Assembly: GCA_017993615.1 (NCBI GenBank)
Contig: JAGOMJ010000002.1
Span: 96,991-130,563 of the forward strand
Direction of reading: 5' to 3'
Source: Smithella sp.
GTDB taxonomy: Bacteria; Desulfobacterota; Syntrophia; Syntrophales; Smithellaceae
DNA length: 33,573 nt
Part shown: piece by piece, positions 1 to 33,573 of the stretch
Position numbering within the stretch: position 1 is the first letter of the stretch
Layout of the letters: every line of letters begins with the position of its first letter
Translations under genes and position numbers: made by a program
The notes under the pieces: generated by a model
What the model saw: only the letters and a program-made list of their open reading frames with translations
What the model was told of the DNA's origin: nothing
Database searches by the model: none

Positions 1-282
1 TTCCGCGCCCACGCCGAAGACACAGGCCATTTCATAGCCGATCGTCCCCACCTCTTCCATAACCATGCAGGTGGTTACCCAGTCCATATCCCGGCCGCCC
101 CATTTTTTCGGATAACGGCACCCCATGAGATTTCGCCGTGCGGCTTCCTGAAGAAACTCTTTAGGGAATTTAATCTTGTCCGTATCCATATCCAGAACCA
201 TCTGGCGCGGAACCCACTTGATAAAGTCCCGCACCTCGTCCCTGATCTTTAACTGTTCCTTGGTCATCATATAATCAAACAT
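1..282 (-). CDS. Acyl-CoA dehydrogenase, N-terminal part (cut by window edge)
   Basis: The reading frame starts at an ATG at 282 and stays open to base 1, giving 94 residues beginning MFDYMMTKEQLKIRDEVRDF. The helical start, the EEVGTIGYEMACVFGVGAE-like stretch and the KWGGRDMDW segment match the N-terminal helical domain of the acyl-CoA dehydrogenase family. That family is made of FAD enzymes that oxidise acyl-CoA to the 2-enoyl-CoA and pass electrons to electron-transfer flavoprotein. The start is supported by an AGGAAAGGAG ribosome binding site about 5 bases upstream and an extended -10 promoter some 40 bases further. The catalytic glutamate and the FAD-contacting C-terminal domain lie outside the window, so substrate chain length and full integrity cannot be judged. 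Confidence 0.9.
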   Translation of the reverse strand, partial: MFDYMMTKEQLKIRDEVRDFIKWVPRQMVLDMDTDKIKFPKEFLQEAARRNLMGCRYPKKWGGRDMDWVTTCMVMEEVGTIGYEMACVFGVGAE

Positions 283-329
283 GCCATTCTCCTTTCCTGT
301 TGATCATTGCGCAGAGATACTTTTTACGG

Positions 330-357
330 ATTATAACAGAAATCACCTTGAAACCAA
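330..357 (-). promoter_or_regulatory. Probable extended -10 promoter for the acyl-CoA dehydrogenase
   Basis: On the minus strand TGTTATAAT (338 to 330) is a perfect extended -10 element. A weak -35 (TTGGTT, 357 to 352) lies 16 bases upstream. The predicted transcript start near 323 leaves a leader of about 40 bases that contains the strong ribosome binding site. It diverges from the promoter at 492-520. Confidence 0.5.
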
Positions 358-491
358 AAGACACAATGCTAAAAAATCTTACCGTCTTTTTTTGCCGTCT
401 TCATGCTTCCCGATGGCTTGCCGATATGTAAACTTCATCATGATTCTTAGTCATACCGGTTTTCACAGCGCCCTTCTCGGTCATAATCCTC

Positions 492-520
492 TTGACACAA
501 CGGATGGTGTTTTTTATAAT
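492..520 (+). promoter_or_regulatory. Near-perfect sigma-70 promoter for the sensor operon
   Basis: TTGACA (492-497), a 17-base spacer and TATAAT (515-520) form a full consensus sigma-70 promoter. Transcription would start near 527, giving a leader of about 157 bases before the ATG at 684. No other gene lies downstream on this strand before 684, so the promoter most plausibly drives the 684-2977 pair. Confidence 0.65.
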
Positions 521-559
521 TCATATCATGGGATGATCATTCTTATCCACGTGTTCCCA

Positions 560-580
560 TGCCCGGTATCGAACCGGGCA
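560..580 (+). promoter_or_regulatory. Leader hairpin upstream of the sensor operon
   Basis: TGCCCGGT (560-567) pairs perfectly with ACCGGGCA (573-580) around the 5-base loop ATCGA, an 8-bp GC-rich stem about 33 bases after the predicted transcript start. No U-run follows, so it is not a standard terminator. It may stabilise or regulate the leader. Read on the minus strand, the stem-loop resembles a tRNA T-arm (CCCGG, TTCGATA, CCGGG), but no matching acceptor, D or anticodon arm is visible. Confidence 0.45.
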
Positions 581-683
581 ACAACGTCATAATAAATTCA
601 GGGGCCTCAAAAAAGATGTAATAGAATCTTCAATACGATAACTATCCAAAAAGCATAAGCATTTCTGAAAAAGGGAATCAAAG

Positions 684-959
684 ATGCTCCACGAAAATGA
701 AATGATCATGATAGTTATCGGCTTGACGCTTCTGGTTTTCCTTGTCCTGAATTATCGCCAACTCAAACAAACGCCTTTCTTTCAACTGCTCTTTGTCAGT
801 TACTGTTTAAGTACGACAGGCTGGATGATGACCGTCCTGGAAGGATTTTTCTTTGAAGCATCTCTCAATTTTATCGAGCACTTATGCTATGCCTCCAGCG
901 CTGTACTTTTCGCCGTTTGGTGCTGGATGATCCCAGGCAGAACAAGGGGAAACACATGA
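684..959 (+). CDS. Small membrane protein coupled to the HD-GYP sensor
   Basis: A 91-residue hydrophobic protein with a clear membrane helix at about residues 7-23 and two further hydrophobic segments around 33-52 and 66-85, the latter ending in an FAVWCWMIPG segment. A GGGA ribosome binding site lies about 9 bases upstream. Its TGA stop overlaps the ATG of the next gene (ATGA at 956-959), which implies translational coupling and co-production. No enzymatic motif is visible. I infer that it forms a membrane sensor module together with the N-terminal membrane part of the downstream protein. The molecular function is unknown. Confidence 0.75.
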   Translation: MLHENEMIMIVIGLTLLVFLVLNYRQLKQTPFFQLLFVSYCLSTTGWMMTVLEGFFFEASLNFIEHLCYASSAVLFAVWCWMIPGRTRGNT

Positions 960-2977
960 TCCACCCGGTGGCATTTCTGGATATTATTGTGATCCTGGCG
1001 GCATTGGCGGCCATGGCCGGATTGGCCAGACGAGCCAATGATTATTTTCTGATCAGCACCCGGGTGTTACTGGCATGCCTTTCTTTTTTTCTGCTGCTGT
1101 ACGGGATTTGTCTGGCGGTTGAATGGAGCGGAATTTCTTCCCGGTTTGACAGAATTGAAGACTACATCGGCGCCCTGCTCCCGATGTCGTGGGCTTTTGT
1201 CTTTTATTCCTTTTTAAATGAACTCAGTTTCAGAAATATCCAGGACCTCAACACTCAGTTGAAGCAACGAGTCGATTTGCTTAAGGAAGCCGAATTGCGA
1301 TTCAGAACCATTTTCGATTCGGCGTCCGACGGAATTCTTATCGCCGATGTCCGTGAAAAAACCTTTTTTGCCGCCAATAAAAAACTTTGTGACATGCTGG
1401 GCTATACGAAAGAAGAATTGCAGAAACTGGGCCTTCCCGACATTCATCCGGAAGCATCCCTTGCCTTGGTCAATGAACAATTTGACAAATTGTCGGCAGG
1501 AGAAATTTCCGTTGCTCAAAACATTCCACTGTTGAAGAAAGATCAGGACGTCTTCTTCTCGGATGTCAGCGCATCACTCATGACGTTCGATAAAAAAAAA
1601 TTTCTTATCGGCATTTTCAGAGATATCACCGAACGAAGGAAAGCGGAGGAAAAGCTCCTCAAATCCGAAAAAAAATTTTCTTCCATTTTCCATCTCAACC
1701 CCAACCCTCTGGCCATTACCGATGTCGACACCGGAACCTTTGTCGATATCAATCAAGCCTTCGTCAACTGGACGGGATACTCCCGTGAAGAAATCATCGG
1801 TTTTTCCGCTCACGACCTTCATTTATGGGTCAATTTGAAAGACCGCGAGAAAATCGTCAACATTGTGACGCAAACCGGAGAAGCCAGCAGCGTAGAAATT
1901 ATGATGAGACAGAAGAGCGGTCAGATCCGGACTGTGCTTTTTTCCGCCCGGTTCATAGAAATCGAACAGACGCGCTACCTTCTGACGCTTGCCCATGACA
2001 TTAGCGAACGCAAGCAGGCAGAGGAACAATATCGAAACATCTTTGAAAATGCACAGGAAGGCATTTATCGAGCGACACCCGAAGGACGATTCATTTTGGC
2101 CAATCGCTCCATGGCAAGAATCCTCGGATACGACTCCCAGGAAGATCTTATAACCGAGATAACCGATATGGCCTCTCAAATCTACCTGGAACCTCAGGAA
2201 CGCACAAAACTTATCCAGGTAATGGAGCAGAAAGGCTCCATTAAAAATAACGAGATCCAGTTTCGCAGAAAAGACGACCGCCCCATCTGGGTGTCCCAGA
2301 CAATGCAGGCTGTTCGCAATGAAAAAGGACAGATTATCTATTACGAGGGGATTATCGAGGATATCACAGAGCGCAAAGAAAACGTTGAACGCCTGAGAAG
2401 AGCTCTCGGAGGAACGGTCAAAGCCATAGCCACCCTGGTGGAAACAAGAGATCCCTATACGGCGGGCCATCAGCGCCAGGTGAGTGATCTTGCCCGCGCG
2501 ATCGCCACAGAAATGGGGTTACCGAATGATCGGATTGAAGGATTGCGTGTGGCAGCTACCATCCATGACATAGGAAAAGTTTCCATTCCGGCTGAAATTC
2601 TGAGCAAGCCGAGCAAACTGACCAATCTGGAATTCGATCTTATCAAAACACATTCTCAATCCGGATATGACATTTTACAAGACATCGAATTTCCCTGGCC
2701 CGTTGCACAAATCGTTTGTGAACACCATGAAAGAATCAACGGGTCCGGTTATCCCAACCACCTGAAAGGCGATGAAATTCTGCTGGAATCACGCATTTTG
2801 TCCGTGGCGGACGTTGTCGAAGCCATTGCCTCGCATCGTCCCTATCGCGCCTCTCTGGGTATTGATGCGGCACTTGCGGAAATTGAAAAAAACAAAGGCG
2901 TTCTTTATGATGCCGGCGTTGTAGACGCCTGCCTCAGATTATTCCGGCAGAAAGATTATCAGCTGACGGAACGTTAA
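956..2977 (+). CDS. Membrane PAS-PAS-PAS HD-GYP sensor, putative cyclic-di-GMP phosphodiesterase
   Basis: This 673-residue protein starts at the ATG overlapping the previous stop, which is preferred over an in-frame start at 884 lying inside that gene. Residues 1-100 contain about three membrane helices. Three PAS domains follow at roughly 112-235, 236-355 and 356-485, the repeats ending in DITERRKAEE-type linkers. The C-terminal HD-GYP domain covers about 486-670. Its metal-binding HD is at 537-538 (HDIGK), a second histidine pair at 590-591 (HHE), and the GYP motif at 598-600. HD-GYP proteins generally hydrolyse cyclic di-GMP. The conserved aspartate before GSGYP is an asparagine here (HHERINGSGYP). 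Signals are probably sensed through the membrane module and PAS domains, then passed to the phosphodiesterase in the cytoplasm. Confidence 0.9.
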   Translation: MIHPVAFLDIIVILAALAAMAGLARRANDYFLISTRVLLACLSFFLLLYGICLAVEWSGISSRFDRIEDYIGALLPMSWAFVFYSFLNELSFRNIQDLNTQLKQRVDLLKEAELRFRTIFDSASDGILIADVREKTFFAANKKLCDMLGYTKEELQKLGLPDIHPEASLALVNEQFDKLSAGEISVAQNIPLLKKDQDVFFSDVSASLMTFDKKKFLIGIFRDITERRKAEEKLLKSEKKFSSIFHLNPNPLAITDVDTGTFVDINQAFVNWTGYSREEIIGFSAHDLHLWVNLKDREKIVNIVTQTGEASSVEIMMRQKSGQIRTVLFSARFIEIEQTRYLLTLAHDISERKQAEEQYRNIFENAQEGIYRATPEGRFILANRSMARILGYDSQEDLITEITDMASQIYLEPQERTKLIQVMEQKGSIKNNEIQFRRKDDRPIWVSQTMQAVRNEKGQIIYYEGIIEDITERKENVERLRRALGGTVKAIATLVETRDPYTAGHQRQVSDLARAIATEMGLPNDRIEGLRVAATIHDIGKVSIPAEILSKPSKLTNLEFDLIKTHSQSGYDILQDIEFPWPVAQIVCEHHERINGSGYPNHLKGDEILLESRILSVADVVEAIASHRPYRASLGIDAALAEIEKNKGVLYDAGVVDACLRLFRQKDYQLTER

Positions 2978-3139
2978 AAAAAATTATCCCAACGATCTCA
3001 AATCGCGATGTTCCTATCCGGAAACCGTCTGCTGCAGGAAACATTAAGCATACTATTTCGACGGCGCATTTTGGTCCAAGCCAGACAGATCGCAACCAAT
3101 ACGGTTATTTTTCAATACATGGTCGAACAGAGGAAGCGA

Positions 3140-3313
3140 TTATTTTATTTTAGCAATGGAAAACAAAATCAATCCCACACCCAGAATCGTCAGGGTCACC
3201 GGACACGGAAGCGGAAGCCCGAGGGGATTGGGTTTGTTTAAAATCATTAAGGTTGAATCCACGATCAGAAGAAGTCCCGATACGGCAAAACATATTTTGG
3301 ATATTTTCAACAT
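3140..3313 (-). CDS. Small two-helix membrane protein, unknown function
   Basis: A 57-residue protein starting MLKISKICFAVSGLLLIVD. The ATG at 3313 is chosen because AAAAGGAGG sits 5 bases upstream. A longer in-frame start at 3334 would place that site inside the coding sequence. Two hydrophobic segments (about residues 5-26 and 40-55) flank a short proline-rich loop, LNKPNPLGLPLPCP. This pattern suggests a hairpin membrane protein with both ends on the same side. I recognise no family. It may be the last gene of the leftward VOC/dehydrogenase/ThDP cluster or stand alone, since 148 bases separate it from the VOC gene. Confidence 0.65.
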   Translation of the reverse strand: MLKISKICFAVSGLLLIVDSTLMILNKPNPLGLPLPCPVTLTILGVGLILFSIAKIK

Positions 3314-3461
3314 AACGACCTCCTTTTCATCCATATTATTTTAAATTTTCCGCCGGATAGCATGCGGCTAACGTTCATGGGATAGAATTTAACCGGCGCT
3401 TTGATTACCGTCGTCTTTTTTATCGCCGGACAAACAATCCGGGATGCCGTCATGGGTTCTT

Positions 3462-4073
3462 TCAGAATTTCAGGCATCTTATGCCGGTGATTTTTTCCAG
3501 TTTTCCGAGGCCGTGGTAGATTATTCCGGGAGGCTTGACGCCGATACCCAGAAACCGCATATCAATGAATTCCAGGATAATGCCCGCCTGCGCAACCGAA
3601 TCCATATAGACAAAATCGATGACCACGGGAAAGGATTTAATCTGCCCTCTGATCCATGTCGGACAACCGGCCTTCTCCAATTTGTTTCTGTAATCATCCA
3701 CATCATTTACCAGAAAGCCCAGATGCTGCAGGACCATCCGGCCTTTTCCATCCACACATGATTTATAGAAGGCCGATCCGATACCCGGCTCCAGAAGTTC
3801 GACCTCATATCCTTTATATATGGCCATGCCGAGTTTGCCGCTGAACGTTCTGTCTTCCCCGCGTTCGTTCCAGAATTTGAGTGTATCCGAAGCAATAAAG
3901 AAAGGCCCGATGCCCCGTTTCTCCAGTTGCGTCGCGGCGGTTTCGACATCCGGGACAACCACTCCCAACTGACGAACTTCCGGAAAATTGTGTTTTTCAC
4001 GAAACTCCCCGGCAATCCGGGATACGGCGTCACAAATATTATCGTCTTGTAACAAATCGTCAAAATATATCAT
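3462..4073 (-). CDS. VOC (glyoxalase/epimerase) superfamily protein
   Basis: The ATG at 4073 follows a GGGGAGAG ribosome binding site, giving 203 residues (an ATG-like start 7 codons earlier overlaps that site). The segment VRQLGVVVPDVETAATQLEKRG and a second half with LQHLGFLVNDVDDYRNKLEKAG are the paired beta-alpha modules of the vicinal oxygen chelate fold, as in methylmalonyl-CoA epimerase and glyoxalase I. Candidate metal ligands include H150-region and E-rich strands, but I could not assign all of them, and the substrate is not evident. It is the third gene of a leftward cluster behind the ThDP enzyme and the zinc dehydrogenase, separated from the latter by 114 bases. An isomerase or lyase role on an alpha-hydroxy or keto intermediate of that pathway is an inference. 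Confidence 0.8.
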   Translation of the reverse strand: MIYFDDLLQDDNICDAVSRIAGEFREKHNFPEVRQLGVVVPDVETAATQLEKRGIGPFFIASDTLKFWNERGEDRTFSGKLGMAIYKGYEVELLEPGIGSAFYKSCVDGKGRMVLQHLGFLVNDVDDYRNKLEKAGCPTWIRGQIKSFPVVIDFVYMDSVAQAGIILEFIDMRFLGIGVKPPGIIYHGLGKLEKITGIRCLKF

Positions 4074-4187
4074 GTCTCTCTCCCCTTTATTCAATGAGAC
4101 AGGTCAAAATTTTCAAGCCTTCATTACATGTGCTTTTCAGGACACTCCTTGCCTCGCGGCGCCGGGCAATAACCTGCTTACGGCTTT

Positions 4188-5402
4188 TTACATAAAACAG
4201 AAAGCGGTTTTCATGGCCTTGCGGGTTTCTTTTTGGAGATTGATCTCAATCATTTCCCGGTAGTTTTCCAACGGCAATTGGTGCGTGAGCATGTCATCCA
4301 CCTGAATTTTCCGGCTGGCGATCAGCTCAAGGGCGATGTCGAACGTGTGTTTCCTGCTTGAAGCGACAGAATTGTAGCGATAACCGTAACAGCCTTTGAC
4401 GGTCTGCAGTTTGAGCCACAATGTCGTGAGATCCAGTTTGACCTCCTGGCCGATGCCGATAACGGAAAGCGTGCCGTTGGTTGCCGTGACGCGAAGCGAC
4501 AGATTCAGTGTGCGCGCATTGCCCACCGTATCGAAAACCTTGTCAAAGCCGCCCATTACCATGCGTTCACCCAGCATGGGTCTGTAGGCTCTGCCTTTCG
4601 TAATTTTCACAGCGGCCTCAATAATCCCGCCTTTCATCGTCCGATTGGCGCCGCATTGCTTTATATAATCCGCCGCAAACGTTGACGGCTCGACAACCGT
4701 AATGTCGCAGGTGCAGTCCAGCGCCCGGATGCTTTTGACCACCATCGCGCCAATGACCCCGCCGCCGATAACCAGCACCTTGTCTTTGTCTGCCGGCCTG
4801 TTGTCCATTACAGCCTGCAACCCCACCGCCAGCGGTTCCGTAAGCGCTGCCGATTCCGGCGACACGCCCGCAGGCACAACACGGGCCTGGCTTTGATGCA
4901 CAATAACATATTCGGCAAATCCGCCGTTGATGTCTTTACAAATACCGGTAAACATACCGGGCGCGAACGCGCCCTCGGCAAAATTATCGCAATTGGCCGT
5001 TGTCCCGGATGCGCAGCTTTTGCACACCGGTTTGATTCCGCGTGTTTCGCAGTTCAGCGCGGGAATGGCCGTGATCAGATCTCCCTTTTTTATTTTTTTC
5101 ACATCCGCGCCGACATCAACGACATCTCCACAGAATTCATGGCCCGGCACGCAAGGAAACGAGGTAAACGGCATTGCCGACGGAGAGTCTTTCATGAACA
5201 TGAGATTGATATCGCTTCCGCACACGCCGCAGAGCCGGGTTTTGATCTTCACCCATTCCGGAGAGGGAAGAACCGGTTCCGGAATATCAACCAGCTTCAC
5301 CGTCGAAAACGGTCCCTGATAGCAGAATTTTTTGCTCAGGGGGCGAAGCGCATGCAGCGCCACAAACCGCAAAGGATCAAGATTCAGCAACAAAGCTTTC
5401 AT
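4188..5402 (-). CDS. Zinc-dependent alcohol dehydrogenase (MDR superfamily)
   Basis: A 404-residue protein of the medium-chain dehydrogenase family. The catalytic zinc ligands are visible as C61 (CGVCGSD) and H88-E89 (GHE). A structural-zinc lobe has four cysteines in the CETRGIKPVCKSCASGTTANC stretch. The NAD(P)-binding Rossmann motif is VIGGGVIG, near residue 210. It is longer than the usual 340-350 residues because of about 20 extra N-terminal residues and insertions near 130 and 265. The start is 4 bases after the stop of the ThDP enzyme gene, and its GGAG ribosome binding site lies in the last codons of that gene, so the two are cotranscribed. It probably interconverts an aldehyde or ketone and its alcohol. 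The substrate is unknown. Confidence 0.88.
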   Translation of the reverse strand: MKALLLNLDPLRFVALHALRPLSKKFCYQGPFSTVKLVDIPEPVLPSPEWVKIKTRLCGVCGSDINLMFMKDSPSAMPFTSFPCVPGHEFCGDVVDVGADVKKIKKGDLITAIPALNCETRGIKPVCKSCASGTTANCDNFAEGAFAPGMFTGICKDINGGFAEYVIVHQSQARVVPAGVSPESAALTEPLAVGLQAVMDNRPADKDKVLVIGGGVIGAMVVKSIRALDCTCDITVVEPSTFAADYIKQCGANRTMKGGIIEAAVKITKGRAYRPMLGERMVMGGFDKVFDTVGNARTLNLSLRVTATNGTLSVIGIGQEVKLDLTTLWLKLQTVKGCYGYRYNSVASSRKHTFDIALELIASRKIQVDDMLTHQLPLENYREMIEINLQKETRKAMKTAFCFM

Positions 5403-5406
5403 GTTG

Positions 5407-7074
5407 CTACTCCATTTTGAGCGCCTGATAAAACAACGGTGTTGCCGGACTCGTCACCGTCGGGTCCGTCATCACGTTCACGCACGCCGGCTTGCCGGAG
5501 GCAAACGCACGCTCCAGCGCCGGAATGATTTCTTCGTCTTTCGTGACAAATTCGCCGTGTCCGCCGAGGCCTTCCACTACTTTCTCGTAATGCCGGACGC
5601 CCAGCTCCGCGCACTGAAGGCGGTCGGCGCCGATGGAGAGTTCCTGGCTGTGCTTGATCATACCCCAGGCGCAGTCGTTGTTGATGACCACCACTACGGG
5701 GATGTTATGGCGCACCATCGTGTCGAATTCCATGGCGTTGAAACCGAACGAACCGTCGCCGTTGAGCACCACCACTTTTTTATCCGGCCGCGCCAGTTTG
5801 GCCGCCATGCCGAAGGGAATGCCCGTTCCCAGACATCCGAAAAGCCCCGCGGCGGCGGCGATGACGCCCGCCTTCTGCCGGGTCTCGAAAGCAAGGCCGA
5901 AATAATTCGTATCGCCTCCGTCCGTAACAAAGACTGTGTCGTCGCCCACGACTTTCTGAATCTGCGCCACCAGACGCACCGGATGAATCGGGACTGTCGC
6001 CGTTTTCCGGATCCGGAGTTCGTAATCCAGAAGCGAGCGGCCGGCGGCTTTCAGCGTTTCGGACCATGCGCTGTGATCTTTTTTATCCGCTAGCGGCGTC
6101 AGCTGTTCGAGCACCGATCCGACATCACCCACCAGCCCTGCGTCCGCCATGCGGTTACGGTCGATTTCGTGCGGATCGATATCGATTCGCACTACTTTTG
6201 TCGCGGCCGGAATGAGGCTGCCCGACATCAAAAGCCAGTTGAACCTCAGTCCCGCGGCAATCAGCACATCCGTCTGGGGAAGGCCGAACATCAGACCGAC
6301 GCTGCCCATGTCCATCACCGAATGGGAGTGACTGTCCGGCAATTCTCCGCGTCCGTAATTCATCAGCATAAAGGGAATTCCCGTTTTTTCGATAAACGCT
6401 TTGAGCGCGTCGGATTTTCCGCTGAAGCGCACGCCGCTGCCGCCGATAAACAGAGGATTTTTTGCATTGTTGATGATCTGTGCAGCGGCTTTCAAATCGG
6501 CGTCGTCCGGATGCACCGTGTATTTGCGGGTGGTACGCCGGGGCATCGGCGCCAGCGATTCTTCGATCTTAACACCCAGAATATCCGGCGGCAGCTCCAG
6601 AAATACCGGACCGGGGCGTCCCTCCACCGCGTAGCGGAAGGCAATGGAAAGATATTCGGGAATCCGTTTGGGATCATAACAGGTGGCCGCCCATTTGGTG
6701 ATGGGATGCACGATGTCCATCTGATTGATTTCCTGCAGGGCCCCTTTCAAATCGTCGCGCAGCGGATGCCTGCCGCATAAAACCACCAGCGGCGCGTTAT
6801 CCAGATAAGCATTGGCAATGCCGGTCAGGCCGTTGGCAAATCCCGGTCCCGCAGTGAGAAAACATACGCCGGGCTTTCCGGTGTAAACCGACCAGGCATG
6901 CGCCATCATGGCGGCGGCCTGTTCATGGCGAACATCGATGGTGCGAATCTTGTACTCCGTGAAACTGTCCAGCACCGCTTCGATATGTCCGCCGGAAATT
7001 CCGAATACGATATCGATATTTTCCACTTCCTTCAGATATTTTCCTACCAGATGTCCGCCCATTATTTTTGCCAT
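5407..7074 (-). CDS. Thiamine-diphosphate-dependent enzyme (acetolactate synthase / 2-hydroxyacyl-CoA lyase type)
   Basis: A 555-residue protein with the three-domain layout of the pyruvate-oxidase/acetolactate-synthase family: an N-terminal pyrimidine-binding domain (about 1-170), a central domain (about 190-330) and a C-terminal pyrophosphate-binding domain (about 370-540). The ThDP-activating glutamate is E51 (RHEQAA). The metal and diphosphate motif begins GDGS at 439-442 and ends at NND about 27 residues later. A good AAAGGAG site precedes the ATG. Oxalyl-CoA decarboxylase, 2-hydroxyacyl-CoA lyase, acetolactate synthase and related diketone lyases share this architecture, and I cannot choose among them. 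The tight coupling to a zinc dehydrogenase suggests that a carbonyl product is reduced, or an alcohol oxidised, next. Confidence 0.85.
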   Translation of the reverse strand: MAKIMGGHLVGKYLKEVENIDIVFGISGGHIEAVLDSFTEYKIRTIDVRHEQAAAMMAHAWSVYTGKPGVCFLTAGPGFANGLTGIANAYLDNAPLVVLCGRHPLRDDLKGALQEINQMDIVHPITKWAATCYDPKRIPEYLSIAFRYAVEGRPGPVFLELPPDILGVKIEESLAPMPRRTTRKYTVHPDDADLKAAAQIINNAKNPLFIGGSGVRFSGKSDALKAFIEKTGIPFMLMNYGRGELPDSHSHSVMDMGSVGLMFGLPQTDVLIAAGLRFNWLLMSGSLIPAATKVVRIDIDPHEIDRNRMADAGLVGDVGSVLEQLTPLADKKDHSAWSETLKAAGRSLLDYELRIRKTATVPIHPVRLVAQIQKVVGDDTVFVTDGGDTNYFGLAFETRQKAGVIAAAAGLFGCLGTGIPFGMAAKLARPDKKVVVLNGDGSFGFNAMEFDTMVRHNIPVVVVINNDCAWGMIKHSQELSIGADRLQCAELGVRHYEKVVEGLGGHGEFVTKDEEIIPALERAFASGKPACVNVMTDPTVTSPATPLFYQALKME

Positions 7075-7186
7075 TGTTTTTCTCCTTTAATAATCAGTTA
7101 CTGACGATAATTAAAAAATTTAATCTCATTTTTTTGGACAAATCATATTTCTCCTCCCTTGAGGGAAGGCGTTAGAGGAGTAAAAT

Positions 7187-7546
7187 TCACATCACCAGTT
7201 TCACACCGTCATTGAACCACTGCGCGAAAAAAGCCATGCCGTCGAGCTTCATCTTGCCCGCGGCGGCAGCTTTGAACTGTTCTTCATTACTCTTGGATGC
7301 CATCACCCTGAACCCCGTGGCCGCATCCGACCAGACAATGGCCGCATCATACGGATGATCGGCGCCGCCTTTGGAACTTACTGTCCCCCGGTCAAAGATA
7401 AATAATCGGCCCCGTTTACCGTCCGCCGTCTTGATCATGATTCTGACCTGATGAATAGAGCCGACGTAACTGCGATAGACCGGTTTCATTTTCGCCGCCC
7501 ATTTGAGGATTTGATACAAAATGAACAACAGCGCTGAAAATCTCAT
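7187..7546 (-). CDS. Small protein, possibly SCP2-like
   Basis: A 119-residue protein whose ATG at 7546 follows a GGGGAGGGGAG ribosome binding site. The C-terminal half (DAAIVWSDAATGFRVMASKS, then AAAAGKMKLDG) resembles the lipid-binding SCP2 sterol-carrier fold, where a short strand pair is followed by a GK(M/L)K(L/I)xG turn, but the similarity is only by eye. The N-terminus is hydrophobic and could be a short membrane anchor or part of the fold. It lies 112 bases upstream of the ThDP operon on the same strand and diverges from the AraC regulator at 7684, so regulation by that protein is plausible. Lipid or acyl-CoA binding is an inference. Confidence 0.65.
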   Translation of the reverse strand: MRFSALLFILYQILKWAAKMKPVYRSYVGSIHQVRIMIKTADGKRGRLFIFDRGTVSSKGGADHPYDAAIVWSDAATGFRVMASKSNEEQFKAAAAGKMKLDGMAFFAQWFNDGVKLVM

Positions 7547-7628
7547 GGTGCTCCCCTCCCCCGATGAATGTTTTTATTCGACCCTGATGTGTGACGTGTT
7601 TATGGTAGTTTAACCAAAATTAATAAAC

Positions 7629-7658
7629 TTGACAATGACCGGGAAAGACAATTATATT
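7629..7658 (+). promoter_or_regulatory. Promoter of the AraC-type regulator
   Basis: TTGACA (7629-7634) and TATATT (7653-7658) are separated by 18 bases, a close match to sigma-70 consensus. Transcription would start near 7665, about 19 bases before the chosen ATG at 7684. The -10 element lies inside the palindrome described in the next entry. Confidence 0.55.
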
Positions 7659-7661
7659 GTC
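7647..7661. promoter_or_regulatory. Candidate operator overlapping the regulator promoter
   Basis: GACAAT-TAT-ATTGTC is a perfect inverted repeat with 6-bp arms and a 3-base centre, and it covers the -10 box of the AraC-type gene. A further GACAAT copy lies at 7631-7636 overlapping the -35. Occupancy would block RNA polymerase, which fits negative autoregulation. The binding protein is inferred from position only. Confidence 0.45.
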
Positions 7662-7683
7662 ATTTACGGCCAGGATAAAAACC

Positions 7684-8742
7684 ATGAATCAACAATCCAG
7701 AGCAGATTCCATCCATCTGATATCGAGCCCGACATTGCCATATTTCCGCTCCGTGAACGGGATTGCGATTCTGGCCCGTTATGTGGAAAAGTACGGTATC
7801 CATGTCAATACTCTGCTGACCGGCAGCGGACTTCATCCCCGCGATCTGGACGATCCTGAAATGTTTGTCACGCCCGAGCAGGAACTCGCGGTGATGCGTA
7901 AAATTCTTTTTCTGGTGCCGGACCCGAAGATCGGCCTTATTATCGGACAACAGTACCATGTCGGGGTACAGGGCAAACTGGGCGCCGCAGCAATCTTCAG
8001 CGACACCGGACTCGAAGCCATCACCATGTTTTTCAAGTATATCGCCCTTACCCTCACCTATTTTCAATATGAGCTGCATGTCAAAGACAAACTGGCTTTT
8101 GTAAACGTGAGAGAACTGATCGACCTGAAAGACCTGCGTGTGTTTGTCTGTGAGCGAGAATTTGTTTCCATCTACCGGATTGTCAGCGATATCCTCAAGG
8201 CCCCCATTCCGGTCAATGAAATCCGGTTTGCTTATCCGAAACCATCCTATGCCTCTTTCTATGAGGGTGTCTTTCATTGTCCGGTCAAATTTAATGCACC
8301 TGAACACAGGATTATTTTCGACAGCACATTGCTTTCCATGCCGCTGCCCATGTCCAATCCCATAGCCAGGAAAACGTACGAGCAGGAATGCAAGCAAATG
8401 TGTCAACGGCTGAAGGTAAAAGAGACGATCACCGATCAAATCCGGCAGGAAATTCTTTTCAAGGAGGAAAGTGTCCCGAGTTTCACGCAACTTTCCCGGC
8501 ACCTGAATCTTTCACCCAGAACCCTCAGACGTCGCCTGACGGATGAAAAGACATCCTATAAATCGCTGGTTGCGGATATCCGGAAAAAGAAGGCCCTCGA
8601 TTGGCTCAAGACGTCGGACTGTCCCCTTGAGACGATTGCCACAAGACTGGGTTACAGCGATATATCAAACTTCTACCGCGCCTTCAAACGCTGGACCGGA
8701 CGCAATCCAGGCTTTTACCGGAAAGAGCATGGCAGGATATGA
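7684..8742 (+). CDS. AraC-family transcriptional regulator with AraC_N ligand domain
   Basis: The ATG at 7684 has an AGGA site 8 bases upstream and is preferred over an in-frame TTG at 7657 that would overlap the promoter. The 352-residue protein has an N-terminal domain of about 200 residues of the arabinose-binding AraC_N type found in OruR/ArgR-like regulators (PEQELAVMRKILFLVPDPKIG and the following GVQGKLGAAAIFSDTG). The C-terminal double helix-turn-helix covers about 255-350 and contains SRHLNLSPRTLRRRL and the second motif IATRLGYSDISNFYRAFKRW. It is a DNA-binding cytoplasmic regulator, probably responding to a small metabolite. Its divergent neighbour is the SCP2-like gene, beyond which lies the ThDP/dehydrogenase operon. 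Control of those genes is an inference. Confidence 0.9.
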   Translation: MNQQSRADSIHLISSPTLPYFRSVNGIAILARYVEKYGIHVNTLLTGSGLHPRDLDDPEMFVTPEQELAVMRKILFLVPDPKIGLIIGQQYHVGVQGKLGAAAIFSDTGLEAITMFFKYIALTLTYFQYELHVKDKLAFVNVRELIDLKDLRVFVCEREFVSIYRIVSDILKAPIPVNEIRFAYPKPSYASFYEGVFHCPVKFNAPEHRIIFDSTLLSMPLPMSNPIARKTYEQECKQMCQRLKVKETITDQIRQEILFKEESVPSFTQLSRHLNLSPRTLRRRLTDEKTSYKSLVADIRKKKALDWLKTSDCPLETIATRLGYSDISNFYRAFKRWTGRNPGFYRKEHGRI

Positions 8743-8865
8743 TGATCATGACATGCCGCCTTCATCTGAAAGGTCAAATGTAAAAAAAGTATACCGTGAA
8801 AGATATGATCATTTTTGAATACCGACTTGGACAAACAAAAGAGGTTCTTCAAAAACTTCTGCGCT

Positions 8866-10245
8866 CTATTCACCGTCTTCGTATTTATGCAGTCTTTTAC
8901 GCAGTGTTTTTCGTGTAATACCCAGACGCCGCGCGGCTTCACTTTTGTTGCCGCGACAGCTTTGCAGCGCCTCCAGTATACTTTGCTTCTCTATTTCCTC
9001 CAGAGAACGATTCCCGGAAGCTGCCGGCATTTTCTGCCCCGCCGACAATACCTCGCGAGAGAGGGCCTGATCCGCCATGGTAAAAATCAGGTCTTCTTCA
9101 CCGATGGTTTCCGTCCTGCAAAGAACAACCGCCCTCTCCACCGCGTTCATCAACTCCCGCACATTGCCCGGCCAGGAATAACTCGCCAGCTTCTGCATCG
9201 CCTGCGGCGTAAAGCCTTTGATGACTTTGGCATTGTTTTCCGCAAACATTTTCAGAAAGGCGTGCGCCATGAGAGGAATATCCTCGGACCGCTCCCTGAG
9301 AGGGGGCACGTCCAGCGTCACGACGTTGAGACGGTAGAATAAATCTTCGCGAAAACGTCCGTCGCGGATTTCCTTTTTCAAGTCCTTGTTGGAAGCGGCG
9401 ATCACGCGCACATCGATTTTAAGAACATCGTGTCCGCCCACGCGCGTCAGTTCCCGCTCCTGTAATACGCGCAGCAGCTTAACCTGCATGGCGGGCGACA
9501 TTTCGCTGACTTCGTCGAGAAAAATACTGCCGCCGTCGGCCTGAACGAACTTGCCTTCCCTTCGCTTATCCGCTCCGGTAAACGCGCCCTTCTCATGACC
9601 GAACAGTTCCGATTCCAGAAGCGTCTCGGTAAGCGCCGCGCAATTGATCTTAACAAACGGCGCGTTCTTGCGGGCGCTGTTGAAATGAATCGCATTGGCG
9701 ATGACTTCCTTGCCGGTTCCGGATTCGCCGGTAATCAGAACGGTTGCCTGTGTGGCGGCCACCTGTTCGACCACCTCCAGCAGTTTGATCATCGACGGGC
9801 TCTGTCCGATCATGTTTCGCCGGTCGAATTTTTCACCCAGTTTCTCTTTCAGATATTCATTTTCCTTCTTCAAGCGGCTGTGCTCGGTCGCCCGGGCAAT
9901 GGATACCTGCAATTCGTCGAAGTCCAGCGGTTTGGTCAGATAATCGTAAGCGCCTTTCTTCAGGGTTTGGACGGCGGTTTCCACCGACGCGTATGCCGTC
10001 ATGATAATGACCGGGATGTCCGCATTAATCTGTTTGATCTGTTCAAGCGCTTCAATGCCGGATACATTCGTCATCCGGATGTCCATCAGAATCAAATCAA
10101 AAGAGCTCTTCCGGACTTTTTCCACCGCCACCAGACCGTCATCCGCTTCGGTCACATTATACCCCCAGCCGTTTAGAAGCTTTTTCAGCATGACGCGATG
10201 CGCACGATCATCATCCGTAATCAAAATATCGAGCCTGGTTTTCAT
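8866..10245 (-). CDS. Sigma-54-dependent response regulator (NtrC/ZraR type)
   Basis: The ATG at 10245 (MKTRLDILITDDD) is chosen because the receiver domain starts there. An upstream in-frame start at 10287 would add unrelated residues. The 459-residue protein has a receiver domain (about 1-120) with acidic pocket D11-D12-D13, phosphoacceptor D55 and K105. An AAA+ domain (about 140-375) carries Walker A GESGTGKE at 173-180 and the sigma-54-contacting GAFTGA at 220-225. A Fis-type helix-turn-helix ends the protein (NKSEAARRLGITRKTLRKRL). Phosphorylated forms remodel sigma-54 RNA polymerase. Its kinase is encoded upstream on the same strand with a 204-base gap. The target promoters are not evident in this window. 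Confidence 0.93.
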   Translation of the reverse strand: MKTRLDILITDDDRAHRVMLKKLLNGWGYNVTEADDGLVAVEKVRKSSFDLILMDIRMTNVSGIEALEQIKQINADIPVIIMTAYASVETAVQTLKKGAYDYLTKPLDFDELQVSIARATEHSRLKKENEYLKEKLGEKFDRRNMIGQSPSMIKLLEVVEQVAATQATVLITGESGTGKEVIANAIHFNSARKNAPFVKINCAALTETLLESELFGHEKGAFTGADKRREGKFVQADGGSIFLDEVSEMSPAMQVKLLRVLQERELTRVGGHDVLKIDVRVIAASNKDLKKEIRDGRFREDLFYRLNVVTLDVPPLRERSEDIPLMAHAFLKMFAENNAKVIKGFTPQAMQKLASYSWPGNVRELMNAVERAVVLCRTETIGEEDLIFTMADQALSREVLSAGQKMPAASGNRSLEEIEKQSILEALQSCRGNKSEAARRLGITRKTLRKRLHKYEDGE

Positions 10246-10282
10246 TATGTCTTCTCTCTTTCCCGAAAAATAAATATTATTT

Positions 10283-10297
10283 CTCAAGCCGGTTGAG
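10283..10297 (-). promoter_or_regulatory. Short inverted repeat upstream of the response regulator
   Basis: CTCAA-CCGGC-TTGAG on the minus strand, with flanking ATTTC and AAAT extending the match imperfectly, lies about 38 bases upstream of the response regulator start, inside the kinase-regulator gap. It could be a hairpin in a joint transcript or an operator. Position is the only support. Confidence 0.25.
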
Positions 10298-10443
10298 GAA
10301 ATCAGGGGCTTTGCTTTGCCGGACAGTTATGATGAAAGCATTCACGTTAAACAGTTTGTCCGCCCCATGTCCTGCATCGTATTTGCGAACTCAATGACTG
10401 ATGAAGGTTTCCAGATTTCAACACCCTTCACTTCTTAAAACGT

Positions 10444-10459
10444 CGTGTCTTACGACACG
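10444..10459 (-). terminator. Weak hairpin at the kinase stop codon
   Basis: CGTGTC-GTAA-GACACG on the minus strand includes the TAA stop of the kinase, and a short TTTT follows a few bases later. The stem is only 6 bp and the U-tract is short, so it is at best an attenuator within the kinase-regulator unit. It may explain why the two genes are 204 bases apart. Confidence 0.3.
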
Positions 10460-12126
10460 GCAAACCGCAACGTGACCTTCGTGCCCGCACCCGCCTGACT
10501 TTCGATGTTCAAAAAAGCGCCGTGCGCTTCCATAATCTTTTGCACAACCGCCAGCCCTAGGCCTGTCCCCGCCGGTTTGGAGGTAAAATAAGGATCGTAG
10601 ATCCGGGGCAGATCATTTTTCTCGATGCCGCTGCCCGTATCGGAAATGAGCACTTCCTGCCCGGCCTGTGTTTGTGAGATCCCTACGGACAAGCGCCCGC
10701 CGTCCGGCATGGCCGCCAGGGCATTCAGAAATATATTCAAAAGCACCTGCTTGATTTTATCCGGATCGATCTCAACAGCCGGCAGATCTTCCGGCACACG
10801 CGCATCCACCTGCACGCCGTTTTTCCGCGCTTCAACTTCAATCAATTTGACACTTTGCATCACCAAACCGGATAGGGCGGTTTTTTCTGTCTTCAGCGTC
10901 AGGGGTCGCGCAAATTCGATCAGTTGACCGATGACGCGGTTGAGTCGTTCAGTTTCGGCAATCATAATATCCGCCGTTTCCTCATCATCGGGATTTCCGG
11001 CAAACCGCTGTTTGAAATAAACCGCGAATCCCTTGATGGAACTGAGCGGATTTCTGATTTCATGCGCCACACCCGCAGCCAGCGATCCGATGGCGTTCAG
11101 ATGTCGGCTGTGCGCCACTTCCTTCTCCAGCCCCCTGACGGCTGTCACATTACGCGCCAGCAGAATTTTCCCCTCCGGAACATCCCGATCGGCAAAAGCG
11201 GCCACCACCACTTCCCATATCTGTTCTCCTTTTGTTTCTGAAGAAAGCACGACATCTTCTTCGATCAGACCGGACGACATCGTCACCTTTGTCAGCAACC
11301 GGACCAGCGGGCCCGGAAGTATCCGGCCGGCATCCTGTCTCTCAACATTCGACGGATCACCGGCGAACAAATCACGGGCGTGTTCATTGGACGCGATAAT
11401 CCGGTTGTCTTTGTCCACGGCCAGAAGCCCGATGGGTAAATTTCTCACCAGCGCTTCTGCGAAAACCCTTACGCGCGACAGTGACGCACGTGTCAACCGG
11501 TATGTCTGGACCAGAAACAATGACACAATCGCAAGCGATCCGATCAGAATCAGAATAAACGCCCTGATGATGGTCCGGTAAATATCTTCCTGCGACGCCT
11601 TTTCGATCTTATCCATGTTGAATCCCACAAACACAATCAGCGAACGATGATGTAACGCCGCGTCTGTTTGCCGCCACGGGAACAATCCCCGGTAGATTTC
11701 AAATGTTCCCGCGCCGCCGGGATTGGTTACCTGACGCCAGTGCATGTCCTTGCTTCGGGCAATCTTTTCCGTATCCAGATCTATGCCATACTGCTGATCC
11801 AGCATGGAGGGATCGCTGTCCGCCAGAATCTTTCCCTTGCTGTCCGTGACGATCATGTAATCGATATCCGGCTGCTCCGCCGTTGCCATCAGCAGTTTCT
11901 GGAAATAAAAACGATCGTTTTTGCCATCCACACGATCTTGCAATCCCGCCTCAAAAGATTGAATCAGCGTTGCGCCCTTTTCGATAAAAAGCGCCTGAGC
12001 CTGTGTCTCGCTCTGCTGAAACTGCATGAACATCATCATGCCCAGAATCACCATCAAAACGGTAATCGCGCTGACAGCCGCCCAAATGGAAATGTCCCAG
12101 CGTATTTTTTTCTTTTTCTCCTGCAT
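10450..12126 (-). CDS. Membrane sensor histidine kinase partnered with the sigma-54 regulator
   Basis: I place the start at the ATG at 12126, 5 bases after AAGG, giving 558 residues. A GTG at 12198 would add 24 residues but has no clear ribosome binding site. A first membrane helix (about 13-35) is followed by a periplasmic sensor region of about 150 residues containing IDYMIVTDSKGKILADSDPS. A second helix lies near 190-212, then a PAS-like domain (LPIGLLAVDKDNRIIASNEH). The kinase core carries the phosphorylated histidine H355 (AHEIRNPLSSIKG) and ATP-binding N and G boxes (NIFLNAL, DTGSGI, GTGLGLAVV). It resembles ZraS/AtoS-type kinases. It should phosphorylate the regulator encoded directly downstream. 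The signal is unknown. Confidence 0.9.
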   Translation of the reverse strand: MQEKKKKIRWDISIWAAVSAITVLMVILGMMMFMQFQQSETQAQALFIEKGATLIQSFEAGLQDRVDGKNDRFYFQKLLMATAEQPDIDYMIVTDSKGKILADSDPSMLDQQYGIDLDTEKIARSKDMHWRQVTNPGGAGTFEIYRGLFPWRQTDAALHHRSLIVFVGFNMDKIEKASQEDIYRTIIRAFILILIGSLAIVSLFLVQTYRLTRASLSRVRVFAEALVRNLPIGLLAVDKDNRIIASNEHARDLFAGDPSNVERQDAGRILPGPLVRLLTKVTMSSGLIEEDVVLSSETKGEQIWEVVVAAFADRDVPEGKILLARNVTAVRGLEKEVAHSRHLNAIGSLAAGVAHEIRNPLSSIKGFAVYFKQRFAGNPDDEETADIMIAETERLNRVIGQLIEFARPLTLKTEKTALSGLVMQSVKLIEVEARKNGVQVDARVPEDLPAVEIDPDKIKQVLLNIFLNALAAMPDGGRLSVGISQTQAGQEVLISDTGSGIEKNDLPRIYDPYFTSKPAGTGLGLAVVQKIMEAHGAFLNIESQAGAGTKVTLRFAVS

Positions 12127-12509
12127 CATTACCTTGTCCCGCCATATTTGGGCACGATGGACCCATCTCAATATCCGAGCCGGATATTTATTATCCACTC
12201 ATTATTCATAAAAGGCAAACAGAAAACATTCCGTAATAAACCTTCGTTAATCATTACAAATCCTTATCATCACGGCAAGGATTTGCCCTCATATCCGGAT
12301 CATCAAAAAATATGCAAATCATTCCTCATCGTGCGGACCTTGCCTGCATAATATCTGTCGCGTGAGACGATTGTATCTTTTTAAGGATGTACCTGTTTAT
12401 GAAGAATCATTACTACGGGCAGGGGATTTATCGGACGGCAAAACAATTGATCAGAAAAATCATTAATCGGCGCTTACTTAAAAACCCTTACTTTGATAAA
12501 ATTCATCAC
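12127..12509. other. Non-coding region upstream of the histidine kinase (383 bases)
   Basis: This stretch separates the adhesin-E-like gene end from the kinase start. No convincing gene is seen in either direction. A rightward open frame at 12387-12998 is antisense to the adhesin-E-like gene. The notable element is the 9-bp inverted repeat at 12257-12285. No consensus sigma-54 promoter was found here by eye. Confidence 0.5.
12257..12285. promoter_or_regulatory. Inverted repeat upstream of the histidine kinase gene
   Basis: CAAATCCTT (12257-12265) and AAGGATTTG (12277-12285) form perfect 9-bp arms around an 11-base centre, about 130 bases upstream of the kinase start. Arms one helical turn or two apart are typical of dimeric activator sites. 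It could be a binding site for the partner response regulator, or a leader hairpin. No U-run follows on either strand. Confidence 0.4.
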
Positions 12510-12947
12510 TTATTGACATGCCTTTTTTATGAGGGCATTGAAGAACGGATTATCGGGTATCTTAACCCACTTTGGATTATCAATGACATCGGAGCTGAAG
12601 AGCTTACCGTCCTTGTCAAAATAAAAAATGGAGACATGTCTGATTTTCTTTTCTCTGCAATCTATTTCATTCAAGGATTGAACATTCGATATTTCTTCAT
12701 ATCCCCCGGTGGAAAGTTTTTTGTTGGCTCTGTCCCGGATAAACGCCTCTCTGCCTTTGTCGGAAAAAACATCTTTAATGACATATTTCACGGCGCCGTC
12801 TTTAGAAACGACTTTTTTGTAAAAAGCAACATTCCCCAGATTGCCCGTGTAAAATTCAACCCATTCGGACGCGCCGAATACAGGGCTTGCAGGATGAAAG
12901 AAGATCATCAACGTGAGAAGCATAACCCAACGCATTGTTTTGATCAC
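12510..12947 (-). CDS. Secreted protein resembling surface-adhesin E
   Basis: A GTG start at 12947 with AGAGG 6 bases upstream gives 145 residues. Residues 1-25 form a signal peptide: positive start, hydrophobic core VMLLTLMIFF, and cleavage near VFG/A. The mature part begins SEWVEFYTGNLGNVAFYKK and later has SLNEIDCREKKIRHVSIFYF, matching the small Adhesin_E-type domain, in which a WV..Y start and a conserved E(I/V)DC motif recur. Two cysteines, one in that motif and one near the C-terminus, could form a disulphide. It is probably periplasmic or surface exposed. A perfect TATAAT lies upstream at 12981-12986. The neighbours offer no functional hint. Confidence 0.8.
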   Translation of the reverse strand: MIKTMRWVMLLTLMIFFHPASPVFGASEWVEFYTGNLGNVAFYKKVVSKDGAVKYVIKDVFSDKGREAFIRDRANKKLSTGGYEEISNVQSLNEIDCREKKIRHVSIFYFDKDGKLFSSDVIDNPKWVKIPDNPFFNALIKKACQ

Positions 12948-12980
12948 GATGCACCTCTGAAAAAAGAAAATTTCTTTGAT

Positions 12981-12986
12981 ATTATA
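12981..12986 (-). promoter_or_regulatory. -10 element for the adhesin-E-like gene
   Basis: TATAAT on the minus strand (12986 to 12981) would start transcription near 12974, about 27 bases before the GTG start. The -35 region 17 bases upstream is only a T-rich stretch, a weak match. Confidence 0.45.
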
Positions 12987-13043
12987 CTAACACAATAACG
13001 AATTAAAAAAAACAGGCATGCACACTACCCGGGAAAAACATAC

Positions 13044-13076
13044 GGCGGCGGATCCGTTCGCAGCGGATGGGCCGCC
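13044..13076. other. GC-rich compound hairpin in the gap between 12948 and 13148
   Basis: GGCGGC (13044-13049) pairs with GCCGCC (13071-13076), and inside it ATCCG (13052-13056) pairs with CGGAT (13064-13068) around a 7-base loop, with a symmetrical GG/GG internal mismatch. The element is far more GC-rich than its surroundings. It lies downstream of the LuxR-type gene and upstream of the adhesin-E promoter. No U-tract follows on the minus strand, so a classical terminator is not supported. It could be an RNA structure or a repeat copy. Confidence 0.4.
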
Positions 13077-13148
13077 AAGCGGACGCCGCGTCAATATTTT
13101 GATACATCCACCGTTCGGATCGAACAAAACGATATGTTCTTTAACGGC

Positions 13149-14447
13149 TTACCCGCTGGATAGAAGATACGAGCGAAGATTGATTTTGGAATTTCTCAGA
13201 TTCAATTTTTTTCTTAGATTGTTTCGATGGGTCGCAATCGTCTTGGTTGATGCGTTGAGCATCTCAGCAATTTCTTTTGTTTTCTTCCCCTTTTTGATCA
13301 GGCTGACAATCTGCATTTCCTGAGGAGTAAGATGATTGAAGGAGGATTGGAGATTTTTCATAAACGGAGACAAAACCTCGTTCAGATTGCTTTCCAGAAT
13401 GTCCAGATAATTTTTACTGCGTCCGTCAAGGTTCAAACGTTTCAGTTTTCTCAAATAAGGCATTACGAGATCACGCATGTTGGTCTGCAACTTTTCTTCG
13501 ATTTCCTGTTTGTCTTCATCCCGTTGATTCATCAACACACGCAGCGTGATATTAGCCTCTTCCAGATCTTCAGCAAAACTTTTAAGCTCATCCTCTGCCT
13601 GCTTGCGCTCTGTGATGTCATGGATAACGACATCCGCACCAACCACATGACCTTCCGAATCATGGATGAATCTGGTGTGCAGCTGAAGATAAAGCAATTC
13701 GCCTTTTATGTTCAGGGCTTCATATTCGACTGCTTCAGGAACTTTTATACCCTGATGTATTTGCTCCAAACGCGCATAAAAAAGCTTCTTGCTTTCTTCC
13801 GTCAAAAAATTGAATGCCGTAAAAGACGTCAATTCCTCCCGGTTTAAGCCGGAGTATTTACAGAATACATCATTCACATTCAGGAATCTTCCGGTTTGAT
13901 AATCGATCTGATATATCCCGGCAGGCGCATTATCAAAAAGTTGTCTGTATTTTTCTTCGTTCTCGCGCAACCTTTCTTCCATCATTTTACGCTCGGTAAT
14001 GTCAACCACGACTGTAATAATGTAGCGTTCATCATCAATGGTAATCAGTTCTGCCGATTGGAGACATTGAAGCATTTTGCCGCCTTTGACCTGATGACGC
14101 ACTTCCATATTCCTGTATCTTCCGTTTCTCAGAAGACGTTTTTTTATTTCTTCACGATCCTGATCGAGCCATATGCCCAGCGTTGAAGCCCTCTTGCCAA
14201 TGACCTGTTTTCTTGCAAACCCTGATTTCTCGCAGAAAGAATCACTCACATCATAGATGGTGCCGTCCTCCAGTTTTGAAACAACGATGGTATTGGGGGA
14301 CATGCGAAATATCGTGCGATAGACCAGGCCGGTTGACATCCGTGTCTGCCCGACTTTTGTCGTGTTCAGGAGATTTTCCAGCTCTTTAATTTTATTTTTC
14401 AGCACCTTAATTTCTTTTGACGCCTGATTCCTGCCGGTTTCCTTCAT
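13149..14447 (-). CDS. PAS-PAS regulator with LuxR-type DNA-binding domain
   Basis: The ATG at 14447 (MKETGRNQ) follows a GAGGTG site and fits the promoter at 14481-14509. The longer frame to 14522 would overlap that promoter. The 432-residue cytoplasmic protein starts with a coiled segment (about 10-30). It then has two PAS domains (about 40-160 and 170-290), each followed by a DITERKx linker, a coiled coil of about 70 residues and a C-terminal LuxR/FixJ helix-turn-helix (about 370-432, with LTPQEMQIVSLIKKGKKTKE and IAEMLNASTKTIATH). No kinase or receiver domain is present, so it probably senses a ligand or redox state through PAS and binds DNA directly. The targets are unknown. Confidence 0.88.
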   Translation of the reverse strand: MKETGRNQASKEIKVLKNKIKELENLLNTTKVGQTRMSTGLVYRTIFRMSPNTIVVSKLEDGTIYDVSDSFCEKSGFARKQVIGKRASTLGIWLDQDREEIKKRLLRNGRYRNMEVRHQVKGGKMLQCLQSAELITIDDERYIITVVVDITERKMMEERLRENEEKYRQLFDNAPAGIYQIDYQTGRFLNVNDVFCKYSGLNREELTSFTAFNFLTEESKKLFYARLEQIHQGIKVPEAVEYEALNIKGELLYLQLHTRFIHDSEGHVVGADVVIHDITERKQAEDELKSFAEDLEEANITLRVLMNQRDEDKQEIEEKLQTNMRDLVMPYLRKLKRLNLDGRSKNYLDILESNLNEVLSPFMKNLQSSFNHLTPQEMQIVSLIKKGKKTKEIAEMLNASTKTIATHRNNLRKKLNLRNSKINLRSYLLSSG

Positions 14448-14480
14448 GAAAAAGCACCTCGTCCGGTTTGATATAATTTT

Positions 14481-14509
14481 TTTATATAAACAAGCCTGTC
14501 GATTGTCAA
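14481..14509 (-). promoter_or_regulatory. Sigma-70 promoter of the PAS-LuxR gene
   Basis: On the minus strand TTGACA (14509 to 14504), a 17-base spacer and TATAAA (14486 to 14481) give an almost perfect promoter. The transcript would begin near 14474, 26 bases before the ATG at 14447, which supports that start codon. Confidence 0.65.
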
Positions 14510-14613
14510 CGTACACGATCAATATCCGTCATTGCGAATCCCTCATAACTAATCCTGACGACATTTCATTTACGCACGGTTGCGTCATTTTCAGGAGGCA
14601 AATATATTCTCGC

Positions 14614-15198
14614 TTAAAAAATGAACGGGATGAAGCGTTTGGTTCGTGTCATATATACGCGATACGGTCCGCCAATCGTATCGATCAGAGCTTTTTCCTC
14701 TGCTTTTACTCTAAGGCTGTAGACAAAACAATTCTCCAGGAAAAGAACGGCAAAACTCAACCAGTTGCCCAGGGCCATACCGATCCCCGCAAACATGATA
14801 AAAGCTCCGCTGTATGCCGGATGGCGAATCCAGCGGTAAGGGCCTTCTTCAATAACCGGCTGATCCGCCTTTACAACAACCTCCGGAGTAAAGTATTTTC
14901 CCAGAGCACGAATGGAATATTGACGAAATATACTGCCTGCAATGAGCATGCCCGTTCCAACGGCCAGTGCCGGACGCTGCCATGTGATGACAAACCAGGG
15001 TGTCAGCGATGCCATTAACGCCAGAACAAAAGCAACGCGATAACCGATTTTGATTAAAAGACGGGTCCCGGCATCCTGCGTGTTGGAAGGATTTCTGGCA
15101 AGGGCGCCGGCAAATTTAATTTCCAGATAAAACGATCCGATTAACGCCGTCCAAAAAAGAACAGCTTCCGGATATACAAAAACCGGCGGTATATGCAT
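14614..15198 (-). CDS. Isoprenylcysteine carboxyl methyltransferase family protein
   Basis: The ATG at 15198 lies 9 bases after GGAG and gives 194 residues. An in-frame TTG five codons earlier is less likely. Several membrane helices (about 10-27, 45-62, 70-90 and 138-165) surround the cytoplasmic methyl-donor binding segment. That segment shows the family signature EGPYRWIRHPAYSG followed near the C-terminus by EEKALIDTIGGPYRVYM. ICMT-like enzymes transfer a methyl group from S-adenosylmethionine to a lipidic or carboxylate acceptor within the membrane. Bacterial members have mostly unknown acceptors. It lies 81 bases downstream of the PAC2-family gene on the same strand, so joint transcription is possible. 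Confidence 0.88.
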   Translation of the reverse strand: MHIPPVFVYPEAVLFWTALIGSFYLEIKFAGALARNPSNTQDAGTRLLIKIGYRVAFVLALMASLTPWFVITWQRPALAVGTGMLIAGSIFRQYSIRALGKYFTPEVVVKADQPVIEEGPYRWIRHPAYSGAFIMFAGIGMALGNWLSFAVLFLENCFVYSLRVKAEEKALIDTIGGPYRVYMTRTKRFIPFIF

Positions 15199-15279
15199 GT
15201 CGCATGTCTCCAAATGACATATGTTTGAAATGTCGTTTCATGTTCAATCTCCAACGTTCAGAAGAAGGGAAACGGGACA

Positions 15280-16176
15280 TCAGTGTTTTTTCGGGATATC
15301 CTTTTTCATCTCATGCATGGCCTGCATCAACTCATCGATGTCCACTTCCGGGTTTTCGCCGTATCCCTGCATAAGCGATTCGTCATACATCTGTTCCAGT
15401 TGCCTCAGTTGCACCAGAGCCTCCAGATTCTGCCTGAAATCATTTTCCATCATTTTGTTAACGGCGTCTCCGGATTTTTTCAGATCACTTAAATCGATGT
15501 TCAGGGATGTGCGGGAAAGAACTTTTTTCAAATACTCGCAGCCTATTTTTGCATTAAACGTTTCAATATACGGCGGGACTCTGGCGACAATGCTGGCCGC
15601 CTCTATCCCTTCCCTGCCGGCATGATTCACCAGCAGCGTCGAAAAGCTGCATGGCCCCGTGTAATTCAGGAGCGGGAATGATTGAAACTCATGCTTCATC
15701 TCCGGACGGCTCAACACGGCATAAACGATTGTTTCCCGGGTGTGGGGAACCTGGTCAAAGACGCCGCCCAGAACATAGATCCGACACGCCTGATAACGTT
15801 TGGCGATGTTCAAAACAGCCGATGTGAATTCCGGCCATGCGACGTTCGGTTCAAAACCGGAAAAAAGAATCAGGTCGTTCTCTTTACCGCTCTTCCAGAA
15901 ATAAAATTCATTGGCGGGCTCGTTGAGCGATTTGATCAGGCCTCTTTCAACGACCGCATGCGGACGCATGACCTGCGCCGGATCGAATCCCGGTACCTGC
16001 CAGATATAGAAATTCCGGATATCAATGGAAGCGAACTTTCGGGCATCGAGTTTGCGGCGCAGATAGTCGATGCTTCCGGTCGCCATCTCACCGGCATTGA
16101 GCCAGCCGCGGTAACCGATTAGAATATAGGGATTGATAAGGTCGGGCGTTTCCTGAAAAATGAGATTGTCGTTCAT
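15280..16176 (-). CDS. PAC2 (proteasome assembly chaperone) family protein
   Basis: A 298-residue protein with an AGGAGGG ribosome binding site 6 bases before the ATG. It matches the PAC2 superfamily: the N-terminal strand PYILIGYRGWLNAGEMATGS, the middle IYVLGGVFDQVPHTR and the later LLNYTGPCSFSTLLVNHA segment are characteristic of this ATP-grasp-neighbour family. A helical C-terminal tail follows (about 235-298), rich in E, Q and M. Archaeal and eukaryotic relatives help assemble proteasomes. Bacterial members occur without proteasomes and have no firmly known role. Its promoter (16233-16261) has an upstream inverted repeat. The next gene on this strand is the ICMT-like protein. Confidence 0.85.
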   Translation of the reverse strand: MNDNLIFQETPDLINPYILIGYRGWLNAGEMATGSIDYLRRKLDARKFASIDIRNFYIWQVPGFDPAQVMRPHAVVERGLIKSLNEPANEFYFWKSGKENDLILFSGFEPNVAWPEFTSAVLNIAKRYQACRIYVLGGVFDQVPHTRETIVYAVLSRPEMKHEFQSFPLLNYTGPCSFSTLLVNHAGREGIEAASIVARVPPYIETFNAKIGCEYLKKVLSRTSLNIDLSDLKKSGDAVNKMMENDFRQNLEALVQLRQLEQMYDESLMQGYGENPEVDIDELMQAMHEMKKDIPKKH

Positions 16177-16232
16177 AAGCCCTCCTGAGATGGAACTTGC
16201 AGTTGCGGTTTTAAAAACCCATACTACATTTA

Positions 16233-16261
16233 ATTATGGTTTGTCCGTTCCTTTCAGTCAA
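16233..16261 (-). promoter_or_regulatory. Promoter of the PAC2-family gene
   Basis: On the minus strand TTGACT (16261 to 16256), 17 bases and CATAAT (16238 to 16233) form a good sigma-70 promoter, each box with one mismatch. The transcript would start near 16226, about 50 bases before the ATG. Confidence 0.55.
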
Positions 16262-16269
16262 GTAATTAA

Positions 16270-16285
16270 TGAAACCCTGGTTTCA
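16270..16285. promoter_or_regulatory. Inverted repeat just upstream of the PAC2-gene promoter
   Basis: TGAAACC-CT-GGTTTCA has perfect 7-bp arms with a 2-base centre and sits 8 bases beyond the -35 box, where a class I or II activator could bind. It could also be the operator of an unidentified regulator. No matching second copy was noticed in the window. Confidence 0.35.
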
Positions 16286-16343
16286 GAAGAGTAGCACACA
16301 AAAACTCGTAGTTGAATTATCAGTTATGGTAATTTGAGTTGCT

Positions 16344-16640
16344 GGTGGTAGTGGGGGCAAAGAACCCAAAATGGTCTTTCTCCCCGAAGGGCGTTATTAC
16401 GGCAGCTTGTACCGGTCGTTCCTATGCCGGGAAATCAACAACCTGCTGGTTACCGGCAGAGCGATTTCGATGGATCGCGGCGCGCTGGCCTCGGCGCGTG
16501 TGATGGGCCCGTGCCTTGCGGAAGGACAGGCGGCGGGAACGGCATGCGCGCTGGCTCTTTCGTCGGGACAATCGATTGATGCCGTTGACACCGGCAAGCT
16601 TCGGGAAATGTTGGCCAAGGATGGCGCACGGCTGAAATGA
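16344..16640 (+). pseudogene. C-terminal remnant of an FAD-dependent oxidoreductase
   Basis: The frame encodes RYYGSLYRSFLCREINNLLV, then TGRAISMDRGALASARVMGP and CLAEGQAAGTACALALSSGQ. This is the conserved C-terminal end of FAD-dependent oxidoreductases of the FAD_oxidored (PF12831) type, where a (V/T)GRxIS...RVM.xC...GxAAGTA pattern covers the FAD-binding tail. Only about 90 of the usual 430 or more residues remain. An in-frame TGA at 16335-16337 closes the frame upstream, and the ATG at 16371 has no properly spaced ribosome binding site. The preceding bases belong to the PAC2 gene promoter region, so the 5' part is gone rather than frameshifted. I regard it as a decayed fragment. Confidence 0.7.
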
Positions 16641-16699
16641 ACTTAAAAAAATCGTTGAATGTTCTTCGCTCAACGTTCCTTGTTTAAGAATTAAAAAAA

Positions 16700-16729
16700 A
16701 TGACAATTTTAAGTGGAACGTGGTAAAAT
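16700..16729 (+). promoter_or_regulatory. Candidate promoter for the YbaK-like gene
   Basis: ATGACA (16700-16705), an 18-base spacer and TGGTAAAAT with TAAAAT at 16724-16729 (an extended -10) give a plausible sigma-70 promoter. The predicted start near 16736 leaves a leader of about 119 bases. A TGGAAC/GTTCCA inverted pair (about 16714-16742) flanks the -10. Confidence 0.4.
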
Positions 16730-16854
16730 ATAAAAAAGTTCCATACAGATGTTCCTGATTCCCTCTCCTGCTCAGAAAACTTGATCCCGCTCTTTTGACT
16801 GGTCTGTTTGCGGAAGCATTGAACCCCGTCAACACAATTCAAAGGAGGTCACTT

Positions 16855-17313
16855 ATGCCGGCCAAAAAATTGAAAGAGTTTCTGGACAGCCATGGAGTGA
16901 AATATGTGAAGCTCACGCATTCGACGGCGTACACAGCCCACGAAATTGCTCAATCCCTGCACATCAGCGGAAGGAAGGTGGCAAAGACCGTCATCGTGAT
17001 GATTGACGGAAAGATGGCAATGGCGGTCCTGCCGGGCAATCGCTCCGTCAATTTCGATCATTTTCAAAAAGCCGTCGGCGCGAAGAAGATCGAACTTGCC
17101 ACCGAAGCGCAATTCAAAGGCATGTTCCCTGATTGCGAGCTCGGCGCCATGCCGCCTTTCGGCAATTTGTACGGGATGGAGGTTTACGCGGATCAGCATC
17201 TGACGGACGATGATGAAATCTTTTTCAACGCCTGTTCGCACTCGGAACTGGTCGAGATGTCTTATCCGGATTATGAAAGACTGGTGAAACCCAACGTGGT
17301 GAAGCTTACGTGA
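16855..17313 (+). CDS. YbaK/EbsC-type aminoacyl-tRNA deacylase
   Basis: The ATG at 16855 follows AAAGGAGG by 6 bases. An in-frame start at 16795 is rejected. The 152-residue protein is a free-standing YbaK/ProRS-editing domain. It has the N-terminal LKEFLDSHGVKYVKLTHS, the catalytic lysine K44 in VAKTVIVM, and a late GAMPPFG loop equivalent to the family's GxxxPFG motif. These cytoplasmic proteins hydrolyse misacylated tRNAs, such as Cys- or Ala-tRNA(Pro), acting in trans. The exact aminoacyl-tRNA substrate cannot be told from sequence alone. The gene stands between the FAD-oxidoreductase remnant and the small gene at 17344, with 30 bases to the latter. Confidence 0.88.
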   Translation: MPAKKLKEFLDSHGVKYVKLTHSTAYTAHEIAQSLHISGRKVAKTVIVMIDGKMAMAVLPGNRSVNFDHFQKAVGAKKIELATEAQFKGMFPDCELGAMPPFGNLYGMEVYADQHLTDDDEIFFNACSHSELVEMSYPDYERLVKPNVVKLT

Positions 17314-17343
17314 TAGCGTTCTAAGTTCAACGTTCAATAAAAC

Positions 17344-17589
17344 ATGAATGGGAAATATCAAGAAATTCAGGTTGAATGCTACAGCGGTTTTAAGGCGAAT
17401 GAACGCCCGGTTGCTTTTACATATCAGGGAGAGCGGCAGGAAATTCAGGAGGTTGTTGATCGCTGGTATCACGGAGGTCTGTACAGCAGCAAACCCGTTA
17501 TTAATTTCTTCAAAGTAAGGACCGCAGACGGCAAGGTCTATCTTCTGCGCTATCAGTTTGATTCGGATGCATGGTCGCTGCGGATATGA
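17344..17589 (+). CDS. Small cytoplasmic protein, DUF6504-like
   Basis: An 81-residue protein without signal or membrane segment. The pattern VECYSGFKANERPVAFTYQG, then EVVDRWYHGG and FFKVRTADGKVYLLRYQ, matches a widespread small family of unknown function (DUF6504-like, recalled by eye). The conserved CYSGxKxxERP and DRWY motifs suggest a compact beta-rich domain. No clear ribosome binding site precedes the ATG. Readthrough from the YbaK-like gene 30 bases upstream, or weak initiation, would be needed. It converges with the thiolase-like gene, whose stop lies 41 bases away. Confidence 0.75.
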   Translation: MNGKYQEIQVECYSGFKANERPVAFTYQGERQEIQEVVDRWYHGGLYSSKPVINFFKVRTADGKVYLLRYQFDSDAWSLRI

Positions 17590-17630
17590 TGACCGCAGAC
17601 GTCAGGATGATGATTTCAGAATCTTCGTTT

Positions 17631-19151
17631 TCAGTTCGGTGTGAAAAGATTGATCTTATCCTTGGAAACGACTCTGCCCGTTACACCGCAGATGTCTTTC
17701 TCAATCATGGCTGAAAACAGAGACGGATCTGAAGGTGTAAAAGCGGCAAAGCGTTTCCCGTTTTCTTCTTTTCCGATGACAATACCCTTGTTCGCCAAAT
17801 TGTCCCGGTCGTAAATCACGGTATAGGTGTCCACCGTTGCCCGCCCCGAAGGCGTCGGATCAATCTCATATTTAGGCCGTTTATCGACTGCCTGCTGGCA
17901 CGTTCGTGTATCGGCTGTCGCCGCCGCATTGTTCTCGGGAGACCGGGTAGAGCACACGGCTGTTGAGTGCTTGGTCATGTAAAAAGAATTTCCCGTGACA
18001 AGACCGGTCCTGCCGGGATGCCGGCGCAGAACCTCAACCATTTGCGCCATGGAGTGCATGACATAGTTGTTTCCCGGTCCGCCGAAATAGGGAAGTCCCC
18101 CTGTAACGGTCAGATCGCGGCTGTCATTTTCAGGAATACCCAGCATGTCTCGGGTTACCTGCACGGCAACCGGAAAACAACTGTACAGATCAAAGAAATC
18201 GATATCTTCGATGGTTAAACCGGCCTGCTTCAGGGCCGTCCGGCCTGCGATTTCAATGGCGGGAGAAAAACCATAGCCTTCTCTTTCCAAGACATTCAAG
18301 TGATCGTTGGCTTCGGCATAACCGTGGACATACACCCACTTTAACGGATTCACGCCCATCTTTTGTGCCTGTGCTTCCGATGCGACAAGGAGTGCGGCGG
18401 CCTGATTTACCAACAGCATGGCATTCATCCGTTTGGTATACGGGAAAGCGGTGTTGCGATTCGTTTCCGAAAGGGTCATGATTTCTTCCGGCGTGAACGA
18501 ATGCTGAAACCAGGCAAGAGGATTTTTGGCAGCCACCAAGGAGAGGCGGCTCATCAGCCTGCCTATCTTTTCTGCATGCTCTTCAATTGTGCAGCCATAG
18601 CGCCGGCGAAGAGCATTCTCAAACATGGGATAGACATAAGCGGGAAGTGAAAGTCCGTGAATGTGCTCTGTTTCGCAGGCGCCGTCAAACAGCCCCAGCG
18701 GAGTCAGTGGCGGCAGGCAGGGCCGACCGGACGCCACGTTCCAGCCGGTAAAGGTTTTGGAATTTTTCGCCTGCTGCATGGTGTGTTGAGCCTCTGCTCC
18801 GGTCAAAATAACCAGACCGGCTTTCCCTCCGGCAATCTCCTGCATGGCATGATGCAGCACGGCGTGCGGCATGACACCGCCAAAGCCGGAAACTCTGCAT
18901 CGTGCGTCGGTCAGATTCAGTTTATCGGCCACGCATCCCGGCGGGTTGGCAATACCGTCATCGGAAAAAAGCGACGTGGTCATCAGCAGGTCGGCCTGTT
19001 GTAAGTATTTTTCTGTCACGCCGCCATCTTCTGCCGCAATTTTCACGGCCGCTGCCATAAGGTCTATCGGCGAACCGCCTTGCACAGATGATGCCTCTCT
19101 TTTTGTCACCTGCCCTGCCCCGATAATCACCGGAATATTTTCAGAATTCAT
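17631..19151 (-). CDS. Thiolase-superfamily protein with degenerate active site and C-terminal extension
   Basis: A 506-residue protein with GGAAG 8 bases before its ATG. The N-terminal thiolase half (VIIGAGQVTKRE, GGKAGLVILTGAEAQ) and the C-terminal half (FDLYSCFPVAVQV, then GGLPYFGGPGNNYVMHSMAQ) fit the SCP2-thiolase branch. Catalytic motifs look altered: where thiolases have the nucleophile in a CxSG motif there is CRVSGFGG with the cysteine (C85) one position off, and the GHP histidine site reads GGP. Residues of about 428-506 form an extra domain (VDTYTVIYDRDNLANKG) like that of mycobacterial thiolase-like protein 1. It may bind acyl-CoA or act with a partner rather than catalyse standard thiolysis. 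The substrate is unknown. Confidence 0.85.
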   Translation of the reverse strand: MNSENIPVIIGAGQVTKREASSVQGGSPIDLMAAAVKIAAEDGGVTEKYLQQADLLMTTSLFSDDGIANPPGCVADKLNLTDARCRVSGFGGVMPHAVLHHAMQEIAGGKAGLVILTGAEAQHTMQQAKNSKTFTGWNVASGRPCLPPLTPLGLFDGACETEHIHGLSLPAYVYPMFENALRRRYGCTIEEHAEKIGRLMSRLSLVAAKNPLAWFQHSFTPEEIMTLSETNRNTAFPYTKRMNAMLLVNQAAALLVASEAQAQKMGVNPLKWVYVHGYAEANDHLNVLEREGYGFSPAIEIAGRTALKQAGLTIEDIDFFDLYSCFPVAVQVTRDMLGIPENDSRDLTVTGGLPYFGGPGNNYVMHSMAQMVEVLRRHPGRTGLVTGNSFYMTKHSTAVCSTRSPENNAAATADTRTCQQAVDKRPKYEIDPTPSGRATVDTYTVIYDRDNLANKGIVIGKEENGKRFAAFTPSDPSLFSAMIEKDICGVTGRVVSKDKINLFTPN

Positions 19152-19165
19152 TTTTCAACTTCCGT

Positions 19166-19483
19166 TTATTTCTTTATTTTTAAAGATGTTTTACTCTTGT
19201 TGCCTCTGCCGAACAACACACGCAGTTCGTCTTTGGCCTGTTCCAATATTGCTTTTCGTTCGGCCGGCAGTTTTGTGCCCGCGCGATTGATATAATAGTT
19301 CAGCATGGACATGGCGGATTGAAAAGGTTCCGCTTTTCTTTGCGTAGAGCTCTCGGCGGATTCTTTAAGCGATTCGGCAATCCGTCGCGGATTGTCAAAA
19401 GTAAATACACCGGATTGCAAATCGAGGGCAAAGCTGGTTTCCTTGACTTTTTGCGTCCAGCTTTCTTTTGTTGCTTTCTTCAT
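19166..19483 (-). CDS. DUF3175 family protein
   Basis: The ATG at 19483 (MKKATKESWTQKVKE) gives 105 residues. It matches DUF3175, whose members share a W..xVxExSxALDLxxGVFTxDxP start (here residues 9-30) and a core with RKAxPFxSAMSMLxxYINRAG, followed by a KAILEQAKDELRVLF helix. A basic lysine-rich tail (KSKTSLKIKK) suggests nucleic acid or anionic partner contact, but the role is unknown. No ribosome binding site precedes the ATG. Instead a perfect extended -10 ends 6 bases before it, which points to a leaderless transcript. The gene ends 14 bases before the start of the thiolase-like gene on the same strand, so the two may be cotranscribed. Confidence 0.8.
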   Translation of the reverse strand: MKKATKESWTQKVKETSFALDLQSGVFTFDNPRRIAESLKESAESSTQRKAEPFQSAMSMLNYYINRAGTKLPAERKAILEQAKDELRVLFGRGNKSKTSLKIKK

Positions 19484-19489
19484 TGCAAA

Positions 19490-19498
19490 ATTATACCA
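19490..19498 (-). promoter_or_regulatory. Extended -10 promoter positioned for a leaderless transcript
   Basis: TGGTATAAT on the minus strand (19498 to 19490) is a full extended -10. Only 6 bases (TTTGCA) separate it from the ATG at 19483, so the expected transcript start is at or within one or two bases of the start codon. The -35 region (TGGAAT, about 19513-19518) is weak, as is common with extended -10 promoters. Confidence 0.55.
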
Positions 19499-19549
19499 GA
19501 TTCCTGCCGTGCATTCCATATTCGCGGCTGATGCAGGCTAACGTCAGAA

Positions 19550-21097
19550 TTACTTCCGGTTTCCCATTTTGACGACGGCGTCGAACTCGTCGGTGATTTC
19601 TCTGGCAGGCGCTTTGCTGAGCAGGCTGACGACGATGATTGCCAAACAGGCGAAAACAAAAGCGGGCAGCAGCTCATAAATGTTCCAAACGCCGCCGAGG
19701 GGCCGTACGAGATATTTCCATACAAAGACCATCACGCCTCCGGAAACCATGCCGGCTATGGCGCCGTATACATTGGAACGTCTCCAGAAAAGGGCAAACA
19801 GCATAACCGGACCGAAGGCCGCGCCGAAACCGGCCCACGCAAACGAAATAATGACAAAAATCGAGCTGTCCGGATCTCTGGCGATGAACGCGGCAATGGC
19901 AGCAATCACAATAACGGCCGATCTGGCAATCATCATGCCGGTTTTTTCGGAAAGCCTAATGTCGAAACATTCCTTTATGAGATTCTCAGTCACGCTGGAG
20001 GAGGCCACCAGAAGCTGTGAGTCGGAGGTGGACATGGTGGCGGCCAGAATGCCGGAAAGAACAACACCGGCAATTAAAGAGCTGATCACGCCGGTGTGGC
20101 TCAGAAGCTGTGCCATCCGGATGATGATTGTTTCGGATGCGCTTCCTTCCAGTGCGGCAATCTCACCGTTGAGGGACAGGGTTTGACCGACAATGCCGAT
20201 CAAAACGGCCACGGCAAGTGAAACCACAACCCAGGTCACCGCGATCTGCCGTGAAAAAACAATTTTCTTTTCATCGCGGATGGCCATGAATCGCAAAAGA
20301 ATATGGGGCATGCCGAAGTAACCCAGTCCCCAGGCCATTGTAGAAATGATGGTAATCAGTCCGTAGCGTTCCGTCTGACCGGTCGTGGAATTATGTGAAA
20401 ACATCATACTGAGATAACCGGGAATAGCATCCGCCTTTTGCCACACGGCATCAATGCCGCCTGCAACAGCAGCGCCGAACATCAAAATGCTCAACAGCGC
20501 AATGCTCATGACAATGCCCTGGATCAGATCAGTAGTGCTTGCGGCAAGAAATCCGCCAACCGTCGTATAGGCAACGACAACAACCGCACCGATGAGCATG
20601 GCCGTTGTGTAATCAAGACCGAACACACTATTGAAAAGCTTTCCGCAGGAGGCAAAACCGGCAGCGGTATACGGAATAAAGAAAATCAAGATGACAATGC
20701 TGGCGATCCATGTGAGAATTTTTTTGGAATCGCGATAACGGTTGGAGAAAAATTCCGGCAGGGTGATGGCGTTTTGCGACAGTTGAGAATAGCAGCGCAG
20801 ACGACGGGCTACCGTAAGCCAGTTGACATAAGTGCCGATCGCCAGACCGATTGCCGTCCAACCCGCATCCGCAATACCGGACAGATATGCAACGCCGGGA
20901 AGTCCCATGAGAAGCCAGCTGCTCATATCTGATGCTTCGGCGCTCATGGCAGTGACGATGGTCCCAAGTTTTCTGCCGCCCAGATAAAAATCGCCGATCT
21001 GATCATTGCGTCTGGCAAAGACAAAGCCGATGACGATGACCACCACCATGTAGGCGGCAATGGACATCAGCATATAAAAATTGAAGTTTCCCGTCAT
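19550..21097 (-). CDS. putP: Sodium/proline symporter (SSS family, PutP type)
   Basis: A 515-residue polytopic protein, close to the 502 residues of E. coli PutP, with about 13 hydrophobic segments. The motif SAEASDMSSWLLMGLPG (about 52-68) contains the equivalents of the PutP sodium ligands, D57 and S59. A GLGYFGMPHILLRFMAIRD stretch is the family signature near the middle. It should import proline, or a closely related solute, with sodium across the inner membrane. A GAGAGATT site precedes the ATG. A 233-base gap separates it from the divergent acyl-CoA synthetase operon. The substrate is assigned by family resemblance and was not derived from the binding site. Confidence 0.88.
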   Translation of the reverse strand: MTGNFNFYMLMSIAAYMVVVIVIGFVFARRNDQIGDFYLGGRKLGTIVTAMSAEASDMSSWLLMGLPGVAYLSGIADAGWTAIGLAIGTYVNWLTVARRLRCYSQLSQNAITLPEFFSNRYRDSKKILTWIASIVILIFFIPYTAAGFASCGKLFNSVFGLDYTTAMLIGAVVVVAYTTVGGFLAASTTDLIQGIVMSIALLSILMFGAAVAGGIDAVWQKADAIPGYLSMMFSHNSTTGQTERYGLITIISTMAWGLGYFGMPHILLRFMAIRDEKKIVFSRQIAVTWVVVSLAVAVLIGIVGQTLSLNGEIAALEGSASETIIIRMAQLLSHTGVISSLIAGVVLSGILAATMSTSDSQLLVASSSVTENLIKECFDIRLSEKTGMMIARSAVIVIAAIAAFIARDPDSSIFVIISFAWAGFGAAFGPVMLFALFWRRSNVYGAIAGMVSGGVMVFVWKYLVRPLGGVWNIYELLPAFVFACLAIIVVSLLSKAPAREITDEFDAVVKMGNRK

Positions 21098-21273
21098 AAT
21101 CTCTCAACCATCCCTTCAACCATTAGTCGGGAATGAAACCATTAACATGCCGCTTATTATTTTTTCTGACGCCATAACATTGCTGCAATAGTTATGCTCC
21201 CCGGAACCTTAAAAAGTTTTGTTACAATTTTGTCGATCATTCGTCAACCGCCAGTTGCGCTCAATAAAGGTTC

Positions 21274-21301
21274 TTGACAATTCCGGATAAAATAAACTAA
21301 T
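21274..21301 (+). promoter_or_regulatory. Promoter of the acyl-CoA synthetase operon
   Basis: TTGACA (21274-21279) and ACTAAT (21296-21301) are 16 bases apart. The -35 is perfect and the -10 has four of six matches. The transcript start would fall near 21308, within the palindrome at 21303-21316. Confidence 0.5.
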
Positions 21302-21302
21302 G

Positions 21303-21316
21303 ATTTAACGTTAAAT
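21303..21316. promoter_or_regulatory. 14-bp perfect palindrome at the operon start, candidate operator
   Basis: ATTTAACGTTAAAT reads identically on both strands and covers the predicted transcription start of the acdB-like operon, immediately before the AAGGAG ribosome binding site. This is a typical position for a repressor operator, and occupancy could block both initiation and elongation. The cognate regulator is not encoded next door. Confidence 0.5.
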
Positions 21317-21330
21317 GATAAGGAGATACT

Positions 21331-21999
21331 ATGTTGGATGTAATAGAAAAAGCTTTGAAGGAAGGACGAAAGACTCTTTCGGAATACGAATCCAGGCAGG
21401 TAATTGAATCAGCCGGTGTTGCGGTGGCGGTAGCAGCGCTGACCAAAACCAAAGAAGAAGCGATCCGGGAAGCCGAACAAATGGGGTATCCCGTGGCGAT
21501 GAAAGGGTGTTCCGCCGAACTTTCCCATAAAACGGAAGCGGGGATGGTTGCACTGAATGTCAACAGCGCGCAGGACGTCGCACAGGTTTTCGACGCACTG
21601 ACCGGCAAGGTAAAAAATCTCGACGGCGTGCTGGTGGAAAAGATGGTCAGGGGGTCGCGCGAACTGGTGATCGGTCTTTCGCAGGATTCGAGTTTCGGCC
21701 CCTGTGTGATGTTCGGCCTCGGCGGTATTTTTACCGAAGCGCTCAAGGATGTGACGTTTCGGGTTGCCCCGCTGACGAAACAGGATGCGCTGGAAATGAT
21801 CGATGAAATCAAAACTAAAAAATTACTCGGCGAATTCCGGGGCAGCCCGGCCGTGGACCGAAATGCTCTGGCCAAAGCGCTTGTGGGCATTGGGGATCTG
21901 GCCATCAAGTATGAAGCCATCGCCGAGATCGATATCAATCCGCTGATTGTCTGCGGAGACAAACCGGTTGCCGTCGATGCGCTGGTGGTATTGAAGTAA
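21331..21999 (+). CDS. ADP-forming acyl-CoA synthetase, beta (ATP-grasp) subunit
   Basis: A 222-residue protein with AAGGAG about 6 bases before the ATG. It consists of an ATP-grasp domain of the type forming the beta subunit of ADP-forming acetyl/acyl-CoA synthetases (LSEYESRQVIESAGV start, GYPVAMKGCSAELSHKTEAG, GGIFTEALKDVTFRVAPL, and IAEIDINPLIVCGD with the metal-binding D and N). Length agrees with free-standing archaeal-type beta subunits. It binds ADP or ATP and phosphorylates the alpha-subunit histidine, linking acyl-CoA cleavage to ATP formation. The alpha subunit gene follows 131 bases later and a CMD-family gene comes third. The acyl substrate is not evident. Confidence 0.88.
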   Translation: MLDVIEKALKEGRKTLSEYESRQVIESAGVAVAVAALTKTKEEAIREAEQMGYPVAMKGCSAELSHKTEAGMVALNVNSAQDVAQVFDALTGKVKNLDGVLVEKMVRGSRELVIGLSQDSSFGPCVMFGLGGIFTEALKDVTFRVAPLTKQDALEMIDEIKTKKLLGEFRGSPAVDRNALAKALVGIGDLAIKYEAIAEIDINPLIVCGDKPVAVDALVVLK

Positions 22000-22130
22000 C
22001 GCTGTCATTACAGAACACTTTTTGAACATCGTGACAATCCAAAAATATTTTGGTCCCTGTTCTCAACATGACAATTCATTGCCCTGCACGTGTGCCAGCA
22101 ATGCATAAAACGAAGATTTGGGAGAATGTA

Positions 22131-23522
22131 ATGTTAGATTATTTTTTTAATCCGAAAAGCGTCGCCATTATCGGAGCATCCAGCAATATGAATAAGGGCG
22201 GCTATCATATCATTAAAAATATTACGTCCGGATTTCCCGGGAAAATCTATCCGGTCAACAAAAATTACCCGGACATGCTGGGACTTCCCTGCTATAAGGA
22301 CCTTGCTTCAATTCCGGGCAATATCGACCTGGCTATTTATTTTATTCCTTCGAAAGAATTGCCCGACACGGTCAATGAATGCGCAAAAAAAGGCGTCAAG
22401 GGCATCATCATCGAATCAGGCGGATTCAATGAAGCCGGAGCAGAAGGCGCCAGAATTCAGAAACTTGCCCTGGATAATGCCGCCCGAGCGGGCATCCGGT
22501 TGTGGGGCCCTAACTGCATGGGCTTTATTGATGCCAACAAAAGGTATGTTTTTTCTTTTATCAATTCTCTGGTCTGGCCGGACGTTTTGCGCGGCGGCAA
22601 CGTCGGCATGATTGTGCAAAGCGGAATGCTTTCCGCCGGTTTCCTGCTGCATGCCCTGCAGGAAGGCATCATGGGCGTCAGCAAGGTGTGTTCCATCGGC
22701 AATAAGTGCGACATCAACGAAAACGACATCCTGGAACATCTCATTGACGACAAGGATACTGAGGTCATTGCCTGCTATCTCGAATCGCTGGTGGACGGAA
22801 GAAAGTTTTTGGACCTGGCAAAGAAGACAGAAAAACCGATTATTGTTCTGATGGGCGGCCGCAGCCAGGAAGGAGCAAAGGCGGCGCAAAGCCACACGGC
22901 AAGCCTGTCGGGAAATTATAAAATTGCCAGCGCCGCCTTCAGACAGGCGGGCATTATCGAAGTGTTTGATCCGGCGGAACTGACCGACATCGCACGGGCT
23001 TTCGCCAAGAACATGCCTTTTCATCCCGAAAAGGAAAAGGGCACGGCTATCCTAACGTTCTCCGGCGGCGCGGGAACCGTCACCACAGACCTGATGGAAG
23101 ACTGCGGTCTGAAACTGGCAAAATTGAGCGACCGGACCCTCGCGGCGGTCGCGGAACTTTTCCCGCCCTGGAATAAACCCGACCATCCGCTCGATCTCTG
23201 GATCGCCATCGAACGCCACGGCTTCGAAAAGGTATTCCGGAATTCTCTGACGGCGGTCATCAACGATCCGGGGGTCGATTCAATCATCTTTCACAGTTAT
23301 GCCTCGCCATTGATCGGTCAGGATTTTTTTGAAGAACTTGCTGCGATGATTAAGAAAAACAAAAAACCGGCTGTGTTATGGATCGAAGGAAGAAAGGATT
23401 TCGCCGAACATATCCGGGGTATTGCTGAAAACGCAGGCCTGCCCGCTTATCGCGAAATGAACCGCTGTGTTACCGTCATGAACGGCATGAAACGTCATTT
23501 CACGAAAAAACCGATGAGCTGA
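22131..23522 (+). CDS. ADP-forming acyl-CoA synthetase, alpha (CoA-binding) subunit
   Basis: The ATG at 22131 follows GGGAG by 6 bases. A frame opening at 22050 lacks such a site. The 463-residue protein has an N-terminal CoA-binding Rossmann domain (VAIIGASSNMNKGGYHIIKN), a linker with RLWGPNCMGFID, a succinyl-CoA-ligase-like domain (MIVQSGMLSAGFLLHALQEG) and the phosphohistidine motif SHTASLSG with H255, matching the active histidine of the alpha subunit in archaeal ACD enzymes. With the beta subunit it should convert acyl-CoA, ADP and phosphate into the acid, CoA and ATP. Separate subunits encoded beta first are less common than fused genes. The downstream TTG gene starts 12 bases later. 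Confidence 0.88.
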   Translation: MLDYFFNPKSVAIIGASSNMNKGGYHIIKNITSGFPGKIYPVNKNYPDMLGLPCYKDLASIPGNIDLAIYFIPSKELPDTVNECAKKGVKGIIIESGGFNEAGAEGARIQKLALDNAARAGIRLWGPNCMGFIDANKRYVFSFINSLVWPDVLRGGNVGMIVQSGMLSAGFLLHALQEGIMGVSKVCSIGNKCDINENDILEHLIDDKDTEVIACYLESLVDGRKFLDLAKKTEKPIIVLMGGRSQEGAKAAQSHTASLSGNYKIASAAFRQAGIIEVFDPAELTDIARAFAKNMPFHPEKEKGTAILTFSGGAGTVTTDLMEDCGLKLAKLSDRTLAAVAELFPPWNKPDHPLDLWIAIERHGFEKVFRNSLTAVINDPGVDSIIFHSYASPLIGQDFFEELAAMIKKNKKPAVLWIEGRKDFAEHIRGIAENAGLPAYREMNRCVTVMNGMKRHFTKKPMS

Positions 23523-23534
23523 AAGGAGATCGCC

Positions 23535-24065
23535 TTGGCACGCATACCTGATTTTCAACCGGGTCCGGCTGATACGGAAAAGAAATTTCTTCAGGGCAAG
23601 CCCCCTTTTGATTTGAATATTTTCAAGATCATCACGCACGCCCCCGTCGGGATTGCCAGGGAGTTTATCGGACTTCCGGCATCTGTGCTCATGGCGGGGA
23701 AACTCGATCCGGTTCTGAGAGAAATGGCCATCACCCGCGCCGGCATTCTGTGCAATTCCGCGTATGAGGTGCATCAGCATCGCAAACTCAGCAAACTGGT
23801 GGGCTTGCCCGAAGAAAAAATTAAAGCTCTGGATACCGGTTCAGCATCCCCGGTCTTTTCCGGCATCGAAAAGCTCGTTTTGCGCTTCACCGAAGAAACC
23901 GTCCTGCAGCGAGAGGTCAGCGATGCAACGTTCGCCGAAATCTCGAGACATTTTTCTGAGGATTTACTGGTAGAACTTTCTATCGCGGTATGCTGCTACA
24001 TGGCGGTCAGCATTTTCCTCAATACGTTTGAAGTAAATCTTGAAGAAAATGATGTACCCTTTTAA
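23535..24065 (+). CDS. Carboxymuconolactone decarboxylase (AhpD-like) family protein
   Basis: A 176-residue protein starting at TTG (23535), which is preceded by AAAGGAG 8 bases upstream and lies 12 bases after the alpha-subunit stop, so it belongs to that operon. The core REMAITRAGILCNSAYEVHQ followed by HRKLSKLVGLPEEKI is the CMD/AhpD helical pattern, with a cysteine and a YEVxxH motif. It carries only one cysteine in the motif rather than the CxxC pair of peroxidase-linked AhpD, so a redox role is unlikely and a decarboxylase-like or acyl-binding role is possible. The operon context suggests a step in the pathway feeding the acyl-CoA synthetase. Confidence 0.82.
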   Translation: MARIPDFQPGPADTEKKFLQGKPPFDLNIFKIITHAPVGIAREFIGLPASVLMAGKLDPVLREMAITRAGILCNSAYEVHQHRKLSKLVGLPEEKIKALDTGSASPVFSGIEKLVLRFTEETVLQREVSDATFAEISRHFSEDLLVELSIAVCCYMAVSIFLNTFEVNLEENDVPF

Positions 24066-24538
24066 CCTTAATAATTGTTTTCTTTCCATCAGTTTCATTC
24101 ATCTTGACAGCAATTGGAATCCTCATCCGGTTTTCCTTTTATTACGAATTTAAAAAACGAAAATAATTTGAAAATATGCAAATTTCCCCGCTATAAAAAA
24201 CGGAATATGTTTATCGTAAAACGATTTTTCCGTAAAAACGATTACAGCCCAAATGGTAAAAATGTAAGCAATTGATATTATTAAGTATTATTATTGCATA
24301 AACCTTGTGCATATTGGTGGAAATTCGTAATAATTGAACACTTATGGCGCCAGTTAACAGGGTTATCAACAGGTCTTTCCACAATATTGTGGAAAGACCT
24401 TCATCACGGAATAAAAGGTTAAAAATTAAAAATATTTTTGTCTATTTAGATTTTGTTGGACAATAAATTCGATGAACAGATAAAAAAATTATGCAGCACA
24501 CAACCATTGTACCGGACGTTCTGAAACATTTTCTCCGG
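24066..24538. other. AT-rich intergenic region with palindrome and repeat elements (473 bases)
   Basis: No gene is visible between the rightward CMD-family gene and the leftward TPR gene. Bases 24140-24300 are strongly AT-rich. Four T-A(4-6)-CG(A/G) repeats lie at 24151, 24194, 24217 and 24233. DnaA-box-like 9-mers, each with one mismatch to TTWTNCACA, occur at 24306-24314 (minus), 24363-24371, 24375-24383 and 24388-24396 (minus). The last two are the mirrored halves of the palindrome at 24371-24400. This combination can be read as a replication-origin-like region, although no dnaA, dnaN, gidA or parAB gene is nearby, or as a transcription-termination region between convergent genes. Confidence 0.45.
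24371..24400. repeat. 30-bp perfect palindrome
   Basis: AGGTCTTTCCACAAT followed directly by its reverse complement (24386-24400) makes 15-bp arms without spacer. As RNA it would form a stem of about 13 bp with an AUAU loop. No U-run follows on either strand, which argues against a simple intrinsic terminator. It could be a recombination or regulator binding site, or a cruciform-forming origin element. Confidence 0.7.
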
Positions 24539-25510
24539 TCACGAACAGTATCCCTTGCCTTTTACCTTCTCCAACAGGTCGCATTTTCCTAATTCACATG
24601 CTTTTTGCGCATCATTGCAACCATCTTCTTTATTCATATGATCAAAATAAACGTTGGCTCTGTTGTAATAGGCATCCACGTAATCCGGCTTTATTTTAAC
24701 AGCTTCGCTGAAGTCCTCAACAGCTTTCTGATATTGACCTAAAGCAAGATAAGCGGCGCCTCTGTTGTTGTGGATGATGGCACTATCCGGTTTCAGGCGG
24801 ATGGCTTCATTATAATCTGCAATGGCTTCCTGATGTTTCCCGAGTTTACTCAAAGCCAATCCCCTGTTGTTATAACCGTAAATCGATTGCGGTTGCAGTT
24901 TGATGGATTCATTATAATCTTGAACAGCTTCCGGATACTGGCCGATTTCAATGTAGGCGTTTCCCCGATTGTTGTAGGCATCGGCATAATCCGGTTTTAA
25001 TTTAATGGCTTCGCTCAGATATTCAATGGCCTTCCGGGGATCGGTGCATTTTCCGCTGATACACAGTTCAAATGCTTTGCGAAATAATCCATTCGCCTCA
25101 TCACGGGCGGGTGCAGCAGCTATCATTCGGTTATCGGAAGCTGCCGGCTGATTTACAGGCGCATAAACGGCTTGCTGTTCGACCGCCTGTGTGTTGCTCA
25201 CTTCAACTTTCTTTTCACTACATTTTTGTACGATTGCAAGCAGAATACCGACAATCAGGATGATCACGACTATGAAAGGATATTTATTTCTGTTCCATGT
25301 TTTTCCGAAACCGGTTTGACGTTCGATTGGAGCTTTGCCTTGTCTCTTCTTCCGCGAATCTTTGACAATCTTAGGCTGTTTCGCCTGCTGATCCGGTTGC
25401 GGCGGTTGAGATGCCGACGCTGGCGTCAGGGGTTCCAGCACAACATTGCAATAACGGCATTTTTGAGTTTTATCCTTAAAGCGCGTCTGGCAAACAGGAC
25501 ATATCTTCAT
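24539..25510 (-). CDS. Zinc-ribbon, transmembrane, TPR-repeat protein
   Basis: A 323-residue protein with GGAG 8 bases before its ATG. The first 21 residues hold a zinc ribbon (C4, C7, C18, C21). A proline- and lysine-rich linker leads to a membrane helix (about 78-96). After a short Ala-rich segment, four or five tetratricopeptide repeats occupy about 140-300 (pattern ADAYNNRGNAYIEIGQYPEA repeated with KLQPQS, RLKPDS and KIKPDY ends). It ends with a cysteine-rich tail (GCNDAQKACELGKCDLLEKVKG). TPR units mediate protein-protein contacts and are probably extracytoplasmic here. The function is unknown. It is transcribed alone, converging with the acyl-CoA synthetase operon. Confidence 0.8.
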   Translation of the reverse strand: MKICPVCQTRFKDKTQKCRYCNVVLEPLTPASASQPPQPDQQAKQPKIVKDSRKKRQGKAPIERQTGFGKTWNRNKYPFIVVIILIVGILLAIVQKCSEKKVEVSNTQAVEQQAVYAPVNQPAASDNRMIAAAPARDEANGLFRKAFELCISGKCTDPRKAIEYLSEAIKLKPDYADAYNNRGNAYIEIGQYPEAVQDYNESIKLQPQSIYGYNNRGLALSKLGKHQEAIADYNEAIRLKPDSAIIHNNRGAAYLALGQYQKAVEDFSEAVKIKPDYVDAYYNRANVYFDHMNKEDGCNDAQKACELGKCDLLEKVKGKGYCS

Positions 25511-25839
25511 AATGATGTCTCCAAAAGGTATCTTCTAACCGTCATCCGAATATTTCTTCTCCCGTTTTGGCATGGCTGGATTCTTCACGTTTTAATCTCG
25601 TGATGCTATCGTTATAAATTTTCGGGGGAAACTCTTGTTGCCACAAAATGACATCCGGCAAAACCCCAAACATTGCAGAATTAAACCGTTTCCCGAATAA
25701 CAGGAAATCGTTGAATTCGGATTTAAATGGTATTTGGCTATTATCATTTTATGTGGCCTATGAAAAGACAAAAACAAATATTTTTTTAATATTCTTAAAA
25801 TAAATAAAAAAAGAGTAGGAATAAGTACAGGTATTGTAC
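25511..25839. other. Intergenic region upstream of the TPR gene (329 bases)
   Basis: No supported gene. An open frame at 25592-25777 has no family likeness. Its right end (25805-25844) holds the terminator-like hairpin of the DUF1893 pair. The rest presumably carries the TPR-gene promoter: a TATAAC at minus strand near 25612-25617 is a possible -10, without a good -35. Confidence 0.4.
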
Positions 25840-25844
25840 TTATT
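25805..25844 (-). terminator. Intrinsic-terminator-like hairpin after the DUF1893 gene
   Basis: On the minus strand AATAAGTACA (25844-25835) and TGTACTTATT (25829-25820) form a 10-bp stem around a 5-base loop that overlaps the DUF1893 stop codon. A seven-T run (25812 to 25806) comes about 7 bases later. The stem is AU-rich and the U-tract somewhat distant, so the call is moderate. Confidence 0.5.
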
Positions 25845-26244
25845 TTCGCTGATTATCGAGCATCGTTTTGATTTGCCGCATGAAATCTGCGGGATCTTTT
25901 GTTTTCAAGGCGATGACTTCACCGGGGCAGACCGCTGTTTCATCCTGCGTCAGAATATTGGCCGTGATGCCCGCAGCATTCATGAGGATTCCATGATCTT
26001 TTAGAAATTTGTCCGCCGGAGCGGAAGCAACTGTTGTGTTCACTTTCGCGATAATGCCCGAATAAACGACCAGTTTGGCCGCGGCCAGTCCGATGATTTT
26101 GTCGTGCAGGATCAATCCGGATTTTGCCCGGAACTTTTCAAGCGCCTCGAAAAGCGGACGCACCCCCTTGCCGTTTGATGCATGGATTAACGCGCCCCCC
26201 TCGAATAAGGCCAGAGAATATTTTGAGAAATCCGGGATCAGCAT
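25840..26244 (-). CDS. DUF1893 family protein
   Basis: The ATG at 26244 overlaps the end of the upstream membrane gene by 7 bases (ATGCTGA), indicating translational coupling, and fits the family start. A longer frame to 26292 would lie wholly inside the upstream gene. The 134-residue protein matches DUF1893, a deaminase-like fold: SLALFEGGALIHASNGKGVR at the start, then DKIIGLAAAKLVVYSG, and a late ETAVCPGE motif with a single conserved cysteine. The histidine-glutamate catalytic set of true cytidine deaminases is not seen, so enzymatic activity is uncertain. Pairing with an ECF-S-like membrane protein suggests a small-molecule (vitamin or nucleoside-like) context. That is an inference. Confidence 0.82.
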   Translation of the reverse strand: MLIPDFSKYSLALFEGGALIHASNGKGVRPLFEALEKFRAKSGLILHDKIIGLAAAKLVVYSGIIAKVNTTVASAPADKFLKDHGILMNAAGITANILTQDETAVCPGEVIALKTKDPADFMRQIKTMLDNQRK

Positions 26245-26732
26245 AACAGTTTTCGCAATGGTTTGTTGATGGCGCTGATCAGAACGGCCCATAAAATGTC
26301 TGCCAGAAATAAAACAACAACCAGTTTTAGAATAAATGCTTCTGAAAGATGCATCAAATAATAATCCGAAACAACCAGCCAGGGAAGCTGACAGATGAAA
26401 GCCAAAATAACTGAAAGAATCAGATTATCCGTCTTTTGGTAAAACAGTCCCGTAAAAAAACCCAGGGCCGCGTTCCCGATGATCAGGTAAGGATTGCCCA
26501 GCAGAAAAGCGGAATACAGGGAACCTGCAACGCCGGCGGCCAGTCCGCCCGTCGCACCGAATATCAGAGCCGCCAGAATAATCGCGGCCGGGAAAAAATG
26601 GACCTTCCACTGCTGCGCAAATTCCAGATTAATGAGACTCAACACGAAAGGGAAGACAATCAGCAGAAAAAAAACCTCCGCCATGCGTCTGTATAGCGTT
26701 GTGCCGCTTGCTGTCGTTGATGAATGCATCAT
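26238..26732 (-). CDS. ECF-transporter S-component-like membrane protein
   Basis: The ATG at 26732 follows GAGAGG by 8 bases. A GTG at 26741 would sit inside that site. The 164-residue protein has five or six hydrophobic segments, including AAIILAALIFGATGGLAAGV and a glycine-rich GNPYLIIGNAALGFFTGLFY turn, like the substrate-binding S components of energy-coupling-factor importers. It lacks any ATPase or T-component gene beside it, so it may use a shared module elsewhere. The substrate cannot be told. It is translationally coupled to the DUF1893 gene and diverges from the DUF362 gene, with 143 bases between starts. Confidence 0.7.
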   Translation of the reverse strand: MMHSSTTASGTTLYRRMAEVFFLLIVFPFVLSLINLEFAQQWKVHFFPAAIILAALIFGATGGLAAGVAGSLYSAFLLGNPYLIIGNAALGFFTGLFYQKTDNLILSVILAFICQLPWLVVSDYYLMHLSEAFILKLVVVLFLADILWAVLISAINKPLRKLLC

Positions 26733-26875
26733 ATCGGGCACCTCTCGTTTGTTATTTTTGAGGTTTAGCTTACACTATTATCGATTCTTTGAACAGACTC
26801 GAAGATGATTTTTTGATGCAATAAAAAACAAAAAGATTTAAAATATGTTATCCAAATAAGGAACGGAGACGGACC

Positions 26876-27919
26876 ATGAAAGATTTATTCTTTGAACCGG
26901 TTAAAGGCGGGAAAAAACCTTACCTTGAATCGCTGAGAAAGCTTCTTCAACACCTCCGGCCTCCCTTCTCCGCCGGCGACACCGTCGGCATTAAATTGCA
27001 CTGGGGAGAAAAAGGCAATAAAGGTTTCCTGCCGCCTGATTATGCAAGGGAAATTGCTACCTGGCTAATTGCCCACGGAACTAAACCGTTTGTTTTTGAT
27101 ACAACGGTTCTCTATTCCGGCGGACGCCGTACGGCCGAAGACTCGCTCATAACGGCCGCCTCCCACGGCTACACGCATGACTTTCTGGGTTGTCCGGTGA
27201 TTATCGCCGACGGCATGGACAGCCGCAATCTTGTGGATATTCCCGCCGGGTTCAATCATTTCAGGACCGTGCAGGTGGCCAATGTTTTTGAGAACGCGCA
27301 GGGGTTTGTCATCTTCTCCCATTTCAAAGGACACATGGTTTCGCTTTTCGGAGGCGCCATTAAAAATATGTCTATGGGTTTCGCGTCCCGCGCGCAGAAG
27401 CAACGCATGCATTCCGATTATCATCCCGTCCTGAATAAGAAAAAATGTACACGCTGCGGAGTTTGCGCGGAAATCTGTCCGACCGGAGCGGCAACTATCG
27501 CAACATCCGACTATCCCACATATGATTTAAAAAAATGCATCGGCTGCGCCCAGTGTATTGCGATGTGTCCGGAAATGGCACTGCAGATTTTCTGGAATTC
27601 GGACATGACGGTTTTTCAGGAAAAGCTTGTGGAAACGGCGGCGGCCGTGTGGAAAATAATCAAGGACAAGACCATCGTCATCAATTCACTGCTGAATATT
27701 ACCGTGGAATGCGACTGTCTCCCCGGTAAGAATCCGGTGATTCATGAGGATATGGGATTTATCGGCGGTTATCATCCCGTGCCCGTGGATGCGGAATCGC
27801 TCAAAATGACCGGCGCAGATATTTTCGAAAAAGTCCATCCCGGCATTCCCTGGCAACGGCAATTCACCTATGCCCGGGAAATCGGTTTTTCTCCTGCCCG
27901 GAACATCACCGGATTTTAA
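26876..27919 (+). CDS. DUF362 protein with 2[4Fe-4S] ferredoxin domain
   Basis: A 347-residue protein with GGAG about 8 bases before the ATG. The first 190 residues are a DUF362 domain (VGIKLHWGEKGNKGFLPP, FVFDTTVLYSGGRRTAEDSL, FVIFSHFKGHMVSLFGGAIKN). A ferredoxin insert follows with two cluster motifs, CTRCGVCAEICP beginning at C191 and CIGCAQCIAMCP beginning at C221. After it the DUF362 fold resumes (NSLLNITVECDCLPG and EDMGFIGGYHPVPVD). It is a probable cytoplasmic iron-sulphur protein of unknown substrate, widespread in anaerobes. It converges with the deoxyhypusine-synthase-like gene, their stops being 27 bases apart. Confidence 0.88.
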   Translation: MKDLFFEPVKGGKKPYLESLRKLLQHLRPPFSAGDTVGIKLHWGEKGNKGFLPPDYAREIATWLIAHGTKPFVFDTTVLYSGGRRTAEDSLITAASHGYTHDFLGCPVIIADGMDSRNLVDIPAGFNHFRTVQVANVFENAQGFVIFSHFKGHMVSLFGGAIKNMSMGFASRAQKQRMHSDYHPVLNKKKCTRCGVCAEICPTGAATIATSDYPTYDLKKCIGCAQCIAMCPEMALQIFWNSDMTVFQEKLVETAAAVWKIIKDKTIVINSLLNITVECDCLPGKNPVIHEDMGFIGGYHPVPVDAESLKMTGADIFEKVHPGIPWQRQFTYAREIGFSPARNITGF

Positions 27920-27946
27920 ATTTGAAAACCGCCGGGCGAATCCCGC

Positions 27947-28939
27947 TTATTCCGCAAGAACGTAAGCGAAAATCAGAGGGGCAACAATTGTGGCATCGCT
28001 TTCAATGATGAATTTTTTTGAATCGGGGCGGATCTTTCCCCAGGTGATTTTTTCATTAGGAACGGCGCCGCTATACGAGCCGTATGATGTCGTGCTGTCC
28101 GAAATCTGACAGAAATAGGACCATAACCGGCAGTCCATTTTCATGTCCTGCTGAATCAGGGGAACAACACAAATGGAAAAATCTCCGGCAATACCTCCCC
28201 CGATCTGGAAAAAGCCCGTTTCGCTGTGCCGGGATGCATCTAAATACCAGTCAATCAAGGCATCCATTGTTTCCAGACCGGATTTCACAATCGAATAATG
28301 CTTAAGTTGTTTCCTGCGGACACTGGAAACAAAATAATTGCCCAGAGAGGAGTCCTCCCATCCGGGAACAAAAATCGGAATGTTTTTTTCACAGGCGGCA
28401 ACCAGCCATGAATCTTTTTCATCGATTTCATACTGATCTTTCAGCACGCTGCTGCTGATGATCTGCATGATGAATTCATAGGGGAAGTACCGTTTATTCT
28501 CATCCTCAGCTTTTTTCCAGAAACTGAAAAGCTTGCCTTCGACCTTCCGCATGGCTTCTTCTTCGGGGATGCAGGTGTCCGTCACCCGGTTCAGCTTGTT
28601 TCTCAGCAGTTCCGCTTCATCCTCGGGTTTCAAATCCCTGTAATTTGGAACACGCTTGTAATGCTTGTGGGCGACCAGATTGAAAAGATCCTCTTCCAGA
28701 TTTGCGCCTGTGCAGCATACGGCATGAATTTTACCGCTGCGAATCATTGCCGCGAGAGTGATACCAAGTTCCGCGGTGCTCATGGCCCCGGCCAGTGCCA
28801 TCAGCATTTTCCCGCCGTTATGAATATGATTCGCGTAGGCCTCCGCTGCATCCACGACGACAGCGGAATTGAAGTGTCGATAATTGTGTTTTATGAATTC
28901 CTTGACGGATTGAAATTTGGAAGTGTCGTGATCATACAT
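27947..28939 (-). CDS. Deoxyhypusine-synthase-like protein
   Basis: A 330-residue protein after a G-rich site (GGGGGGTATTAA). It has the DHS fold signatures: an N-terminal segment with MLMALAGAMSTAELGITLAA, the NAD-binding middle CCTGANLEEDLFNLVAHKHY, a substrate region with FVPGWEDSSLGNYF, and near the C-terminus WGKIRPDSKKFIIESDATIV with the lysine K302 equivalent to the human active-site lysine. Eukaryotic and archaeal DHS transfers the aminobutyl group of spermidine to eIF5A, which bacteria lack. Bacterial relatives act on polyamines (homospermidine synthesis) or have unknown acceptors. Residues such as the conserved lysine are intact, so an NAD-dependent spermidine-cleaving reaction is likely. 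Confidence 0.85.
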   Translation of the reverse strand: MYDHDTSKFQSVKEFIKHNYRHFNSAVVVDAAEAYANHIHNGGKMLMALAGAMSTAELGITLAAMIRSGKIHAVCCTGANLEEDLFNLVAHKHYKRVPNYRDLKPEDEAELLRNKLNRVTDTCIPEEEAMRKVEGKLFSFWKKAEDENKRYFPYEFIMQIISSSVLKDQYEIDEKDSWLVAACEKNIPIFVPGWEDSSLGNYFVSSVRRKQLKHYSIVKSGLETMDALIDWYLDASRHSETGFFQIGGGIAGDFSICVVPLIQQDMKMDCRLWSYFCQISDSTTSYGSYSGAVPNEKITWGKIRPDSKKFIIESDATIVAPLIFAYVLAE

Positions 28940-28976
28940 TTAATACCCCCCAAACCAGCACTTTCATTGGCACCTT

Positions 28977-29006
28977 ACAATAAATGCAAAATGTTCTCAA
29001 TGACAA
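28977..29006 (-). promoter_or_regulatory. Candidate promoter of the deoxyhypusine-synthase-like gene
   Basis: TTGTCA (29006 to 29001), 18 bases and TATTGT (28982 to 28977) on the minus strand form a moderate sigma-70 match. The transcript would start near 28970, about 31 bases before the ATG. Confidence 0.4.
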
Positions 29007-29121
29007 AATGAAAATATAAGTATTTTTAACGTATTATGAGCATCGTGTCTACATTCTTTATCAAACGGAAGCCGTTTCAACAAAGCCGGACACGGGGGAA
29101 GGCGGCAAATTCAACGAATCC

Positions 29122-30189
29122 CTATCGGGAGTGTTTAAAAAGAAGATGATGAGATTGCAGAACCGGCTTTATTTTTGCGGCCAGTTTTTCGGCTATTTGA
29201 ATCGTCCCGAAGTCTCCCAGATGCACCATGTCCGGGCAAAGACCGCCCGCAACATCCGGCATCAGGTCCTGACCTTCTATCAGATAGAGATTATCCAGCG
29301 CAGAATTTTCCACGGCTTTCCGAAGCAATTTGCGGTACAGGTCGGGCTTTTTGCTTTCGATATAATCTCCCAGATACGGCTTGAGCGTGATGCAAAAAAC
29401 CGGACGGCTTTTGTTGCTGCCGGCGATCCTGTTGATCATGTAACTGACTCGCCTCGAAAATTCTTCCGGCGAAAATGTGTCGACCATGTTCAGGGAAAGA
29501 TCAAGCGTCGCAAAGCTCCAGTCCTTTCTTCCGGCGATATAGTCGGCCATTTCCGGTTCGCAATATGCCGAGCAGGAAGAACCCAGATTGATAACGTCCA
29601 CGCCGAGACGGCAGCCGACCAGATTCGGATAGCTCAAATGCGATTCCGAAGCATAAGCTCCCTGGGTAAGCGACGTTCCATAGGCCAGATAGCTCAGGCC
29701 GGGCAATTCCTCAGCGTGGGGAGGTCTTATTTTTCCTTCCGTTTCAATGCCATGAAACCGGATGGGAGCGCCCATGGTCGTTCCCCAAAACCTGATTCTA
29801 CAGACATGGGGAGAAAACGGCGCATCGGTCGCAATTTTCTCCGCCAGTTCGATGAATTTCGGCGGCCGGATGATTTCCAGCAGGGTTTTGATTCTCTTAA
29901 TCACAAAACGCTGCCTCGTTTGAAAGGTTCCGAAAAAAACCCGGGCATCGGTAATAATTCCGTCGCCGAGATGCTTTGTGATTTTATCCACGGACAGGGT
30001 GATTTTCACAGGATACGTTTCACTGACAAAACGGATTTCCGAACCGGAAGGACAGATCATCATCATTTGTCCGGCTTTGCTGAGACGTGCGGAAACGTGT
30101 TCGGGAATACGTCCTAACAGAAGCCCTTCAATATCTTTGTGTTTGTATAGCCCGTCTACGTTATGAAGAGCCACATTTTCAAAAATCAT
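29122..30189 (-). CDS. SGNH/GDSL-family hydrolase
   Basis: A 355-residue protein with GGGAG 6 bases before the ATG. The first 165 residues are a beta-rich domain without a recognised name (MIFENVALHNVDGLYKHKD...RFWGTTMGAPIRFHG). The SGNH domain begins with LSYLAYGTSLTQGAYAS, where S173 takes the nucleophile position of block I. Block II is NLGSSCSAYCEP (with the glycine), block III appears as LSLNMVD with the asparagine, and block V is DMVHLGD, giving the Asp-His pair. It is probably a cytoplasmic or peripheral esterase or deacylase, since no signal peptide is evident. The domain order (N-terminal beta domain, then SGNH) resembles carbohydrate esterases. The substrate is unknown. Confidence 0.82.
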   Translation of the reverse strand: MIFENVALHNVDGLYKHKDIEGLLLGRIPEHVSARLSKAGQMMMICPSGSEIRFVSETYPVKITLSVDKITKHLGDGIITDARVFFGTFQTRQRFVIKRIKTLLEIIRPPKFIELAEKIATDAPFSPHVCRIRFWGTTMGAPIRFHGIETEGKIRPPHAEELPGLSYLAYGTSLTQGAYASESHLSYPNLVGCRLGVDVINLGSSCSAYCEPEMADYIAGRKDWSFATLDLSLNMVDTFSPEEFSRRVSYMINRIAGSNKSRPVFCITLKPYLGDYIESKKPDLYRKLLRKAVENSALDNLYLIEGQDLMPDVAGGLCPDMVHLGDFGTIQIAEKLAAKIKPVLQSHHLLFKHSR

Positions 30190-30222
30190 CCGTTCTCCCG
30201 TTTTCAGGATTGACTTAATTCT

Positions 30223-30540
30223 TTATTTGTTTTCCTGGCGTCTGAATTTGAATTCAACGCCGGCCGGTGTTTTCATAACCAGACACCGATTCTCGTTAAT
30301 CTGGAGCATCGTATCTCCGATTCCCATTTGACATTTCAACAGGTCCCCCTCTTTGATACAGGGGAAAGATCCTAAAGCGGTATCGACTTTATAAGCACTG
30401 CCGCTTTTGGTTATGGTCAGCATTTCCTTTTCTATCACGTCGTTGAACCATTTACCCGAAAACGGGTCGCTCATTCCGCACGATAAAAGGAAGAGGGCTA
30501 TGAGCATCACCGCCACAACGGCAGATTTTCTGATAATCAC
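30223..30540 (-). CDS. Small lipoprotein, unknown function
   Basis: The GTG at 30540 lies 5 bases after a perfect AGGAGG. An in-frame TTG six codons upstream would absorb that site and is rejected. The 105-residue product has a lipoprotein signal peptide: a positive start, a hydrophobic core VVAVMLIALF and the lipobox LLSC with C21. The mature part starts GMSDPFSGKWFNDV and holds a small beta-rich domain with two further cysteines (SFPCIKEGDLLKC). Modified and anchored by the lipoprotein pathway, it would sit at the inner or outer membrane facing the periplasm. A good promoter lies at 30598-30625. I recognise no family. Confidence 0.75.
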   Translation of the reverse strand: MIIRKSAVVAVMLIALFLLSCGMSDPFSGKWFNDVIEKEMLTITKSGSAYKVDTALGSFPCIKEGDLLKCQMGIGDTMLQINENRCLVMKTPAGVEFKFRRQENK

Positions 30541-30597
30541 ATGGACCTCCTTTTTCAAATATACTGATTGCGATGCCCGTTGTCGCAGAGCGTTTAG

Positions 30598-30625
30598 CTG
30601 ATATCACATGCAAGTTTTTTGTCAA
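30598..30625 (-). promoter_or_regulatory. Promoter of the lipoprotein gene
   Basis: On the minus strand TTGACA (30625 to 30620), 16 bases and TGATATCAG with TATCAG at 30603-30598 (an extended -10) form a good sigma-70 promoter. The transcript would start near 30591, leaving about 50 bases of leader. Confidence 0.5.
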
Positions 30626-30799
30626 CACAGCGATCGCGTTATTTAACCTGTAACGTTTGCAGCGGCATTTCTGTATGCGGCGCAATATCATTATTACCGT
30701 TGCGCGAAACACCGGATATTTCCTGCAATGCAACGACCGATTTCATCGCCTTTGGTTGCATCCATGGCGCGTACAATGAAATATATGCGCATACCTTCC

Positions 30800-32017
30800 T
30801 CATCCCGACAAGTTTTTTTTATCCTGTGGCGTGCCGGTCGGAATGGCCTCGCCGGTTTTCCCAAATACGATGTTGCCGTACGCCATGATTAAAATGGTAA
30901 TGAATATGATCTGCGTCACCACGCCGGTATTCATATAGGGCAGCGCCATGGCTTGCGGTATGCTCAAAAAAAGTAAAATGGTTATCAGGCCTCGCGGTGC
31001 AAAATAAAGCAGCGGGGTCATTGAAATCCGGATAATGCTCTTTAAATACAAAGCTCGTAACGCATATATTGCGGCAACAATCAGAACGGAAAATAATAAA
31101 TTGTTTAAATTCAGCAAATCAAAAAGGCTCGTATAATATCCGAACAGGACAAAAAAGAAGGAACGGACGATAAAGGTCATTTCCGACGTAATATTTTTAA
31201 AAGCATTCAATTCTGTGTTGAAGTCTTGAAAATTAATGAACTGAGCGGTGATGCTGTTTTCGAAAAGATTATTGTTGTTCATCACCAGGCCAAAAATCAG
31301 GACCACCAGCAGAGACGGCAGATGAAGCAACCTGGACAGCGCATAGACAAGAATAATCGCGGTCATAATGATGATGTATTTTACATGATGGTTGATCTTA
31401 TGCAAAATGACAGCCAGAAATGCGCTGAATAACACAGAGGCAAACAATGTGACAATGATTTCCAGAAGAAAATTCAGAATGCCTGAAAAAAGATGACCGT
31501 TACTGATGACCACATAATTGAATGCCAGAATACCGAAAATATCAGAGATAGAACTTTCATATATGACAAATTCCCGGTTATTTCCCGACAAACCGACCGC
31601 CGATGGAATCGCTACGGCACTGCTGATGACGGCAACTGGAATAATGTTAACCAGAGAGGTCCTAACATCGTAACCCAGACCATAGGATAACATAAGCGCA
31701 AACAAGCCCGTGAATACCAAAAAAAGAACAATGGCTGAAGACATGGACTTGAGGATCAGGGACTTTTTTTGTTTGCTCAGGGTCAAATCGAGACTGGCTT
31801 CCAGAACAATCAGGATGAGCCCTACCGTCCCCATGACCGGCAGGATCACATCAATTTGTGATACTTCAAAGTTAAAATAACTGTCGATGGAATTGATGGC
31901 CATTCCCGTAAGAATCAGAAGCAGAACACCGGGAATTTTTGTTTGCCGCGATGTCACGTCAAAAAAATACGCCAGCAGGATAACGACACAGAAGGCAATA
32001 ATGATGTAATAGGTCAT
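30800..32017 (-). CDS. Cation/proton antiporter (CPA family)
   Basis: The ATG at 32017 (MTYYIIIAFCVVILLAYFF) follows AAGGA by 9 bases, giving 405 residues. An in-frame start at 32065 has no clear ribosome binding site. About 12 hydrophobic helices are visible. The segments GVLLLILTGMAINSI, VGLILIVLEASLDL, and AISSAVAIPSAVGLSGN with the later ESSISDIFGI are typical of CPA1/CPA2 sodium or potassium/proton exchangers, the acidic residues lying in the ion path. No C-terminal regulatory domain such as RCK/TrkA-N is present. The cation is not determinable from the sequence. It lies 87 bases downstream of radC on the same strand. Confidence 0.85.
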   Translation of the reverse strand: MTYYIIIAFCVVILLAYFFDVTSRQTKIPGVLLLILTGMAINSIDSYFNFEVSQIDVILPVMGTVGLILIVLEASLDLTLSKQKKSLILKSMSSAIVLFLVFTGLFALMLSYGLGYDVRTSLVNIIPVAVISSAVAIPSAVGLSGNNREFVIYESSISDIFGILAFNYVVISNGHLFSGILNFLLEIIVTLFASVLFSAFLAVILHKINHHVKYIIIMTAIILVYALSRLLHLPSLLVVLIFGLVMNNNNLFENSITAQFINFQDFNTELNAFKNITSEMTFIVRSFFFVLFGYYTSLFDLLNLNNLLFSVLIVAAIYALRALYLKSIIRISMTPLLYFAPRGLITILLFLSIPQAMALPYMNTGVVTQIIFITILIMAYGNIVFGKTGEAIPTGTPQDKKNLSG

Positions 32018-32104
32018 TGCAGAGGATCCTTTTTCGAGCAAGCGATGTGGTGATTTGCAGTCCAATCAAACGGGCGCACATTCGTGGACGTAATTTTAAC
32101 GATT

Positions 32105-32809
32105 TTACAGTATTCCTTCTTCGGCAAAGCTGTAATAGTTCCCGTCTCCGATGATGATGTGATCCAGAACTTTGATGCCCATCACTTTTCCCGCCGCCAG
32201 CAGATCCTGCGTAAATTTTCGATCTTCCGCACTGGGCGAAATGTTGGCACTGGGATGATTATGAACACAAATAATGGCTGCTGCAAATTTCTGCAATGCA
32301 GCGTGAATGATCTCCCGGACAATCGGTATGGCATGATTCACCGTGCCTTCCGCAACGTCGCTGATGTCGATGATCTTATTGTTGCTGTTAAGATACAGGA
32401 CTTTAAATAATTCCGTTTTGCGATCTCGCATCTGCGGCATGACGATTTCGACGACATCGCAGCAGGAGGCTATTTTTTGTTTTCCTTTCAGCGCCTCCAC
32501 TTCGCGAAAACGCCGGCCGATTTCCAGAGCGGCCTGAATCTGCGCCATTTTGGCGGGTCCCAATCCCTTAAATTCCTTCCATTCGCGCACATCCGTATGA
32601 ATCATGTTACGGAACGTGCCGAATTTTTCCACAATCCGGCGAGCCAGATCGATGGCACTTGCACCCTTGACGCCCGTTCGCAAAAGAATTGCCAGCAGTT
32701 CCGAATTGCTCAGTGTTTCTGCACCCTGCCGCAGAAGCTTTTCCCGGGGACGGTCGTCCTCTGGCCAGGAATTGATGCCCTTTGAATGTTTTGATTCAGA
32801 TTGAATCAC
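32105..32809 (-). CDS. radC: RadC family protein with JAB/MPN metalloprotease-like domain
   Basis: A GTG start (32809) with GGAG 6 bases upstream gives 234 residues, the normal RadC length. An N-terminal helix-hairpin-helix region (about 20-90, PREKLLRQGAETLSNSELLA and FKGLGPAKMAQIQAA) is followed by the JAB domain. That domain carries the zinc-binding motif VHNHPSANISPSAED, in which two histidines and the aspartate are the metal ligands. The family is widespread in bacteria. Its old link to DNA repair is unproven and its target is unknown. It lies 26 bases after the short-chain dehydrogenase gene on the same strand, so the two are probably cotranscribed. Confidence 0.93.
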   Translation of the reverse strand: MIQSESKHSKGINSWPEDDRPREKLLRQGAETLSNSELLAILLRTGVKGASAIDLARRIVEKFGTFRNMIHTDVREWKEFKGLGPAKMAQIQAALEIGRRFREVEALKGKQKIASCCDVVEIVMPQMRDRKTELFKVLYLNSNNKIIDISDVAEGTVNHAIPIVREIIHAALQKFAAAIICVHNHPSANISPSAEDRKFTQDLLAAGKVMGIKVLDHIIIGDGNYYSFAEEGIL

Positions 32810-32835
32810 GTGATACTCCGTCAGATACGTTTTTA

Positions 32836-33573
32836 TTATTTTTTGAGCGCCTTATCCATGAAACGGTTTATGATCAGCATGACAAGATGATACAAAGGGA
32901 AACATGTCCTTTTGATAAAGTAAAATAATTTTACATCCAGTGACGTGATGACCAGGTACTTATTTTTCAGGATCGCCTGAATAATCAAATCAGCGACTTT
33001 TTCCGGCGTCATGGCGATTTTCACAAACATCTTGCGTGCTTTATTGGTTGCCTCATGATCATCCGTGCGAATGTCCGCCGTATTGACTAACCCTGTATGG
33101 ACGGCACCCGGACAGACAACGCTGACTCCGATCTTGTACTTTCTTAAATCATATCGCAATACTTCGGACATACCCACCAGAGCATGTTTTGTGGCGGCAT
33201 AGGCCACATGCCAGGGAAGCCCGATAAGACCTGCCGTCGACGATACTGAAACGACATGTCCGCCTTTCCCTGCACGAATCATCTCCGGCACGAAGCATTC
33301 CAAACCGTGAATGACGCCCCACAGATTTATTCTGATGATTTTCTCCCAGTCCCTATGTTGCATGTCTTCTATTTTCGCAAAAAGCGCCACACCCGCAACA
33401 TTAACCAGAATATCGAGCGAACCGAATTCCGCATGAATCTCCGAGGCAAACGCCCGCATGGCTTCATAATCGCCAACATCAAACGGACGGGACAGACACA
33501 CGTTGTCACCAGCGCTGCTGATCATATCCGCCGTCTTCTTCAGACCTTCAGCATTAATATCTGTCAGAAACAG
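32836..33573 (-). CDS. Short-chain dehydrogenase/reductase, C-terminal part (cut by window edge)
   Basis: The frame is open from the right edge (LFLTDINAEGLKKTADM...) to a stop at 32836, giving 245 codons without the N-terminus. A GSLDILVNVAGVALFAKIED stretch is the NNAG-type structural motif (the second N replaced by V). The catalytic serine lies in VVSVSSTAGLIGL, and the active YxxxK is YAATK, followed by the SDR segment ISVVCPGAVHT. The nucleotide-binding GxxxGxG motif would be beyond 33573. The basic, aromatic C-terminal tail (YFIKRTCFPLYHLVMLIINRF) may be a membrane-associated extension. It should reduce or oxidise a carbonyl or alcohol group with NAD(P). The substrate is unknown. Confidence 0.85.
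   Translation of the reverse strand: MFLTDINAEGLKKTADMISSAGDNVCLSRPFDVGDYEAMRAFASEIHAEFGSLDILVNVAGVALFAKIEDMQHRDWEKIIRINLWGVIHGLECFVPEMIRAGKGGHVVSVSSTAGLIGLPWHVAYAATKHALVGMSEVLRYDLRKYKIGVSVVCPGAVHTGLVNTADIRTDDHEATNKARKMFVKIAMTPEKVADLIIQAILKNKYLVITSLDVKLFYFIKRTCFPLYHLVMLIINRFMDKALKK

Follow-up and report, generated by a model that had tools for sequence, protein, structure and literature searches.

A perfect palindrome in a Smithella genome forms one end of a conserved DnaA-box element, a candidate DARS-like site

Which function, if any, resides in a perfect 30-bp palindrome that separates two convergent genes in a genome of Smithella? An initial annotation of the stretch of 33,573 nt analysed here (the window) had considered the palindrome far beyond chance, had noted its convergent neighbours and the lack of a U-tract, and had offered a dimeric protein, a role in replication or recombination, or a bidirectional stem as explanations. 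Its descriptive part was borne out. The arms, AGGTCTTTCCACAAT and ATTGTGGAAAGACCT, comprise 15 bp each, are 100% complementary and meet with a spacer of 0, and such a palindrome is expected 3e-5 times per window; first-order Markov simulation, run 100 times, gave no arm longer than 12 bp, a length that was reached once, and never one of 15 bp. No T-run follows on either side. The intergenic region of 473 bases is bounded to the left of the palindrome by a CMD-family gene on the plus strand that ends at 24065, and to its right by a TPR gene on the minus strand (24539-25510). A search for other copies, as had been proposed, gave a divided answer: the full palindrome occurs a single time in the window and in the whole genome, and its inner 20 bp, with at most one mismatch, have no copy among 196 other genomes, but the palindrome is, judging by the sequence, the right (3') end of a larger conserved non-coding element of approximately 135 bp that is widespread in relatives (Table 1).

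Table 1. Positions of the conserved element, its parts and a nearby terminator-like site in the window.
Feature	Position	Strand	Basis or remark
Whole conserved element	24262..24397	+	positions 4-139 of 160 in covariance model R1; 99.9 bits, E 1.7e-29, the window being among the 39 sequences from which R1 was built
IHF-type site TAAGCAATTGATA (consensus TAAnnnnTTGATW)	24265..24277	-	0 mismatches; kept in relatives
Conserved inverted repeat TTGCATAAACCTTGTGCAT, TTGC-N11-GCA(T); TTGC-N11-GCAA in relatives	24294..24312	.	alignments
First DnaA box, degenerate (CAGTTAACA); relatives often have TTATCAACA	24351..24359	+	alignment
DnaA box TTATCAACA, corresponding to box III of DARS	24363..24371	+	
DnaA box CTTTCCACA, corresponding to box II of DARS; forms the left palindrome half	24375..24383	+	
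Inverted DnaA box TGTGGAAAG, corresponding to box I of DARS; forms the right palindrome half	24388..24396	-	
30-bp perfect palindrome (head-to-head boxes and lineage-specific outer bases)	24371..24400	.	sequence, alignment
Separate site resembling a terminator, after the TPR gene	24494..24514	-	1 found; shuffles mean 0.4

A motif-free BLAST search with the intergenic DNA gave matches in 29 of 60 genomes (28 of the 59 others), mostly over query positions 200-329, equivalent to 24265-24394 of the window and ending inside the palindrome. In an alignment of 19 BLAST loci with the window, approximately 90 bp of conserved AT-rich DNA precede a box cluster that reads TTATCAACA, TTATCAACA, nTTTCCACA and inverted TTGTGGAA at constant spacing, and boxes resembling TTATCAACA and TTTCCACA, as well as TTGTGGA, recur at fixed distances in the 19 loci. 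The direct DnaA-box-like 9-mers at 24363 and 24375 are 12 bp apart, the second of them forms the palindrome together with the inverted one at 24388, and about 9 bp of each palindrome arm are a DnaA box that is kept in relatives. Peculiar to the source genome, as far as searched, are only the outer bases of the palindrome and its palindromic ATAT spacer; in the same alignment the outer arm bases of the relatives are non-palindromic, most of them reading TTTCCACAnnnTTGTGGAATACAAAT. Because of these non-palindromic outer arms, and because none of the 196 genomes holds the inner 20 bp, we regard the perfect 30-bp symmetry as a local overlay on conserved facing DnaA boxes. Template switching that corrects an imperfect inverted repeat is a possible origin of such symmetry.

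A pattern search through 84,980 species genomes returned 50 stretches, mostly titled Smithella, Syntrophaceae or Deltaproteobacteria. After duplicates, one hit with too short an end (L034) and twelve hits taken as non-Desulfobacterota had been set aside, 39 of the 40 elements at that stage (L049 was left out) formed alignment A1, from which the sequence-only covariance model R1 was built. R1 detects the element in 115 of 119 genomes, one of them the source genome (114 of 118 others), mostly in one to three copies, and found nothing in four of the 119, among them G016, which is 94% complete. Outside the order Syntrophales, 44 of 144 genomes of the phylum contain weaker versions of the element by this model (E <= 0.001). 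Note that box clusters alone from other phyla, for which the twelve hits set aside served as control, reach 20-34 bits on R1, mostly at positions >60 (the right part), so that the weak matches outside the order count only where the left part matches too. The A2 and A3 searches covered 47 and 27 chosen sources, respectively, and a subset of the matches. In an alignment of 24 rows from the better matches outside the order, TAACnTATTGATAT, TTGCnnAA...TTnnGCAA and the boxes are kept, and the gene neighbours differ. The twelve control hits (L031, L035, L043, L044, L048, L051, L054, L055, L056, L060, L067 and L069) show the same DnaA-box triad under titles of other groups, many of them Clostridia; dnaA was not found in the stretches around eleven of them, and the triad of L043 (Acidobacteria) lies beside dnaA.

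The source genome contains two copies, the one in the window and one at C28:19995-20131 between ilvE and lolA. The latter setting is frequent: 12 of the 25 chosen loci whose flanks were read adjoin ilvE, as identified by sequence, LolA was found on the far side of the element in all four loci tested with Pfam (L178, L195, L141 and L188), the ilvE side being tested with Aminotran_4 in L178 and L195, and L033 and L057 have the same arrangement according to gene names that come from reading the sequences. Other copies sit at unrelated loci, and the element persists while its gene neighbours vary. The left neighbours of the window copy recur at a copy in G011 (L050), and in a tree of 20 labelled copies the extra Smithella copies tend to group apart from those between ilvE and lolA, with a weak support of 0.70. 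In two loci outside the order, L233 and L242, the copy lies between murJ-like and mazG-like genes as read by eye, a second possible anchored position.

With regard to the proteins that may act here, TTATCAACA-type boxes at a distance of 12 bp, together with an inverted one, are also present upstream of dnaA in three relatives (G007, G008 and G004; loci L117, L121 and L129), a likeness that the element shares with this region; the other dnaA loci scanned had no such cluster in the stretches examined. As this is the usual place of DnaA boxes, this clade probably uses the 9-mer as a genuine DnaA box, and binding of DnaA to the element appears likely from its sequence. The putative IHF site was assessed with the consensus given in a passage of PMC4245941: 19 of 48 rows match it without mismatch, against 0.3 for permuted motifs, and 17 of the 24 rows from outside the order, which were selected by R1, do so with up to one mismatch, against 0.7. 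IHF-alpha- and IHF-beta-like genes occur in 21 of 21 genomes, none of them reaching the curated cut-off, and in 17 genomes no Hda was found above cut-off. The draft source genome itself has two full-length dnaA genes, at C72:89296 (L003) and C90:2255 (L002), whose products measure 465 and 454 aa, and a third match, weak and partial, lies on a fragment, C52:193; since C90 is a contig of 4.5 kb, the second dnaA is possibly contamination.

The arrangement of the boxes invites comparison with the DnaA-reactivating sites of E. coli. There, DARS1 and DARS2 have three boxes of identical spacing with box I facing boxes II and III, as described in a passage of PMC5742627, and a passage of PMC10380432 calls the head-to-head pair of boxes I and II characteristic and essential, and suggests that ADP-DnaA bound to it releases ADP. 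Like both sites, the element has two direct boxes and one facing them, CACA ends inward, and is intergenic; a putative IHF site close by, an exact consensus match in the window, further resembles the regulatory region of DARS2. Position gives a mixed picture: most placed copies lie between origin and terminus, and one copy in G084 is near the terminus, unlike DARS1 and DARS2. The box triad scores at least as high as the best of its shuffles in 41 of 47 Syntrophales elements and 21 of 24 from outside the order. Its spacing is not that of E. coli, however. By our measurement DARS1 and DARS2 both have a gap of 3 and a spacer of 5, whereas in Syntrophales the gap is 3 in 45 of 47 triads and the spacer 4, 1 bp shorter, in 44 of 47 (47 of 48 rows were counted, a weak second match on L187 being dropped), and outside the order a gap of 2 and a spacer of 5 each occur in 17 of 24. 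The Syntrophales count is partly circular, as most R1 sequences were chosen with a fixed-spacing pattern; the alignment obtained by BLAST alone nevertheless agrees with it, and the spacing outside the order differs from that of R1. Because the exact spacing is not matched we name the element DARS-like and not DARS. It also differs from E. coli DARS in an IHF-type site within approximately 90 bp of the boxes, in the additional conserved TTGC-N11-GCAA repeat in its middle, which is present outside Syntrophales too, in an often present fourth box, and in host phylum and gene neighbours. According to PMC10380432, conservation of DARS-like sequences extends to many species of proteobacteria, and PMC4245941 describes the DARS2 core as specific to E. 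coli-related gamma-proteobacteria; neither passage mentions Desulfobacterota, and our literature searches found no paper on DARS-like elements in this phylum.

We favour, with a probability of roughly 0.6, the reading of the element as a DARS-like chromosomal site for the control of DnaA. DnaA would bind the direct boxes at 24363 and 24375 and the inverted box at 24388, with two molecules facing each other across the palindrome as they do at boxes I and II of E. coli DARS, and the AT-rich left part would be bent against the assembled DnaA by IHF, or a protein like it, at 24265-24277. In this complex DnaA would then change its nucleotide state, most likely by releasing ADP so that new ATP-DnaA forms, which would help to time initiation at the distant oriC. 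In the best reading of the data, DnaA may thus assemble at the element, probably with IHF, to have its nucleotide state reset, with reactivation as the direction that we infer, and the element probably helps to time chromosome replication. The proposals of a dimeric protein and of a role in replication in the initial annotation pointed in the right direction, in that the sequence suggests a head-to-head pair of DnaA boxes within an element resembling those of replication control. A more specific version is held only tentatively: an IHF-linked, DnaA-reactivating element of Desulfobacterota that occurs in many lineages, with an anchored copy between ilvE and lolA in Syntrophales and extra copies elsewhere, with a spacing of its own, an additional putative protein site at TTGC-N11-GCAA and no recognisable Hda, might represent a DARS system outside the bacteria in which such systems have been worked out. 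Little is known, outside E. coli and its relatives, of how DnaA is reset from one round of replication to the next, and a short element that many members of an order share at an orthologous position, and that is recognisable farther in the phylum, would open this question to experiment in syntrophs and sulfate reducers, which grow slowly. If the reading is true, it would also suggest that initiation has been governed from distant DnaA-box elements for longer, or in more bacteria, than is apparent from the work on E. coli.

The combination of a DnaA-box cluster and an IHF-type site away from oriC is equally a feature of datA, as described in a passage of PMC5742627, and several copies are present per genome in many genomes, as might befit a site that binds DnaA and either promotes hydrolysis of ATP-DnaA with the aid of IHF or simply sequesters the protein, in both cases lowering initiation. 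We consider such a datA-like or titration site rather unlikely, as the IHF site of both datA and oriC sits between the DnaA boxes (PMC5742627, same passage) but the one here lies outside the cluster, and as the head-to-head pair in the triad is the signature of DARS (PMC10380432, as above).

DnaA boxes, AT-rich DNA and an IHF-type site are also the ingredients of an oriC, and the element was first read as a replication origin; copy number, GC skew and where dnaA lies in G084 and G250 led us to drop this reading. In G084, a single contig of 3,179,300 bases, dnaA lies within the first 1.5 kb, with parA/parB-like genes beside it as read by eye, and the GC skew is mostly positive up to about 1.8 Mb and mostly negative beyond 1.8-1.9 Mb; the two copies of the element are at 859 kb, in mid-arm, and at 1906 kb, near the terminus. 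The single contig of G250, a genome from another family, measures 3.06 Mb and agrees, with dnaA at 1.6 kb, the element at 1041 kb, between oriC and terC like the 859-kb copy, and the skew change near 1.6-1.76 Mb. As the copies in both genomes are away from dnaA and from the skew origin, the element is not oriC there. A distance of 636 kb separates element and dnaA on one contig of G007, where the skew is mostly negative on both sides of the element and does not switch, and on CP070774.1 (G299; 2.07 Mb) the element is at approximately 184 kb and dnaA at 1510 kb. In the source genome C49 has a negative skew throughout except near 0 at 110-120 kb, and C28 a mostly weakly positive one; G184, a gapped scaffold with erratic skew, was left out of this comparison. 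R1 does not exceed 15.2 bits near dnaA in seven dnaA-region or chromosome-start stretches, and the dnaA-region stretches of Syntrophales among them hold no strong or full-length match. Together with the two or three copies at unrelated loci in many genomes, this renders a second or former origin improbable. Along the window the skew moves from approximately -0.1 (1-16000) to approximately 0 (16000-33573), with the change near 16 kb.

An operator or promoter, at which DnaA or another dimer would regulate a neighbouring gene such as lolA, seems just as improbable. The copy between ilvE and lolA is indeed upstream of lolA, and some other copies are upstream of genes as well, but the neighbours change and the element stays. 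The window copy is unlikely to be a promoter because convergent genes flank it, and no promoter-like site was found between 24000 and 24620.

The idea of a bidirectional stem, and with it that of an ordinary bidirectional terminator or RNA hairpin, did not hold up and is very improbable. Lying between convergent genes, the palindrome can fold as RNA into a stem of 13 bp and -21 kcal/mol, and the window stretch folds with a z of -6.0, but equivalent stretches of relatives fold far less well (z -0.1 in L012 and -2.3 in L178). No U-run follows the stem as in an intrinsic terminator, the only terminator-like site near the palindrome lies on the minus strand directly after the TPR gene, and Rfam had no match in the window. 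As the outer arms are palindromic in the source genome alone, a conserved hairpin or terminator is not supported, and the inner stem is nearly invariant and free of compensatory changes in a fold of the alignment of 39 sequences, which fits protein sites and not a conserved RNA hairpin. A chance palindrome without function, to which the restriction of the outer symmetry to the source genome (as far as searched) might point, is scarcely credible given the expected number per window and the conservation of the inner part far beyond this genome. In the left part of the element, 8 of the 39 sequences in alignment A1 have coupled two-sided changes at columns 62 and 82, which perhaps mark another dimer site or stem from a clade effect.
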